From Cellulomonas wangsupingiae (GTDB lineage: Bacteria > Actinomycetota > Actinomycetes > Actinomycetales > Cellulomonadaceae): DNA of 64,000 nucleotides. This document shows, in pieces, positions 1 to 64,000 of the stretch. Numbering within the stretch: position 1 is the stretch's first letter; each line of letters opens with the position of its first letter. The notes beneath the pieces are model-generated. The model was not told the origin of the DNA. It was given only the letters and a program-made list of their open reading frames with translations, and made no database searches. The position numbers were made by a program, and so were the translations under genes. Where the stretch lies: contig NZ_CP101989.1 in NCBI RefSeq assembly GCF_024508275.1, positions 2,852,001 to 2,916,000 of the forward strand, given 5' to 3'.

Positions 1-308
1 ACGCCGCCGACGAAGGCGACCACGGATCCCACGGACAGGTCGATGTGCCCGGCCACGATGACCATGAGCATGCCGATCGCGAGCACCATGATGTGCCCGT
101 TCTGCTGGAACAGGGCCGCGACGTTGTTGGCGAGCAGCAGCTTGCCGTCGGTCAGCACCTGGAACAGCAGCACGATGACGACGAGCGCGGCGAAGATGCC
201 GTACTGGCGCGCGTTGCCCCCGAGCCCTTGCAGCCGCTGCGCGACCGAGAGACGCGGTGCGTCGGGGGGCGTCGGGGAGGGAAGGTTGAGGTCGGTGGTC
301 GTGCTCAT
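1..308 (-). CDS. mmsB: Sugar ABC transporter permease, MmsB/XylH type (partial)
   Basis: The N-terminal 102 codons of an inner-membrane permease of the multiple-monosaccharide/xylose importer family; the gene runs off the left edge. A hydrophilic leader of about 35 residues precedes a hydrophobic segment (about 38-54) and a second one containing the family-typical stretch [13 protein letters not shown] near residues 87-99. Its ATG overlaps the stop of the upstream ATPase gene by four bases (ATGA, 305-308), so the two are translationally coupled. With the ATPase and the ChvE-like binding protein it forms one importer for aldoses such as xylose, glucose, galactose or arabinose. The sugar cannot be decided from sequence alone. 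Confidence 0.9.
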
Positions 309-1852
309 CGGGCGATCCCGTCCTTGTCCATCGTCATGAAGTGCATGAGGTGCTCCTGGGTCGCGTCGGCCCGGGCCACCTCGCCCGTGACACGACCCTG
401 GCTGAGCGCGTAGATGCGGTCGCAGACCCCGATGAGCTCGGGCAGCTCCGAGGAGATGACGAGCACGCCCTTGCCCTCGTCGGCGAGCCTGTTGATGATC
501 GTGTAGATCTCGTACTTGGCGCCGACGTCGATGCCACGCGTCGGCTCGTCGAGGATCAGCACGTCCGGGTCGGTGTAGATCCACTTCGACAGGACGACCT
601 TCTGCTGGTTGCCGCCCGACAGCTTGCCGACCAGCGCCGCGACCGTCGGGGTCCGGATGTTCAGCTCCTTGCGGTACTGCTCGGCGACCCTCAGCTCGGT
701 CTCGCGGTCGACGACGCCGCGGCGCGAGAGCCTGTCCAGGCCCGCGGAGGACACGTTGTGCTGCACGGTGTCGATGAGGTTGAGCCCGAACCGCTTGCGG
801 TCCTCGGTCGCGTACGCGATGCCGTGGGCGATCGCCTGCTGCACGCTACCGGCCGTGATCTCGCGGCCGTCCTTGTAGAGCCGGCCGGAGATGCCCGTGC
901 CGTACGAGCGGCCGAAGACGCTCATCGCGAGCTCGGTGCGGCCGGCGCCCATCAGACCGGCGAGCCCGACGATCTCGCCGCGCCGCACCGTCAGGCTGGC
1001 GCGGTCGACGACCTTGCGCGCCTGGTCGACCGGGTGGTGCACGGTCCAGTCCTCGATGCGCAGCACCTCCTCGCCGATGGTGGGCGTGTGCTCGGGGAAG
1101 CGGTGGTCGAGCGGGCGTCCGACCATGCCGCGGATGATGCGCTCCTCGGTCACGGGGTCGTCGCCGTGCATGTCCAGCGACTCGACCGTCTGCCCGTCGC
1201 GCAGGATCGTCGTGGTGTCGGCGATCGCCTCGATCTCGTTGAGCTTGTGGCTGATGATGATCGAGGTGATGCCCTCGGAGCGCAGCCCTTCGATGAGGCC
1301 GAGGAGGTGGGCGCTGTCCTCGTCGTTGAGGGCGGCCGTCGGCTCGTCGAGGATGAGCAGGCGGACCTCCTTCGACAGCGCCTTGGCGATCTCGACGAGC
1401 TGCTGCTTGCCGACGCCGATGTCGCTGACCCGGGTGTCGGGCCGCTCGGCGAGGCCGACGCGCCCGAGCAGCCGGGCGGCCTCGGCGTTGGTGCGGTTCC
1501 AGTCGACGACGCCGCGCTCGGCGCGCTCGTTGCCGAGGAAGATGTTCTCGGCGATCGACAGGTACGGCGACAGCGCGAGCTCCTGGTGGATGATGACGAT
1601 CCCCCGGCGCTCGGAGTCCCGGATGCCCCGGAACTCCTGCACCTGGCCGTCCAGGACGATGTCGCCCTCGTAGCTGCCGTGGGGGTAGATCCCCGACAGC
1701 ACCTTCATGAGGGTCGACTTGCCGGCGCCGTTCTCGCCGCAGATCGCGTGGATCTCCCCGCGGCGCACGGCCAGGGTGACGTCCGCGAGCGCCTTCACGC
1801 CGGGGAAGGTCTTGGTGATGCCGCGCATCTCGAGGATGTGCTCGGTGTCCAT
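305..1852 (-). CDS. mmsA: Multiple-sugar ABC transporter ATP-binding protein (two NBDs)
   Basis: A 515-residue tandem ATPase of the MmsA/GguA/XylG class that energises sugar uptake through the adjacent permease. The first nucleotide-binding domain has a canonical Walker A (GENGAGKST, residues 39-47) and Walker B ending [10 protein letters not shown]. The second has the degenerate Walker A usual for this family (GLMGAGRTE) but a full LSGGNQQK signature and [11 protein letters not shown]. Length matches the family. It lies 88 bases downstream of the binding-protein gene, separated by a strong hairpin, and overlaps the permease gene downstream. The symbol follows the ChvE-MmsA-MmsB naming; gguA would be an equivalent name. 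Confidence 0.93.
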
Positions 1853-1899
1853 GTGTCCTCGCTGGCTGGTCCGGGCGGGCCGTGCGTGTCGGGTAGCCG

Positions 1900-1934
1900 G
1901 CCGGCCGCGCGACCGTGGTGGTCGCGCGGCCGGC
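1900..1934 (-). terminator. Intercistronic hairpin between chvE and mmsA
   Basis: A perfect 15-bp G/C stem (1900-1914 with 1920-1934) with a 5-base loop lies between the binding-protein gene and the ATPase gene. There is no T-tract. Such hairpins after a binding-protein cistron commonly act as partial terminators or 3'-end stabilisers, giving more binding protein than membrane components. That role here is inference. Confidence 0.6.
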
Positions 1935-1940
1935 GAGGTC

Positions 1941-3071
1941 TCACATGCCGAGGTCGTCGGCCGTGTAGAAGCCCGACTCGACGAGCACGTCGACCGTGTC
2001 CGGCGTGATGACCTGCGGGTCCAGGAGGAACGTCGGCACGACCTTCTCGCCGTTGTCGTACGTCTTCTCGTCGTTGACCTCGACGGTCTCGCCGTCGACG
2101 ATCTGCTGGATCATCACGGCGACCTGGTCGCCCAGCATGCGGGTGTCCTTCCACACCGACATCGACTGCTTGCCGGCGATCATGTTGAGGACGTTCGCCT
2201 GGTCGGCGTCCTGACCAGTCAGCACCGGGTAGTCCGCGCCGGGTGCGTAGCCGGCGCCGGCGAGCGCCTGCGCGATGCCCAGCGCGAGGGAGTCGTTGGG
2301 CGACAGCACGACGTCGACCTGCGTGCCGCCGGCGTAGAACGAGTTGAGCCGGTTCTCCATCTCCGACTGGGCCGTCTCCGACGCCCAGGCCTGGATGCCG
2401 ATCGACGCCCAGTCGTCGTTCGACGCCGGGGCCTTGCCCGACGGCACGACCAGCTTGCCGCTGTCGACGTACTCGGACAGGACGTCCCAAGCACCGGCGA
2501 AGAAGAACTTCGCGTTGTTGTCGTCCGGCGACCCGGCGAACGGCTCGAGGTTGAACGGGCCGGCCCCGCCGGCCAGGTCGAGCGCCTCGGCGATGAACTC
2601 GCCCTGCATCGTGCCGACGCGGTAGTTGTCGAACGTCGCGTAGTAGTCGACGTTCGGGGTGTCGTTGATGAGGCGGTCGTAGGCGATGACCGTGACGCCC
2701 GCGTCGGCCGCCTGCTGGAGCGTCGGCGCGAGCGCCGTGCCGTCGATCGCGGCGATGACGAGGATGTCCGCGCCCTGGTTGATCATGTTCTCGAGCTGGG
2801 TCGCCTGCTGGTCGACCTTGTTGTCGGCGTACTGCAGGCTCGTCTCGTAGCCCGCGTCGGTCAGCAGCTCCTCGAGGTGGGCACCGTCACGGTTCCACCG
2901 CTCGAGGCTCTTCGTCGGCATCGCGATGCCGACGAGCGTCTCCTCGGCGCTCCCCGCGCCCTCGGTGCTCTCCGAACCGGAGTCGCGCTCCGTGCTGCAG
3001 GCCGCCATCGACCCCACGAGCACACCTGCGGCGACCATGGCGATCGCGCTCTTCTTCCACGCCAGTGACAT
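1941..3071 (-). CDS. chvE: ChvE-like periplasmic sugar-binding lipoprotein
   Basis: A 376-residue substrate-binding protein (periplasmic-binding-protein type I fold) that captures monosaccharides for the MmsA/MmsB importer. Residues 1-25 form a lipoprotein signal: basic start, hydrophobic core and lipobox SMAAC with Cys25 as the lipidation site, followed by a Ser/Glu-rich linker. Family-typical stretches include [29 protein letters not shown] and [16 protein letters not shown]. It is the first gene of the importer operon; its promoter region carries two related palindromes (see regulatory entries). Start: ATG with a GGGAGCG-like upstream sequence. Binding specificity is not decided; ChvE homologues bind several aldoses. 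Confidence 0.93.
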
Positions 3072-3169
3072 CGTTGTCCGCTCCCTCGCGTCGCGCCGCC
3101 CGCCACGACGTCCGTCGTCGCGGTCCCGGGCGGCATCGGTGCCGGTGCCCGGTACGGCTTCGCGCTGAA

Positions 3170-3182
3170 TTCAAGACCTGAA
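3170..3182. promoter_or_regulatory. Operator-like inverted repeat upstream of chvE
   Basis: TTCAAGACCTGAA, an imperfect palindrome 99-111 bases upstream of the chvE start. It shares its half-site (TTCA-G/A-G ... CCTGAA) with a second palindrome at 3329-3343. A further inverted repeat, CTTGC-GAGA-GCAAG, follows at 3185-3198. The position in the only promoter region of the importer operon suggests a sugar-responsive repressor (LacI or ROK type). The regulator is not in the window. Confidence 0.5.
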
Positions 3183-3328
3183 GGCTTGCGAGAGCAAGGG
3201 ACGTGACCAATCCGTGTCCTGACCGTATCCGGCGACCGTTTGCCACCCTCTGCGTGCGGTTCGTGCCGGACACGCCGCGCGACGGACCGGGACGAGCGGC
3301 ACGACCCTCGCCCCGGTCCCCCACCTGA

Positions 3329-3343
3329 CTTCAGGGCCTGAAG
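3329..3343. promoter_or_regulatory. Palindrome overlapping the pulA stop, possible distal chvE operator
   Basis: CTTCAGGGCCTGAAG, a perfect inverted repeat with 7-bp arms around one central base. It overlaps the last codons of the pullulanase gene and resembles the site at 3170-3182, which lies 160 bases away. Two related sites at this distance would fit looping repression of the importer promoter. A role as part of the pulA 3' end is the alternative. Confidence 0.45.
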
Positions 3344-6300
3344 CCACCGTGCGCGGTCTCCACCAGCACCGCCACCGTCCGTGCGGGCACCACGACCGTC
3401 CCCGTCGCCCGGTCCCACGTGGTCGTCCGCACCACGGGGTCGGCGCCGCCGGCCTGCACCGGGGACAGCGCGTAGCGGCGACCGGCGAGCGCGTCGAAGC
3501 GCTGCGTCGTGGGCTCGTCCGACGCGTTGACGACGACGAGCAGCCCGTCGAGCCGCCGGTCGACGTCCGTGCGCCACGTCCACCGCGACCAGTCCCACCC
3601 GGCCCGGTCGTCGACGTGCATCACCACGACCCCGGGCGTCGCGTCGGCGCCCGCGCCCGGGAACGTCACCTTCTGCTCGATCAGGTCCGCGTCCCCGAGC
3701 CGGAACAGCCGCGTCGAGGACCGCAGCTCGAGCAGCTCGGTCGCCGCCGTGCCCGCCGCGGCGATGTCGTCGGGCGTCGGCACGAGGGCCGGGTCGGCCA
3801 GCAGCGGCTGCTGGAACGGCCACTTCGCCTCGTTGTCCGGTGCCGGCGGCAGCCCGCGGGCGAAGCCGTTGGTCTGCCCCGACCAGTCGAGCACGTTGAA
3901 CCAGTCGCCCGAGTCGTAGGAGTTGCGGTCCAGGGACTTGCTCCGCAGGAGGTCCGCGCCGGCGTGCCAGAACGACGGCGTCTGCGCGAGCGTCGCCGTC
4001 GCGAGCGACACCGTGTTCATCCGCACCCGGTCCGCCATGGACGTGTCCTGCGGCAGCTTGAGGTACAGGTTGTCGAACAGGGTCTCGTTGTCGTGCGCGT
4101 CGACGTAGGTGACGACCTCCTCCGGGGAGTCGGCGTAGCCGGCGGGCTGCCCGTTGTAGTCGACCTGGTCGCCGCGGCGCACGGTGCCGTCGCTCGTCGC
4201 CAGCTCGTAGTCGCGCAGGTTGCCCGCCATGCCCAGCCGGACCAGGTCGGCCTGGTGCTGCACGCGTGCGAGCTGCTCGTCGGTGGTCCCGTTGACCGCA
4301 GCACCGTTCGGGTCCGTGAACGCACCCGAGCCGAAGCCCTGCAGGCGCGGGTCCTCGTCGAACGGGCCGCCGCCGCGCACCGCGTCACGCAGCCGGTCGG
4401 AGAAGGTCCCGATGCCGGTCCCGCCGAGCTGGCCCTGCGTGGCCTGCTCGAACAAGCGGTTGTCGGCCACCTCGCCGAAGTTCCAGCCCTCGCCGTACAG
4501 GTACACCTTGCGTCCGTCGACGCCGTCGCGCCGCGGCGTGAGGCGGTCGAGCGCGTCGCGCACCGCCTCCATCGTCTGGCGGGAGTGGTGCCCCATGAGG
4601 TCGAACCGGAAGCCGTCGACCTTGTGGTCGCGGGCCCACGTGACGACCGAGTCGACCATCATCTTCTCGGCCAGCGCGTGCTCGGTCGCGACGTTCTGGC
4701 AGCACGTCGACGTCTCGACCTGGCCCGTGGCGTTCAGCCGGTGGTAGTACCCCGGGACCACGCGGTCGAGCACGCTCTTCGCGTCCTGCCCGCTGGCGGC
4801 CGTGTGGTTGAACACCTGGTCGAGCACCACCTGCAGGCCGTCGGCGTGCAGCGCGCCGACCATCGAGCGGAACTCGGCGATGCGGGCGCCACCGTGCGCG
4901 TCGACGGCGTAGGAGCCCTCGGGCGCGGTCCAGTGCCACGGGTCGTAGCCCCAGTTGAAGCCGTCGGAGCCCGCGACCGCGGTGACGCACGCCTGCTGCT
5001 CGGTCGAGTCGGGCGGCAGCGACGCGAGGTCGCAGGCCGGGCGGGCCTGGGCGGCGCGGTCCTCCTCGATCGAGGCGATGTCGAACGTCGGCAGCAGGTG
5101 CACCGTCGTCAGGCCGGCCTCCGCGAGGTCGCGCAGGTGCTCGCGCCCGTCGCTGGAGCGCACCGCGAAGGCGCCGTACGTGCCGCGCAGGGCGGCGGGG
5201 ACGGTCGCGTCCGAGATCGAGAAGTCGCGCACGTGCAGCTCGTAGATGGTCTGGTCGACGGGCCGGACGACCGGCTGCGCCGTGCGCTCCCACTGCCGCG
5301 GCCGGTAGCGCCGGTCGTCGAGGTCCACCAGCACGCCGTGCGTGCTGTTGAGCGTCAGGGCGACGGCGTACGGGTCGGTCACACGGTTGACCTCGACCTG
5401 CCCGGTCGTGGGCGCGTAGACGGTCACCTCCCACAGGTAGGCGCCACCGGACCACGACGACGGCCCGGACGCGGTCCACGACCCGTCCCGCTGCCGCGAC
5501 GCGTCGGTGCGCACGGGGTCGGCCTCGAGGTCGACCGCACCCCGGCGGTCGGCGGGCCACACGAGCAGGTCGACGTCCTGCGCCGTGGGTGCCCACAGCG
5601 CGAGCGACGGGCGACCCCTCGACCACGTCGTGCCGAACGTACGCTCGACGGCCTTGCCGCTGTACAGGTCGTCCAGCACGCCGGGCACCTGCACCCCCGT
5701 CACGGCCTGGGCGACGTCGGCGGCGTCCGCCTGCCGCACCAGCAGCTGGCCGGTGAGCAGCCGCTCGACCGTTCGCCGGTCGGCGTCGACCCGCAGGGCG
5801 AGGTACCCCTCGAGCGCGGGGAACCGTGCGAGCTGGTCGGCGGTGAGCCCGCCGGGCACGAGGGTCAGCCCGACGTCCTCGCCGCCCGTGACCTGGCCGT
5901 CCACCACCTCGAGCGCGGCGTCGGGGGATCCGTGCAGCGAGAACCGCAGCGTCGCGGGGTCGGTCCCGATCGCCACGAGCGACGTGGGCCAGGCGATCGT
6001 CCGCCGGTCCAGCCACTGCGCGGCCAGCTCACCCGTGCCGGACAGCGGGGGGTCCGTGACCTGGACGGTCAGCACGTGCGTCGTCAGGTCGTACGTGAAC
6101 GTCACGGGCGAGCCCCCGGGCACCGTGAACGCGATGTCGGCGCCGCCGGGCACACCGTCGGCACCGTAGTTCTCGTCCCACGTCAGCCCGTGGGCGACCT
6201 TCACCCCGTACGTCCCGGCCGCCAGGTCGGGCAGCGTGAACGTCGCGGTGCCGTCGCCGTCGCCGTCGACCAGCGCCGTCTCCAGGCACGCGGGGTCCCA

Positions 6301-9192
6301 GTCCGCCGGGCAGCCCGCCTCGCTCTGGTACGAGCCCGGCAGGGTGATCAACGCGCCCTGCGCGGACGACGTGGCCTGGTGCGTCGTCGCGTCGTACACG
6401 AACGTCACCGGCTGCGGCGCGTCACCCGTGACGGTGTACGTGAGGTTCGCGCCGCCCGGCGCGCCGCCGGCGCCGTAGTTCTCGTCCCACGTGCCGCCGA
6501 TCGCGACCTTGTACTCGTAGGAGCCCGGCGGGATCGTGAACGTCCCGGAGTACACCAGGCCGTTCGTCGAGGTCAGGCGCGCGGCCTCGCAGCCGGGCTG
6601 CCAGTCCGCCGGGCACCCCATGGCCGCGTTGTGGCTGCCCGGGACCGTGACGTGCACGTCCCCCGGGCCGGGCGGCGGCTCGACACCGTCGACCGCGACG
6701 CCCACGCTCGCGTACGTCGACGCGGCGCTGCGGTGGCCCGTCACGTCCTCGCGCACGGCGCGGTACTCGACCAGGGTGCCGGGAGCGAGCTCCGCCACGT
6801 CGTGGAACACGCGCGGGTCGGCCGTCTCGGCCGTGCCCAGCGGCGTCCAGTCGCCGTCCCCCACGACGCGGTACGCGAACGACGTCGTGGCGTAGGCGTC
6901 GTCGGTGTCCGCCGCCACGGGGGCGAGGCCGGTGAGCGCGGCGCCGGCACCCGGGGCGGTCAGCGTGATCGCGTCGTCACCCGCGGCGACCGTCGCACCG
7001 GCCCGCAGCACCACCGAGCCGTGCGCGGGCACCGTGAGCCCGATCGTGCCGTCCGCCGCGGCCTCGACCGGCGCCGCGTCGACCACGTCCGTGCCCGAGG
7101 TCGCCAGCAGCGGGGTGAACGCCGCGCCGGGCGTGAGCGTGTCGACCGTGACGGCCGCCGGCGCGTCGGCGTTGTTGAGCGCGACGAGGTGCTCGACGTC
7201 GTCGTCACCGATGCGCGAGAACGCGTACACCGACCCCGCGGCGAGACGCTCGACCTGGGCACCGGACGTCAGCGCCGGGGTGGTCGCGCGCAGGTCCGCG
7301 AGGGCCGCGACGTGCGCGTACAGGGGTGCGTCGGTGTCGTAGCGGTCGACCGCTCCCGCCGGCGTGCCGTCGAGCAGGGCCTGGTCGGCGTACTGCGCCA
7401 CCTGCGTGGCGAACAGCGACTGGCGCGCGTCCTTGTCCTTGCCGGCGAGCGGCCCGTCACCGACGAACCCCTGCTCGTCGCCGTAGTAGACGACCGGCTG
7501 ACCGCGGCTCGTGTACATCAGCGCGTGCGCGAGCCCGGACCGCGCCTGCGGGTCCGGCGCGTCCTTGACGGCGTACCCGATGCGGCCCATGTCGTGGTTG
7601 CCGAGGAACGTGGGCAGCGCCTGGGCGTTGCTCGTCGCCGTCGTGTACAGGTCGTCGCTCGCGAACAGCGCCTGCAGGCCCGCGGCCGACAGGCCCTTGG
7701 CGTAGTTCGCCGCTGCGGCCTGGAACGAGAAGTCGAGGACGGCGTTCATGTCCGTCTCGCGGACGTACGGCGCGGTGAGCGCGGCGTCGGCGTCGTAGAC
7801 CTCGCCGAACATGAAGAAGTCCGGGTCGCCCGCCGCGGCCGCGTGCTGCGCGACCTGCGTCGTGAAGACGTCCCAGAACTCGCGGTTCACGTGCTTGACG
7901 GTGTCGATGCGGAACCCGTCGACGCCCAGGTCCACCCACGCCTCGTAGACGTCCACGAAGCCGTCGACCACGTCGGGGTGCTCGGTCATCAGGTCGTCGA
8001 GACCGTCGAAGTCGCCGTGCGTGACGGACTCGCCCGTCCACGTCGAGTTGCCGCGGTTGTGGTACAGCGTCGGGTCGTTGAGCCAGGCGGGGACCTTGAG
8101 GTCGGCGTCCGCCGGGTCCACGACCGGCGTGTACGGGAACGACGCGGCCGCGTCGAGCGCCGGGAAGTCGTCGGTCCCGGCGTAGGCGGCCGGGTCGAAC
8201 GGGACGCCCGCGGCGTCGCGGTACGGCTCGGTGGACTGCTCGACGTACGTGTACTCCCCCTCGGCGTAGTCGACGACGTCGGCCGTGTGGTTCGTGATGA
8301 TGTCGAAGTAGACCTTGATGCCGCGCGCGTGGGCGTCGGCGATGAGGGCCTCGAGCTCGGCGTTCGTGCCCAGGTGCGGGTCGATGCGCGTGAAGTCGGT
8401 GACCCAGTACCCGTGGTAGCCGGCCGACGCGTCGGCGCCCTCGCCCTGTACGGGGCGGTTGAGGAACGAGGGGGTCAGCCAGATCGCGGTCGTCCCCAGG
8501 CCCTCGATGTAGTCCAGGCGCTCGCGCAGACCCGCGAGGTCGCCACCGTGGTAGAACCCCTTGTCCGTGGGGTCCAGGCCGGTGGCCAGGCGGTCGCCGG
8601 CCAGCCCGCCGGCGTCGTTGCCGGCGTCGCCGTTGGCGAAGCGGTCCGTGAGGACGAAGTACAGCTGCTCGCCCGCGCCCGGGTCCCGCACGGGCTCGGC
8701 GACGAGCGGGGCGTCGTCCTCGGTGTAGCCGCCGGTCAGGTCCGTCACGACCACCGACGTGCGGTGCGTGGTGTCGTCGTAGGTGAACGTGAGGTCGGCG
8801 GGACCGGCCAGGACGAGCGGCGTGTTCGCGTCGCCGCCGTCCGCCCCGTACGCCGCGTCCCAGCTGCCGTCGAGCGCGACCTTCCACTCGTGCGCACCGC
8901 CGGGCACCGTGAACGTCGCGGAGAAGCGGCCGGGCACGTCGGTGGCCGCCAGCGTCGTCGCGGCGCACGCGGGGTCCCAGTCGTCGGCGCAGCCGAGCTC
9001 GCTCTGCAGGCTGCCGACGAGCGTGACGGAACCCGCAGCGGCGACCGCCGGCGGACCGAGCGCGACGAGCGCTCCCCCGAGGACGACGGAGCCGGCCGCG
9101 AGGCCGGCGACGGCGCGTCGGACGCCGGTGCCGCGGGTCGCGCGGGCGGACGTCCGGCGGGTGCAGGGGCGTGGCAGGGCGGCGCCGACCAT
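3331..9192 (-). CDS. pulA: Secreted bifunctional amylopullulanase (GH13 amylase + GH13 pullulanase)
   Basis: A 1,953-residue exported starch-degrading enzyme. A long signal peptide (to about residue 52, ending PPAVAAA) precedes an X25-type starch-binding module (53-150). The first GH13 domain (about 165-640, alpha-amylase type) has nucleophile Asp430 (GFRID), acid Glu464 (FGEVYD) and Asp534 (GNHDMG). Two more X25 modules follow (about 847-940 and 945-1044), each with the C-P-A-D-W motif. The C-terminal half is a full pullulanase: N2/CBM48-like modules, a GH13 domain with Asp1531 (GFRFD), Glu1568 (YGEGW) and Asp1701 (AHDNE), and a DUF3372-like tail. It should cut both alpha-1,4 and alpha-1,6 bonds of starch. 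GGAG lies 6 bases before the ATG. The importer downstream may take up released sugars. Confidence 0.93.
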   Translation of the reverse strand: MVGAALPRPCTRRTSARATRGTGVRRAVAGLAAGSVVLGGALVALGPPAVAAAGSVTLVGSLQSELGCADDWDPACAATTLAATDVPGRFSATFTVPGGAHEWKVALDGSWDAAYGADGGDANTPLVLAGPADLTFTYDDTTHRTSVVVTDLTGGYTEDDAPLVAEPVRDPGAGEQLYFVLTDRFANGDAGNDAGGLAGDRLATGLDPTDKGFYHGGDLAGLRERLDYIEGLGTTAIWLTPSFLNRPVQGEGADASAGYHGYWVTDFTRIDPHLGTNAELEALIADAHARGIKVYFDIITNHTADVVDYAEGEYTYVEQSTEPYRDAAGVPFDPAAYAGTDDFPALDAAASFPYTPVVDPADADLKVPAWLNDPTLYHNRGNSTWTGESVTHGDFDGLDDLMTEHPDVVDGFVDVYEAWVDLGVDGFRIDTVKHVNREFWDVFTTQVAQHAAAAGDPDFFMFGEVYDADAALTAPYVRETDMNAVLDFSFQAAAANYAKGLSAAGLQALFASDDLYTTATSNAQALPTFLGNHDMGRIGYAVKDAPDPQARSGLAHALMYTSRGQPVVYYGDEQGFVGDGPLAGKDKDARQSLFATQVAQYADQALLDGTPAGAVDRYDTDAPLYAHVAALADLRATTPALTSGAQVERLAAGSVYAFSRIGDDDVEHLVALNNADAPAAVTVDTLTPGAAFTPLLATSGTDVVDAAPVEAAADGTIGLTVPAHGSVVLRAGATVAAGDDAITLTAPGAGAALTGLAPVAADTDDAYATTSFAYRVVGDGDWTPLGTAETADPRVFHDVAELAPGTLVEYRAVREDVTGHRSAASTYASVGVAVDGVEPPPGPGDVHVTVPGSHNAAMGCPADWQPGCEAARLTSTNGLVYSGTFTIPPGSYEYKVAIGGTWDENYGAGGAPGGANLTYTVTGDAPQPVTFVYDATTHQATSSAQGALITLPGSYQSEAGCPADWDPACLETALVDGDGDGTATFTLPDLAAGTYGVKVAHGLTWDENYGADGVPGGADIAFTVPGGSPVTFTYDLTTHVLTVQVTDPPLSGTGELAAQWLDRRTIAWPTSLVAIGTDPATLRFSLHGSPDAALEVVDGQVTGGEDVGLTLVPGGLTADQLARFPALEGYLALRVDADRRTVERLLTGQLLVRQADAADVAQAVTGVQVPGVLDDLYSGKAVERTFGTTWSRGRPSLALWAPTAQDVDLLVWPADRRGAVDLEADPVRTDASRQRDGSWTASGPSSWSGGAYLWEVTVYAPTTGQVEVNRVTDPYAVALTLNSTHGVLVDLDDRRYRPRQWERTAQPVVRPVDQTIYELHVRDFSISDATVPAALRGTYGAFAVRSSDGREHLRDLAEAGLTTVHLLPTFDIASIEEDRAAQARPACDLASLPPDSTEQQACVTAVAGSDGFNWGYDPWHWTAPEGSYAVDAHGGARIAEFRSMVGALHADGLQVVLDQVFNHTAASGQDAKSVLDRVVPGYYHRLNATGQVETSTCCQNVATEHALAEKMMVDSVVTWARDHKVDGFRFDLMGHHSRQTMEAVRDALDRLTPRRDGVDGRKVYLYGEGWNFGEVADNRLFEQATQGQLGGTGIGTFSDRLRDAVRGGGPFDEDPRLQGFGSGAFTDPNGAAVNGTTDEQLARVQHQADLVRLGMAGNLRDYELATSDGTVRRGDQVDYNGQPAGYADSPEEVVTYVDAHDNETLFDNLYLKLPQDTSMADRVRMNTVSLATATLAQTPSFWHAGADLLRSKSLDRNSYDSGDWFNVLDWSGQTNGFARGLPPAPDNEAKWPFQQPLLADPALVPTPDDIAAAGTAATELLELRSSTRLFRLGDADLIEQKVTFPGAGADATPGVVVMHVDDRAGWDWSRWTWRTDVDRRLDGLLVVVNASDEPTTQRFDALAGRRYALSPVQAGGADPVVRTTTWDRATGTVVVPARTVAVLVETAHGGFRP

Positions 9193-9253
9193 CGTGACTC
9201 CTTCGTCGCGGCACTCCGTCGTGCCGTCGGTGGCTGTCCTGGGAACCTAGCCC

Positions 9254-9271
9254 GCTGCAACGTGTTGCAGC
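9254..9271. promoter_or_regulatory. LacI-family-type operator upstream of pulA
   Basis: GCTGCAACGTGTTGCAGC is an 18-base palindrome, mismatched only at the central four bases, 62-79 bases upstream of the pulA start. The TTGCAA/TTGCAG-type half-sites around a central CG are typical of LacI-family operators such as MalR sites in Gram-positive bacteria. It probably makes pullulanase maltodextrin-inducible (inference). No LacI-family gene lies in this window. Confidence 0.6.
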
Positions 9272-9328
9272 AAGGTTTCGGTCATACCCGACGCACCGGG
9301 CACCACGACGCGAGCGCGATCCGGCGGG

Positions 9329-9601
9329 TCAACCGCCCAGCAGCTCGTCCAGCCGCCGGCGCAGCCCGTCGTCCACCACCGCGTCGTCGACGTCGAGGAC
9401 CTTGTCGCGGCTCGTCGCGCCGGCCACCAGGGTCACGTGACGCGGGCGCACACCGAGCGCGTCCGCGACGGCCGCGAGGGCCGCCTGCGTCGCGGCGCCG
9501 TCCACGGCGCGCGCGGTCACCGCCACGACCAGCCGGTCGGCGTACCTGCCACCGACCCGCGTGCGCGACGCACCGGGCCGGACCCGGATCGCGACGCGCA
9601 C
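9329..9601 (-). CDS. DUF167 (YggU-like) protein
   Basis: A 90-residue protein of the DUF167/UPF0235 family, whose biochemical role is unknown. The family core is visible: VRPGASRTRVGG near the start, then VAVTARAVDGAATQAALAAVADALGV and the basic TLVAGATSRDKVLDV motif. The GTG at 9599-9601 was chosen because the domain begins there and it lies 14 bases after the mdh stop; no good Shine-Dalgarno sequence is seen, which fits translational coupling to mdh. A longer reading frame exists upstream but overlaps mdh and has no family similarity. Confidence 0.8.
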   Translation of the reverse strand: MRVAIRVRPGASRTRVGGRYADRLVVAVTARAVDGAATQAALAAVADALGVRPRHVTLVAGATSRDKVLDVDDAVVDDGLRRRLDELLGG

Positions 9602-9615
9602 CCGACCCGACCCGC

Positions 9616-11571
<1,956 letters not shown>

Positions 11572-11582
<11 letters not shown>

Positions 11583-12918
11583 CCTGGACGACCTGTTCGC
11601 ACGCGCGGCGAACGACATCGAGGCCGCGACCGCACCCGCCCCCGCCGCGACCCTCTCCCACGTCCACGCCCGTGCGCGGCGCGGGCGCATCCGGCGGCAC
11701 GCCACCGAGTCCGTCGGGGCCGTCGCCGTCGTGGCCGTGGTCGCCGTCGGCCTGACGTTCGCCGGGCGACCGCCCGTGGAGCCGGCCCACCCGACGCCTG
11801 TGCCCACCGGGTCGGCGACCCCCACACCGTCGGCGACGCCCACCCCTGCGCCGCCCGTCCCGACGGGCCCGCCGGTCCGGGAGGACGACGTGGACGACGC
11901 CACGGCCCTGGCCCGCCTGTCGGCGCCCCGGACCGGGGAGGTCTGGTCGACACCCGTCCGCGTGGCGGCACCGGTCCCCGTCAGCGGTGACACGCCGCTC
12001 GACTGGTACGAGGTCGGGACGCGCGGCGACGCCCGCGTCTACGCCGTGACGCGCGGCACGGACGCCCGGGACGACCTCGACGTCTGGCTCGACGACCTGC
12101 GGGTCACGCTGTACGAGCTGCAGGACGCCACGCTGCGGCACATCGCCTGCCCCAGCGCGCGGCCGTCCGACGCGTGCGGCCCCGACGGGGTCGAGGGCGT
12201 GGACGCGCAGCGCGACGAGGACACGTTCTACGACAGCCTGACACCACCGCGCCGCATCACCCTGCCCGACGGGTACGTCGTGCGCACCGGGCAGACCTGG
12301 GCGACGGGCCGTGCCGTGACGGGCAGCATGTCCGCGGCCTACTGGGACAACGAGGTGCAGGTCCACGCCGACCTCGGCGGTGGGGTGCGCGTCGTCGAGG
12401 AGGTCCGGCGGACGCACACCGAGGGCCCGTTCGCCGGCTGGAGAGAGGTGGCGGTCGCACTCCAGCTGCCCTACGGCGCCCTCGTGCGGCTCGAGGCGCA
12501 GGACCTGCCCGGCGGTGACAGCGCGGGGATCACCTGGGACGACGGCGTGACGCGCGCGAGCGACGACCCGCGCTCGTGGCCGCCGTCGGGGTCGCGGTGC
12601 GACGGGCCGGGCTTCGCGGTGCCGCCCGGTGGGACGGACCGCTCGGCGTGGGTCCGCGCGGGCGAGGCCGACGGGGTCGCGATCCACGTGCCGGCACCCG
12701 GCAGCACCGACCTCGCGACGCAGGTGTTCGGGTCCCAGCAGGAGCGGTCGTACGCGATGGACGAGGACGGGTTCACCGACGGCGCGGACGCGTACCCGCT
12801 GACGTCCGTGCAGGAGCTGCTCGACCGCCGGGCGCTGCTCGGCTTCGAGGGCCCCGGCGGGCGGTGGATGCTCGCGCTGCGTGGCGACGCCGTGAACACC
12901 GCCTACGAGTGCGTCTGA
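11572..12918 (+). CDS. Membrane-anchored partner of the ECF sigma factor (putative anti-sigma)
   Basis: A 448-residue protein with a short cytoplasmic N-terminus containing DLDDLFARAANDIEAAT, one transmembrane segment (about 45-64), a Pro/Thr-rich linker (about 70-100) and a large extracytoplasmic domain rich in Asp, Trp and Tyr. It overlaps the sigma gene by 11 bases. That arrangement is typical of sigma/anti-sigma pairs of the SigE-like group, although no classical zinc anti-sigma motif (HxxxCxxC) is present. The outer domain, which has several Cys, is unassigned. Regulatory function is inferred from position and topology. Confidence 0.7.
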
Positions 12919-12930
12919 CCCCACGGACGA

Positions 12931-12966
12931 CGACGGCGCCCTCCCCGGGTGGGGAGGGCGCCGTCG
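12931..12966. terminator. Bidirectional terminator between anti-sigma gene and icd
   Basis: Perfect 16-bp stem (12931-12946 with 12951-12966) with loop GGGT, between convergent genes. No T-tract, as is common in high-GC actinobacteria. Confidence 0.8.
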
Positions 12967-12983
12967 GTGCGGATCGGGAAGGC

Positions 12984-14201
12984 TCAGGCCAGGCGCGCGG
13001 CCAGGTTCTCGTCGAGTGCCGCGAGGAACTCCTCGGTCGTCAGCCACGCCTGGTCGGGGCCGACCAGCGACGCGAGGTCCTTCGTCATCTTGCCGCTCTC
13101 GACGGTCTTGACGACGACGTCCTCGAGCGTCTCGGCGAACTGCGTGACCTCGGGGGTCCCGTCCAGCTTGCCGCGGTGCTTCAGGCCACCGGTCCAGGCG
13201 AAGATCGACGCGATCGGGTTGGTCGACGTCGGCTTGCCCTGCTGGTGCTGGCGGTAGTGGCGCGTGACCGTCCCGTGCGCAGCCTCGGCCTCGACGGTCT
13301 TGCCGTCCGGGGTCATGAGGACCGACGTCATCAGGCCCAGCGAGCCGAAACCCTGCGCGACGGTGTCGGACTGGACGTCGCCGTCGTAGTTCTTGCACGC
13401 CCAGACGTAGCCGCCCTCCCACTTCATCGCGGCGGCGACCATGTCGTCGATCAGGCGGTGCTCGTACGTGAGGCCCGCGGCGTCGAACTTGTCCTTGTAC
13501 TCGGTCTCGAACACCTCGGCGAAGATGTCCTTGAAGGCACCGTCGTACGCCTTGAGGATCGTGTTCTTCGTCGACAGGTACACGGGGTACCCGCGCTGCA
13601 GGCCGTACGAGAACGAGGCGCGCGCGAAGTCGCGGATCGACTCGTTGAAGTTGTACATGCCCATCGCCACGCCGCCCGCCTCGGGCATCGTCACGACCTC
13701 GAACTGCTGGGGCTCGGAGCCGTCGGCCGGCTCGAACGTCATCGTGATCTTCCCGGCGCCGGGCACCTTGAAGTTCGTCGACTTGTACTGGTCGCCGTGG
13801 GCGTGACGGCCGATGATGATCGGCTTGTTCCAGCCCGGGACCAGCCGCGGGATGTTGGAGATGATGATCGGCTCGCGGAAGACGACGCCACCGAGGATGT
13901 TGCGGATCGTGCCGTTGGGCGAGACCCACATCTTCTTCAGGCCGAACTCCTCGACGCGCGCCTCGTCCGGCGTGATCGTCGCGCACTTGACGCCGACGCC
14001 GTGCTCCTTGATGGCGTGGGCGGCGTCGATCGTCACCTGGTCGTCGGTCGCGTCCCGGTTCTGGATCGACAGGTCGTAGTAGCGCAGGTCGATGTCGAGG
14101 TACGGGTGGATCAGGCGGTCCTTGATGAACTGCCAGATGATGCGCGTCATCTCGTCGCCGTCGAGCTCGACGACCGGACCGACGACCTTGATCTTCGCCA
14201 T
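12984..14201 (-). CDS. icd: NADP-dependent isocitrate dehydrogenase
   Basis: A 405-residue homodimeric-type isocitrate dehydrogenase that oxidises isocitrate to 2-oxoglutarate with NADP. Recognisable blocks are [13 protein letters not shown] near the start, [14 protein letters not shown] (substrate site), the [12 protein letters not shown] region, [15 protein letters not shown] (metal-binding Asp) and [12 protein letters not shown] (coenzyme loop). Length and motifs fit the eukaryote-like dimeric family, not the monomeric 740-residue form found in some actinobacteria. AGGAGG precedes the ATG by 12 bases. A palindrome shared with sucC lies just upstream. Confidence 0.96.
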
Positions 14202-14244
14202 GCGGGGGCCTGCCTCCTGTGCCGTGGGTGTGGCGCCCAGGTTA

Positions 14245-14260
14245 CTCGACATCGAGAGAC
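14245..14260. promoter_or_regulatory. Shared TCA-gene palindrome upstream of icd
   Basis: CTCGACATCGAGAGAC contains a perfect inverted repeat CTCGA-CA-TCGAG, 44-59 bases upstream of the icd start. Nearly the same sequence (CTCGACATCAAGAGA) stands upstream of sucC at 26243-26257 in the same orientation. This suggests one regulator for both genes; its identity is not evident from the window. Confidence 0.65.
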
Positions 14261-14434
14261 CTGGGACTGCCCCCCGCACGGCCCCGGTGCGATCCACCCC
14301 TGCACTCGCACGGCCCGGGCTGGCATGCTGGGCTTGCGTAGTTCGCCCGTGTCGCCCCGTCCCGTCCGTCGCGGACGAGGCGCGGCCGCACGGCACCGAC
14401 CGGTGGCTCACCCACCTCACACGACAGGACCGAC

Positions 14435-15520
14435 ATGTCCCAGCAGAAGCCAGAGTCCCCCGGGGGCACCCCGGAGCCCGAGGACACCACGGCGACCTCG
14501 GCCACCCCGGCCGGCACCACTCCCCCGGAGCGGTCCGCAGCCGGCACCCCGGTCGAGGAGGTCGTCGTCGAGGAGGTCGTGGTCGAGGAGCCCGTCGTCC
14601 CCGTCGCCGCGGCACCCAGCGCCCCCCGCGAGGACGAGGACGACGAGGACCACGACGACCCGAAGGGTGCGTACGTCCTGCCCGCCGGCACGGTGGTCAC
14701 CGGGACCCCGGGGCTCGTCGCGCGCCTCGGGGCCGAGGCGTTCGGCACGTTCTTCCTCGTGCTCGTCGGCGTCGGCATCGCGCTGTACTCGTCGTTCAGC
14801 AACGTCGGCGGCGGCCTCGGCTCCGCGCTCGGCTTCGGCGTCGCGGTCCTGGCCGCCATCGTCGCGGTGGGGCACGTGTCCGGGGGGCACTTCAACCCGG
14901 CCGTGACGCTCGGCGCCTGCCTCGCGGGCCGCACGTCCTTCCGCGACCTGCTCCCGTACTGGCTCGCCCAGGTCGTCGGCGGTGCGCTCGGCGCCGCCGT
15001 GCTGTTCCTCACCATCCCCTCCGAGCTGCCGGCTCTCCTGAGCCAGGGCGCGCCGGCGAGCGTCCGCTCCTTCTTCAGCGCGACCGCCAACGGCTACGGC
15101 CCGCACTCGCCGCTGGCGACGCTGTCCGGCGGCGGGGCGGAGTTCGGCCTCGTGTCCGCCCTGCTCATCGAGGTCGTCGGCACGGCCGTGTTCGTCGGCG
15201 TGATCCTCGGCGCCACCGACCGGCGCGCCAACAAGGCGCACGTCCCGTTCGCGGTCGGCCTGACGCTCACCGTCGTGCTGATGCTCGCGACCCCGGTGAC
15301 CAACGGCTCGATCAACCCGGCGCGCTCGCTCGCCGCGGCGATCTTCTCCGAGTCGTGGGCGCTGGAGCAGGTCTGGCTCTTCTGGGTCGCACCGCTGCTC
15401 GGTGCCGCGATCGCCGCACTCGTCTACCGCGCGTTCGCGGCCGAGCCGGTCGAGGACTCGCTGTTCGCGGAGGACGAGCTGTACGTCGCCGACGAGGACG
15501 TCGTCGTCGTCGACCGCTGA
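14435..15520 (+). CDS. MIP-family channel (aquaporin / glycerol facilitator) with long acidic N-terminus
   Basis: A 361-residue membrane channel of the major intrinsic protein family. Both signature loops are present: NPA at Asn154 (HFNPAVTLG) and Asn294 (SINPARSLA), separated by about 140 residues and six predicted membrane segments. Unusual are a hydrophilic N-terminal extension of about 85 residues rich in Pro, Glu and Asp (with [13 protein letters not shown]) and an acidic C-terminal tail. Homologues without extensions are about 230-270 residues. The serine-alanine-rich NPAR loop and absence of a glycerol-type Asp favour a water channel, but substrate is not proven. Confidence 0.9.
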
Positions 15521-15534
15521 CCTGACGCCGCACG

Positions 15535-15571
15535 CACGGGGCCCCGGGAGCACCGCTCCCGGGGCCCCGTG
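15535..15571. terminator. Bidirectional terminator after the aquaporin gene
   Basis: Perfect 17-bp stem (15535-15551 with 15555-15571) with a 3-base loop ACC between convergent genes. Confidence 0.85.
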
Positions 15572-15613
15572 CGCGTCACGCCCCGGGTCGACGCCTGTGG
15601 CGACGCCTCGCCG

Positions 15614-16153
15614 TCACGCGGCCGGGAGCACGGAGGCCAGCACCGCGAGCGCGACCGCTGCGAGCACCAGGACCGCGACGTCCAGCGGCTTCGAGCGGAC
15701 CGTCACGGCGGCCGGGCCCGGCGGCCGGCCCACGGCGCGCACCACCGCGTACACCAGCAGCAGCACGACCAGCACACCCGTGCCCACCACGGCGTCCCAC
15801 ACGTAGGTGGCGCCGACGGCCGTCGCGATGCCCGTCAGCGTCCACCACAGCGAGCGGTTGCGACCCGCCGCGAGCGAGGCACGCGCGATGCTGCGCGGGT
15901 CGAGCTCCCGCTCCTCCGGGGGCACGTCCGCCGGGACGTGGTCGGCCACGACCGGAGACGGTGCGGGCGCGGCCGCCGGCCGGGCGGGCGCCGTCGGGGC
16001 CGGTGCGGCGGCGGCCCCGTTCCGGGAGGCACGCTCGCCCGGTGCCACGGGCGCACCGGCGTCGGCGCGGCCCTGTGCCAGCGGCGGCGCGGGACGCGCC
16101 GGCCACACCGGGCCGGGCAGCCCGGCGGCGGGCGTGCGCGCGGGTGTCGACAT
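15614..16153 (-). CDS. DUF3017-like membrane protein
   Basis: A 179-residue protein with a long Ala/Pro-rich cytoplasmic N-terminus (about 1-95) and three predicted membrane helices: SLWWTLTGIATAVGATYVWDA, a second one through VLVVLLLVYAVV, and the C-terminal VAVLVLAAVALAVLASVL. The topology and the position in the purH-mdh-icd neighbourhood match DUF3017 proteins of actinobacteria, which sit next to folD/purH/mdh. Function unknown. The ATG at 16153 was chosen inside a longer open frame because upstream codons overlap the divergent oxidoreductase. Confidence 0.65.
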   Translation of the reverse strand: MSTPARTPAAGLPGPVWPARPAPPLAQGRADAGAPVAPGERASRNGAAAAPAPTAPARPAAAPAPSPVVADHVPADVPPEERELDPRSIARASLAAGRNRSLWWTLTGIATAVGATYVWDAVVGTGVLVVLLLVYAVVRAVGRPPGPAAVTVRSKPLDVAVLVLAAVALAVLASVLPAA

Positions 16154-16291
16154 CCGTGCGCTCCCTCCGTCCGGTCCGCCGCACCGCGGGGACCGGGACA
16201 CCCGGGACCCCGCAGCACGCGGACGTGCGTCCGTCGGCTGTCTGCGGTGGGTCCCAGCGTACCGCCGGACCCTCCTGGATACGGTGAGCCC

Positions 16292-17557
16292 GTGACGTGC
16301 GATCCGACCTCCCCACCCGTACCACCGGACGACGTGCTCGTCGTGGGAGCCGGGCTCGCCGCACTCCGGACGGTCGCGGCGCTGCGCGAGCACGGCTACG
16401 ACGGACCGGTGCGCGTGCTGGGCGCCGAGGGGCTCGACCCGTACGACAGACCGCCGCTGTCGAAGCACCTGCTCGACCGCACGTCGCCCGCCTGGCTCGC
16501 CGACGACCTCGGGCACGACCTGCACGCGCTCGCCGACCACGTGGACCTGGCCCGCCCCGCCCGGTCGCTGCGCCCGCTGCCGGACGGCGGTGCGGTGGTC
16601 GCCACGGACGAGGGCGACGTGCGGGCGGCGTGCGTCGTCGTGGCGACCGGCGCGCACGCCGTCACCGTGCCCGGCTGGCGCGCCCGCACGCTGCACACGG
16701 CTGCCGACGCCGACGCGCTGCGTGCGGCGCTCGGGGACGGGCCCGCCCGGCTCGTCGTCGTGGGCGCGGGCTGGGTGGGCGCCGAGGTCGCCGGCGTGTC
16801 GGCGGCCGCCGGCCACCACGTCACGGTGGTCGAGGCGCGTGCCGCACCCCTCGCCACGGCGCTCGGCGAACGCGTGGGCGCGCTGACCGCGCCCTGGTAC
16901 GCCGCCGCCGGTGTGGACCTGCGGGCAGGAGCGCGGGTCGGTCACGTCGACGACCTCGGCGTGCACCTCGAGGACGGCACGAGCCTCGCGGCCGACGTCG
17001 TCCTCGTCGCCGTCGGCGCACGGCCCGCGACCACGTGGCTCGCGGACGCCGTCCCGCTCCGCGCGGGCGGCGCCGTCCCGGTCGACGAGTCGTACCGCGT
17101 CCTGGGGCCCTCGGGCGCGCTGCCGGGGCTGCTGGCCGTCGGCGACGTCGCGGTCCGTCGCTCGGCGCGGCACGGGTGGGTGAGCGGCGGCCACTGGGAC
17201 GAGGCGCTGCGAGGCCCGGACGTCCTGGTCCGCCGCCTCCTGGGGCTCGCCGTCGACGAGCCGGAGGCGACGTCGTACGTGTTCTCCACCCAGCTGGGGC
17301 ACGACCTGACCGTGTTCGGCCTGCCGGGCGACGGCGACGCGGTGAGCGTGCTGGGCGACCCGGCAGGCCCGGGGTGGACCGCCGTGTGGTCACGCGGCGA
17401 CGTCGTGACGGGTGCCCTCGTGGTCGACCGGCCGCGCGACGTCGGTGCGGCACGCCGGCTGTTCTCCCGTGACGGGCTCCCGCACGTCGCACTGCCCGCG
17501 CAGCGGGACCTGCCCGACGACCTGCGCACGCTCCTGCGGACGTCGCCGGCCGCCTGA
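16292..17557 (+). CDS. FAD/NAD(P)-dependent oxidoreductase, ferredoxin-reductase type
   Basis: A 421-residue flavoprotein of the rhodocoxin/ferredoxin-reductase family (pyridine nucleotide-disulfide reductase fold). Residues 15-30 hold the FAD-binding VVGAGLAALRT motif; DRPPLSK (about 51-57) is typical of this family; the NAD-binding VVVGAGWVGAEVA follows near 150-165; LLAVGDVA is the second FAD contact; a reductase C-terminal domain ends the protein. It would pass electrons from NAD(P)H to a ferredoxin or similar acceptor, but no ferredoxin or P450 gene is nearby. GTG 16292 is the only suitable start; its ribosome-binding site is weak. Confidence 0.9.
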   Translation: MTCDPTSPPVPPDDVLVVGAGLAALRTVAALREHGYDGPVRVLGAEGLDPYDRPPLSKHLLDRTSPAWLADDLGHDLHALADHVDLARPARSLRPLPDGGAVVATDEGDVRAACVVVATGAHAVTVPGWRARTLHTAADADALRAALGDGPARLVVVGAGWVGAEVAGVSAAAGHHVTVVEARAAPLATALGERVGALTAPWYAAAGVDLRAGARVGHVDDLGVHLEDGTSLAADVVLVAVGARPATTWLADAVPLRAGGAVPVDESYRVLGPSGALPGLLAVGDVAVRRSARHGWVSGGHWDEALRGPDVLVRRLLGLAVDEPEATSYVFSTQLGHDLTVFGLPGDGDAVSVLGDPAGPGWTAVWSRGDVVTGALVVDRPRDVGAARRLFSRDGLPHVALPAQRDLPDDLRTLLRTSPAA

Positions 17558-17595
17558 CCACGCCACGGAGCCCTCCCCCGCACCCCGCCGGGAGG

Positions 17596-17628
17596 CGGAC
17601 CGACCCCTCGCGACGAGGGGTCGGTCCG
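17596..17628. terminator. Bidirectional terminator between oxidoreductase and purH
   Basis: Perfect 15-bp stem (17596-17610 with 17614-17628) with a 3-base loop CGA between convergent genes. Confidence 0.85.
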
Positions 17629-17635
17629 GCCCGTG

Positions 17636-19273
17636 TCAGTGCGCGAAGTGGCGCGTGCCCGTGAGGTAGAGCGTGACGCCCGCGGCGGCCGCGGCGGCGA
17701 CGACCTCCTCGTCCCGCACGGATCCGCCCGGCTGCACGACCGCCCGCACGCCCGCGTCGAGCAGGACCTGCAGGCCGTCGGCGAACGGGAAGAACGCGTC
17801 CGACGCCGCGACGGCACCGCGGGCGCGCTCGACGTCACCGGCGTTGGCGCGCTCCACCGCCAGGCGGCAGGAGTCGACGCGGTTGACCTGCCCCATGCCC
17901 ACCCCGACGGCCGCGCCGCCGTCCGCGAGCAGGATCGCGTTGGACTTCACGGCCCGCACGGCCCGCCACGCGAACACGAGGTCGGCGAGGGTCGCCGCGT
18001 CGGCGGCCTCGCCCGCGGCCAGCGTCCACGCCGCGGGGTCGTCGCCCGGCGCGTCGATGCGGTCGGTGGACTGCAGCAGCAGGCCACCGGACACGGGGCG
18101 CATCTCGACCTGCGCCGCGGGCGGCGTGTCGAGCACGAGCAGGCGGATGTTCTTCTTCTGCGTGAGCAGCTCGAGCGCGTCGTCGTCGAACCCGGGTGCG
18201 ACGACGACCTCGGTGAACACCGGTGCGATCTGCTCGGCCGCCGCGCGCGTGACCGGCCGGTTGGTGGCGATGACGCCCCCGAAGGCCGACACGGGGTCGC
18301 AGGCGTGGGCCTTGGCGTGCGCGTCGGCGACGTCGGCGCCCACGGCGATGCCGCACGGGTTGGCGTGCTTGACGACGGCGACCGTGGCGGCGTCGCCGTG
18401 GTCGTGCGCGGCCCGCCACGCGGCGTCGGCGTCGACGTAGTTGTTGTAGCTCATGGCCTTGCCGTGCAGCTGACGCGCCTGGGCGATGCCCGCGGCACCG
18501 TGCCCGGCCGTGTACAGGGCGGCCCGCTGGTGCGGGTTCTCGCCGTAGCGCAGCACGTCCGCACGGTCCCAGGTGGCCCCGACCCACGCGGGGAAGCCGG
18601 TCGCGACGCCGTCGACCTCGTCGGTCGTCGTCGCGACGCTGCCCATCCAGGACGCCACGGCCACGTCGTACGTCGCGGTGTGGACGAACGCCTGCGCGGC
18701 CAGCCGGGTGCGCTCGGCGAGCGTGAAGCCGCCCGCGGCGACCGCGGCGACGACGTCGTCGTACCGCTCCGGGTCCACGACGACCGCGACGCTCGGGTGG
18801 TTCTTGGCGGCCGCGCGGACCATCGAGGGTCCCCCGATGTCGATCTGCTCGACGCACTCGTCGACGCCCGCGCCCGACGCGACCGTCTGCGTGAACGGGT
18901 ACAGGTTGACGACGACGAGCTCGAACGCGGCGACCCCCAGCTCCTCGAGCTGCGCGAGGTGCTCCGGACGGCGCGTGTCGGCGAGGATGCCGGCGTGCAC
19001 GCGCGGGTGGAGCGTCTTGACGCGCCCGTCGAGGCACTCAGGGAACCCGGTAAGGTCCTCGACGCGCGTGACGGGCACCCCGGCGGCGGCGACCGTCGCG
19101 GCGGTCGAGCCGGTCGAGACCAGCTCGACGCCCGCGTCGTGCAGCGCGGTCGCGAGCTGGACGAGGCCGGTCTTGTCGTAGACCGACAGCAGCGCGCGGC
19201 GCACGGGACGGCGGGTGGCGTCGGACGTCGGGTCGGCGACGACGGCGGCGGGCGGGGTCGGTGCGTGCGTCAT
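17636..19273 (-). CDS. purH: Bifunctional AICAR transformylase / IMP cyclohydrolase
   Basis: A 545-residue enzyme for the last two steps of purine synthesis: formylation of AICAR and cyclisation to IMP. The N-terminal IMP cyclohydrolase (MGS-like) domain begins [13 protein letters not shown] with STGST and [15 protein letters not shown]. The C-terminal transformylase has the catalytic KHANPCG at about 300-306, and a C-terminal [13 protein letters not shown]. The ATG at 19273 has GGAAGG six bases upstream, and that Shine-Dalgarno can be sequestered by the upstream ZTP riboswitch region. purN, its usual operon partner, lies 2 kb away behind two other genes. Confidence 0.97.
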
Positions 19274-19320
19274 GGCACACCTTCCTGGGTCGGTCGGCGG
19301 TCCGGGTGGACCTCGGCAAG

Positions 19321-19412
19321 GACCCAGGCACCCAGGCGGGCGGTGCACGGACAGGGGTGACGCTCGGTCGCTCCCCGGTGGTCCTCCACCCGCGCCAGTC
19401 ACGACCGCGCCC
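19321..19412 (-). promoter_or_regulatory. ZTP (pfl-type) riboswitch upstream of purH
   Basis: The leader of purH (reading on the minus strand) contains the conserved pfl/ZTP elements in order: GUCGUGACUGGCG, then a GGUGG/CCACC hairpin, then CCGGGGAGCGACC, and after a linker CCCGCCUGGGUG. P1 pairs 19402-19406 with 19366-19370; P3 pairs 19342-19346 with 19328-19332. Downstream, CCTGGGTC (19321-19328) is complementary to GACCCAGG (19284-19291), which overlaps the start of the purH Shine-Dalgarno GGAAGG. So ZTP, which accumulates when 10-formyl-THF is short, would stabilise P3 and free the ribosome-binding site. The family role is established knowledge; the switch mechanism here is inference. Confidence 0.9.
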
Positions 19413-19416
19413 GAGC

Positions 19417-20181
19417 CTACAGGGCGGCCACCGGCTCACCCCACGCCTCCGCGAGGTCGATCCGCAGCCCGACCCCGGCGGCTGCGGTCGCCACGACGAC
19501 GTCGAACGCGCGCGCCCGGTCCGCCGCGATGCCGGTGAGGTGGCCGAACAGCTCGGACGTGACCGCGCCGACGAGGGTCGCGAACATCGTCAGGCAGCGG
19601 GCGGCGTCCGCGGCGTCGAGCACCGCGGCCCGCGGGTCCCGCGCGACGGCGAACGCGAGCACGTCGTCGGTGACGACACCGGCCGGGGGGAACGCGTGAC
19701 CGGCAGGGTCCAGCGACCCGGCCTCGCGGGCGGCGACCAGGACGTCCACCACCACGCCCCACAGGCGCGCCGCGGGGGTGACCGTGTCGGGCGGCGCGAC
19801 GTACCCGGGCACGGGCGTGCCGTAGATGAGCTCGAACCCGTGCGGGTCGTCGAGCGCCCAGGCGCGGAACGCGCGCCCGGCCTCGAGCCAGGTGCGCGCC
19901 GGTGCGTGGCCGGCGGCGACGGACGCCTCGGCGGCCTGCTCGACGGCGTGCCCGACGGCGTCGTAGGACTGCGACACGAGGAGCGTGAGCAAGGCGTCCC
20001 GCGACTCGACGTACCGGTACACGGCCGACGACGCGAGGCCGAGGTCGCGGGCGACGGCCCGCAGCGAGAGCTGCTGCGGCCCGTCCTGCGCGAGGCGGGC
20101 GCGCGCCGCCGCCAGCAGGTCACGCATGAGCTCGGCGCGGGCGCGCTCGCGTGGCGTGGGGCGGGTGGTGGCGTCGGCCAT
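19417..20181 (-). CDS. TetR-family transcriptional regulator
   Basis: A 254-residue repressor-type regulator. The N-terminal DNA-binding domain (about 10-60) includes [20 protein letters not shown] and the recognition helix region [21 protein letters not shown]. The C-terminal ligand domain contains [30 protein letters not shown], resembling the WHG-type TetR C-terminal domain. It is divergent from the NAD-epimerase gene across a region with repeated GAGCA-N-TGCTC palindromes, its probable operators. No ribosome-binding site marks the start; ATG at 20181 is chosen from homology and 20193 is possible. The stop codon lies five bases from the ZTP aptamer, so this gene abuts purH. Confidence 0.88.
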
Positions 20182-20221
20182 GGACGCCAGCATGGGCGAC
20201 GAGAGCATCGCACGCAAACGA

Positions 20222-20285
20222 GAGCAGCGCTCTTGACAAGGTCTCCCCAGACCGCGAGCATTGCTCACATCAGAGAGCACTGCTC
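20222..20285. promoter_or_regulatory. Divergent promoter with repeated GAGCA-N-TGCTC operators
   Basis: Between the TetR gene and the epimerase gene are three copies of one 11-base palindrome: 20222-20232 (GAGCAGCGCTC, one mismatch), 20256-20266 (GAGCATTGCTC) and 20275-20285 (GAGCACTGCTC). A consensus -35 (TTGACA, 20233-20238) lies on the plus strand between the first two, and 17 bases later the second palindrome covers the expected -10 position. A repressor bound there would block transcription of the epimerase gene. This fits autoregulation by the adjacent TetR protein. Confidence 0.75.
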
Positions 20286-20308
20286 ACATTCCACGAAGGG
20301 CCACGACC

Positions 20309-21292
20309 ATGGCACGGCACACCGTCCTCGGGAAGGGCCCCATCGGCCGCACCCTCGCCCGCCACCTGGCCGACGCGGGCCACGAGGTCCATGTCCTGTC
20401 CCGCTCGGGGCCCCGCCCCGGCTCCCCCGCCCGCACCGAGGTCGCGAGCGGCGGCAGCGTCGCGCACCACGTCGTCGACGGCGCCGACGCCGACGCGCTC
20501 ACGACGCACGCCCGCGGGTCCGCCGCCCTCTTCAACTGCGTCAACCCCGCGTACCACCGCTGGGTCACCGACTGGCCCCCGGTCGCCGCGGCCCTGCTGA
20601 CCGCCGCCGAGCGCACGGGTGCCGTGCTCGTCATCACCGGCAACCTGTACGGCTACGGCGCCGGCAACCAGCACATGCACGAGGACGACGCGCCCGCCAC
20701 GCGCGAGACCAAGGGCCGGGTGCGCGCCCGGATGTGGGCGGACGCCCTCGCGCGCCACGAGGCCGGCGCGCTGCGCACCACCGAGGTGCGCGGCAGCGAC
20801 TACCTCGGCCCCGGCGCCGAGGCGCACGCGCACGCCGGACCGCGCATGCTCACGCCGCTCCTCGCCGGCAAGGTCCTGCGCCCGGTGGGCTCGGCCGACC
20901 AGCCCCACACCTGGACCTACCTGCCGGACTTCGCCGACGCTCTCGTCCGTGCGGCCGAGCTGCCCGCGGCCTGGGGCCGTCCGTGGCACGTGCCGTCCCC
21001 CGAGCCGCTCACGCTGCGCCAGGTGGCCGAGCGCTTCGCGGCCGCGGCGGGTGCGCCCGCGCCGCGCATCTCACCCGTCCCCGTGGCCGTCGTGCGTGCG
21101 CTCGGTCTGGTGAACCCGATGATGCGCGAGGTCGCCGCGATGACCTACCAGTTCACCGAGCCGTTCGTCGCGGACGACGCGGCGAGCCGCCGTGCGCTCG
21201 GCCTGCAGCCCACCGACTGGGACACGATCGTCGCCCGCACGCTCGCGGCGCACCGCGCCGACCACCCGGGCCCCGTCGCGACCCGCCCGTGA
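20309..21292 (+). CDS. NAD-dependent epimerase/dehydratase-like (atypical SDR) protein
   Basis: A 327-residue Rossmann-fold protein of the NAD-dependent epimerase/extended SDR group. It starts HTVLGKGPIGRTLARHLADAGHEV, an NADP-binding motif of form GKGPIG in place of the usual GxxGxxG. The stretch LYGYG appears where the catalytic YxxxK region is expected, and no clear YxxxK is visible, which marks it as an atypical SDR. GAAGGG lies eight bases before the ATG. The divergent TetR gene and the operators between them suggest an inducible enzyme for a small-molecule substrate. No substrate can be named. Confidence 0.8.
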   Translation: MARHTVLGKGPIGRTLARHLADAGHEVHVLSRSGPRPGSPARTEVASGGSVAHHVVDGADADALTTHARGSAALFNCVNPAYHRWVTDWPPVAAALLTAAERTGAVLVITGNLYGYGAGNQHMHEDDAPATRETKGRVRARMWADALARHEAGALRTTEVRGSDYLGPGAEAHAHAGPRMLTPLLAGKVLRPVGSADQPHTWTYLPDFADALVRAAELPAAWGRPWHVPSPEPLTLRQVAERFAAAAGAPAPRISPVPVAVVRALGLVNPMMREVAAMTYQFTEPFVADDAASRRALGLQPTDWDTIVARTLAAHRADHPGPVATRP

Positions 21293-21301
21293 GGCACGGC
21301 C

Positions 21302-21958
21302 TCAGCCCAGCCGCACGTGCCGGCCCTCGACCCGCAGGCCGTCGCGCGCGATCCGTCCCACGACGTCGACCAGGAGCCGGCGCTCGACGACCTTGATGCG
21401 CTCGTGCAGCGACTGCTCGTCGTCGTCGTCGGCGACCGGGACGGCCTCCTGCGCGATGATCGGCCCCGCGTCGACGCCCTCGTCGACCACGATCACCGAG
21501 CACCCGCTGACCTTCACGCCGTACGCGAGCGCGTCGCGCACGCCGTGCGCGCCGGGGAACGACGGGAGCAGCGCCGGGTGCGTGTTGACCGTCCGCCCAC
21601 CGAACCGGTCGAGGAACGCCGCACCGACGAGCTTCATGAACCCCGCGGCGACGACGGTGTCCGGGGCGAACACCGCGACCGCCTCGGTGAGCCCCCGGTC
21701 CCACGCGGCGCGGTCGGGGAAGTCCCGCAGCGCCACCACGGCGGTCGGGACGCCGGCCTCGCGTGCGCGGTCGAGCGCGGCGACGCCGGGCCGGTCCGAC
21801 ACCACACCGACGACGCGTGCGCCGTACCCCGGGTCGGTGTGGGCCTCGAGCAGCGCGGCGAGGTTGGAGCCCCCGCCCGACACGAGCACCACGAGACGGT
21901 GCGTCCGGGTGACGGGACGGGCGGGCGGGACGGGGCCGGGACGTGCGGAGGGCGTCAC
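21302..21958 (-). CDS. purN: Phosphoribosylglycinamide formyltransferase
   Basis: A 218-residue GAR transformylase, using 10-formyl-THF in step three of purine synthesis. The N-terminal phosphate loop VLVSGGGSNLAALLEA is clear. The catalytic Asn-His pair lies in NTHPALLPSFPG (about 124-135) and the Asp in VDEGVDAGPII (about 160). GTG 21958 is taken as start; it adds about 15 residues before the domain. In actinobacteria purN normally sits directly before purH; here a TetR/epimerase pair intervenes, while perM lies upstream as in Mycobacterium. Confidence 0.95.
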   Translation of the reverse strand: MTPSARPGPVPPARPVTRTHRLVVLVSGGGSNLAALLEAHTDPGYGARVVGVVSDRPGVAALDRAREAGVPTAVVALRDFPDRAAWDRGLTEAVAVFAPDTVVAAGFMKLVGAAFLDRFGGRTVNTHPALLPSFPGAHGVRDALAYGVKVSGCSVIVVDEGVDAGPIIAQEAVPVADDDDEQSLHERIKVVERRLLVDVVGRIARDGLRVEGRHVRLG

Positions 21959-22030
21959 GCCGCGCAACCTACCGGCCCGCGGGCCGCGACGTCCGCACGT
22001 CCACCGGCGCCGGTGCGGGAGAATGGCGCC

Positions 22031-22612
22031 ATGGGCAACCCCTGGGCACCGTCGGACCAGTCGCAGGCACCGGGACGGCAGGCTCCCGAGCAGCAGCCTG
22101 CGACGACCCCCGACGGGGGCGGGTGGCCCGAGCACGCACCGGCACCCGGCCCGCACGGGCCCGGTCCGCACGCACCCGGTCCGCACCCCGTGCCGCCGCC
22201 CGACCCCGCCGGGGTCGCCCGCGCGGCGCGCACGACCATGTGGAGCGCCGCGGCGCTGCTCGTCGGCCTGCTCCTGTCCGGTGCGTCGTACCCGGCCATG
22301 CTCCTCGCCCCGGTCACGGCCCTCACCGGCTTCGTGCTGGCGATCCTGGCCGTGGTCCGCGCCGCCCGTGCGCGGGCCCGGGGGCCCGTCGTCGTGCTGC
22401 CCGTCGTCCTGCTCCTGGCCTCGCTGGGCTGGGTCGTCGTCAGCGCCCAGACCCTGCTGTACGTCGACGCCGCACGCGACTACCAGCAGTGCCGGTCCGC
22501 CGCGCTCACGCAGCAGGCGGAGCGCACGTGCGCCCTGCAGCTGGAGGACGACATGGAGGAGCGGCTCCGGTCGATGCTCGGCTCGCGCGGGCTGCCCACG
22601 CCCCGTCCCTGA
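22031..22612 (+). CDS. Small membrane protein with Pro/Gly/His-rich N-terminus
   Basis: A 193-residue protein of unknown function. Residues 1-65 are a low-complexity Pro/Gly/His/Gln stretch (GPHGPGPHAPGPHP); two membrane segments follow (about 70-95 and 117-138), with the loop between rich in Arg/Ala. A C-terminal extracytoplasmic part contains two Cys (QQCRSAALT, ERTCALQL) in a helical context. It lies divergent from purN and convergent with perM. Similar proteins of about 200 residues are common in actinobacteria near purN/perM, but no name is recognised. Confidence 0.75.
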   Translation: MGNPWAPSDQSQAPGRQAPEQQPATTPDGGGWPEHAPAPGPHGPGPHAPGPHPVPPPDPAGVARAARTTMWSAAALLVGLLLSGASYPAMLLAPVTALTGFVLAILAVVRAARARARGPVVVLPVVLLLASLGWVVVSAQTLLYVDAARDYQQCRSAALTQQAERTCALQLEDDMEERLRSMLGSRGLPTPRP

Positions 22613-22618
22613 CCCGGC

Positions 22619-23914
22619 TCAGTCGCCACCCGGCCCGGGGCGCGCCGCCCCGTCCTGCTCCTGCGTGCCATGCCGACGCGCACGCCACCGGCGGACGGCG
22701 GCCCTGACCTGGGGATCGAAGGGCACGCTCGCGCCGGCCGCCGCGAGGCCGCACCCGGCGGCGGTGAGCAGGCCCACCCACGCGGGGTGGGCGCCCACCT
22801 CGGCCATCCGGCCCGGGCCCACGGAGCCGCTGGCCACGGCCACGAGCAGCGCCACCAGCAGCCCCGACGTCGCGGCGACCGCCCCCACGGCGACCCAGAC
22901 GTCCCGCACCCGCACCGGGTCGAGCCACCGTCGCACGGCGAGCCCGGCGAGCACCCCGACCGCGACCACCAGCGCCGGCGCGGCCAGCACGGCGCCGCCC
23001 GTGGCATCCGGCAGCGCCCCGAGCATCGGCACCGCGGGAAGCGGGCCCGCGACCACCTCGTCCGGCGCGAAGCGTGTCCCCGCGCCCACCGCGAAACCCG
23101 GCCCGACCACCCACGCCAGGGCCCACACCACCAGGTTCGGCACGAACGCGAGCTCGGCCACGGCGAGGACGACACCGCCCACGGCGTCCAGCGACAGCCC
23201 GCGCACGATGTCGAGGATCGTGGCGCGCCCCGCGAGGACCCAGAACAGGGACACCACGGCGGCCAGCAGCAGCAGCCCGGTGGTGGCGACGAGGCCGGCG
23301 CGCACGCCGACGACCGCGGCGTCCGGGCACCGGTCGCGCAGCGGCGCGACCAGGTGCGACCACGGCGGGGCCTCCGGGCGGCGCAGCAGCCCGGCGCCGA
23401 GGCCGAGGCCGCCCACGACGACGCCGCCGAGCAGCGCGCGCAGCGCACCCGGACCGTCCGTGCCGGCGACCAGCGCGACCAGCAGCGTGAGCAGCGCGTA
23501 CCCCGCGACGGAGGCCACGGCGGTGCCGCGCGTCGCGAGCCCCGACCGGCGCGCCGACGCGTAGCAGGCGAACAGCGCCAGGCCCGTCAGGCCCAGCGGC
23601 ACGACCGACACCACGGCCCCGTCCAGGACGGTGGGCACGCCGTGCGCGAGCAACCACAGGTGGGAGGCGACGACGACCGCTCGCGTCCAGGCGACGTCGG
23701 CGTTGGCGGGGTCCGCCGACGTCGCGACGAACACCGCCACGGCGGGCACCGCGACCGTCAGCAGGGACAGCGCCGCGGCCTGCACGGCCGTGAGCACCCC
23801 CACTCCCCAGCGCGGCGCGCCGTCGATGGCGGACGTGAAGAACGACGGGCGCGGGTCGTCCTGCAGGACGCGGCGCGCGCGTCCCGCGACGGGCACGGGA
23901 CCGGTGGAGGGCAC
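22619..23914 (-). CDS. perM: PerM-like (DUF6350) integral membrane protein
   Basis: A 431-residue polytopic membrane protein with about ten hydrophobic segments, beginning with a short basic cytoplasmic stretch and GAPRWGVGVLTAVQAAALSLL. The position between sucD and purN and the general composition match DUF6350, the family of mycobacterial PerM (Rv0955), linked to cell division and persistence. This assignment rests largely on synteny (sucCD-perM-purN-purH, pcrA nearby) and topology. GTG 23914 is the first suitable start after the sucD terminator. Confidence 0.75.
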   Translation of the reverse strand: MPSTGPVPVAGRARRVLQDDPRPSFFTSAIDGAPRWGVGVLTAVQAAALSLLTVAVPAVAVFVATSADPANADVAWTRAVVVASHLWLLAHGVPTVLDGAVVSVVPLGLTGLALFACYASARRSGLATRGTAVASVAGYALLTLLVALVAGTDGPGALRALLGGVVVGGLGLGAGLLRRPEAPPWSHLVAPLRDRCPDAAVVGVRAGLVATTGLLLLAAVVSLFWVLAGRATILDIVRGLSLDAVGGVVLAVAELAFVPNLVVWALAWVVGPGFAVGAGTRFAPDEVVAGPLPAVPMLGALPDATGGAVLAAPALVVAVGVLAGLAVRRWLDPVRVRDVWVAVGAVAATSGLLVALLVAVASGSVGPGRMAEVGAHPAWVGLLTAAGCGLAAAGASVPFDPQVRAAVRRWRARRHGTQEQDGAARPGPGGD

Positions 23915-24010
23915 GCACCCATGGTGGTCGGTGGGCGCGGCGCGTCGCCGGACCCACCCCGGCGCGTCGCCCGCGGTCTGGGTCACCCCGTGGCGCCCCG
24001 CCCCGACGCA

Positions 24011-24044
24011 CCGCAGCCCCGGTCCGTCGGGACCGGGGCTGCGG
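24011..24044 (-). terminator. Terminator of the sucCD operon
   Basis: Perfect 15-bp stem (24011-24025 with 24030-24044) and loop GTCG, directly after the sucD stop and before perM. Confidence 0.85.
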
Positions 24045-24062
24045 GTGACGTCCGCGAGGACC

Positions 24063-24941
24063 TCAGGCGCTGAGGAGCTCGCGCGCCAGCTGGGCGGTCT
24101 CGGACGGCGTCCTGCCGACCTTGACGCCGGCGGCCTCGAGGGCCTCCTTCTTGGCCTGCGCGGTGCCCGACGAGCCGGACACGATGGCGCCGGCGTGGCC
24201 CATCGTCTTGCCCTCGGGCGCGGTGAACCCGGCGACGTAGCCGACGACGGGCTTGGTGACGTGCTCGGCGATGTACGCCGCGGCGCGCTCCTCGGCGTCG
24301 CCACCGATCTCACCGATCATCACGATGACCTCGGTCTCGGGGTCCGCCTCGAACGCCGCGAGGGCGTCGATGTGCGTCGTGCCGATGATCGGGTCGCCGC
24401 CGATGCCGATGGCCGTGGAGAACCCGAAGTCCCGCAGCTCGTACATCATCTGGTACGTCAGCGTGCCGGACTTCGACACGAGCCCGACCTTGCCGGGGCC
24501 CGTGATGTCGGCCGGGATGATGCCCACGTTGGACTTCCCGGGGCTGATGAGCCCGGGGCAGTTCGGGCCGATGAGCCGCACGCCCTTCTCCTGGGCGTAG
24601 GAGAAGAACTCGGCCGTGTCGGCCACCGGGACGCCCTCGGTGATGATGACAGCCAGCGGGATGCCCGCGTCGACGGCCTCGACGACGGCGCCCTTGGTGT
24701 GGGCGGGCGGGACGAAGATGACGGAGACGTCGGCGCCGGTCTTGTCGATGGCCTCGGCCACCGAGCCGAACACCGGGACGTCGACGTCACCGAACGTCAC
24801 GGTGGTGCCGGCCTTGCGGGGGTTCACCCCGCCGACGACGTTGGTGCCGGACGCGAGCATGCGGTTCGTGTGCTTCTGGCCCTCGGAACCCGTCATGCCC
24901 TGGACGATGACCTTGGAGTCCTCGGTCAGGAAGATCGCCAT
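24063..24941 (-). CDS. sucD: Succinyl-CoA synthetase, alpha subunit
   Basis: A 292-residue alpha subunit of succinyl-CoA synthetase, which converts succinyl-CoA to succinate with NTP formation in the TCA cycle. CoA-binding residues lie in [12 protein letters not shown] and GGVNPRKAG; the phosphorylated histidine is His249 in [10 protein letters not shown]. Length is standard. It follows sucC by 31 bases and ends at a strong terminator. Confidence 0.97.
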
Positions 24942-24972
24942 GTGAAGTCTGCTTCTCTCTGCGTCGGGGGTC

Positions 24973-26154
24973 TCAGGCGGCGGCGTGCGCCAGGCGGGCG
25001 GCCGTGTCGGCCCCGCCGTCCATCGTGTCGGCCAGGGTGACCAGCGGGTGGCCGGCCTCCGCCAGGATGCGGCGGCCCTCGAGGACGTTGTTGCCGTCGA
25101 GCCGCACGACCAGCGGCTTCGACGCCTCGTCACCGAGGATGCGCAGCGCCGCGACGATGCCGTCGGCCACCGCGTCGCACGCCGTGATGCCGCCGAACAC
25201 GTTGACGAACACGGACTTGACCTGCGGGTCCGTGAGGATGATGTCGAGGCCCGCGGCCATCACCTCGGCGGACGCGCCGCCGCCGATGTCGAGGAAGTTC
25301 GCGGGCTTGACCCCGCCGTGCGCCTCGCCGGCGTACGCGACGACGTCGAGCGTGCTCATCACGAGGCCCGCGCCGTTGCCGATGATGCCGACCTCGCCGT
25401 CGAGCTTGACGTAGTTGAGGTCCTTCTCCTTGGCACGCGCCTCGAGCGGGTCGGCGGCGGCCGTGTCCTCGAGCGCCGCGTGGTCCGGGTGGCGGAAGTC
25501 CGCGTTGGCGTCGAGCGTGACCTTGCCGTCGAGCGCGACGACGTCGCCGTCCTCGGTGAGGACCAGCGGGTTCACCTCGACCAGCGTCGCGTCCTCACCG
25601 GCGTAGACGTCCCACAGCGTGCGCAGGACGTCCGCGACCTTGTCCGCGACCTCGGGCGCGAAGCCCGCGGCGGCGACGATCTCGTCAGCCTTCGCCTGGT
25701 CGATGCCGACCAGCGGGTCGACCGCGACCTTGGCGAGCGCGTCAGGGCGCTCCACGGCGAGCTGCTCGATGTCCATGCCGCCCTCGACCGACGCCATCGC
25801 CAGGTAGCGACGCTCGGCGCGGTCGAGCAGCAGCGAGAAGTAGAACTCCTGGGCGATCTTCGCGCCCGCGGCGATCATCACCCGGTGGACGGTGTGGCCC
25901 TTGATGTCCATGCCGAGGATCTCGCCGGCCTTCTCGGCCGCCTCGTCGGCGGAGCGGGCGATCTTGACGCCGCCCGCCTTGCCGCGCCCACCGGTCTTCA
26001 CCTGGGCCTTGACGACGACCACGCCACCCTCGGGCGGGAGCAGCTGCTGGGCTGCCGCGCGCGCCTCCTCGGGCGTCGTGGCGACGATGCCGCCGAGCAC
26101 GGGCACGCCGTGCTTCTCGAAGATGTCACGTGCCTGGTACTCGAACAGGTCCAC
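24973..26154 (-). CDS. sucC: Succinyl-CoA synthetase, beta subunit (ADP/GDP-forming)
   Basis: A 393-residue beta subunit with an N-terminal ATP-grasp domain ([34 protein letters not shown]) and a C-terminal ligase-CoA domain ([25 protein letters not shown]). It binds nucleotide and pairs with SucD. GTG at 26154 gives the exact usual N-terminus and has GAGAGGAAA eight bases upstream; longer upstream frame lacks homology. A palindrome also found upstream of icd lies 89-103 bases before the start. Confidence 0.96.
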
Positions 26155-26242
26155 CTGGTCCGGTTTCCTCTCGTCGACCGCGCGCAGCGACCTCGGTGCG
26201 GCCGCATCGCCCGGACGCATGCTATCGCCGGGACCGAGGTCC

Positions 26243-26257
26243 CTCGACATCAAGAGA
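26243..26257. promoter_or_regulatory. Shared TCA-gene palindrome upstream of sucC
   Basis: CTCGACATCAAGAGA, with inverted arms CTCGA and TCAAG. It matches the icd-upstream element (14245-14260) at 14 of 15 bases. On the minus strand a possible -10 TAGCAT lies at 26219-26224, and a hexamer within the palindrome region falls at about -35 spacing, so a bound protein could affect promoter use. Confidence 0.6.
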
Positions 26258-26328
26258 TGTGTCCGCGCTCACCTTCCTGCCGGGGCGCGCCGACGTCGCC
26301 GTCGACCGGGACGGGGACCGGCCCGGGG

Positions 26329-27906
26329 TCAGCCGGACACGACGGGGACGTCGGTCAGCCGGAAGGGTGCCCTCCCCGCGACCTGGAGCTGACCCCCGCC
26401 GCCGCGGAACCGCGGCGCCACGTCCACCGTCACCGTGTCGGTGCCCGGGTCGGGCCACACGACCGTGACGACCCGCGTCTCACCGGGGCCGATGCCGTTG
26501 ACGATCCGGTCGGTCAGCGGGTCGCGCCGGCCGTTCTCGGGGTCCGACAGGTAGTCGACCGGGTACCACCGGGTCGTCGTCGACACGAGCGTGACGTTCG
26601 TGGGCGCGAACTGCAGGCGGGCGTCGAACGACCCACGGGAGTCCCACGCGCTGCCGGACAGGGCGTTCAGCGACAGGTCGTCCGTCCCGGTGTTCGTCAC
26701 CTCGAGGGCGCCCACGAGGTACCGGCCGACGCGGCGGACCTCCGGGAGCCGCACGTCGAACGTCCCGTCGCCGTCGACGACGGACAGGCCCGTGGCTCCG
26801 GGCGCGGTGGGCCCGGCCGGGTCCGGCAGCGCGCCGGTCTCCTCGACGGCCTGCACCTCGACGGGGTCCGCGTCCACGTCCGGGACGAGCACCAGCTCGA
26901 CCCGGCGGTTCAGCGCCCGCTCGGCGTCGCCGGTGCCGGCGACCACGGGCTGCGACTCGCCCCGGCCCTCGACCGTCACGTCGAACGCCGTGAGGTCGGT
27001 CAGCTCGGCGAGCCGCGCGGCGACGGTCGCGGCGCGGCGCTGCGACAGGTCGACGTTGTAGGCGTCGTCGCCCTGGTCGTCGGTGTGGCCCACCACCGCG
27101 AGCTCACCACCGCCGTGCGCCGCCACCTGCGCGGCGGCCGCCTGCAGGGCGCCGTCGGCCTCGGGGGCGAGCTGGTCGGAGTCGAACGCGAAGAGCACGT
27201 CCGACGCGACCGCGACGGCCACCTGCTCGGTGGTGCGCCGCGCCCGGACGTTCCCGTCGTGCGCCTCGCTGAACTCCTCGAGCACGAAGGTCTCGGCCTC
27301 GTCGAGCGACCCCTCGACCAGCTCGGCGGGTGGGACGGTGAGCGTGCCGGCCTGCGACGCGGGGACGACGGCGACGTCCTGCACCCAGCCGACCTCGGGC
27401 AGCAGCACGTCCACGGTCGGGGAGTCCGGGACCGGGAACGCGGCGTAGACGATCGTCGTGTCCTCGCCGGCCGCCGCGTCGGCGGCCTCCGTCGCCGGGC
27501 CCTCGGGGCTGCCGTTGCGGGTCGCCACCACCCGGTCGTCGGTCGAGCGCAGCACGCTGGTGACGGTCCCGGCCTCGAGGTCCACGAGCCGCACACCGTT
27601 CGGCGCCGGGCTGCCCGTGCTCTCGTAGACGTGCCAGAACGCCATCGCCAGCGTCGAGTAGCTCGTCGGCGCCGCCAGCCGCAGCACACCCGCGCCGTCG
27701 TGGACCGCGAGCGGGCCCACCTCGAGGTCGACGGTCTCGCCGTCGAGCCGCGCCTGGACGACGACCGGCTCGGCCGGCGGGGCCTCGGGCGTCGCCGACG
27801 AGGTCGGTGTCGACACGGGCGTCGCCGGCTCCGCGCCACCCGTGCAGGCGGCGAGCAGCACGACGGCGACGACGGCGCCCCCGGCGCGCGTGAAGGCGCT
27901 GGTCAT
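26329..27906 (-). CDS. OmpA-family lipoprotein with C-terminal beta domain
   Basis: A 525-residue exported lipoprotein: signal with lipobox LLAAC (Cys21), a Thr/Pro linker, an unassigned N-terminal domain (about 45-225), an OmpA-like peptidoglycan-binding domain (about 232-345; DVLFAFDSDQL, VVGHTDDQGDDAYNVDLSQRRA, NRRVELVLVP) and a C-terminal beta-rich domain (about 365-525). It probably ties the membrane to peptidoglycan. The middle resembles the OmpA protein at 46929-48023 and the C-terminal domain resembles the separate lipoprotein at 46324-46932, so this looks like a fused version of that pair. It lies between pcrA and sucC. Confidence 0.85.
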   Translation of the reverse strand: MTSAFTRAGGAVVAVVLLAACTGGAEPATPVSTPTSSATPEAPPAEPVVVQARLDGETVDLEVGPLAVHDGAGVLRLAAPTSYSTLAMAFWHVYESTGSPAPNGVRLVDLEAGTVTSVLRSTDDRVVATRNGSPEGPATEAADAAAGEDTTIVYAAFPVPDSPTVDVLLPEVGWVQDVAVVPASQAGTLTVPPAELVEGSLDEAETFVLEEFSEAHDGNVRARRTTEQVAVAVASDVLFAFDSDQLAPEADGALQAAAAQVAAHGGGELAVVGHTDDQGDDAYNVDLSQRRAATVAARLAELTDLTAFDVTVEGRGESQPVVAGTGDAERALNRRVELVLVPDVDADPVEVQAVEETGALPDPAGPTAPGATGLSVVDGDGTFDVRLPEVRRVGRYLVGALEVTNTGTDDLSLNALSGSAWDSRGSFDARLQFAPTNVTLVSTTTRWYPVDYLSDPENGRRDPLTDRIVNGIGPGETRVVTVVWPDPGTDTVTVDVAPRFRGGGGQLQVAGRAPFRLTDVPVVSG

Positions 27907-27936
27907 GGGTCTCCTCCTGGGGTCGGGAGGAGCAGC

Positions 27937-30498
27937 CTAGAGCTTCGTCACCGGGGAGTACCGCAGCAGCAGCCGCTTCTCGCCGTTCGAGCCGAAGTCG
28001 ATCTTGGCGACCGCGTTCTGCCCGGCGCCCTCGAGCGCGACGACCGTGCCCAGTCCGTAGGAGTCGTGCGTGACCTTGTCGCCGACGGCGAGGTCGGGGA
28101 CGGAGGCCCGCGGCGTCGCCGACCCGAAGGATGCGCCCGTGCGGGGCAGCGGCTCGCGCTTCTCGCTGCGCACCGGGCCGCTGCTCGACCCCGACGAGCC
28201 GCGCTCACCCCACGACGACGCGCCGCGCGACCCGCCGCCGGAGCCGAAGCCCGAGCCCCACCCGCCGCGCAACCGCGACGTGGACGACTCCCGGCGGCGC
28301 CAGTCGACGAGCTCCTCCGGGATGTCGTCGAGGAACCTGCTGGGCGGGAACTCGTTCGGCACGCCCCACGCCGTGCGCACCGCGGCGCGCGACACGTACA
28401 GCCGCTGCCGCGCGCGCGTGAGCCCGACGTACGCCAGGCGGCGCTCCTCGGCGAGCTGGTCGGGGTCGGCCAGGGAGCGCATGTGCGGGAACGTGCCGTC
28501 CTCCATCCCCGTGAGGAAGACGACGGGGAACTCGAGGCCCTTGGCGGTGTGCAGCGTCATGAGGGTGACGACGCCGGCGTCACGCGCGGCCGCAGCGGTC
28601 GCCTCGTCGTCGGCGCCGTCCGGCACGGGGATCTGGTCGGAGTCCGCCACGAGGGACACGCGCTCGAGGAAGTCGGTGAGGTCGCCCTCGGGGTCGGACT
28701 CCTCGAACTCCGCGGCCACGGCGTGCAGCTCCGCGAGGTTGTCGACGCGCGACCCGTCCTGCGGGTCGTCGCTCGCGCGAAGCGTCGTGAGGTAGCCGCT
28801 GCGGTCGAGAGCCGCCCCGAGCACCTGGGACGGCCCGGCGCCCGACGCGGCCAGGTCGCGCAGCTCGTCGAGCATCGCGGCGAACGCACGCAGGCCGGTC
28901 AGCGCGCGGGTCCCGAGGCCCGGCACCTCGTCCAGACGGGTCAGCGCGGCGCCGAACGAGATGCGCTCCCGCTCGGCGAACGCCGCGACCATCGCCTCCG
29001 AGCGCTCCCCCAGCCCGCGCTTGGGCTCGTTGAGGATGCGCCGCGTGCTCACGTCGTCGTCGGGGTTCGCCAGCGCGCGCAGGTACGCGATCGCGTCCTT
29101 GATCTCCTTGCGCTCGTAGAAGCGCGTGCCACCGACGACCTTGTACGGCAGGCCGACGCGGACGAGGACCTCCTCCAGCGCGCGGGACTGCGCGTTCGCG
29201 CGGTAGAAGATCGCGACGTCACCGGGACGCACGCCGTCGGAGTCGCCGAGGCGGTCGATCTCCTCCGCGACGAACCGCGCCTCCTCGTGCTCGGTGTCCG
29301 CGACGTACGCGACGATCTGCGGGCCGGCACCGGAGTCCGTCCACAGGCGCTTGGCCTGGCGTCCGGAGTTCTTGCTGATCACCGCGTTGGCGGCCGACAG
29401 GATGTTCTGCGTCGAGCGGTAGTTCTGCTCCAGCAGGATGGTCGTGGCGTCCGGGTAGTCGGCCTCGAACTCCATGATGTTGCGGATCGACGCGCCGCGG
29501 AACGCGTAGATCGACTGGTCGGCGTCACCGACGACCGTCAGCTCCCCGCGCCCGACGCCGTCCCCGTCCGTGGCCCCGACCCCGGCGAGCTCGCGCACCA
29601 GCACGTACTGCGCGTGGTTCGTGTCCTGGTACTCGTCGACCAGGATGTGCCGGAACCGGCGCCGGTAGTGCTCGGCCACCTGCGGGAACGCCTGCAGCAG
29701 GTGCACGGTGCGCATGATGAGGTCGTCGAAGTCCAGCGCGTTCGCCTGCTGCAGCCGCTGCTGGTAGCGCGTGTAGACCTGCGCGAGGACGGTGTCGAAC
29801 TCGTCGGCGCGGCCGCCGCCGTTGCTCGCGGCGAACGCGTCGGGGTCCACCAGCTCGTCCTTGAGCGCCGAGATCTTGTGCCCCAGCGCCTTGGCGGGGT
29901 ACTTCTTCGGGTCGAGCTCGAGCTCGCGCGCCACGAGCGTCAGCAGGCGCTGGGAGTCCGCCTGGTCGTAGATCGAGAAGCTCGTGCGCAGGCCGAGCGT
30001 GGCCGCCTCGCGGCGCAGGATCCGCACGCACGCCGAGTGGAACGTCGAGACCCACATGCGCTGCGCCGACGGGCCGACCAGGTGCTCGACGCGCTCGCGC
30101 ATCTCCGCGGCCGCCTTGTTGGTGAACGTGATGGCGAGGATCTCGCCGGGGCGGGCCCGGCGCGTGGCCAGCAGGTGCGCGATGCGGTGCGTCAGCACGC
30201 GCGTCTTTCCCGAGCCGGCCCCGGCGACGATGAGCAGCGGTCCGCCGGCGTGCAGCACCGCGGCACGCTGCTGCGGGTTGAGGCCGTCGAGCAGGGCGGC
30301 CGCGCGCTCCTCCTGTGCCGCGGCGCGCTCCCCCGCACCGGGGTCGGCCTCGACGTCGCCGTCGCGCGGCGGGACGACGAGCGGCAGGCCGGAGGACTCC
30401 CCGGCGTGCGAGCGCGCGGCGGCCGCGCGTGGGCCGGGCGTGGCAGGCACGGGCGCTCCGGGAACGGGCAGGGCGAGGCTCTCGAACAACGACGTCAT
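27937..30498 (-). CDS. pcrA: ATP-dependent DNA helicase PcrA (UvrD1)
   Basis: An 853-residue SF1A helicase for DNA repair and replication-fork maintenance. An Ala/Pro-rich N-terminal extension (about 1-70) precedes the Q-motif (LNPQQRAAVLH), Walker A AGAGSGKT (91-99, Lys98), DEYQDTN (motif II), GDADQSIYAFRGA (motif III), VTLMTLHTAKGLEFPVVFL (motif V) and VGLTRARQRLY (motif VI). After a Ser/Gly/Arg-rich linker, a C-terminal Tudor-like domain (KVTHDSYGLGTVVALEG), which contacts RNA polymerase in Bacillus PcrA, ends the protein. All motifs are intact. Confidence 0.96.
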   Translation of the reverse strand: MTSLFESLALPVPGAPVPATPGPRAAAARSHAGESSGLPLVVPPRDGDVEADPGAGERAAAQEERAAALLDGLNPQQRAAVLHAGGPLLIVAGAGSGKTRVLTHRIAHLLATRRARPGEILAITFTNKAAAEMRERVEHLVGPSAQRMWVSTFHSACVRILRREAATLGLRTSFSIYDQADSQRLLTLVARELELDPKKYPAKALGHKISALKDELVDPDAFAASNGGGRADEFDTVLAQVYTRYQQRLQQANALDFDDLIMRTVHLLQAFPQVAEHYRRRFRHILVDEYQDTNHAQYVLVRELAGVGATDGDGVGRGELTVVGDADQSIYAFRGASIRNIMEFEADYPDATTILLEQNYRSTQNILSAANAVISKNSGRQAKRLWTDSGAGPQIVAYVADTEHEEARFVAEEIDRLGDSDGVRPGDVAIFYRANAQSRALEEVLVRVGLPYKVVGGTRFYERKEIKDAIAYLRALANPDDDVSTRRILNEPKRGLGERSEAMVAAFAERERISFGAALTRLDEVPGLGTRALTGLRAFAAMLDELRDLAASGAGPSQVLGAALDRSGYLTTLRASDDPQDGSRVDNLAELHAVAAEFEESDPEGDLTDFLERVSLVADSDQIPVPDGADDEATAAAARDAGVVTLMTLHTAKGLEFPVVFLTGMEDGTFPHMRSLADPDQLAEERRLAYVGLTRARQRLYVSRAAVRTAWGVPNEFPPSRFLDDIPEELVDWRRRESSTSRLRGGWGSGFGSGGGSRGASSWGERGSSGSSSGPVRSEKREPLPRTGASFGSATPRASVPDLAVGDKVTHDSYGLGTVVALEGAGQNAVAKIDFGSNGEKRLLLRYSPVTKL

Positions 30499-30554
30499 GG
30501 CACCTCCAGCCTAGGCGCCACCGCCGACATCCCCGCCCCGCGACGTGGCGCGCG

Positions 30555-30902
30555 TCAGCGCCAGAGGACGGCGATCGCGACGTTGAGGGCCGTCAGGCCC
30601 GCGATCCCCCCGAGGTACCCGCGCGTGACGAGCTCGGGGCGGCGGCGACCGACGACGATCATCGCCGTCACCGCGAGCGCGACGACGAGCTTGACCGCGA
30701 TCTTCGCGTTGTCGGGCTCGTGGCCCGCGACGCCCGACGACGCGAGCCCGACCAGCAGGATGCCGGTGACCAGCGCGGTGAGCACCCCGTGGAAGGCGCC
30801 CGGGTTCAGGGTCACGCCCTTCATCCCGGCGAGCACGCCGCCGAACACCATCGCCCACCCGAGCAGGTGGAGCACCACAAGGATCCCGTACACCGTGTCC
30901 AT
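30555..30902 (-). CDS. Small four-helix membrane protein
   Basis: A 115-residue hydrophobic protein with four predicted membrane segments: VYGILVVLHLLGWAMVFGGVL, VLTALVTGILLVGLAS, IAVKLVVALAVTAMIVV and LTALNVAIAVLW. Conserved-looking polar residues are His in VLHLLGW and the basic GRRRPE loop. The pattern with a paired His and Lys in the helices resembles small heme- or copper-associated membrane proteins, but no function can be assigned. It lies downstream of pcrA's neighbour region and divergent from a HIT-like gene. Confidence 0.7.
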   Translation of the reverse strand: MDTVYGILVVLHLLGWAMVFGGVLAGMKGVTLNPGAFHGVLTALVTGILLVGLASSGVAGHEPDNAKIAVKLVVALAVTAMIVVGRRRPELVTRGYLGGIAGLTALNVAIAVLWR

Positions 30903-30917
30903 GGCCCCATGGTAGGC

Positions 30918-30938
30918 GATCTGACGCCGTGTCAGATC
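30918..30938. promoter_or_regulatory. Inverted repeat GATCTGAC-N5-GTCAGATC
   Basis: Perfect 8-bp arms with a 5-base spacer, lying 15 bases upstream of the minus-strand membrane-protein gene and about 85 bases from the divergent HIT-like gene. Better placed as an operator than as a terminator. Regulator unknown. Confidence 0.55.
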
Positions 30939-31021
30939 ACCTCCCGGGACGGGCCCGCCCCGCGCGTCCGTCCCGGCCGGTAGCCTCACGCGCACACGCA
31001 CCGACGCGCGGAGGAGCCCGG

Positions 31022-31639
31022 ATGACCGACCTGCAACGCCACCCGGCCGCGGCGCTCGACGTCCCGGCCCTGGTCGCCCGCGCACGCGCCGCCGCGGGTC
31101 CCGACGGCAGCCTGCCCGTCGGCGACGTCGTCACCTGGGACACCTTCCCCTTCGAGCCCGACGGCCTGCGCCTGCGCGAGCTCGACGACCCGGTGGTCCC
31201 CGAGCCGCAGCGGTCCGACGAGGACGCGGGGACCTGCGCGCGCTGCGCCCGCCCCGACGAGCGCTTCGCCTGGACGGACGACGCGTGGCGGGTCAGTGCA
31301 CCCGACTCGGTCAGCGTCCCGTCGGTGATCCTCGACCGCCGCGCGCACGGCGACCTGGGCGACCTCGACGACGAGGCCGCCGCCGACCTCGGCCGGATGA
31401 TCGTCCGCGTCGAGCGCGCGCTGGCCGCCGTGCCGGGCGTCGGGCGGGTGCACGTGCAGCGCTGGGGCGACGGCAACGGGCACCTGCACGTGTTCTTCTC
31501 CGCACGCCCAGCGGGCATGCTCCAGCTGCGCGGTCTCGTCATGCCGCTGTGGACGCTCCACCTGCCGGCGCTGCCCGACGACGAATGGGCCGCGATCGTC
31601 GCGTCCGTCGTCGCGCGCCTCGACGCCGGCCGCACCTGA
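31022..31639 (+). CDS. HIT-like protein with incomplete histidine triad
   Basis: A 205-residue soluble protein resembling the HIT hydrolase/transferase superfamily. A CxxC near residue 78 (GTCARCARPDE), a middle part with SVPSVILDRRAHGDL, and near 150 VHVQRWGDGNGHLHVFFSARP. The triad HxHxH is reduced to H-L-H-V-F: the first two histidines remain and the third is Phe. If the nucleophilic second His is functional it may still bind nucleotides. No metal-binding partner for the CxxC is obvious. Divergent from a small membrane protein and convergent with a response regulator. Confidence 0.65.
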   Translation: MTDLQRHPAAALDVPALVARARAAAGPDGSLPVGDVVTWDTFPFEPDGLRLRELDDPVVPEPQRSDEDAGTCARCARPDERFAWTDDAWRVSAPDSVSVPSVILDRRAHGDLGDLDDEAAADLGRMIVRVERALAAVPGVGRVHVQRWGDGNGHLHVFFSARPAGMLQLRGLVMPLWTLHLPALPDDEWAAIVASVVARLDAGRT

Positions 31640-31663
31640 CCTCCACCTCGGGCGGCGGGCGGC

Positions 31664-32317
31664 TCAGAGCAGCCGGCGCGCCGCCGCCCACCGGGTCAGC
31701 TCGTTGCGGTTCGACAGCTGCAGCTTGCGCAGCACCGCGGACACGTGGGTCTCGACCGTCTTGACCGAGATGAAGAGCTCGGCGGCGACCTCCCGGTACG
31801 TGTACCCGCGGGCGATCAGCCGCATGACCTCGCGCTCGCGCGCCGAGAGCCGGTCGAGCTCGTCGTCGCCCGTGGCGACGTCCCCCGCCGCCGCACCGAA
31901 GGCGTCGAGCACGAACCCGGCGAGCCGCGGGGAGAACACCGCGTCGCCGCCGGCGACCCGCAGCACCGCGTCGGACAGCGCCTGCGGGTCGATGTTCTTG
32001 GTGACGTAGCCGCGTGCGCCCACGCGGATGACCGCGACGACGTCCTCCGCCGCGTCCGACACGGACAGCGCGAGGAAGCGCGTGCCGGGTACGTCGACGC
32101 ACCGCCGGACGACCTCCGCGCCGCCGCCCCCGTCGCCACCCGGCAGGTGGACGTCGAGCAGCACCACGGGCGGGCGCAGGTCGTGCACCACCTGCACGGC
32201 GGAGTCCACGTCGGCCGCCTCCCCCACCACGTGCACCCGGGCGTCGAGCGACGCCTTCACGCCCGCACGGAACATGTGGTGGTCGTCGACCAGCACCACG
32301 TCGACCGGTTCGTTCAC
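31664..32317 (-). CDS. LuxR/NarL-type response regulator
   Basis: A 217-residue two-component regulator. The receiver domain (1-120) has acidic residues at DD (11-12), phospho-acceptor Asp55 in LLDVHLPG and Lys in GYVTKN. The C-terminal LuxR-type helix-turn-helix is LSAREREVMRLIARGYTYREVAAELFISVKTVETHVS. It overlaps the stop of the upstream kinase gene by four bases (ATGA), so the two form one system, probably acting on the divergent PspC operon. Confidence 0.93.
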   Translation of the reverse strand: MNEPVDVVLVDDHHMFRAGVKASLDARVHVVGEAADVDSAVQVVHDLRPPVVLLDVHLPGGDGGGGAEVVRRCVDVPGTRFLALSVSDAAEDVVAVIRVGARGYVTKNIDPQALSDAVLRVAGGDAVFSPRLAGFVLDAFGAAAGDVATGDDELDRLSAREREVMRLIARGYTYREVAAELFISVKTVETHVSAVLRKLQLSNRNELTRWAAARRLL

Positions 32318-33645
32318 GCGTCGCGCTCCTCGTCCTCGTCAGGGCCCCTGCCGGAGCCGGGCCCGCCGACCGGCATGCACAGGTGCACCTCGGTGCCCCG
32401 CCCGGGGCTGCTCGTCACGCGGGCGGTGCCGCCGCGGCGCCGCACGCGTCCCATGATCGACTCCCGGACGCCGAAGCGGTCGGGTCCGACGTCCTCCAGG
32501 TCGAAGCCGTCGCCGCGGTCGCGCACGAACACCTCGACGGAGTCCGGCCCGACCTCCAGGTAGAGCGAGACCGGCGGCCGCCCGTGCACCACCGCGTTGA
32601 CCAGGGCCTCCCGCGTGGCCTGCAGCAGCGCCAGCGTGTCCGGCTCGGGCGCGCGGTCCCCGACGACCACGACGTCGACGGCCACGGGCTCGCCGGTCGG
32701 CCCCGACCGGGAGTCCTCGACCTCGGCGACGACGGCCCGCAGCGCGGCGACGAGCGACGTGCCGGGCTCGTGCCGGTCGTCGTACAGCCACTCGCGCAGC
32801 TCGCGCTCCTGCGCGCGCGCCATGCGCGCGACCTCGGCGGGCTCGTCGGCCCGGGCCCGGATCAGCGCGAGCGTCTGGAGCACCGAGTCGTGCAGGTGCG
32901 CGGCGATGTCCGCACGCTCCGCCTCCCGGGCCCGCGCCGCGCGCTCGTCACCGAGCTCGCGCACCAGCCGCACCCACCACGGTGCCATGACCAGGCCCAC
33001 GCCCAGCAGCACCGCGAGCGCCGCGACCCCCGACTGCACGAGCAGCGCCGGCTCGACCCCCTGCCCGACCACCTGCCCGGCGACGAGCAGCACCCCCGCG
33101 GCCGCGAGCAGGCCACCGCCGATGAGCCGCAGCACGCTGATGCGCCGCCCGTCCGGCCGCCCGCGCTGCACGGCGTCGAGCTGGCTCCACGCGAGCGCCA
33201 CGCCCACGAGCACCACCAGGACGGGCAACGCCCACGCCGCGTCGATCTGCGCCCCGAACCGCATCGCCACCAGCACGGCGGCGGTGAGGACCAGCAGCGC
33301 ACCGAGCGCGAGCTCGGCCCACGGGATGCGTCGGGAGTCGTCGCGCAGGGGCTGGCGGCGCGCGAGCCGCTGCAGGGCGCTGGGCCGCGAGCCGGCCGCC
33401 ACGGCGGCGGGGTCCCCCGCCGGCACCGTGAGCCACCAGAACACGTACAGCGCGATCCCGACGCCCGCGACGGTCGCCAGCGCGACGAAGCCGACGCGCA
33501 CGAGCGGCACCGGCAGGTCCAGGTGCGCCGCGAGACCCGTCGCGACCCCCGCGAACCACCGGCCGCGCTCGGGGCGGCGCAGCGGCAGCCGCACGCGCGG
33601 CGGCACGCCGGGACGCGGCGGGGCGCCGGCAGGAGCGGGGTTCAC
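32314..33645 (-). CDS. Sensor histidine kinase with N-terminal PspC domain
   Basis: A 443-residue NarL-type sensor kinase. An N-terminal PspC domain (about 25-80; RGRWFAGVATGLAAHLDLPVPLVR) is followed by several membrane helices, a HisKA_3 dimerisation domain with the phospho-accepting His in AAHLHDSVLQTLAL (about 252), and a HATPase domain (DRGDGFDLEDVGPDRFGVRESI, then TARVTSSPGRGTEVHL). Fusion of PspC to a kinase is typical of actinobacterial envelope-stress systems. It is transcribed divergently from a PspC/LiaF-like gene. Confidence 0.92.
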   Translation of the reverse strand: MNPAPAGAPPRPGVPPRVRLPLRRPERGRWFAGVATGLAAHLDLPVPLVRVGFVALATVAGVGIALYVFWWLTVPAGDPAAVAAGSRPSALQRLARRQPLRDDSRRIPWAELALGALLVLTAAVLVAMRFGAQIDAAWALPVLVVLVGVALAWSQLDAVQRGRPDGRRISVLRLIGGGLLAAAGVLLVAGQVVGQGVEPALLVQSGVAALAVLLGVGLVMAPWWVRLVRELGDERAARAREAERADIAAHLHDSVLQTLALIRARADEPAEVARMARAQERELREWLYDDRHEPGTSLVAALRAVVAEVEDSRSGPTGEPVAVDVVVVGDRAPEPDTLALLQATREALVNAVVHGRPPVSLYLEVGPDSVEVFVRDRGDGFDLEDVGPDRFGVRESIMGRVRRRGGTARVTSSPGRGTEVHLCMPVGGPGSGRGPDEDEERDA

Positions 33646-33730
33646 GCACCGATCGTCACACGCGCAGGCGCCCGCCGGTGTGCACCCGGGCCGGGTTCAG
33701 GGGCCGGGACCCCAGGTTGAGGGTACGGGC

Positions 33731-33756
33731 CAGGGTCACCTCAGGGGTGGTCCCTG
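33731..33756. promoter_or_regulatory. Imperfect palindrome between the kinase and PspC operons
   Basis: CAGGGTCACC and, on the other side, GGTGGTCCCTG form an imperfect inverted repeat around 33744, in the divergent promoter region 37-62 bases upstream of the plus-strand PspC gene. It is a plausible binding site for the adjacent LuxR-type regulator. Confidence 0.4.
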
Positions 33757-33792
33757 ATGTGGTCGGCCGGCACGCGAGGTCAGGATCGAGCC

Positions 33793-35193
33793 ATGGACAC
33801 GCAGACTCCCGCCGGTGCCGACGCCGGCACGCCAGGCCCGACGCCCGGCGCGGGCCCCGGGCCGTACCCGGGCACCACGCCCCCGCCCGCACCCCACACC
33901 TTCTGGGCCGGGGTGCGCCGCACGGGGCTGTACCGCTCCGACGAACGCTGGGTCGGCGGGGTCGCCGGCGGCCTGGCCGAGCGCGTCGGGGTCGACCCGC
34001 TGCTCGTGCGTGGCGTGCTCGCCGTGACGTTCCTGGTCGGCGGGCTGGGCCTCGTGCTCTACGGCGTCGCCTGGGCCCTGCTGCCCGACCAGCGCGACGG
34101 CCGCATCCTGCTGGAGCGGCTGGGCGCCGGCGACGCCGACGGCGCGCTGCTCGGCTCTCTCGCGTTCGTCGTCGTGGGGTTCGCCCGCGGCGACGGCTGG
34201 TGGTGGTTCTGGGACGGCGGCGGCGGCCTGTTCGGTGCGATCGCCGTCGTGTCCGCGATCGCGATCGTCGCGCTGATCGCCACGGCCGTGCAGCGTCGCG
34301 ACGGCGGTACGGCGTGGCGCCCGCCGGCCGGCGCACCCCCGTACGGCACCGAGCCGGCGCCGGGTGCGCCCACCGGACCGTCCGCCGCGTGGACGCGGCC
34401 GGTGGCGACGGCACCGCTGCCGACGGCCGGCCCCGGGCCGGCCGGCCCTGCTGCACCCGCACCGCCCTACCCGCCGTACGGCGGCGCGCCCGTCCCGCCC
34501 GTGCCACCGCCCCCGCCCGCACCTCGTCCCGCCCGGCGGGGCGCCGACGGGGCCACCGTCGGCGCGGTGGTCGGGCTGAGCGTCATCGGCCTCGGCGTGG
34601 TGATGCTGCTCGAGCGCGCCGGGCTCCTCGGCGGGCCGGTGTGGCTCGTCGCGGGCGGCATCGCCCTCGTGGTGGCGGGCCTCGGCATCGTCGCGCTGGG
34701 CCTGCGGGGCCGCAGCAGCGGCTTCGTGGGGTTCCTGGCCGTGGCCGGTGCGCTCGTGTGGGTGCCCACGGCGATGCTGCACCAGGGGGCCTGGGCGGAC
34801 GCGGCCGCCCGGTGGGACGGCGACCGGGCCGGTGACGTGGCGGTGACGAGCCGCGACGTCGCGAGCTCCGGCTTCGATCTCGGTGCCGGCCGCTCGCGCA
34901 TCGACCTCACGCAGGTGCCTCTGGAGGACGAGGTGCTGCGGGTCCCGATCGACATCGGCACCGGTCAGCTCACGGTCGTCGTGCCGCCGGAGGCGGCGGT
35001 GCGGGCGGACGTCACGGTCGGCATCGGCTCCGTGCGCTTCGAGGTCGACGAGGACCGGTACCACCAGAGCGGCGTCGGCCTGGGCGATCTCGTCTACCAG
35101 GACGACGACGCGGCGGCCGGCACCCCGAACCTGGTGCTCGAGATCAGCGCGGGCGTCGGCGAGGTCCGCATCATCGAGGAGGACGCAGCATGA
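33793..35193 (+). CDS. PspC domain protein with LiaF-like C-terminus
   Basis: A 466-residue membrane protein. A Pro/Gly-rich N-terminus leads into a PspC domain (about 45-105; RRTGLYRSDERWVGGVAGGLAERVGVDP), then further membrane segments, a Pro-rich cytoplasmic linker (about 180-250), more membrane helices (about 255-330) and a C-terminal beta-rich domain (about 350-466; LTVVVPPEAAVRADVTVGIGSV) like that of LiaF/VraT-type envelope-stress sensors. It probably reports envelope damage to, or is induced by, the divergent two-component system. It overlaps the next gene by four bases. Confidence 0.85.
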   Translation: MDTQTPAGADAGTPGPTPGAGPGPYPGTTPPPAPHTFWAGVRRTGLYRSDERWVGGVAGGLAERVGVDPLLVRGVLAVTFLVGGLGLVLYGVAWALLPDQRDGRILLERLGAGDADGALLGSLAFVVVGFARGDGWWWFWDGGGGLFGAIAVVSAIAIVALIATAVQRRDGGTAWRPPAGAPPYGTEPAPGAPTGPSAAWTRPVATAPLPTAGPGPAGPAAPAPPYPPYGGAPVPPVPPPPPAPRPARRGADGATVGAVVGLSVIGLGVVMLLERAGLLGGPVWLVAGGIALVVAGLGIVALGLRGRSSGFVGFLAVAGALVWVPTAMLHQGAWADAAARWDGDRAGDVAVTSRDVASSGFDLGAGRSRIDLTQVPLEDEVLRVPIDIGTGQLTVVVPPEAAVRADVTVGIGSVRFEVDEDRYHQSGVGLGDLVYQDDDAAAGTPNLVLEISAGVGEVRIIEEDAA

Positions 35194-35474
35194 GCACCGA
35201 CGACGTGACACCGACCGACGCCGTCGCGCACGACGACGCACCGTCCGCCGCGCCGGACGCACCGCGCACGCAGCACCGGCCGGGCGTCCGGGTGGGCACG
35301 GTGGTGGGAGGTCTGATCGTCGTGCTCCTCGGTGCGGGCGTGCTGCTCGTCGCCGCCGGGTACACGGTCGACGTCCAGCTCGCGGCGATCGTGCTGCTCA
35401 TCGCCGCCGGCGTCGGTCTCATCCTCGGACCGCTGGTCCAGGGGCTGCGCCGCGGCCGCACCGGCGACCAGTGA
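35190..35474 (+). CDS. Small membrane protein downstream of PspC
   Basis: A 94-residue protein with a polar N-terminus (1-34) and two closely spaced hydrophobic helices (about 36-57 and 64-83). Its ATG overlaps the stop of the PspC gene (ATGA, 35190-35193), so it is co-translated with it. The family is not recognised; it is probably an accessory component of the same envelope system. Confidence 0.75.
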   Translation: MSTDDVTPTDAVAHDDAPSAAPDAPRTQHRPGVRVGTVVGGLIVVLLGAGVLLVAAGYTVDVQLAAIVLLIAAGVGLILGPLVQGLRRGRTGDQ

Positions 35475-35477
35475 CGC

Positions 35478-35502
35478 CGGGCCCCGCGGAGGGCGGGGCC
35501 CG
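35478..35502 (+). terminator. Hairpin after the PspC operon
   Basis: Perfect 10-bp stem (35478-35487 with 35493-35502), loop GGAGG, immediately after the stop of the small membrane protein. Confidence 0.7.
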
Positions 35503-35505
35503 TGC

Positions 35506-35550
35506 ACGACGAAGGGCCGGTACCCGTGACGGGTACCGGCCCTTCGTCGT
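35506..35550. terminator. Very long bidirectional terminator hairpin
   Basis: Perfect 21-bp stem (35506-35526 with 35530-35550) with a 3-base loop TGA, between convergent genes. Together with the hairpin at 35478-35502 it forms a tandem terminator. Confidence 0.9.
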
Positions 35551-35611
35551 CTGCCGGAGCGGTCCGCTCACCGAACCGCGCGGGGCGCGACCCGTGGAGG
35601 GAGCGGGCGGC

Positions 35612-36088
35612 TCAGACGGTCTGCGTGACGGGCGTGGCGGACGCCGGCGCCTCGACGCGGACGGCGATGCGGCGCAGGGCCTCACCGGTGACGATGAAGA
35701 CGACGCCCAGGCCGAAGACCAGGAGGCCGACGCCGAACGCCACGACCGAGGTGAACAGCGAGGCCCGCAGGAAGGAGCCGTTCATGACCGAGGCGCGCGC
35801 CGGGTCCTCCTTGTCGAGCTCGGCGTAGGTCTTGCCGTCCGAGCCGGCGAGCGCGTGCTTGTTGATGATGTCGGCCTGGGCCCAGGCCTCCCACGGCGTG
35901 TCGACGAGCTCGCCGCCGAAGGCGGCGGCGTCGTCGGAGACCGTGATCTGCTCCGCGCGCAGGTTGGTCGACACCGCGATCCAGGTGCCGGCGCCCGCGA
36001 CGGCGAAGAGGCCGCCGAAGACGATGACGATGATTGCCAGGAGCTTGATGTGGGCGGGCTTCGACTGGACTGCTGCTGCGTTGGACAT
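35612..36088 (-). CDS. Two-helix membrane protein, unknown function
   Basis: A 158-residue protein with an N-terminal membrane helix (about 15-38, IKLLAIIVIVFGGLFAVAGAGTW), an extracytoplasmic loop of about 65 residues rich in Asp, Ala and Trp, and a second helix (about 110-133, SVVAFGVGLLVFGLGVVFIV). Members of this actinobacterial group are sometimes mislabelled as LigA dioxygenase in databases; nothing here supports an enzyme. GGGGAGATCGAG precedes the ATG. It has its own 249-base upstream region. Confidence 0.8.
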   Translation of the reverse strand: MSNAAAVQSKPAHIKLLAIIVIVFGGLFAVAGAGTWIAVSTNLRAEQITVSDDAAAFGGELVDTPWEAWAQADIINKHALAGSDGKTYAELDKEDPARASVMNGSFLRASLFTSVVAFGVGLLVFGLGVVFIVTGEALRRIAVRVEAPASATPVTQTV

Positions 36089-36337
36089 CTCGATCTCCCC
36101 GATCGTTGAGTTCCCCCACGGGACCGGATGTCCGGCCCGATGAGCCATCTGCTCACGTGGACAAGCGTCGCCGCAGGTAGGGCCGATCCGCTGGGACTCT
36201 GGTCCTGTCTGGTCCGGCGAGCGCGACGCGTCGTCACCCCGACGGGTGAACCCTCGACGCTACCCCGGACCAAGGGCCCGGGGTACGCGCTTCACCTGCC
36301 GCGTCGTGCCCCGCACGTCGTCGACGGCCGGAGCCGC

Positions 36338-37465
36338 TCAGACGAGTCGTCGGGCCCGCGCGTACTGCGCGTCCGCCGCGGCCAGGACGTGGTCCCAGTC
36401 GAACGGGGGCGGCACGGCCGCGGCGTGGCCGCGCATCGCGGCGAGCAGGCCGCGGTCCTGCGCCAGCCGCACGACGGCGTCGGACATGGCCGCGTCGTCC
36501 GCCACGAGGAAGCCGTCCAGCCCGTCGGTGACGAACTCCCCCACACCCGTCCCGGCGTGGGCGAGGACGACCAGACCGGCCGTGCGCGCCTCGAGCGCGG
36601 CGATGCCGAAGGCCTCGAGGCGCGCGGGTGCGAGGAAGACGTCGGCGTCGGCGTACGTCGCGCGGACCGCCGGACGGCTCAGGCGTCCGCGCAGGTCCAC
36701 CGCGTCGCCCAGCCCGGTCGCGGCCACCCGCGCCCGGACGGCGTCGCGCGCGGGACCGTCCCCGACCAGGGTGAGCCGCACGGCGCCCGGCGGCAGGCGT
36801 CGCACGGCCGCGGCGACGAGGTCCACCAAGGGGACCGCCCGCTTGCGCGGCGCCAGCCGCATGGTCGCCACGAGGTGCACCGGGGCGTCCGGCGCGGCGG
36901 GCGTGACGGGAGTGCCGGGCGCCCACGCCGCGACGTCGATGCCGTTGGGCACGACGTCGACCTGCGTGTCGAACAGCTCCGCCACCCGCCGTGCCGCGGC
37001 ACCGCTGACCGCGCTCAACGCCGCCGGCAGCCGCCGCCACCGCGTGTGCCGCACGAGCGGGCGACCGAGGCCGGTCGTGCCGTCGAGCATGCAGTGCCAC
37101 GTGACGGCCGTCGGGAGCCGCAGCGCGGTCGCGACGCGCACACCGTCGAACGCGAACGGCGAGAGCACGCCGGCGTGCACGTGCACCGCGTCGGGACGCG
37201 CCTCGCGCAGCGCGGACCGGATCAGGCCGGGCCCGGCGAGGGGGTTCACCGGCAGGTCGAACGGCAGCCGCGCGCCCAGCCGGTGCACGTGGACGCCGTC
37301 CTCGACGTCGACGACGCCCCCGCGCTCGCCGCCCTCCCCCAGGGTGGCCGTCAGGACGTGGACCTCGTGCCCCGCGCGCACCTGGTGCCGCGCCAGGTCA
37401 CCGACCTGCGTCTCGATCCCACCCGTCCGGGGGGCGAAGCAGTCGGAGACGTGGACGATCCGCAC
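36338..37465 (-). CDS. Glycosyltransferase family 4 protein
   Basis: A 375-residue GT-B glycosyltransferase. The N-terminal half starts VRIVHVSDCFAPRTGGIETQVGDLARHQ, the GGIE loop binding acceptor or nucleotide sugar; the C-terminal half has the donor-binding region, with LVGDGPARD, RGRLSRPAVRATYADADVFLAP and the EX7E element in LEAFGIAALEARTAGL. It probably builds a cell-surface glycan, glycolipid or small thiol-type glycoside; acceptor unknown. GTG 37465 gives the family N-terminus and follows the DUF3817 gene by 17 bases; the set guaA-DUF3592-DUF3817-GT4 looks like one transcript. Confidence 0.9.
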   Translation of the reverse strand: MRIVHVSDCFAPRTGGIETQVGDLARHQVRAGHEVHVLTATLGEGGERGGVVDVEDGVHVHRLGARLPFDLPVNPLAGPGLIRSALREARPDAVHVHAGVLSPFAFDGVRVATALRLPTAVTWHCMLDGTTGLGRPLVRHTRWRRLPAALSAVSGAAARRVAELFDTQVDVVPNGIDVAAWAPGTPVTPAAPDAPVHLVATMRLAPRKRAVPLVDLVAAAVRRLPPGAVRLTLVGDGPARDAVRARVAATGLGDAVDLRGRLSRPAVRATYADADVFLAPARLEAFGIAALEARTAGLVVLAHAGTGVGEFVTDGLDGFLVADDAAMSDAVVRLAQDRGLLAAMRGHAAAVPPPFDWDHVLAAADAQYARARRLV

Positions 37466-37482
37466 GCGGGCGACCGTGCCCG

Positions 37483-37905
37483 TCAGGCCTGCGAGCCGGC
37501 GGCCGCGGCGATGCGCGCCTGCGCGTCGGCGTGCACGCGCCGCTCCAGGACGAACGACATCACCGGCACGACGCCGGCAGCGGCCATCGTCACGAAGCGC
37601 CCGATCCGCCAGCGCAGGGTCGCCCACAGGTCGAAGACCGTCACGAGGTACAGCACGTAGATCCAGCCGTGCGCGATCGCCACCCAGATGCCGAACACGC
37701 CCAGCGGCTCACCCTCGGCGTCGAACCCGCCGGCGTGGAAGACGTACTTGGCCACCATCTCCACGCACAGGAGCAGGAGCATCGTGCCGGTCACCCACGC
37801 CATGACGCGGTACCGGGTCAGCGCGCCGCGGGCCTTGCGGGCCCAGGCGTCCACGTCGGGTGCCTGCCCCGCGTCGGTCGGGGTGCTCGTCGGTTCCGTG
37901 CTCAC
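37483..37905 (-). CDS. DUF3817 membrane protein
   Basis: A 140-residue protein of the DUF3817 family. After a polar N-terminus (1-30) come three hydrophobic segments: VMAWVTGTMLLLLCVEMVA, IWVAIAHGWIYVLYLVTVFDL and FVTMAAAGVVPVMSFVLERR. The HGWIYVLYL motif and the C-terminal ERRV are characteristic. Function unknown; commonly found beside guaA in actinobacteria, as here. Confidence 0.88.
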   Translation of the reverse strand: MSTEPTSTPTDAGQAPDVDAWARKARGALTRYRVMAWVTGTMLLLLCVEMVAKYVFHAGGFDAEGEPLGVFGIWVAIAHGWIYVLYLVTVFDLWATLRWRIGRFVTMAAAGVVPVMSFVLERRVHADAQARIAAAAGSQA

Positions 37906-37954
37906 TGTGGTCCTCTCGTCGTCGCCCGTCGATTGTCCCTCACGCGTCGGGTGC

Positions 37955-38389
37955 TCAACGTCCGACGACCAGCGCGGTGGCCGTGAACCAGAGCGCGAGG
38001 CCGACGAGCATCAGGCCCATGAGGAGCAGCAGCACGCCGGCCACCGACGACGCGGACCCGGCCGCCAGCCGGACGGCACCCGGGGCCCGCGGGTCGACCC
38101 ACACGGTGATCCGGTCCCCCGGCCCTGCCACCCGACCGTCGCCGGTGGTCACGGCCAGCCCTTCGACGCGCCGGGCACGCAGCCACCCACCCGGCACCGG
38201 GTAGTCGAACGTCACGCTCGCCGGGCGCACGTGGGACGTCCTGTGCACGACCACCGCCTCGACCGCCACCCAGGTGCTCGGGAGGCGCGTGGCGCGCCGC
38301 AGCACGACGACGCCGCCCACCCCCAGCCCGAGGCCGACGACCGCGCAGCCGACGCCGAACAGCCCCGCGACCACCTCGGCGACCGTCAC
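37955..38389 (-). CDS. DUF3592-like membrane protein
   Basis: A 144-residue protein with a membrane segment at each end (about 5-30 and 113-138) enclosing a small beta-rich domain (about 35-105) with WVAVEAVVVHRTSHVRPASVTFDYPVPGG and VWVDPRAPGAVRL. This arrangement matches DUF3592. It starts 13 bases after the guaA stop. Function unknown. Confidence 0.8.
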   Translation of the reverse strand: MTVAEVVAGLFGVGCAVVGLGLGVGGVVVLRRATRLPSTWVAVEAVVVHRTSHVRPASVTFDYPVPGGWLRARRVEGLAVTTGDGRVAGPGDRITVWVDPRAPGAVRLAAGSASSVAGVLLLLMGLMLVGLALWFTATALVVGR

Positions 38390-38402
38390 GTGCGACCCGC
38401 CG

Positions 38403-40004
38403 TCACTCCCACTCGATCGTGCCCGGCGGCTTGCTCGTCACGTCCAGCACGACGCGGTTGACCTCGGGGACCTCGTTGGTGATCCGCGTCGAGATCGTCG
38501 CCAGCACGTCGTACGGCAGGCGCGTCCAGTCGGCGGTCATCGCGTCCTCCGACGACACCGGCCGCAGCACGACCGGGTGGCCGTAGGTGCGCCCGTCGCC
38601 CTGCACGCCCACGGAGCGCACGTCGCCGAGCAGGACCACCGGGCACTGCCAGATCTCGCGGTCCAGACCGGCGCGCGTCAGCTCCTCGCGGGCGATCGCG
38701 TCGGCGGCGCGCAGCGTCTCCAGGCGCTCGGCCGTGACCTCGCCGACGATGCGGATGCCCAGGCCGGGCCCGGGGAACGGCTGGCGCCACACGATGACCT
38801 CGGGCACGCCCAGCTCCAGGCCGACCGCGCGGACCTCGTCCTTGAACAGCGTGCGCAGCGGCTCGACGAGCTCGAACTGCAGGTCGTCCGGCAGGCCCCC
38901 GACGTTGTGGTGCGACTTGATGTTCGCCGCGCCCTCGCCGCCGCCGGACTCCACGACGTCCGGGTAGAGCGTGCCCTGGACGAGGAACCTCACGGTCTCG
39001 CCGTGCGCCCCCGCGTCCTCGACGACCTCGCGCGCCGCGTCCTCGAACACGCGGATGAACTCGCGGCCGATGATCTTGCGCTTGGTCTCCGGGTCGCTGA
39101 CACCCGCCAGCGCGTGCAGGAACCGCTCGCGGGCGTCGACTACCTTGAGCTGCACGCCCGTCGCGTCGACGAAGTCCTTCTCGACCTGCTCGGCCTCGCC
39201 CTGGCGCAGCAGCCCGTGGTCCACGAACACGCAGGTGAGCTGGTCACCGACGGCGCGCTGCACGAGCGCGGCCGCCACCGAGGAGTCCACGCCCCCGGAC
39301 AGGCCGCAGATGACGCGCGCGTCGCCGACCTGCGCGCGGATGCGCTCGACCTGCTCGGCGACGACGTTGCCCGGGTTCCAGTCGGGCGTGATCCCGGCAC
39401 CGCGGTACAGGAAGTTCTCCAGCGCCTGCTGACCGAGCGGCGAGTGCTTCACCTCGGGGTGCCACTGCACGCCGTACAGGCGTCGCTCGCGGTCCTCGAA
39501 CGCCGCCACGGGGCTGCCGGCGCTCGTCGCGAGCACCTCGAAGCCCTCGGGGGCGGCGTGCACGGCGTCGCCGTGGCTCATCCAGACCGTCTGGCCCTCG
39601 GGGCTGCCCTCGAGCACCGTCCCGGGCTCGGTCACCTCGACCGCCGTCCCGCCGTACTCGCGCTGACCGGTCTGGGCCACCGTCCCGCCGAGCGCCTGCG
39701 CCATCGCCTGGAAGCCGTAGCAGATGCCCAGCACGGGCACGCCGGCCTCGAACAGCTCGGGGCCGACGAAGGGGGCGCCGGCCGCGTACACCGACGAGGG
39801 GCCGCCGGACAGGATGATCGCGGCGGGGTCCTTCGCCAGCAGCTCCTCGACGCTCGCGGTGTGCGGCACGATCTCGGAGTAGACGTTCGCCTCGCGCACC
39901 CGCCGCGCGATGAGCTGGGCGTACTGGGCGCCGAAGTCGACGACGAGGACCGGCCGGTGGTGCGTGGGCTGTGCGGGCGTGGCGGTGGCGGGTGTCTGCG
40001 TCAC
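38403..40004 (-). CDS. guaA: GMP synthase (glutamine-hydrolysing)
   Basis: A 533-residue two-domain enzyme converting XMP to GMP with ATP and glutamine. The N-terminal class I amidotransferase has catalytic Cys95 in GICYGFQAM and the His/Glu in GVQWHPEV. The ATP-pyrophosphatase domain has the PP-loop SGGVDSS (about 233-239), followed by FVDHGLLR and the C-terminal dimerisation domain ending [11 protein letters not shown] 40004 gives the usual short N-terminal extension before [17 protein letters not shown]. Confidence 0.97.
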
Positions 40005-40051
40005 GCGGTCCAGCCTAGTCGCCGCGCGCCCGCCGCCCGTGCCGCCTGCGG

Positions 40052-40582
40052 TCAGTCCCCGACGACGGTGATGCTCTCCTCGATGCCGGAGACGACGTCG
40101 TCCGGCAGGTCGCGACCGGTCAGCTGCAGCCCGACGCTCGCCCCCGAGCGGGCGTCGGCCGCGGCCCAGAACACGCCCTGCACGTCGTCGTACGTGAAGT
40201 CGTTGCGCCGGACCTCGAGCGTCTCGGTCGCCACGGGCGTCGACGTCCCCGTCGACGCGTAGCCCCAGCCGCCGACCTGGGCGCCGGCGACGAAGGTGTC
40301 GAGCGCCTGCTCGGCGCCGTCCTGCCCCAGCTCCGGCGCGCCGACGAGCAGCACGGACGTCGCCCCGGGGTCCGCGTCGTCGGACCAGCCGACGCTCCAC
40401 ACGTCGTCGCTCTGCGGCACCTCGACCCACGCATCAGGCACCGCGAACGACAGCGGGCCGGACTCGACGCGCTGCCACCCCTCGGGCGTCGTCGCGGCGG
40501 GCTCGTCGGACCCCGTGCATCCCGCGACGGCCAGCGCGAGCAGGCTGCCGCCGATCAGGACGGACAACGGACGACGGGGCAC
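40052..40582 (-). CDS. Lipoprotein of the pilin-headed cassette (paralogue of 43211-43789)
   Basis: A 176-residue lipoprotein: signal with core [14 protein letters not shown] (lipobox AVAGC, Cys22), then a domain beginning [21 protein letters not shown]. The same pattern (GW, then GP, then P-x-x-W-x-E) opens the lipoprotein at 43211-43789, and both end in a similar acidic-Ile/Val stretch. Resembles secreted actinobacterial PsbP/LpqN-like lipoproteins, but weakly. GTG 40582 has AGGTGG upstream and follows the stop of the membrane-protein gene by one base. Probably an accessory of the pilin-headed protein. Confidence 0.75.
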
Positions 40583-40583
40583 G

Positions 40584-41060
40584 TCACACCACCTCGGCAT
40601 AGGTCGAACGGCTCGGCGGCGACCAGCGTACGTGGGCGAGCGCACCGCCCGCCGCACCGGTCGCGAGCAGCACGAGCACGGGCACGGCGACGTCGAGGAC
40701 CTGCACGAGCGGCGCAACGTCGGCGCGCGCGGCCGCCTCGGCGGCACCCAGCAGCGACGTCACGAGCGCGACGACCGCCGGGACGGCGACGGCCACCAGG
40801 CCGCTGGACCGTGCCGGCCGCACCGCGGCACGGGCGACCACGACCAGCACCGAGACGGCTCCCGCGAGCAGGCCCGGCACGACCAGCACGGGCCAGGCGG
40901 TCACCGCCGCGCCGGACCGGGCCACCAGGACCCCGAGGAGCAGGGCCCCGGCCACCAGCGCTGCCAGGTAGGTCACCGTCCCCGCCACCCACGCCACCAG
41001 GAGCCGTCGCACCGTCCTCACCCCGTCCTCGTCGGTCCGGCGCCGCACGACGCCGCTCAT
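40584..41060 (-). CDS. Four-helix membrane protein of the pilin-headed cassette
   Basis: A 158-residue integral membrane protein with a basic cytoplasmic N-terminus (RRRTDEDGVRTVRR) and four hydrophobic segments. Its ATG overlaps the stop of the pilin-headed gene upstream by four bases (41057-41060). Family unrecognised; it may be the membrane partner for the large protein, in the same relation as the membrane protein at 45270-45674 to the second one. Confidence 0.7.
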   Translation of the reverse strand: MSGVVRRRTDEDGVRTVRRLLVAWVAGTVTYLAALVAGALLLGVLVARSGAAVTAWPVLVVPGLLAGAVSVLVVVARAAVRPARSSGLVAVAVPAVVALVTSLLGAAEAAARADVAPLVQVLDVAVPVLVLLATGAAGGALAHVRWSPPSRSTYAEVV

Positions 41061-42493
41061 GCGCACAGCCCGTCGTCGACGAGCTGCCTGCTGCCGTCCT
41101 GCGTCGGCGCCCCCAGGAACGACGCGTCCACCTTCGTGGCCGTCGCCTCCTCCGCGCTGATGTTGAAGCCGAACTCCCAACCCTTCTTGACCGCCGCACC
41201 GAACTCCCAGGAGTCCTTGACGTTGTGGTAGGTCACCTGGCTGAGCCTCGCCTCCTCGTACATCAGCTGGAGGAAGGGGTCGTCCGACGGGTGCTCCGGG
41301 ATCATCGCCGAGAACGGCAGCGTCAGCGTCTCGCCCGCGGCGTTCCGGTCGATCCACTCCTGCACCTCGGCGCGGTTCTCGTCCGTCACGTCGAGCTTGG
41401 TGGTCGTGACGACGGACCGGGTCTCCCCCTCCGCCAGCTTGCCGCTCACCGACTTGAACGTGTTGTTGCCGAGGTTCATGCTGCCGCCGACCTCGTACGA
41501 CGACTTGAACGCGATCTGCGAGAGGTTCCCGTCCGCGTCGTACGTCGTGGTGAAGGCACCCGAGACCGAGCCCTCGCCGGTGGCGTGGCCGACGACCATG
41601 CTGCCGCCGAGGGTGCCCTTGCCGCTCAGCTCGTACGTGTAGCTCTTGGTCCCCTTCTCGGTGTCGTTCATGACGGTCACCGACCCGCCGGCGGACAGGG
41701 AGCCGTTGACACCGAGCTTGGGGTCGATGAGCTTGTCCTTGCCGTCGGCGTCCTTGCTGGTGCCGGGGATGCGCGCGCCCGCGCTGGCCTTGAGCGCCGC
41801 CTCGAGCGAGATCCTGCTGTACGAGATCCTGGGGTCCTTCGGCGCGTCGACCCAGCCGTCGGTCAGCCACAGGTAGATCGACATCCCCGCCGCGCCCTCG
41901 CCCTTGAGCTGCTGCTGCTGGATGAGGTAGTCGTCGAGCTGCTCCTGCATCGACTCCCACTGCTGCGCGTCGTCGAACTCCCAGGTCGAGCCGTACTCGA
42001 ACTTCAGGTCGCCGCCCAGGCTCACCTCGACGCCCGCGTTGTCGCCGTCGCCGAGCTTGCCGGCGTCGAACGTCTTGGATCCCAGGCTGGTGCTCGCGCC
42101 GATCCCGGCGCCGTCCGTCAGGGTCGCCCGGACCGTGCCGTCGGAGAACTCCTGGACGATGAAGCCCGAGCTGTCGCTGATCTTGAAGAACCAGATCTTG
42201 ACCTCGGCCGAGTACCTCTCCTTGGTCTCGGACAGCATGCAGACACCGGGGTGGTAGTCCATGTCGTCGGGCGCCGTCGTCGGTGCCGGCACGTCGCAGT
42301 CCCCGGCCCCGCCGTCCAGCACCGCGACGACGCGGCACACCGCCGACGCCGCGTAGGGCGTGATGGTGGGGGTGGCCGCGACGGTGACGCCGATGAGCAG
42401 GGCAGCCACCGCGATGATGCCCGTGTACTCGAGCGTCCCGGAACCCTCGTCGCGCGGCGGTGCCGCGTGACGCCGGAGCGTGCGCAGCCCCAC
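41057..42493 (-). CDS. Large protein with Flp-pilin-like N-terminus and beta-rich body (copy 1)
   Basis: A 478-residue protein. Residues 17-45 are a type IVb (Flp) pilin signal: GSGTLEYTGIIAVAALLIGV with Glu22 in the conserved +5-type position. After the helix comes VCRVVAVLDGGAGDCD, two Cys 15 residues apart, then about 420 residues with alternating short hydrophobic strands, many Gly/Ser/Thr/Lys/Asp and little helix (EVSLGGDLKFEYGSTWEF, SLSAGGSVTVMND, KGTLGGSMVVG). It ends in LCA. True Flp pilins are 50-80 residues, so the body is extra. The paralogue at 43864-45273 shares the head and the Cys pattern. Probably exported, membrane-anchored or assembled on the Tad pilus (inference). Confidence 0.8.
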   Translation of the reverse strand: MGLRTLRRHAAPPRDEGSGTLEYTGIIAVAALLIGVTVAATPTITPYAASAVCRVVAVLDGGAGDCDVPAPTTAPDDMDYHPGVCMLSETKERYSAEVKIWFFKISDSSGFIVQEFSDGTVRATLTDGAGIGASTSLGSKTFDAGKLGDGDNAGVEVSLGGDLKFEYGSTWEFDDAQQWESMQEQLDDYLIQQQQLKGEGAAGMSIYLWLTDGWVDAPKDPRISYSRISLEAALKASAGARIPGTSKDADGKDKLIDPKLGVNGSLSAGGSVTVMNDTEKGTKSYTYELSGKGTLGGSMVVGHATGEGSVSGAFTTTYDADGNLSQIAFKSSYEVGGSMNLGNNTFKSVSGKLAEGETRSVVTTTKLDVTDENRAEVQEWIDRNAAGETLTLPFSAMIPEHPSDDPFLQLMYEEARLSQVTYHNVKDSWEFGAAVKKGWEFGFNISAEEATATKVDASFLGAPTQDGSRQLVDDGLCA

Positions 42494-42536
42494 GTCGACC
42501 TCCCGGTCCTCGGTATGTGTGTGGACAGGACGCTAC

Positions 42537-42566
42537 GGGCCCCGCCCGGCCGTCGGCCGGGGCCCA
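42537..42566 (-). terminator. Possible terminator between the two pilin-headed cassettes
   Basis: A GC-rich interrupted hairpin (core stem CCCGGCC with GGCCGGG, loop GTC, outer GGG/CCC) between the stop at 42653 and the start at 42493. It would separate transcripts of the two cassettes. It could equally lie in the promoter of the downstream gene. Confidence 0.4.
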
Positions 42567-42652
42567 GGGGTCCATCTGTGCGTCACGCCTGGGGCCGCGG
42601 ACCCATCACGGCAGGTCCGGGCCCCGGGCACCGCGCGACGGCGGTCGGTGCG

Positions 42653-43207
42653 TCAGCCGGCCGCGGGGGCGCGCGGACCGCGCACCGCCCGCCGCGTCAG
42701 CCAGCCCAGGAGGAACAGCACGGGGGCGAACACGATCAGCGCCAGACCGAAGCCGGGCGTACCGGCGACGCTCGGGTCCGCCGACACCGCGACCTCGGCG
42801 AGGTCGCCGCCGCTGCACGTGACGGTCGCCGCGGCCCCGGTGCCGGCCGTGACGGCGAGCAGCGTCCACTCGCCCGTCCCCCCGGCGTCCTGCACCGTCG
42901 ACGGCAGCCCTTCGACGGGCCCGACGGGCAGATCGGCCACGGGGTCACCCGACGACCGGGCGGTGGTGCAGGTGACGCCCGCGGACGACGGCCGGCCCCA
43001 CACGGCCGCGTCCCCCGCGGCCGGCAGCAGCTCCAGCGGCTCGCCCGCCGGGCCCGTCCGCCACATCTCGACGGGCGCCTGCGCACCCGGACCGGTCCCC
43101 ATCGTGAGCAGGACGCCCATGAGCAGCACGAACGGTGCGCCCAGCATCGCGACCCACGACCACAGCCGGGCCGTGCGCCCCAGGTTGCGGCGCGTCAGGA
43201 CGGCCAC
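42653..43207 (-). CDS. Membrane protein with extracytoplasmic Cys-containing domain
   Basis: A 184-residue protein with an N-terminal helix (about 16-38, LWSWVAMLGAPFVLLMGVLL), a roughly 110-residue outer domain with three Cys (VTCTTARSS and VTCSGGD), and a C-terminal helix (about 150-170) followed by a basic tail. It starts three bases after the stop of the lipoprotein gene and ends the second pilin-headed cassette. Family unrecognised. Confidence 0.7.
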   Translation of the reverse strand: MAVLTRRNLGRTARLWSWVAMLGAPFVLLMGVLLTMGTGPGAQAPVEMWRTGPAGEPLELLPAAGDAAVWGRPSSAGVTCTTARSSGDPVADLPVGPVEGLPSTVQDAGGTGEWTLLAVTAGTGAAATVTCSGGDLAEVAVSADPSVAGTPGFGLALIVFAPVLFLLGWLTRRAVRGPRAPAAG

Positions 43208-43210
43208 GCG

Positions 43211-43789
43211 TCAGCCCACCGTCACGGACGCGAGGACGTCGTGCGCCCCCGACTCGTCGAAGTCCTCGGCGGGTGCGACGACGGCGACGATGGCCTGCGA
43301 GCTGTCCTCGAGGTCGATGACGAGGTACTCGTAGCGCATGTCGACGTCGTCGGCACCGATCCGCACGGTCGCCTCGTACCCGATCCACCCCGCGTTCTCG
43401 GCGCCGGGCCAGGACAGCACGGCCTCCTCGACGTCGCGCGCCTCGACGCCGGCCGAGCCGACGTCCTTGAGGTTCGCGATCGCGGCCTCGGCGTCCCGCC
43501 GCCGCTCCGACGTCACCGACGTGTGGACCCCGGTGCCCGGACCCTCACCCTGCGCACGCAGCGCGTACGCCTCGTCGGCGGCCTCGCCGGGCTCGGTGGC
43601 GAACTCCTCCCACTCCCCCGGCGCCGAGAGGTCCACCGGACCCATCGCGTGCGACGTCCAGCCGTCGGGCGCGGCGGCCGGCACCAGCGGTGCGTCACCG
43701 CTCGCGTCCTCGGACGTCCCGCACGCCGCGAGGGCGAGCGGTGCGAGCAGGACCGCGAGGATCCGGCGGCGTCGGGCAGGGGTTGTCAC
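43211..43789 (-). CDS. Lipoprotein of the second pilin-headed cassette
   Basis: A 192-residue lipoprotein with signal RRRRILAVLLAPLALAAC (Cys23). The outer domain opens GWTSHAMGPVDLSAPGEWEEF, matching the opening of the lipoprotein at 40052-40582; YEYLVIDLEDSSQAIVAVVAP follows. GTG 43789 with GGAGG five bases upstream is preferred over an earlier ATG. It lies directly after the pilin-headed gene and before a membrane protein. Confidence 0.8.
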   Translation of the reverse strand: MTTPARRRRILAVLLAPLALAACGTSEDASGDAPLVPAAAPDGWTSHAMGPVDLSAPGEWEEFATEPGEAADEAYALRAQGEGPGTGVHTSVTSERRRDAEAAIANLKDVGSAGVEARDVEEAVLSWPGAENAGWIGYEATVRIGADDVDMRYEYLVIDLEDSSQAIVAVVAPAEDFDESGAHDVLASVTVG

Positions 43790-43863
43790 ACAGGCCTCCA
43801 GGGGAAGGGACGTCCGGGCGAGGGCCCGGCCGCGTGTCGGGGCGGCGGTCCGGGGCACGAGGA

Positions 43864-45273
43864 TCACACGACGCACTCGGCCCGGTCCACCATGCCCGTG
43901 CCGTCGAAGTAGCGGTAGTCGGTCGTGGCGCGGGTGCTGTCGATGGTCTCCGCGCTCAGCCCGAGCTCGAGGCCCACCTTGCCCTGCGCGTTGACGCCGT
44001 CCTCGGTGGAGCCCGTGGTGTACGTCTGCTCGTAGATGTACCCGCGGTCCGCGGCCGCCACGCCCAGCTCCCTGCCCAGGTCCGCCGGGTTGAAGCGGTC
44101 CAGCACCGTCTGCGACACGTTCACGCTGTCGGTGATGCCCGGGTAGTACGGCACACCGGCGGCGTGCATGACGCGCGTGGCCAGCCGACGGTCGGCCGCC
44201 GAGTCGAGCGGGATCTCGACGACGCGCTCGGTGAACGAGGGGTCGCCGTCGATGCCGCCCGGGCCCGAGTAGCTCTCGTCAGCCACCGTGTCCCAGCTCG
44301 TGACGCTGCGGATGCGGAACGCCGTGGGGTTGCCGTCCTCGTCGCGGTCGACCTCCATGACGGCGCCCATCGACCCGTCGAGCGTGAACTGCTGGTAGAT
44401 GTCGTTGCCCGTGGGGGTCACACCGTGACCCTGGAGGCCGCCACCGATCCCCATGTCCGCCCGCAGGTAGTCGGTGGACGTCCCGTCCTTGCGGTTCGTG
44501 CGCCCGACGTAGGCCTCGAGGAACGCCTCGGCGTCCACGGACCCGGCGATCGCGTTGACGCCGGCCGACGCCTCACCCTCGACGCCACCCTCCACGAACC
44601 ACTCGTCGGGGTCGAGCTGCTCGAACTCGTTGCTGCCGCCGAGCTCCTCGTTCACCCAGTCCACACCGTCGCGCAGGGGGTTGTCGTCACCGAACCAGAA
44701 GTCCTTGGTGTCGTCGTTGCGCTTGTGGTCGAGGATGCGCTTGGCCTCCTCGGCCGACTTCGCGATGTACGACTCGCCCCCGCCGACGACGAGCGAGACG
44801 CTCGCGTCCGCCGTCGCCCCGACGCCGTAGGTCTGGCCGTCGTTGGTCACGCTGACGTCGAAGCCGACGCCCACGCCCATGCCGACGCCGACGTCCGCGG
44901 CCCGGGTCAGCCGGTACGTGCCGTCACCGAGCTGCTCGATGACCCAGCGCTCGCCGCTGTCGAGGGTGACGACCACCGTGATGGAGCCGTTCTCCTCCCG
45001 GCCGTTGGAGGACACGACGCACTCCTCCGGCGGGACGTAGTCCCCGGGTGCCCGGCCACCGGGCACGGTCGAGCAGTCACCGCCCTGCCCGAACGCCTCC
45101 ATGATGCGGCACATCGCGGCCTGCGCGTGGTCACCCGGCCGCATGGACGTCAACGAGACCACCACGGCCGCGATGAGGACGGCGGCGACCGTGATGACGC
45201 CCACGTACTCGAGCGTGCCGATGCCCGCGTCGCCCTGCAGGGCGCGCTCCCGCGCCTTCCGCCACCGCCTCAT
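43864..45273 (-). CDS. Large protein with Flp-pilin-like N-terminus and beta-rich body (copy 2)
   Basis: A 469-residue paralogue of the protein at 41057-42493. Residues 15-43 are the Flp signal GDAGIGTLEYVGVITVAAVL with Glu22 at the same residue number as in copy 1. MCRIMEAFGQGGDCS follows, again a Cys pair near residues 54-67. The body (about 75-469) is rich in Gly, Asp and Thr, with runs such as GVGMGVGVGFDVSV and EGEASAGVNAIAGSVDAEAFLEAYVG, and ends ECVV. It overlaps the preceding membrane-protein gene by ATGA (45270-45273). The body has no recognised domain. Secreted or pilus-associated by its head (inference). Confidence 0.8.
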   Translation of the reverse strand: MRRWRKARERALQGDAGIGTLEYVGVITVAAVLIAAVVVSLTSMRPGDHAQAAMCRIMEAFGQGGDCSTVPGGRAPGDYVPPEECVVSSNGREENGSITVVVTLDSGERWVIEQLGDGTYRLTRAADVGVGMGVGVGFDVSVTNDGQTYGVGATADASVSLVVGGGESYIAKSAEEAKRILDHKRNDDTKDFWFGDDNPLRDGVDWVNEELGGSNEFEQLDPDEWFVEGGVEGEASAGVNAIAGSVDAEAFLEAYVGRTNRKDGTSTDYLRADMGIGGGLQGHGVTPTGNDIYQQFTLDGSMGAVMEVDRDEDGNPTAFRIRSVTSWDTVADESYSGPGGIDGDPSFTERVVEIPLDSAADRRLATRVMHAAGVPYYPGITDSVNVSQTVLDRFNPADLGRELGVAAADRGYIYEQTYTTGSTEDGVNAQGKVGLELGLSAETIDSTRATTDYRYFDGTGMVDRAECVV

Positions 45274-45674
45274 CGCACATACCCCTTCGCTGTCTCGCGC
45301 ATCCGCACCCGCACACCGACCGCCGTGGCCAGCACGACCGCGACCCAGGCCACCAGGTCGACGGCCAGCGTCCCGGCGCCCGCCGGCAGCAGCAGCTGCC
45401 CGAGGAACGTCCGGGCGGCCCACGTGAACGGGTTCGCCAGGAAGCCGACCACGGACGCGACCGTCACGGCCACGACCACGCCGGACGTCACCCGGACGCC
45501 CTGCAGACCGCGCCAGGTGACGACCACCAGCACCATCGCCACCAGCACCGTCTTGAGGAGCAGGGCCGGGACCGTCGGGAGGCCCGCGAGCGCGAGGACC
45601 CCTGCGGCCCACGCCATCACCGCTGCACCGGCCGCATACACCGCGGTCATGACCGCGAGCCGAACCACCGACAC
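45270..45674 (-). CDS. Four-helix membrane protein, first gene of the second cassette
   Basis: A 134-residue membrane protein with four hydrophobic segments. The central loop NPFTWAARTFLGQLLLPAGAGTLAVDLVAWVAVV closely resembles SPTTWQGRTYAAQLVVAPGTATVLLDLALWLVVG of the divergent gene at 45882-46301, so the two are paralogues. GTG 45674 has GGGAGG eight bases upstream. It overlaps the pilin-headed gene by four bases. Confidence 0.75.
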   Translation of the reverse strand: MSVVRLAVMTAVYAAGAAVMAWAAGVLALAGLPTVPALLLKTVLVAMVLVVVTWRGLQGVRVTSGVVVAVTVASVVGFLANPFTWAARTFLGQLLLPAGAGTLAVDLVAWVAVVLATAVGVRVRMRETAKGYVR

Positions 45675-45759
45675 GTCCCCACCTCCCCGCGGCTGGCCCA
45701 GCGCCCGCCGGCACGGCAAGTGTCGACGTCGGCAGGGGTGCGGCGGTGGGTCGAGGGGT

Positions 45760-45776
45760 CCGGACATCCGTCCGGC
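45760..45776. promoter_or_regulatory. Inverted repeat CCGGAC-N4-GTCCGG in a divergent promoter
   Basis: Arms CCGGAC and GTCCGG separated by ATCC, about 86-102 bases upstream of the minus-strand cassette. The same arms without spacer form the palindrome at 57954-57965 upstream of the Tad machine operon. Possible common regulator; a second inverted repeat, GGGACGC-GAC-GCGTCCC, lies at 45835-45851 nearer the plus-strand gene. Confidence 0.45.
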
Positions 45777-45881
45777 GGTGGGCTCCCGGGCCCACCGGCA
45801 CGGTCCGGCGCGTGGTTAGCGTGGCCGTGATCCGGGGACGCGACGCGTCCCACCGTCGCCGACCCGCCGAGGACCCGTGCC

Positions 45882-46301
45882 ATGCGACCCGCTCTCACCG
45901 CCCAGCTCGCGCTCACGACAGCCGCGGCCGCGCTGCTGAGCTCGTTCGCCGCGCTGTACGTCGCGCAGCAGGCCATGGACGCGCGCGCGGGGGTCGTCCT
46001 GCGCGCGCTCCTGGTGACCGTGGCCCTGGTCGTGGGGTCCTGGGCCGCGGTACGTCCGCGCGTCCTGGGTGCCACCCGCGCCGGCCTGCGCCTCCGTGCG
46101 CTGCTCGGCCTCGCGCTGGGCTACGCGCTGAGTCCCACGACGTGGCAGGGGCGCACCTACGCCGCCCAGCTCGTCGTGGCACCGGGCACGGCGACGGTCC
46201 TGCTGGACCTCGCGCTCTGGCTCGTCGTCGGCGGTGCGGTCGTCATGGTGGCGAGCGCACCGGCGGCGGCGGGCGAGCGGGCGACGTACGCCGTCGGGTG
46301 A
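45882..46301 (+). CDS. Four-helix membrane protein (paralogue of 45270-45674)
   Basis: A 139-residue membrane protein with four hydrophobic segments, related to the product of 45270-45674 through the loop TTWQGRTYAAQLVVAPGTA. It stands alone on the plus strand in an otherwise minus-strand locus. A possible -10 TTAGCGT lies about 60 bases upstream. Function unknown. Confidence 0.75.
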   Translation: MRPALTAQLALTTAAAALLSSFAALYVAQQAMDARAGVVLRALLVTVALVVGSWAAVRPRVLGATRAGLRLRALLGLALGYALSPTTWQGRTYAAQLVVAPGTATVLLDLALWLVVGGAVVMVASAPAAAGERATYAVG

Positions 46302-46323
46302 GCGGCCCGCCGCCCGCGGGGGG

Positions 46324-46932
46324 TCAGGACCGCGTCACCGGCACGGCGACCAGCGGCTCGAGCCCGGGGAACTCGATGGTGACCTCGGTGGTGCCCTCCG
46401 CGAGCGGGGGCAGCAGGGCGGCGAGCACGTCGCCCTCCCCGATCGACATGGGCATCTGGGAGCAGGCGCAGAAGTCGTCGCTCGTCGTGTCGCCGGCCGT
46501 GTACCCCGTGTAGGGCAGCAGGCGCTCACCGCCGGCGTCCACCACGACGATCGAGCGCGTGTCGTTCCAGATGTCGCGACCGTCGCCCCAGGGGCGCCGG
46601 TCGACGTCCGTCACGCCGTCGTCCGTGGACCGCAGCACGTAGACCAGGTCGGTCCCCTGCGCGTGTGCCGTCACCGACAGGACGTCGACCTGCACGTCCC
46701 AGTCGCCCTTCGCGGACGCCACGGTCCCGCTGGTGCCCGCGACGGGCTCCGCGCCGAGCACGTCCGACTCGAGCACCGCCTCCGCGAGCGACTCGACAGT
46801 CCACTGCGGCTCCTCGGCCGCGGCGGACCCGCTGGGCGCCGTGGTGGGCGTCGGCGTCGCGTCGGCGGAGCACCCCGCCAGGAGCACGAGCACGACCGCC
46901 CCCGACACGACCCCGGTCCTCGTGACCCTCAT
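46324..46932 (-). CDS. Lipoprotein paired with the OmpA-like protein
   Basis: A 202-residue lipoprotein with lipobox LLAGC (Cys21) and a beta-rich domain (about 50-200), with WDVQVDVLSVTAHAQGTDLVYVL, DTRSIVVVDAGGERLLPYTGY, a CAC motif and VTIEFPGLEPLVAVPV. It resembles the C-terminal domain of the lipoprotein at 26329-27906. Its ATG overlaps the stop of the OmpA-like gene by four bases (46929-46932). Confidence 0.8.
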   Translation of the reverse strand: MRVTRTGVVSGAVVLVLLAGCSADATPTPTTAPSGSAAAEEPQWTVESLAEAVLESDVLGAEPVAGTSGTVASAKGDWDVQVDVLSVTAHAQGTDLVYVLRSTDDGVTDVDRRPWGDGRDIWNDTRSIVVVDAGGERLLPYTGYTAGDTTSDDFCACSQMPMSIGEGDVLAALLPPLAEGTTEVTIEFPGLEPLVAVPVTRS

Positions 46933-48023
46933 GACCCCGCCCCGATCTGGTACTGGACCGTCACCCGCCGGTTGAGCTGCATGTTCTCCGGGGTGTCGTT
47001 CGGCGCGACGGCGTCCTTCTCGCCACGACCCACCGCGCTGAACGTCACGTTGCCGCCGGCACCGGGCTGCAGCGCGGCGACGACGGCCGCGGCCCGCTGC
47101 TCCGAGAGCGTCTGGTTGGACGAGGAGGACCCGTCCGAGTCGGTGTGCCCCGTGACGACGACCTCGCCCCTGCCGCGGGCCGCGATGTCCGCGGCCACGC
47201 CGGCGAGCGCGTCGGCGGCAGCGGGGGTCAGCGTCGCCGAGCTCTTGTCGAACAGCACGTTGGCGTCGAGCGTCGTGGCGACCTGCTCGGTCGACTCGGC
47301 GGTCGCGACCACCTCGTCCGGCGTCACGGTGCGACGCGCGAGGTCGAAGATCGACGCCTGCGGGTCGGCCTGCGCCAGCACCGCCGCGTCGGGCAGCTCG
47401 GGCCACCCCGTGCCCAGCAGGGGCGCGGGCTCGTCCGACACCGGCTCGAGCGCGCCGTCGCCGACGGGGACGCGCGCCACCACCACGTTGGTGTCGCCGA
47501 GGACGACGTCGACCGAGGCGACGGACTCCGGGAGCTCCGGGAACACGCCCCACAGGACGCGCAGCTCACCCCGGTCGAAGCGGGCGTCCTTCTTGGTCGT
47601 CGTGAACGTCGTCTCGCCGTCGAGCAGGACGCGGTACACCTTCAGCCCCACCCGGTCCACGAGGTACATCTGCCCGAGCGCGTCGGTCGGGTAGCCCCGG
47701 CTGGTCTCGCGGAAGAACTGCCCGGCGCTGAAGGTGCTGTCGGCGTCCGCCGCGACGCCCGCGGACGCGTACAGCACCGTCCCGCCCTCGACCCGCTGCA
47801 CGCCGTGGACCGCTCCGCGCACCAGGTCCAGGTCGCCGCGGTCGCGGGCGCGGCGCGCGAAGGTGCCGAGCACCGGCACGTCCACGCCGTCCACCTCGAG
47901 CGTGCCCGAGGGCGTACGCGCCGTGTCGGCAGCGCCCGCCGGGACGGCCACGCCTCCCGCGAGAAGCGCCGCCAGCACGGCGACCGCCGTGCCCGCACGC
48001 GCTCGTCGTGTGCTCACCTGCAC
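46929..48023 (-). CDS. OmpA-family exported protein
   Basis: A 364-residue secreted protein with signal peptide (to about residue 31, AVPAGAA), an unassigned domain (about 40-225) and a C-terminal OmpA-like peptidoglycan-binding domain (about 235-360; ANVLFDKSSATLTPAAADAL, VVTGHTDSDGSSSSNQTLSEQRAAAVV, LNRRVTVQYQI). GTG 48023 has AGGAGG five bases upstream; a second in-frame GTG six bases on is possible. The OmpA domain is related to that at 26329-27906. In a Tad locus without an outer membrane it may fix the pilus apparatus to the wall (inference). Confidence 0.85.
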   Translation of the reverse strand: MQVSTRRARAGTAVAVLAALLAGGVAVPAGAADTARTPSGTLEVDGVDVPVLGTFARRARDRGDLDLVRGAVHGVQRVEGGTVLYASAGVAADADSTFSAGQFFRETSRGYPTDALGQMYLVDRVGLKVYRVLLDGETTFTTTKKDARFDRGELRVLWGVFPELPESVASVDVVLGDTNVVVARVPVGDGALEPVSDEPAPLLGTGWPELPDAAVLAQADPQASIFDLARRTVTPDEVVATAESTEQVATTLDANVLFDKSSATLTPAAADALAGVAADIAARGRGEVVVTGHTDSDGSSSSNQTLSEQRAAAVVAALQPGAGGNVTFSAVGRGEKDAVAPNDTPENMQLNRRVTVQYQIGAGS

Positions 48024-48071
48024 CTTGACCTCCTGGTCATCGCCGCCGGATGGATCGCGACAGGTCGGACA

Positions 48072-48845
48072 TCATCGCACGAGGCGCGGTTCGAGCCGGG
48101 CGTCGAGCCAGGCGCGCCCCGCGTCGAGCACGTCGGACCGGTCCCGGTCCCAGGCTCCGGTGTACCCGTCGCAGAGGAACCGGTAGCTGGTGCCCCAGAT
48201 GGGCACGGGCGGTGGCGGCGGGGTCGGCGACGGGGTCGGCGTCGGGGTCGCGGCCGGGTCCTCCGGCGGGGGCGTGGGCGTCGGGGAGGGCTCGGGCGGG
48301 GGCTCGTAGCCGATGATCTCCGCCCGCGACTCGAGGCGGCAGCTGCTCAGGGTGACACCGACCTCGGCCGCACCGTTGCGCACCGTCCGCCCGTCGTCGC
48401 CCTCGACGACCTCCCCCTGGTCCCGCAGCGCGACCCGGAGCTCGACGCGCCCGTCGCCGCGGTCGAGGGAGTACGTGCCCGGGACGAGGTCGGCGCCGTT
48501 GCGCGACGCGTAGGTCGCCGCCTCACCGATGCCCGTCGACGCCGGCAGGACCGACGCGAGGCTGACCCCGACCGCGAGGCCGGGCACGGAGTCCAGGGCG
48601 AGCACGCGCACGCGCTGGGCGGCCGCCAGGGCCGCGGCGTCCGCGGCGTCCTCGCCCTGGTCGGAGTTGGCCGTCAGCTGCATGATCGGCACGACGGCGG
48701 CCATGAGCAGGACGAGCGCGGCGAGGGCCACGATCAGGGTCAGCCCCGAGACGGCCATGCCGTCGTCGTGGCGCGCCGACCACCGCAGGGCCGCCCGCAG
48801 CCCTTCGACGGCCCGTGCTCGACGGACCACGCTCAGCGCACGCAT
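48072..48845 (-). CDS. TadG-like pilus-assembly protein
   Basis: A 257-residue protein with a basic N-terminus, a pilin-like membrane helix (about 32-55, SGLTLIVALAALVLLMAAVV) followed by SDQGEDAADAAALAAAQRVR, the pattern of TadG/TadE pseudopilin N-termini. The rest is extracytoplasmic, with a Pro/Thr repeat linker (about 192-225) and a C-terminal domain with two Cys. Excellent ribosome-binding site AAGGAGG. It lies downstream of the Flp pilin gene but is cut off from it by a terminator. Confidence 0.75.
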   Translation of the reverse strand: MRALSVVRRARAVEGLRAALRWSARHDDGMAVSGLTLIVALAALVLLMAAVVPIMQLTANSDQGEDAADAAALAAAQRVRVLALDSVPGLAVGVSLASVLPASTGIGEAATYASRNGADLVPGTYSLDRGDGRVELRVALRDQGEVVEGDDGRTVRNGAAEVGVTLSSCRLESRAEIIGYEPPPEPSPTPTPPPEDPAATPTPTPSPTPPPPPVPIWGTSYRFLCDGYTGAWDRDRSDVLDAGRAWLDARLEPRLVR

Positions 48846-48890
48846 GCGCTCCTCCTTCGTCAGCCGGACGACGCGCCCACCCCGGACAGC

Positions 48891-48931
48891 ACGACGAGCC
48901 TGCGGCACCGAGGGTGCCGCAGGCTCGTCGT
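48891..48931 (-). terminator. Strong terminator after the Flp pilin gene
   Basis: Perfect 19-bp stem (48891-48909 with 48913-48931), loop GAG, just after the flp stop and before the TadG-like gene. It would make the pilin transcript a separate, presumably abundant, short message. Confidence 0.9.
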
Positions 48932-48937
48932 CACCTG

Positions 48938-49162
48938 TCAACGGTTGAGCGAGTCCTGGATCTCCTGCGCACGGTCGCCCACGATGCCCTCGACGTCGAT
49001 GATGTCGAGCGCGCCCATGACGGCGACGATGAGGACGGCGGCGATCACGAGGATGCCGACGTACTCGAGCATGCCCTGACCGGCCTCACGGTCCTGGCCG
49101 GCGAGGCGGGCCTCGACCGCGTTCTGCAGACGGACCTTGGTGTTCACGAACATCCGAGTCAT
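48938..49162 (-). CDS. flp: Flp-type pilin
   Basis: A 74-residue Flp (type IVb) pilin. A long basic leader ends in GQG, followed by MLEYVGILVIAAVLIVAVMGAL with Glu33 at the conserved position and the tyrosine of the Flp motif. A short C-terminal part ends QDSLNR. It is the likely main subunit of the Tad pilus. The ATG at 49162 is preferred because GGAG lies six bases upstream; an ATG at 49174 is possible. A terminator immediately follows; the palindrome GGGTCC-GT-GGACCC lies 112 bases upstream. Confidence 0.93.
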   Translation of the reverse strand: MTRMFVNTKVRLQNAVEARLAGQDREAGQGMLEYVGILVIAAVLIVAVMGALDIIDVEGIVGDRAQEIQDSLNR

Positions 49163-49273
49163 CGCTGTCTCCATCTCGTCGCGCCGGCCGCCCGGCTCCG
49201 TGTGGCGTTCCGGCTGGTGAGCCGGTCGTGTGCTGATGACCGAAAACCTACGGTCCCTCCCGCACCCGCCGAC

Positions 49274-49287
49274 GGGTCCGTGGACCC
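49274..49287. promoter_or_regulatory. Palindrome GGGTCC-GT-GGACCC upstream of flp
   Basis: Perfect 6-bp arms with a 2-base spacer in the 139-base region between the response-regulator stop (49302) and the flp start. It could be a weak terminator of the machine operon or an operator of the pilin gene. A possible -10, TAGGTT, lies downstream at about 49245-49250. Confidence 0.45.
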
Positions 49288-49301
49288 AAACACGGGCCCA
49301 A

Positions 49302-49964
49302 TCAGGTCCCGACGCGGTGTGGGCTCGTCGACCCGCCCAGCCACACCGAGACGGCCTCCGCCCGGGTCCGGACGCCCAGCTTGGCGAAGATGTGGTTGAT
49401 GTGGTTCTTGACCGTCTTCTCGGACAGGAAGCACTCGCGCGCGATGTCGCCGTTCGTCCGCCCCGCGGCCACCAGCTCCATCACCTCGATCTCGCGCGAC
49501 GACAGGCCGGCGTCGGGCCGCACGGGCGCGGCCGGGGCCGCGGGCGACGACCAGGCGGACCGCATCGCGACCGCCGCGGGCGACGACAGGACGAACGACC
49601 CCTGCGCCACGGCCAGGATGGTCCGTTCCAGCTCCCCGGCGTCGAACTGCCCGTGCACGAGGTACCCGACGGCACCGGCCTCGACCGCGGCACGCACCAC
49701 CTCCGGCGCGTCGGAGTACGTGAGCATGAGGACCTTGCTCCAGGCCCGGACCTCGGCGGCGACCTGCACGCCGTCCCGGCGCGGCATGCGCACGTCCAGC
49801 AGCACGACGTCGGGCACGGTCTCGCGCACGACGCGCACCGCCTCCTCGCCGTCGCCGGCCTCGCCGACGACCCGCACGGTCGCCATGGCGCCGAGCAGGC
49901 TCCGCAGACCCATCCTGATCACCGCGTTGTCGTCGACCACGACGACGCTCACCTCGGCCGTCAC
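49302..49964 (-). CDS. LuxR/NarL-type response regulator of the Tad locus
   Basis: A 220-residue regulator with receiver residues DD (11-12) and Asp57 (LLDVRMP), and LuxR-type helix-turn-helix LSSREIEVMELVAAGRTNGDIARECFLSEKTVKNHI. It overlaps the stop of the kinase gene by four bases (GTGA) and ends the Tad machine operon. Its likely targets are the Tad/flp promoters. Confidence 0.93.
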   Translation of the reverse strand: MTAEVSVVVVDDNAVIRMGLRSLLGAMATVRVVGEAGDGEEAVRVVRETVPDVVLLDVRMPRRDGVQVAAEVRAWSKVLMLTYSDAPEVVRAAVEAGAVGYLVHGQFDAGELERTILAVAQGSFVLSSPAAVAMRSAWSSPAAPAAPVRPDAGLSSREIEVMELVAAGRTNGDIARECFLSEKTVKNHINHIFAKLGVRTRAEAVSVWLGGSTSPHRVGT

Positions 49965-51166
49965 TGTGCTCCTCCCGTCACCGTCGAGCGCTCCCGCGGA
50001 CGCGACGCGCGCGCGTCACCGACCGGCGACCACGTCACCGTCACGGACGTGCCGTCACCCGGCGCGGAGTCGACGCGCAGCAGTGCGCCGACCATCTCCG
50101 CCCGCTCGTACATCCCGACCAGCCCGAAGTGGCCGGCAGGGCCCTCCCCCGGCGGCCCGGGCACGAACCCGACGCCGTCGTCCCGCACGCCGGCGCGCAC
50201 CGCCTCGCCCACACGCTCGAGCGTCACGGCGACGCGGGAGGCGCGAGCGTGGCGGACCACGTTCTCGAGCGCCTCCCCGACGATCGCCAGGACCTCGTAG
50301 CGCACCGAGGTGGGCAGGTCGACGGCCTCGTGCGCGGTGAACGTGCAGCGGACGCCGGTCTGCGCCTGCCACGCCCCGCACAGGTCGGCCAGCACCTCGG
50401 CGAGGGCACGGTCCGGCTCGTCGCGGCGCATCCGCACGAGGAGCTCGCGCGCCTCGCGGGCGGCCTGCTCCGCCCCCACGGCGAGGGCCTGCGCCTGCTG
50501 CCGCGCGACGGCCACGTCGCGGTCGATCCACGCCACCAGCCCCTGCGCCCCGAGCGCCAGGCCGTGCAGCGACTTGCCCACCGAGTCGTGCATCTCGCGT
50601 GCGAGCCGCGCACGCTCGTCGGCCGCGGCCGCGTCGCGCTGCGCCACGCCGAGCGCGTGCACCGCCTCGACCTGCTGGCGGTGGGCGGAGCGCACGCTGA
50701 CGCCGATCGCGAGCAGCGACACGTACAGCAGCGGCACACCCAGGTCCGACATGAAGCCCCGCGCCTCCGGCTGCACGGGCGAGGAGATGGCGACCAGGTA
50801 GTACCCGGCGCACAGCACGGCGGCCGCACCGATCGCGACGCGCCGCTCGACGATCACCCCGACGATGAGGGCCACCGGGAAGGTCGCCAGCACCAGGGGT
50901 GACTCCACGCCGAGCGCCCAGACCACCGCGAGGTTGATGAGGACGTCGATCACCAGCACCAGGGGGTGCCGCATCGCGAAGTCCATGGTCCGCTGGTACG
51001 TCAGCATCGCGAAGGTCGTCGCGCTCAGCACCAGCACGCAGGCCAGCAGCGGTCCGGTGATCAGCTGACCGACCAGGCCGATCAGCGCGATCATGATGGC
51101 GAGCAGGCGCAGCACGAGGGCCACGCCGACGATGCGCCCGGCGAAGTCCCGCTCGGGGTGCGCCAT
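49961..51166 (-). CDS. Sensor histidine kinase of the Tad locus
   Basis: A 401-residue NarL-type kinase. Residues 1-185 hold about six membrane helices with little outside loop, so the signal is probably sensed within the membrane. HisKA_3 contains REMHDSVGKSLHGLALG (His about 192) and the HATPase part has VGEALENVVRHARASRV and VRDDGVGF. It overlaps tadC by one base (TGATG) and the regulator by four, so it is made with the pilus machinery. Confidence 0.92.
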   Translation of the reverse strand: MAHPERDFAGRIVGVALVLRLLAIMIALIGLVGQLITGPLLACVLVLSATTFAMLTYQRTMDFAMRHPLVLVIDVLINLAVVWALGVESPLVLATFPVALIVGVIVERRVAIGAAAVLCAGYYLVAISSPVQPEARGFMSDLGVPLLYVSLLAIGVSVRSAHRQQVEAVHALGVAQRDAAAADERARLAREMHDSVGKSLHGLALGAQGLVAWIDRDVAVARQQAQALAVGAEQAAREARELLVRMRRDEPDRALAEVLADLCGAWQAQTGVRCTFTAHEAVDLPTSVRYEVLAIVGEALENVVRHARASRVAVTLERVGEAVRAGVRDDGVGFVPGPPGEGPAGHFGLVGMYERAEMVGALLRVDSAPGDGTSVTVTWSPVGDARASRPRERSTVTGGAQ

Positions 51167-52077
51167 CACAGACTGCCCAGGAGCGCCGTGAAGTCGAGGT
51201 CGGAACCCAGCACCAGTCCCGTGAGCAGCAGGATCATCGCCGCCGGGACCAGCAGGATCGTGCTCGTCAACGTCACCTTGGGCGCCGTGCGGGCGGCGGC
51301 CTGCCGCTGCCGCTGACCGGAGTCGCGGCGCATGTCGATCGCGATCTGGCGCAGCGACTCCGCGAGCGGCGCACCCAGCTCCTGGGACTGCAGCAGCGCG
51401 GAGACGAACTGCCCGACCGGCTCGGACGACGAGCGCCGACGCAGGTCGGAGAAGCCCTCGCGCACCGAGGCGCCGTTCGCGATCTGGTGCAGCGTCAGCT
51501 GCACCTCGTCCGCGAGCGCCCCCGCGAACTGCTCGGAGACCCGCCACAGCGCCTGGCGGAAGTTGACGCCCGCCATCACGGTCACCGCGAGCACGTCGAG
51601 GAAGTCCGGCAGGTCACGGTCCATCTGCTCGCGGCGTACCCGTCGTGCGCGGTCGAGCCTGCCCAGGGGGATGAACACGGGCACGAGCAGCACGAGCAGG
51701 GCGAGCAGCACGTAGCCCTGGATCGCGGCGAGCAGCCCGACGGGAATCACCAGGACGAGCCACCACGCGACACGGCCGAGGAACCCGTCGACCGTCATGC
51801 CGTCCGGCCGCCCGGCCTCGTCGATACGACGCTGCAGGCTCGCGAGCCGGCGCGCGCCCAGACGCCGCCGGATCGGCGGCACCAGGCGGTCGGCGAGCCG
51901 CTGCAGCGGCGACGTGCCCTCGGCGCGACGCCGCTGCTGCCCGCGCAGCAGCTCGAGGTCCTCCACCGCGAGGGTGTCGAGGGCGTCGGTGCGCAGCTGG
52001 CGGTACCCCGTCATGAGCAGCACGACGGCGACCGCGCCGACCAGCGGGACCAGCACACCCAGCAGCAGCGCGTTCAC
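51166..52077 (-). CDS. tadC: Tad inner-membrane platform protein TadC
   Basis: A 303-residue type II secretion F (GSPII_F) family membrane protein. N-terminal helix, cytoplasmic helical domain with [26 protein letters not shown], and C-terminal helices. It forms the platform with TadB for pilus assembly. GTG 52077 overlaps the tadB stop by four bases. Confidence 0.92.
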
Positions 52078-53000
52078 CCGTCGAACCTCGTCATCCTGCG
52101 GATCGCGACGAACCCGGCGAAGAACAGGCCACCGGCGACGACGAGCGCGGTACGGCCCGCCCAGGACTCGGTCATGGCCTGGACGGTGCCCGGCTGGATC
52201 GTGTTGAGCAGGAAGAGGATGGCCACCCCCATGCCGATCACCGCGTACCCGGTGACCGTCGCCTGGGCGAGCGTCGTCTTCACCTCGCGGCGGGTCTCCT
52301 TGCGGTCGTCGAGCGTGTCGGCGATGTCGCGCAGCGCCGTCACGAGGGAACCACCGCTGCGCGCCGAGACCAGGAGCGTCGAGACCAGCACGCTGACCTC
52401 GCGGGACGGCAGCCGCCCCTCCAGCTCGCGCATCGCGGTCTCCAGGCTGCCGCCGAACCGCAGGCGCGAGGCGACGCGCTGGAGCTCGACACCGGCCGGT
52501 GCCTGCAGCTCCTCCGCGGCCACGGCCACGGCCGACGCGATCGACAGACCCGCGCTGGTGGCGTTCGACAGCACCCGCGCGAGTTCCGGCATCTGCGCGA
52601 TGAACTGCTCGTTGCGGCGGTCGCGCGCGCGGGCGAGCCAGACGCGGACCGCGACGACACCTCCCGCGAGGCCCGCGAGGGCGAAGACCGGCGCGAGGCC
52701 GGCCGCCAGGATCCACGCCAGAACCACCCCGACCCCCGCCGCGACGGCGACGACGAGGACCGGGGAGCGGCGCTCCTCGCCGGCCAGCAGCAGCTGCCGC
52801 TGCGTCCACGCACCCGCCTTCGTCCGGGCGAACACGCGGTCCCACTGCGCCACCCGGCCCTGCCACGTCGGCACGGGCTCGTCGGCCACGCCGGACAGGA
52901 TGGTGCGCCGGCGGGTGGACACCGACGTCAGCTCGACGACGCCGGCGACGAAGGCCACGGTGGCGACGAACACGAGGGCCAGGACGAGGACGAGGGTCAC
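52074..53000 (-). CDS. tadB: Tad inner-membrane platform protein TadB
   Basis: A 308-residue GSPII_F family protein. N-terminal helix (1-22), a pair of helices at about 75-110, the cytoplasmic domain with [23 protein letters not shown] and [24 protein letters not shown] helices, and two C-terminal helices. Partner of TadC. GTG 53000 overlaps the cpaF stop by four bases. Confidence 0.92.
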
Positions 53001-54373
53001 GACGTCGCCTCCCACTCGGGGGTCTCCTGCTCCGCGGCCGCGGGCTTCGGGCCCTCCCCGGCGATCCGGAGGCGGTCCACGAGGACCTTGGGCAGCGGGT
53101 GGCGGACGAACGCCCCCGGCGTCGCGCCGTCGCCCGGCGCCTCGGGGTCCCAGTGCATGATCGGAGAGATCTGGAAGTCCTCGCGGTGGCGGGACGTCAC
53201 GTACCCGACCTCCACCACGCGCCGCGTGCCGTCGGAGCCGCGCAGCAGCTGGACGACGATGTCGATCGCGTTGTTGACCTGGTCGCGCAGCGCGTGGAAC
53301 GGCACCTCGACGTCGCTCATCGACGCGAGCGTCTCCAGGCGGATGAGCGCGTCGACCGACGAGTTGGCGTGCACGGTCGCGAGCGAGCCCTCGTGGCCCG
53401 TGTTCATCGCCTGGAGCATGTCCAGGGCCTCGCCACCGCGGACCTCGCCGACGATGATGCGGTCGGGCCGCATGCGCAGCGCGTTGCGCACCAGGTCGCG
53501 GATCGTGACCTGGCCGTGCCCCTCGACGTTCGCCGGGCGGGTCTCCAGGCGCACCACGTGCTCCTGCTCCAGCGAGAGCTCCGCGGCGTCCTCGATCGTG
53601 ATGATCCGCTGCCGGCCCGGGATGAAGGCCGACAGGGCGTTGAGGAACGTGGTCTTGCCGGACGACGTGCCGCCCGAGACCACGATGTTCGCGCGCATGC
53701 GGACGCACGCGGCGAGCAGGTCCGCGGTCGGCTGGTCGAGCGTGCCGCGACGCATCAGCTCGTCCAGCCCGTAGGAGCGGGGGAACAGACGGATCGTCAC
53801 GGTCGGCCCGTTGAGCGCGAGCGGCGGCAGGATCACGTGGACGCGCGCGCCGCGCGGCATGCGGTCGTCGGCGGGCAGACGTGCGTCCACCATGGGGCTC
53901 GACTCGTCGACGCGCCGGTTGACGGTCGAGACGATGCGGTCGATCGTCTGCCGCAGCTGCTCCTCGTTCGCGAACGAGGTGGTGGCGCGCTCGATCCGGC
54001 CGAACCGCTCGACGTAGATCGTGTCGTGCCCGTTGATCATGATCTCGGAGATGCTGTCGTCCGCGATCAGCGGCTCGAGGACTCCGAGCCCGATGGACTC
54101 GTCGACCACGCGCCGGATCAGCGAGTTGCGCTCGCGGGTCGACAGGATGACGCCCTCGGTCGACACGAGGTGGGCGACGACGCGCTCGAGCCGCACGCGG
54201 CGCTGGCCCGCGTCGAGCCGGCCCAGCTCGTGGAGGTCCACCTCGTCGAGGAGCTGGCGCTTGAACTGCGTCACCAGCTGCTCGTCCACGTCGTTGCGGA
54301 CCGCGGCCATCGACCCGTTCGACGGCGCCTCGAGCCCCGCGGGACGGCCCCAGTCCGCGAATCCCTCGCTCAT
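52997..54373 (-). CDS. cpaF: Tad secretion ATPase CpaF (TadA)
   Basis: A 458-residue type II/IV secretion ATPase powering pilus assembly. A variable N-terminal domain precedes [16 protein letters not shown] (Walker A, about 231-246), [10 protein letters not shown] (Asp box), [39 protein letters not shown] (Walker B and His box). All catalytic motifs are intact. ATG overlaps the TadE-like gene by four bases. Confidence 0.95.
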
Positions 54374-54729
54374 CGTCCCGTCCTCGGCATGGCGACCTGG
54401 CGCCCGACGTCCATCGTGAAGATGGGACCGTCGACGGTGACCTCGACCCGCACGGTGTCGCTCGCGGGGTACTCGATCCGGTAGGTGGAGTCACCCGGCA
54501 CGGACCGGGCGACGGCCAGCGGCACGGACCTGCCCAGGCTCAGTGCCCGGGCACCGTCGCGCGCCGCCTGGTGCGCCACGTGGATCCCGATCATGAACGA
54601 GATCATCTGCACGATGGCGAACAGGACGACGCCCATCACGATCACCGCGCCGACGACCTCGATGGCCGCCGACCCCCGGTCGTCGTCGCGTGCGGACGGT
54701 CGCCGGACGGACGCCTGCAGCAGCCTCAC
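54370..54729 (-). CDS. TadE-like pseudopilin
   Basis: A 119-residue TadE-type minor pilin: basic start, then RGSAAIEVVGAVIVMGVVLFAIVQMISFMIG with the conserved Glu of the TadE motif, then a soluble domain of about 65 residues. GTG 54729 overlaps the CpaE-TadE fusion stop by four bases. A minor pilus component or assembly factor. Confidence 0.85.
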   Translation of the reverse strand: MRLLQASVRRPSARDDDRGSAAIEVVGAVIVMGVVLFAIVQMISFMIGIHVAHQAARDGARALSLGRSVPLAVARSVPGDSTYRIEYPASDTVRVEVTVDGPIFTMDVGRQVAMPRTGR

Positions 54730-56294
54730 GGCTCCACCACCACCTGTCGGTCGATCGTCATCTCCCACGGCGTGCTGCGCAGGCCGGGGGCCAGCAGCGG
54801 GACGTTGGCCGTCACCTGGACCCGGCCCGTCGTGACGTCGCTCTCCACGCGCACCGTGTCGCGCATCGTGTCCGGCACCCGGTCGCGGGCCGCGTCCAGC
54901 ACCCTCGTCGGGTTCTCGCGCAGCGCCGTGGCGTCCGCCGCGGCGGACGCGGCGTAGCCGGTCCACACGAAGGTCAGCCCCGCGACGACCAGCTGCAGGA
55001 GCCCCATCGCCATGAGCAGGACCCACGGCAGCACGGAGATGAACTCCATGGCCACGGCGCCCTCGTCGTCGTCGCCACGCCGGCGCCGCGCACGCGACCT
55101 GCGCGCGGGCTCCTCGCCCTCGCCGGCCTCGGACGTCTCGCGTCGGCCGACGCCGAGGGTCTTGCCGATCCCCCGCAGGGCCTGCCACCACTGCGCGTCG
55201 GTCATGTACTCCGGCGACCGCGAGTTCGTCGACTGCTCGAGCCGACGCCCCTGGTCCGCGATCGCCACGTCCAGCACCGGCGAGGGCGAGAGCCGCTGGA
55301 CCGTGTCCGGCTGGATCTCGTCGGCACGGGCGTGCTTGTTGAGCACGACGTGCACCGCGTCGGGCTTGCGGACGGCGAGCTGCTCCCACCAGCCCACGTT
55401 GCGGCGCAGCCCGCGGATGCTGACGAGGTCGGGGGTGGTGATGACCACCACCTCGTCCGCGATCTCGACGACCGCCGCCTGCACCGGCGTCACGCGCGCG
55501 CCGACGTCGACGACGACGAGGTCGTACTGCTGGCGGACGAGGCCGACGATCTGGCGGATGGCCTGCGGCGTCACGAAGCCCGCGTCACGGACGTCCTCCG
55601 GCGGCAGCAGCAGGTGGATGCCGGACTCGTGCTCGTACACCGCGTCCGCGACGGTCCGCAGCGACAGGTCGTCGGCGACCTTGGCGAGGTCCGCGACGGA
55701 CGTCCGGTGCCGCGCCTCGAGGACGGAGCTGACGTCGCCCTTCTCCAGGTCCAGGTCGACGAGCAGCACCTTGCGGTCCGGCAGCTCGCGCCGCACGTCC
55801 CAGGCCAGGTGGGTCGCGACCGTCGTCACGCCGACCCCGCCCTTGGCGCCGGACAGCGCGAGGACGAGCGCCCGGTGCCCTCCCGCGCTGTCCGACCGGT
55901 CGACGAGGAACTCCCGCAGGCGGGCCGACCAGTCGAGGGCGTTGGAGACGCGCTGCTGCACCTCGGCGAAGCTGAACGGGTACGACAGGACACCGCGCGC
56001 ACCGGCGTCCATGGCCTGCGCCAGGACCTCGGGGTCGGCCTCCCCCGCCACGACGAGCGACACGCTCGCCGGACGGCGCAGCGTGAGCTCACGCACCACC
56101 TGGTGCATCGGCTCGGGCCCGAGCCGGTCGTGCACCAGGACGATGTTCGGCTCCCGCTCCACGACGCGGGCCACGAGCTCCGTCGTGCTCTCGGCGACCG
56201 CGAGGACCTCCAGGTCCCCGACCTCCGACAGCTGCGAGCGCAGGTCGTACGCGAGCGACTGGTCCGCGCACCCGATGATGACGGTCCCGGCCAT
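54726..56294 (-). CDS. CpaE-like ATPase fused to a TadE-like pseudopilin
   Basis: A 522-residue fusion. Residues 1-125 are a receiver-like domain (CpaE type). Residues 140-380 are a ParA/MinD ATPase with LALSGAKGGVGVTTVATHLAW (deviant Walker A, about 143-160) and LLVDLDLEKGD; this part localises the Tad apparatus. After an Arg-rich linker, residues 410-522 form a TadE domain (DEGAVAMEFISVLPWVLLMAMG) with its membrane helix. The Glu of the TadE motif is present. The two parts are normally separate genes; one continuous frame joins them with no stop. TGATG overlap with cpaB upstream. Confidence 0.85.
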   Translation of the reverse strand: MAGTVIIGCADQSLAYDLRSQLSEVGDLEVLAVAESTTELVARVVEREPNIVLVHDRLGPEPMHQVVRELTLRRPASVSLVVAGEADPEVLAQAMDAGARGVLSYPFSFAEVQQRVSNALDWSARLREFLVDRSDSAGGHRALVLALSGAKGGVGVTTVATHLAWDVRRELPDRKVLLVDLDLEKGDVSSVLEARHRTSVADLAKVADDLSLRTVADAVYEHESGIHLLLPPEDVRDAGFVTPQAIRQIVGLVRQQYDLVVVDVGARVTPVQAAVVEIADEVVVITTPDLVSIRGLRRNVGWWEQLAVRKPDAVHVVLNKHARADEIQPDTVQRLSPSPVLDVAIADQGRRLEQSTNSRSPEYMTDAQWWQALRGIGKTLGVGRRETSEAGEGEEPARRSRARRRRGDDDEGAVAMEFISVLPWVLLMAMGLLQLVVAGLTFVWTGYAASAAADATALRENPTRVLDAARDRVPDTMRDTVRVESDVTTGRVQVTANVPLLAPGLRSTPWEMTIDRQVVVEP

Positions 56295-57022
56295 CAGCCG
56301 ACGCTCCCCTCGGCCACGGCCTGCCCGCCGAGGTCCTCGGCGTCGAAGTCGTCCTGCTCGTCCGTGCGGTCCTCGCCCGTGCCGGTCGGCAGACCGACGA
56401 GACGGACCTCCTCGGCGAACGCGGCGGCGTACGTCACGGCCAGCGCGTCGTTGGGCTCGAGCGCCAGGGTCACCGGCACCACGGCGGCCTCACCGGTCGG
56501 GCTGTCCTCGTCGAAGCGGACCTGGCTGCCGCGCACGGACACGACCCGCACGTTCTTCACCAGGACCCGCACCTGCTTCGGGAGCCCGGGCACGTCGGAG
56601 AAGACCGCGTAGATGTCGACGTAGTCCCCGGGACGCACACGGTCGGCGATGCCGGTGATCTGGTTCACCTGGATCGCGATCTCGCGCTCGGTCTCGGACA
56701 GGTCGGACGGCGGCACGAGCATGTCCTCGGACAGCAGCGTGCCGGCCCCGACGTTGAACCCGATGCGACGGCCGAGCAGGTCCTCGGCCTCGACGCGCGC
56801 GGTGTCCGACAGCCACCGGGCCGGCACCTCGTCGGTCTCGATCGACGACTCGTCGAGGATCGCGTACGCCGGCAGGTCGTCGGCGGCGCGGTACACCGTG
56901 ACGACGGAGCCGACCTGGCTCTGCACGTTGCCGACGTAGCTGGCGATGACGAAGAAGACGACGACGGCGAGGACGGCGGACAGCAGGATGAACAGGACGC
57001 CTCGACGCTGGCGGGGGTTCAC
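56294..57022 (-). CDS. cpaB: Tad pilus assembly protein CpaB (RcpC)
   Basis: A 242-residue protein with one N-terminal membrane helix (about 9-30, VLFILLSAVLAVVVFFVIA) and a SAF domain (about 40-105; YRAADDLPAYAILDESSIETDEVP), then a CpaB-type beta domain with NQITGIADRVRPGDYVDIYAVF. It probably contacts the wall side of the pilus base. GTG 57022 with AGGAG upstream; overlaps the upstream gene by four bases. Confidence 0.92.
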   Translation of the reverse strand: MNPRQRRGVLFILLSAVLAVVVFFVIASYVGNVQSQVGSVVTVYRAADDLPAYAILDESSIETDEVPARWLSDTARVEAEDLLGRRIGFNVGAGTLLSEDMLVPPSDLSETEREIAIQVNQITGIADRVRPGDYVDIYAVFSDVPGLPKQVRVLVKNVRVVSVRGSQVRFDEDSPTGEAAVVPVTLALEPNDALAVTYAAAFAEEVRLVGLPTGTGEDRTDEQDDFDAEDLGGQAVAEGSVG

Positions 57023-57828
57023 GCAAGGACTCCTTGGGGATCGACGACCGCGGGCCGTACGTGGCAGAAGGGGCAGGTGTCGGAGAACAGGAGGGCGTCG
57101 CACACCGAGCAGCGACCCCGGGCGGGGGGCAGCTCCATGCGCTGCTCGAGGGGCAGCGCGACGAGCTCGACCGCCGTGTCGACGCCCACGCGCCCGCGCA
57201 CGTCCAGCGCGAGAGCGGGCAGGTCGACCGTGCTGGCGGCACCGGCGGTCGTCAGCACGTCGGGCAGCGCGGCGGCCGGGATCCGGCCGATGCCCGCGCC
57301 GTACACGTCGCCGCGCCGCAGCTCCGGCTCGGCCGCCGACGCGCGCCCCACGAGCCGCGCCTCCGGCAGCGGGCCGGAGAACGTCACGACGAACCCGTCG
57401 CCCCCGGGGAGCCACGACCGCAGGTGCTGCCCGACGGCGACCTCGGGGTGCTCCAGCCGCGCGACGCTCGGCGTCCAGGCGCCGCTCCACGTCTCGGCGA
57501 TCAGGCGGTCGGCGATGACCACCGCGATGCCCGCGTCCACGCCGGCGGCGGCGATCTGGTTGGCCATCAGGAGGATCGCGGCGGGCCCGTGGTGCGTTGC
57601 GCGCCACGCGACGTGGCAGCCCCTGTCCGAGGCGAGGGCGGCATGCTGACGCACGAGGGGCTCATGGCGCTTTTCACCCAGCAGAAGGATGTGCGGTGCA
57701 CGCCCGTCGAGCCGTTCGACCAGTGCGGGGAGGTCGCCCGGGGGGACGAGCAGCAGGGAGTCGCTCTCGAGCAGCTCCCGCGCGTCGGGGGTGGGCGGCA
57801 CGAGCGCCGACACGACGATGCGATGCAT
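57019..57828 (-). CDS. Tad-operon protein with C-terminal zinc ribbon
   Basis: A 269-residue protein, first gene of the Tad machine operon. It has no signal or membrane segment. A Rossmann-like N-terminal part (DLPALVERLDGRAPHILLLGEKRHE, AAGVDAGIAVVIADRLI) is followed by a middle part and a C-terminal CxxC-N8-CxxC ribbon (about 240-255, CSVCDALLFSDTCPFC). Family not recognised. The GTGA overlap with cpaB shows it is co-translated with the pilus genes. Cytoplasmic regulator or assembly factor (inference). Confidence 0.75.
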   Translation of the reverse strand: MHRIVVSALVPPTPDARELLESDSLLLVPPGDLPALVERLDGRAPHILLLGEKRHEPLVRQHAALASDRGCHVAWRATHHGPAAILLMANQIAAAGVDAGIAVVIADRLIAETWSGAWTPSVARLEHPEVAVGQHLRSWLPGGDGFVVTFSGPLPEARLVGRASAAEPELRRGDVYGAGIGRIPAAALPDVLTTAGAASTVDLPALALDVRGRVGVDTAVELVALPLEQRMELPPARGRCSVCDALLFSDTCPFCHVRPAVVDPQGVLA

Positions 57829-57953
57829 GGATACCGTGCTCTCCTCGGTGCCGTGGCCTGCGTGGGCACAGTGGCGGCCTCCGGGCACCGCGAGGTGTGC
57901 GGTACACGGGGGGAACGTGGGGACGTGCGGCCCGGCGTGTGACGTGGGGAGCA

Positions 57954-57965
57954 CCGGACGTCCGG
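57954..57965. promoter_or_regulatory. Palindrome CCGGACGTCCGG between the Tad operon and DUF192 gene
   Basis: A perfect 12-bp palindrome in the divergent region, 126 bases upstream of the Tad machine operon and 21 bases upstream of the DUF192 start. The same arms occur at 45760-45776 with a 4-base spacer. Confidence 0.5.
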
Positions 57966-57985
57966 ATGATAGTGGGAGGCCTGTG

Positions 57986-58369
57986 ATGAGCAGCAGGAAT
58001 GCTCGGCTGATCGTGGACGGCAGGGACGTGGCGCAGGTCGTCGTCGCGGACACCTGGGCCCGGCGCGCCCGCGGCATGCTCGCGCGCAGGTCCCCGCCGG
58101 AGGCGATGTGGTTCGTGGGCGAGAGCGGCGTGCACGGTGTCGGGATGACCCGGTCGCTGGACGTCGCGCTCCTGGACCGCGAAGGGCGGGTGCTGGCCAC
58201 GACCGTGCTGCGCCCGTTCGGCATGACACGTCCGCGGCGCGGCGTGGCGGACGTGCTGGAGGCCGCGCGCGGCAGCTTCGACGCCTGGGGCCTGGCCGTC
58301 GGGAGCGCGCTGGCGCGCCGTGGCGACGGCGTGGCGCAGGCAGACGGCTTCCGAGGCATGCTCACATGA
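57986..58369 (+). CDS. DUF192 protein
   Basis: A 127-residue protein of the DUF192 family (related to archaeal ProSAAS-like folds; function unknown). It has WARRARGMLARRSPPEAMWF, the conserved HGVGMTRSLDVALLDREGRVL and a VLEAARGSFDAWGLAVG end. The ATG at 57986 has GGGAGG six bases upstream. DUF192 genes often lie beside Tad loci in actinobacteria, as here, divergent from the machine operon. Confidence 0.85.
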   Translation: MSSRNARLIVDGRDVAQVVVADTWARRARGMLARRSPPEAMWFVGESGVHGVGMTRSLDVALLDREGRVLATTVLRPFGMTRPRRGVADVLEAARGSFDAWGLAVGSALARRGDGVAQADGFRGMLT

Positions 58370-58573
58370 TCGACACCCGGGGCAGCGGGACGTAGGGCCC
58401 ACGGACCGATTCACCTGCCGGCGGTGGGCCCGGCGACCCACCGCGGCGGGTCGGTGCGTCCGGCTCGCCCGACCTGTCCGGAGACCCTCGCCCCGACGGA
58501 CCGCGGGGGGCCCGCCGCATCGCGTCGTGCGCCGCGATAACCCCTTCGGGGATGTCGGCACCGGCACGTAACG

Positions 58574-60418
58574 TTGCCCGACGTGCGCTCCCTCCCCCTT
58601 GCCGACCCCGGCACCCCGCCGCTGCGTGGGCCCGCCGCCTACCTGTGGTGGACGGCCCGGCGCCAGTGGGGCATCCTCCTGGCCGCCGTCGCGTGCGGCG
58701 TCGTGCAGTTCGCCTGCCAGGCGTTCCTCCCCTTCCTCACGGGACGGGCGATCGACGGCGGGCTCGAGCACGGCTTCGGCCCGGACCTGCTCCGCGCCGC
58801 CGGCGCGCTGCTGAGCCTCGGCGTCCTGAGCGCGGCCGCCTCGGCGGTGGGCCACCGGTTCGACGTCGCGAACTGGCTGCGCGCCGCGTTCACGACGTCA
58901 CAGCTGGTGGGACGCACCACGGCACGCTCCGGGCACGCCGTCACGGCCGAGCTCCCGACCGGCGAGGTCGTGTCCGCCGTGGCGAACGACGCCCTGCGCG
59001 TCGGCGACCTGTTCGCCGTCACCGCGCGGTTCATCGGGTCGCTGACGGCGTACGCGGCCGTCGCGGTGCTGATGCTCCAGGTCTCGGTCCCGCTGGGCCT
59101 CGTCGTCCTGCTCGGCCTGCCCACGGTCGCGGCGACGCTCGGCCTGCTGGTCAAGCCCCTGCAGCGACGCCAGTCGGCACAGCGGGAGGCGTCGGGCCGG
59201 CTGACCACGCTGGGGTCCGACACCGTCTCGGGGCTGCGCGTGCTGCGCGGCATCGGTGGGGAGTCGGTGTTCACGGGTCGCTACCGCCGGCAGTCCCAGC
59301 TCGTGCGCGAGCGCGGGGAGAACGTCGCGGTCACGCAGTCCTGGCTCGACGCGCTGCAGGTGCTCCTGCCCGGCCTGTTCGTCACCGCGCTGGTGTGGAT
59401 GGGTGCGCACATGGCGCTGGACGGCACGATCACGCCCGGGCAGCTCGTCACGACCTACGGGTACGCGGCCTTCCTGGGGTGGCCCGTGCAGAACGCGACC
59501 GAGTTCCTCCAGTCCACCACCCGCGCCGTCGTGGCGACGCGCAAGGTGCTCGCCGTGCTGCGCGTCGTGCCGGCCGCGGGGGCCACGCCGGGCGCGGCCG
59601 CCATGCCACCCGCCGGGTCGCCCCTCGTCGACGAGGCCAGCGGTGTCACGCTCGAGCAGGGCCGCGTCGTCGCGCTCGTGTCGGCGGACCCCGACGAGTC
59701 GGCCGCCATCGCCACCCGGCTCGGACGGTTCGACGACGACGCGGAGGCCGGTACGCCGGTGCTGCTCGGGGGCGTGCCGCTGCGCGACCTGCCCCTGGCC
59801 GACGTCCGGCGCCGCATCGTCGTCGCCGAGGCGATGCCGCAGCTGTTCTCCGGCAGCCTGGCCGCCGGCCTCGACGTGCGCGGCGGTGCCGCCCGCGAGG
59901 ACCTCCTCGCGGCCATCGGCCTCGCCGACGCGCAGGACGTGCTCGACTCCGTGCCCGACGGCCTGGACGGGGAGCTGCCGGAGAAGGGCCGGTCCCTGTC
60001 CGGCGGCCAGCGCCAGCGCGTGGCGCTCGCCCGGGCACTGGTCACGGAGGCCGAGATCCTCGTGCTCGTCGAGCCCACGAGCGCGGTCGACGCGCACACC
60101 GAGGCGCGGATCGCCGCTCGCCTGTCGGACGCGCGCCGCGGCCGGACGACGCTCGTGGTCACCGCGAGCCCGCTGGTGCTCGACCACGTCGACGAGGTGC
60201 AGCTCGTCGCCGACGGCCGGCTCGTCGCCCGCGGCACCCACGCCGGGCTGCTCGACGGCGTCGCGGGGCGCGAGGTCGCCGCCAGCTACCGCCGCGTCGT
60301 CGGCCGGCGCATGGACGACGACGCACCCGTCGAGGAGTCGTTCGACGACGCGGGACGTCCCGACCTCGCACCGTACGACCTGTCCCCCGTCGACCAGTCC
60401 ACCGGAGGTGCCGCGTGA
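58574..60418 (+). CDS. ABC exporter half (signature-donating, ATP-site degenerate)
   Basis: A 614-residue transporter with an N-terminal membrane domain of six helices (about 30-320) and a C-terminal nucleotide-binding domain. The Walker A position is degenerate (SADPDESA, 370-377, no Gly-Lys-Ser/Thr), Walker B has Val499 instead of Asp (VLVEPTS; Glu500 present), but the signature LSGGQ (475-479) is intact. It therefore cannot bind ATP normally but supplies the signature to the partner at 60415-62154. Length and topology are typical. Substrate unknown. It overlaps the partner gene by four bases (GTGA). Confidence 0.9.
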   Translation: MPDVRSLPLADPGTPPLRGPAAYLWWTARRQWGILLAAVACGVVQFACQAFLPFLTGRAIDGGLEHGFGPDLLRAAGALLSLGVLSAAASAVGHRFDVANWLRAAFTTSQLVGRTTARSGHAVTAELPTGEVVSAVANDALRVGDLFAVTARFIGSLTAYAAVAVLMLQVSVPLGLVVLLGLPTVAATLGLLVKPLQRRQSAQREASGRLTTLGSDTVSGLRVLRGIGGESVFTGRYRRQSQLVRERGENVAVTQSWLDALQVLLPGLFVTALVWMGAHMALDGTITPGQLVTTYGYAAFLGWPVQNATEFLQSTTRAVVATRKVLAVLRVVPAAGATPGAAAMPPAGSPLVDEASGVTLEQGRVVALVSADPDESAAIATRLGRFDDDAEAGTPVLLGGVPLRDLPLADVRRRIVVAEAMPQLFSGSLAAGLDVRGGAAREDLLAAIGLADAQDVLDSVPDGLDGELPEKGRSLSGGQRQRVALARALVTEAEILVLVEPTSAVDAHTEARIAARLSDARRGRTTLVVTASPLVLDHVDEVQLVADGRLVARGTHAGLLDGVAGREVAASYRRVVGRRMDDDAPVEESFDDAGRPDLAPYDLSPVDQSTGGAA

Positions 60419-62154
60419 AGCTCCCCATCGCGGACGCGGCGACCGTGCGCGCCTACGCCGCCGAGCTGCTGGGCCGGCACCGCCGCCGCCTGGGGGGCCT
60501 CGCGGCGCTGCACACGCTGGCGGCCGTCGCCGGCCTGACCGGTCCGCTGCTCCTGGGCCGGCTCGTCGACGCGGTGACGCGCGGCACCGACGCCCGGTAC
60601 GTCAACACGCTCGTCGTGATCGGCGTGACGGCCGTGCTCACGCAGACCGGCCTGATCCGGTACGCGCAGCGGGCCTCCATGCTCTTCGGCGAGAAGGTCT
60701 TCGCCGAGCTCCGCGAGGAGTTCCTCGAGACCGTGACGTCCCTGCCGCTGTCGGTCGTCGAGCGGGCCGGCACCGGCGACCTCGTGGCCCGCACCACGAA
60801 CGACGTCAACAAGCTGCAGCACGCCGTCCGGTTCGGGGTGCCGCGGGTCATCGTCGCCGTCGTCACCATCACGCTCACCGTGGTCGCGTGCCTGGTCATC
60901 GACCCGCTCGTGTCCCTCGGCCTGTTCCTCGGCGTGCCGACGATGGTGGTGATGGTCCGCTGGTACCTGCGGCGCGCGACGCCCGCGTACGTGCGGGAGT
61001 CGGCGGCCTACGCCGTGCTCAACGGCACGATCACCGAGACGGTGGAGGGCGCACGGACCGTCGACGCCCTCGCCCTGGCCGACGCGCGCGAGCAGCAGGT
61101 GCGCGACGACCTGCGCGAGGCGTTCGACGCCGAGCGCGCCACGCTACGGTTGCGCACCATCCTGTTCCCGGGCGTGGACCTCGCGTTCGTCCTCGCGCCG
61201 GTCGCCGTCCTGGTCTGGGGCGGGTACCTCGCGTCGACCGGCCACGTGACGCTCGGCGCGGTCACGACCATCGTGATGTACGCCTACCAGGTGACCGGGC
61301 CGGTGTGGGAGCTCATCTTCTGGGTCGACGAGATCCAGGTCGCCGCCACGGCCCTGGCCCGCATCGTCGGCGTCCGGCTGGTCGAGACCGACCGGGAGGC
61401 GTCGGACGCGCAGCCCGTCGACGAGCGCATCTCGACGCGCGGCCTGCGGTACGCGTACCGCGAGGGCCACGACGTGCTGCACGGCATCGACCTCGACCTC
61501 GCGCCCGGCGAGCGGCTCGCCGTCGTCGGCCCGTCCGGGGCCGGCAAGTCGACGCTCGGCCGCATGATCGCCGGCATCCACCCGCCCACGGGCGGCTCCG
61601 CGACGGTCGGCGGCGTGCCGCTGGTCGACCTGCCGCTCGAGGAGCTGCGCGGGCACGTGGCCCTGGTGACCCAGGAGCACCACGTGTTCGTCGGCACGGT
61701 CGCGGACAACCTGCGCCTGGCGAAGGTCGAGGCGGACGACACCGAGATCGAGCGCGCGCTGCGTGCCGTCGACGCGTGGGAGTGGGTGCAGGGGCTGCCC
61801 GAGGGCCTGGCCACCGAGGTCGGCTCGGGCGGCACGGCGCTGACGCCGGCGCAGGCCCAGCAGCTCGCGCTCGCGCGGCTCGTGCTCCTGGACCCGCACA
61901 CGCTCGTGCTCGACGAGGCGACGTCGCTGCTCGACCCGCGCGCGGCACGCCACCTCGAGCGCTCGCTGTCCGCGGTGCTCGCCGGGCGGACGGTCGTCGC
62001 GATCGCCCACCGCCTGCACACCGCGCACGACGCGGACCGCGTGGCCGTGGTCGACGCGGGCCGGATCAGCGAGATCGGACCGCACGACGAGCTCGTCGCC
62101 GCGGGCGGCGAGTACGCCGCGCTGTGGCGGTCCTGGCAGCACGAGTCCGCCTGA
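60415..62154 (+). CDS. ABC exporter half (ATP-binding, signature degenerate)
   Basis: A 579-residue transporter with six membrane helices (about 20-300) and an NBD with canonical Walker A (GPSGAGKST, 372-380, Lys378) and Walker B (LVLDEATS, Glu501). The signature is replaced by LTPAQ (476-480). Together with the upstream half it makes a heterodimer with one complete ATP site: this subunit's Walker motifs with the other's LSGGQ. GTG start with GGAGG six bases upstream. Substrate unknown. Confidence 0.92.
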   Translation: MKLPIADAATVRAYAAELLGRHRRRLGGLAALHTLAAVAGLTGPLLLGRLVDAVTRGTDARYVNTLVVIGVTAVLTQTGLIRYAQRASMLFGEKVFAELREEFLETVTSLPLSVVERAGTGDLVARTTNDVNKLQHAVRFGVPRVIVAVVTITLTVVACLVIDPLVSLGLFLGVPTMVVMVRWYLRRATPAYVRESAAYAVLNGTITETVEGARTVDALALADAREQQVRDDLREAFDAERATLRLRTILFPGVDLAFVLAPVAVLVWGGYLASTGHVTLGAVTTIVMYAYQVTGPVWELIFWVDEIQVAATALARIVGVRLVETDREASDAQPVDERISTRGLRYAYREGHDVLHGIDLDLAPGERLAVVGPSGAGKSTLGRMIAGIHPPTGGSATVGGVPLVDLPLEELRGHVALVTQEHHVFVGTVADNLRLAKVEADDTEIERALRAVDAWEWVQGLPEGLATEVGSGGTALTPAQAQQLALARLVLLDPHTLVLDEATSLLDPRAARHLERSLSAVLAGRTVVAIAHRLHTAHDADRVAVVDAGRISEIGPHDELVAAGGEYAALWRSWQHESA

Positions 62155-62162
62155 CACGGGGC

Positions 62163-62191
62163 ACCGCGGCCGTCGCGACGGCGGCCGCGGT
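62163..62191. terminator. Terminator between the exporter operon and SURF1
   Basis: 10-bp stem ACCGCGGCCG with CGGCCGCGGT (62163-62172 with 62182-62191) between convergent genes; the loop can extend the pairing. Confidence 0.7.
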
Positions 62192-62199
62192 CCCGCCCG

Positions 62200-63015
62200 T
62201 CAGCGTCGCGCCGCGAGCGCGTCGTCCTCGGCCTCGGCCGGTGCGTCGCCCGGCAGCAGGGGCCGTCCCGCCGCCTCGTCGCGCACCAGGCGCCACCAGA
62301 GAGCGGCCACGAACAGCCCGAAGATCCACCACTGCGCCGCGTACGCGAGGTTCTGGATGTTCAGGCCGGAGCCGGCCCTGGTCGGCGGGTCGAGCGGCTC
62401 GAGACCGGCCTGCGCGGCCGGGTCCGCGGGGTCGCTCGTCTGCACCACGAGGTAGCCGGTGTAGACGGGACCGCCCCAGGTCGTGAGGAGCTGGGCGGGG
62501 CTGATCGCGTCGGTGCGTCCGTCGACGACGGGGTCGCCGGCCGCCTCGCCCACCTGCAACCACCCCACGACCTCGACGGGTCCGTCCGGCGCGGACGGGA
62601 CGTCGTCCCCGGCCGTCCACCCGCGCACGACGGGCAGGACGGCCGTCCCCTCGTCGGTGGGCACGAGCAGCGGCGTCAGGACGAGGTTCCCCTCGCTGCG
62701 CGTGTCGTGCGAGCGGCCCGTCACCAGCAGCGTGGCGTCGTCGTCGTAGGTGCCGGTGACGACGGCCTTGCGCGCCACGAGGTCCCCGACGAAGGGGTCG
62801 CCGGGCGCCAGCAGGTCCGCGAGGGGCTCGGGGTCGGCGGACAGGATGCGCTCGGCCTCCCGGTCCGCCGACAGCGCGCCGCGCACCTCGGCCCGCTCGA
62901 GCTGCCACACGCCGAGCCGGGCGCACACCGCGGCGGCGGCCAGCAGCACGACCAGCAGCCCGAGCATGCGCGGGCGGAGCGCGGCGCGCCACAGGGAGGT
63001 GGGGGTGTCGGCCAC
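62200..63015 (-). CDS. SURF1-family cytochrome oxidase assembly protein
   Basis: A 271-residue SURF1 protein with a helix at each end (about 16-35 and 227-245) and the extracytoplasmic domain between. Family features: [12 protein letters not shown] near the start, [27 protein letters not shown], and [19 protein letters not shown] at the end. It assists heme A insertion into cytochrome c oxidase. GTG 63015 fits the family N-terminus better than an upstream ATG. Confidence 0.93.
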
Positions 63016-63112
63016 GTCTTCACGGTACCCGCCGCGGCCGGCCGGCCGGTGCGTCACCCGCGCCGCGCACGACGATGCCCCTGCGGTGGCGCCGCATGTG
63101 CGCTTGTATGGC

Positions 63113-63128
63113 TGTGGTCAGGAGCACA
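63113..63128. promoter_or_regulatory. CRP-like site upstream of the phosphoketolase gene
   Basis: TGTGGTCAGGAGCACA matches the TGTG-N8-CACA core of CRP/FNR-family sites, about 92-107 bases upstream of the xfp start. Actinobacterial CRP/GlxR proteins bind such sites. One site by inspection only. Confidence 0.4.
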
Positions 63129-63219
63129 GACGATGTGGGCCGGACGTCCCACCTCTCGCCCCGACCTGACGGAAGGCTGGGCGACGGCCCGGCCACAGGT
63201 ACTGCCCTCGGGAGGGGAC

Positions 63220-64000
63220 ATGACATCCACCACTGCGGACCCGCACACCTCCGGTGCCGGTCCGATCGCCCCGGGGCTGTTCGCCGAGGCCGAGGCGAGA
63301 ACCGCCTGGCGCACGGGGTCCGGCGCCCTCGACGACGCGACGCTGCGCCGCATCGAGAAGTGGTGGCGCGCCGCCAACTACCTGTCCGTGGGTCAGATCT
63401 ACCTGCTCGACAACCCGCTGCTGCGCCGGCCGCTGAGCCGGGACGACGTCAAGCCGCGGCTGCTCGGCCACTGGGGCACCACGCCCGGCCTGAACTTCCT
63501 GTACGCGCACCTCAACCGCGCCGTCGCGGAGCGGCAGCAGTCGACGATCTACGTCACCGGACCCGGCCACGGCGGCCCCGGGCTCGTCGCGAGCGCGTAC
63601 CTCGACGGCACGTACTCCGAGGTGTACTCCGACATCACGAAGGACGAGGAGGGCCTGCGTCGGCTGTTCCGGCAGTTCTCCTTCCCCGGTGGCATCCCGT
63701 CGCACGTCGCACCGGAGACCCCCGGGTCGATCCACGAGGGCGGCGAGCTCGGCTACGCGCTGAGCCACGCGTACGGTGCCGCGTTCGACAACCCGCACCT
63801 GCTGGTCGCGGCGGTCGTCGGCGACGGCGAGGCCGAGACCGGCCCGCTGGCGACCAGCTGGCACTCGAACAAGTTCGTCAACCCGCGCCAGGACGGCATC
63901 GTCCTGCCGATCCTGCACCTCAACGGGTACAAGATCGCCAACCCCACGGTCCTCGCGCGCATCAGCGACGACGAGCTGCACGACCTCATGGTCGGCTACG
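63220..64000 (+). CDS. xfp: Phosphoketolase (N-terminal part, cut by window end)
   Basis: First 260 codons of a xylulose-5-phosphate/fructose-6-phosphate phosphoketolase, a TPP enzyme that splits sugar phosphates with phosphate to acetyl phosphate. Family blocks: [69 protein letters not shown] and the TPP motif [19 protein letters not shown]. Full enzymes are about 800 residues. ATG 63220 has GGAGGGG four bases upstream. It provides a route from pentoses, which the sugar importer may bring in, to acetyl phosphate. Confidence 0.96.

Follow-up and report, generated by a model that had tools for sequence, protein, structure and literature searches.

Two proteins encoded in a 64,000-nucleotide window of the Cellulomonas wangsupingiae genome (bases 2852001-2916000 of a single 4.12-Mb contig) are probably large prepilins of the Tad machine encoded beside them, each with a predicted barrel-like tail that would act at the envelope of a target cell in antagonism between bacteria. 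They are no Cellulomonas oddity: pilin-headed proteins are widespread in actinobacteria, enzymes and polymorphic toxins among them, and the two proteins belong to one class of that set. The two proteins, referred to below as A and B, and their neighbors are as follows.

54726..56294, minus strand: TadZ/CpaE-like ATPase, its open frame also holding a TadE-like C-terminal stretch (TadE part by eye)
52997..54373, minus strand: CpaF/TadA ATPase (PF00437, 2.8e-64)
51166..52866, minus strand: open frame with a TadB/TadC-type T2SSF protein (frame residues 270-548; PF00482, 2.6e-17; PF19359, 9.5e-15)
49961..51547, minus strand: HisKA_3 histidine kinase of the Tad locus (Pfam profile scan)
49302..49964, minus strand: LuxR-type response regulator of the Tad locus (Pfam profile scan)
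48938..49174, minus strand: true Flp pilin of the Tad locus, 78 aa, motif GQGMLEYVG
48072..48941, minus strand: TadE/TadG-like protein, named from an N-terminal TM and position only (no Pfam match)
46929..48023, minus strand: OmpA-domain protein of the Tad locus (PF00691, 7.3e-16)
46324..46932, minus strand: third lipoprotein (by eye), between the OmpA-domain protein and the cassettes
45270..45674, minus strand: small membrane protein A, about 134 aa with some 4-5 predicted TM; its end overlaps the first codons of A
43864..45273, minus strand: A, 469 aa; prepilin signal and helix, Cys loop, barrel-like tail (predicted)
43211..43789, minus strand: lipoprotein A, about 192 aa, lipobox AAC (by eye and computed)
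42653..43207, minus strand: membrane protein between the cassettes, 184 aa; 2 TM in the homologue of Cellulomonas sp. B6
41057..42493, minus strand: B, 478 aa; architecture as A, of which it is a paralogue
40584..41060, minus strand: small membrane protein B, about 158 aa; 4 TM in the homologue of Cellulomonas sp. B6
40052..40600, minus strand: lipoprotein B, about 182 aa, lipobox AGC by eye

The Tad locus lies upstream of the cassettes, with a divergent 139-aa gene between the two, and a GuaA-like gene, named by sequence inspection, lies downstream. Read along the minus strand from 45674 to 40052, the cassettes comprise a membrane protein, A, lipoprotein A, a membrane protein, B, a membrane protein and lipoprotein B. 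An earlier sequence-only reading had described two proteins of 478 and 469 residues with a Glu22 pilin signal, accompanied by small membrane proteins and lipoproteins; both open reading frames, the motif and these neighbors were verified, and the further membrane protein at 42653-43207 was added to them. The stop codon of B overlaps the start of small membrane protein B, and the start/stop codon overlaps at the membrane protein/A and B/membrane protein borders suggest co-translation. Small membrane protein A has five predicted TM in its longer ORF, and third-position GC is 0.97 in each of A and B. The shared opening reported for lipoproteins A and B was recovered by hhalign (95.7%) over the first 52 columns only. 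Neither lipoprotein matched an immunity family in Pfam, and the sequence search returned no credible solved-structure relative for lipoprotein B. A Mog1/PsbP-like fold, considered for the lipoproteins, was supported by no search and was set aside; PADLOC returned nothing useful.

Both A and B carry G17 and E22, which we take to mark a canonical prepilin cut site (Gly at -1, Glu at +5), followed by a single TM helix and then, as the earlier reading had observed, a Cys pair just past the helix (C55/C67 in A; C53/C66 in B). In A, the signal and helix occupy residues 1-45, the putative Cys loop lies at C55/C67, the tail spans residues 86-456, and C85 and C467 are further conserved cysteines. Across 22 A-family sequences, G17, E22, C55, C85 and C467 never vary and C67 hardly does, and the B counterparts of these residues are conserved in at least 90% of 35 B-family rows; the G and E of the motif are also invariant in a 22-member head alignment. 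The Pfam scan gave no enzyme or toxin family above cut-off for A or B. A known secreted-enzyme family, the outcome that the earlier reading had named as fatal to its proposal, was thus looked for and did not appear, and on this result and the invariant prepilin motif we reject, for A and B, a secreted enzyme with a coincidental helix. A match of DUF4244 to the head of A fell below cut-off and was not relied on.

The class III signal with Gly at -1 and Glu at +5 and the hydrophobic helix behind it are those of Flp/Tad (type IVc) pilins, and the Tad assembly genes and a prepilin peptidase are present in the genome, the latter as a single Peptidase_A24 match outside the window. Flp/Tad pilins are about 50-80 aa when mature and consist of the helix only, whereas A and B have 469 and 478 aa and a beta tail; they are therefore Flp-headed proteins, not Flps. 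The earlier label "giant" is overstated at 470 aa, although the short Flps examined here measure just 51-92 aa (starts assigned by script). As large pilins with a C-terminal domain that are encoded with a Tad machine, A and B agree in this respect with tip minor pilins of the Kil/TadG type; their partners here are a small membrane protein and a lipoprotein. The C-terminal toxin domain that defines polymorphic toxins is absent from A and B and present in relatives. The Pfam model Flp_Fap does not match A or B, also misses the true Flp and finds nothing genome-wide; because it failed as a genome probe, we made our own head profile (A3).

The A search gave 24 homologous proteins and the B search 47, each number including the copy in this genome (8000 candidates scored in each search), and the closest named homologues were Cellulomonas proteins with 82% (A) and 81% (B) identity. 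The A and B family profiles aligned over 432 columns with 99.8% probability, indicating that the two proteins are paralogous along their whole length, beyond the head. This homology and the three tandem cassettes of Cellulomonas sp. B6 (L183) bear out the proposed duplicated module; Actinotalea (L189) has two A-type and one B-type protein.

Attachment of the module to the Tad locus, also proposed earlier, agrees with the adjoining Tad genes and with the synteny in named genomes, for which 12 named contigs (L183-L194) were retrieved with the B profile. In C. cellasea (L184), C. timonensis (L185), Cellulomonas sp. RIT-PI-Y (L187), a Cellulomonas MAG (L188), Actinotalea (L189) and Oerskovia (L192), the order was Tad genes, OmpA protein, lipoprotein, B-type protein and B-type lipoprotein, with guaA past the lipoprotein in the first five and absent there in Oerskovia. 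A distant A-type protein precedes the B-type protein in the MAG. Xylanimonas (L186) has a similar order, in which Flp, the upstream lipoprotein and guaA are unmatched; L190 and L191 hold the large proteins with few of the synteny genes, and the order is looser in L193 and L194. Homologues of lipoprotein B follow B in L183-L189 and L192, the third lipoprotein was matched in 7 of the 12 loci, and the membrane protein at 42653..43207 is kept beside lipoprotein A in Cellulomonas sp. B6 and Actinotalea. Distribution of the module is patchy: among 248 genomes of the order, the A profile has matches in at least 18 and the B profile in at least 25 (E <= 0.001), these counts including head-only matches and being lower bounds, with up to 6 candidates scored per genome. 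The four other genomes of the same genus in that draw had no A or B match, indicating that the module is dispensable.

The earlier reading had expected a beta-rich tail, and structure models of both paralogues are in line with this: the same 12 long strands appear in A and B, and the top-ranked fold matches are outer-membrane barrels, in a fold comparison covering the families on VIA lists. The strands alternate hydrophobic and polar residues to a degree reached in 0 of 2000 shuffles for each model. The barrel models have a pLDDT of 76-77; of the five A models, three lie near 53, the remaining four models of B reach 60-66, and the Foldseek TM-scores for A are low (0.1-0.3). The alignments behind A and B hold 22 and 35 sequences, and the two models are not independent, since the families are related. 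The tail is predicted to form a 12-stranded amphipathic barrel. By fold comparison, this predicted barrel resembles the 12-strand barrel of the autotransporter (type V) beta domains of EspP, BrkA, NalP and Hbp; unlike in these, a pilin head replaces the passenger, and identity in the structural rows is 6-12%. No Pfam autotransporter family matched A or B at E <= 1, and the sequence search found no credible solved-structure relative for either family. The host presumably has no outer membrane, and to see an autotransporter-like barrel predicted for a Gram-positive is unexpected in its own right.

The genome encodes a third headed protein at a distance of about 100 kb; it carries a calpain-type cysteine protease (Peptidase_C2, 1.9e-24), and a lipoprotein-like ORF follows it. 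This protein indicated that the head is a module, and we therefore built the head profile, from 22 proteins of which 15 are beta-tailed. The profile matches at least 190 of 394 genomes of the class (E <= 0.01), short Flps counted, a lower bound with up to 16 candidates scored per genome. We then collected 81 stretches from 40 genomes (the window, 20 others, and 60 that we chose among the matches listed), which contained 130 heads, 97 of them on proteins of at least 150 aa (189-712 aa, median 472). Gly stands at -1 in 129 of the 129 heads examined; the search for Glu required a Gly 3-6 positions ahead, so that Gly at -1 was favored, not forced. The post-helix Cys pair is found in 76 of the 97 long heads, in 38 of 39 beta types and in none of 30 Flps below 100 aa, and is absent from 21 of the 97. 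Proteins whose reads end in odd sequence, possibly from shifted frames (L173, L179, L145), or which are cut at the stretch end (L153 and one in L178) were counted as found.

The A/B-type beta tail occurs on 39 of the 97 long headed proteins. The Pfam families among the tails (E <= 0.001) were PT-HINT (13), NlpC/P60 (10), GDSL (5), calpain (4), Tox-REase-5 (4), Abhydrolase_8 (2) and toxin deaminase (2), with one each of M23, CdiA-CT RNase A, GH-E, colicin D, Ntox24 and C92. These tallies describe a chosen sample in which the 60 stretches have mostly open frames of at least 200 aa, so that tail percentages are not population frequencies, and families may overlap in one protein, as Hint does with toxins. 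Immunity genes were sought within 250 bases downstream of 27 toxin-like tails, and the ORFs of ten were scanned (for L158, none was in reach). Six of the ten downstream ORFs matched an immunity family at E <= 0.05, four of them over the Pfam cut-off, and the remaining four gave no immunity-family match. SUKH-1 lies downstream of both deaminases (3.9e-7, 8.7e-11), CdiI_2 downstream of the RNase A tail (1.9e-9), and Imm52 downstream of three REase-5-type toxins (3e-4, 1.6e-3 and 4.8e-8, the first two under the Pfam cut-off). In individual proteins, the toxin domain was confirmed for both deaminases, for the RNase A and for a single REase-5 (L132); for L128 and L136, the REase-5 assignment comes from like C-termini and the tally of four.

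Beta and other tails occur in the same stretch at 10 loci and in the same genome in 20 of 40. A Tad core gene or Flp was present in 19 of 32 stretches with a beta tail vs 7 of 40 with only other tails, but 31 of the latter 40 are shorter than 9 kb; because stretch lengths are unequal between the classes, Tad proximity was compared only at >=9 kb, where the counts were 19 of 22 (beta) vs 3 of 9 (other only). With beta types beside Tad genes and the others scattered, the arrangement looks like a core tip gene plus dispersed cargo genes. It can be compared with VgrG and the orphan effectors of type VI secretion.

We consider it most likely that the barrel works at the envelope of the target, in antagonism between bacteria, as a tip that binds a receptor or forms a pore. 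Adhesion is a known function of Tad pili, and it could instead be that A and B sit on the Tad pilus with the barrel as a rigid domain binding surfaces, polymers or partner cells, with no killing, and that the head was put to a separate use, at a later time, in the toxin-headed relatives. The role of Tad pili in adhesion, the lack of an enzyme or toxin family in A and B and the position of the beta type as the class by Tad loci (19 of 22 of the longer stretches) all speak for such an adhesin. However, wall hydrolases and immunity-paired toxins bear the same head in the same genomes and loci, and amphipathic barrel strands exceed what an adhesin needs; we consider this reading unlikely.

We compared the heads with the Flps of their own genomes, scoring identity over 29 residues and permuting Flps over genomes; one of the 130 heads (L160:11051), in which Glu and helix were not clear, was excluded from these tests. 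For the 61 long heads (>=180 aa) for which an Flp of the same genome was available, from 25 genomes, mean identity to the local Flp was 0.499 vs 0.336 permuted (0 of 5000 permutations), and within taxonomic families (56 heads, 22 genomes) it was 0.505 vs 0.456 (0 of 5000). With the motif left out, the TM part gave 0.414 vs 0.359 within families (0 of 3000). When the tail types were tested separately, the observed value was reached for beta tails in 5 of 3000 (29-mer) and 12 of 3000 (TM part) permutations, and for other tails in 1 and 2 of 3000, respectively; an earlier, smaller test of 19 heads had given 0.53 vs 0.39 (0 of 20000). Against this, in only 10 of 16 cases did the local Flp match a head more closely than did the head on the best homologue of its tail, with 2 ties and 4 opposite. 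Part of the match may be phylogeny inside families. These data agree with the earlier view of the heads as pilin-type, in that they fit the local major pilin.

Such tracking of the own-genome Flp, within families too, is something a mere anchor has no need of, and it bears on a further alternative, in which the head is borrowed for export and membrane anchoring, and the protein remains in the cytoplasmic membrane, its tail in the wall, and never enters a filament. Tad genes are indeed missing from the stretches of many headed proteins, the presence of lipoprotein and small membrane partners hints at a membrane complex, and the head of one Streptomyces relative (P0077) shares its frame with an N-terminal polytopic stretch. 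Nevertheless, Gly at -1 and Glu at +5 are retained, and we regard this alternative as improbable. That the proteins are simply secreted with a pilin-like helix, and that the barrel exists in models only, is barely credible: the alignments are small and the five models of each protein agree unevenly, but the invariant motif, the synteny, the same 12 strands in two families and the strand amphipathicity stand against it.

We infer that A and B belong to the Tad filament as minor or tip subunits whose barrel would meet the envelope of the target. The class III signal of the head would be cut after Gly17 by the prepilin peptidase, as its motif suggests, and the helix would pack among Flp subunits in a minor or tip position, consistent with the match of heads to their own Flps and with the synteny. 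The conserved Cys pair past the helix would close a disulfide loop, and the tail would form the predicted 12-stranded amphipathic barrel. The lipoprotein and small membrane protein may help to fold, anchor or guard the barrel protein, as the conserved order and one in-frame fusion suggest. The beta type would then be the structural member retained by the Tad locus, and other loci of the same genomes would supply effectors with the same head: wall hydrolases, a protease, a lipase and immunity-paired toxins.

The statement of the sequence-only reading that no described system has this composition held in part. No description of Flp-headed effectors as a class was found among the matches listed in the open literature, with subscription papers and preprints outside the scope; the Kil tips of Myxococcus are a functional precedent (PMC12075869), and Flp pilins are listed as an N-terminal module of toxins in PMC12605009. 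According to the available part of PMC12075869, the Kil system has tips with large pilins and TadG-like tips, the large pilins are encoded in several paralogous clusters and are required for contact-dependent killing, and the tip1-4 genes are reported as restricted to Myxococcota. The M. xanthus KilL-M-N tips contain large minor pilins of TadG type that bring C-terminal domains to a Tad pilus, the arrangement proposed here for A and B; they differ in being heterotrimers in a diderm host, with effectors that, in that part of the paper, are no pilin fusions. In the present case, a single Flp-type head bears the predicted barrel in a Gram-positive, and relatives fuse the head to toxins.

The relatives resemble polymorphic toxin systems (PMC3482391, in the portion available) in their variable C-terminal toxins, PT-HINT and downstream Imm52, SUKH-1 and CdiI_2; they differ in that the trafficking head is a Flp pilin, and A and B have no toxin domain. 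The words "pilus" and "pili" do not occur in that portion. ARC toxins likewise include Flp pilins among the modules fused to their toxin domains, but PMC12605009 (2025) presents these as an architecture of one toxin family, and its main text as available does not contain the words pilus or Tad. In the accessible parts of two further papers, a toxin is called unknown (PMC8460266), and export domains of alarmone synthetases are described with no "pilin" or "pilus" (PMC12691689).

More tentatively, we propose that Tad machines of Actinobacteria may be contact-dependent delivery systems whose parts are all linked to the pilus by one interchangeable Flp head, the barrel serving as pore or docking ring at the target, wall hydrolases (NlpC/P60, M23) opening the path and immunity-paired toxins forming the cargo. 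If true, the head would be a new export module for polymorphic toxins, and covalent pilin-effector fusions would provide a route apart from T5, T6 and T7 secretion. The candidate effectors are fused to the pilin here, so a direct test is possible in soil actinobacteria. The proposal would also account for large proteins now labeled hypothetical, TadG-like or Flp pilin; in the databases, one Hint-Ntox24 protein is named "Flp pilus assembly pilin Flp", and others are named polymorphic toxin-type HINT proteins.

Two features of the Tad locus in the window were as follows:
window 54726–56294, minus strand: TadZ/CpaE-like ATPase with a C-terminal TadE-like stretch, a single 522-aa open frame
window 46929–48023, minus strand: OmpA-domain protein

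As judged from sequence, the first is possibly a TadZ-TadE fusion, with the TadE-like stretch (EGAVAMEFISVLPWVLL) at its C-terminus; in the Cellulomonas cellasea locus (L184), both parts likewise match within one frame. The OmpA-domain protein is odd in cells lacking an outer membrane, and the Tad loci of Gram-positive relatives (L183–L189 and L192) retain it.

Beyond the window, two further features were located in the source genome:
C1:2994791–2996218 (8792–10219 of stretch L073): pilin-headed calpain-type protease
C1:3114127–3114228 (stretch L010): second short pilin-like head, found by eye, adjoining TadB/C-looking frames

The protease carries catalytic-looking motifs (GDCWW, NHAYYV and NPWG), and its gene is followed by a lipoprotein-like ORF. 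The L010 head and adjoining frames are perhaps a second Tad-like locus.

Among the survey stretches, L124 contains a tandem of three Flp genes with near-identical heads (6995–8551), flanked by pilin-headed beta-tail genes, and a single genome, G361, encodes in the stretches covered (L149–L158) 11 long pilin-headed proteins, two of the beta type and nine others, one of these nine truncated at a contig end. In P0077, a 669-aa Streptomyces relative, a polytopic membrane stretch precedes the pilin head in the same frame, a layout resembling a giant with the small membrane protein fused on.
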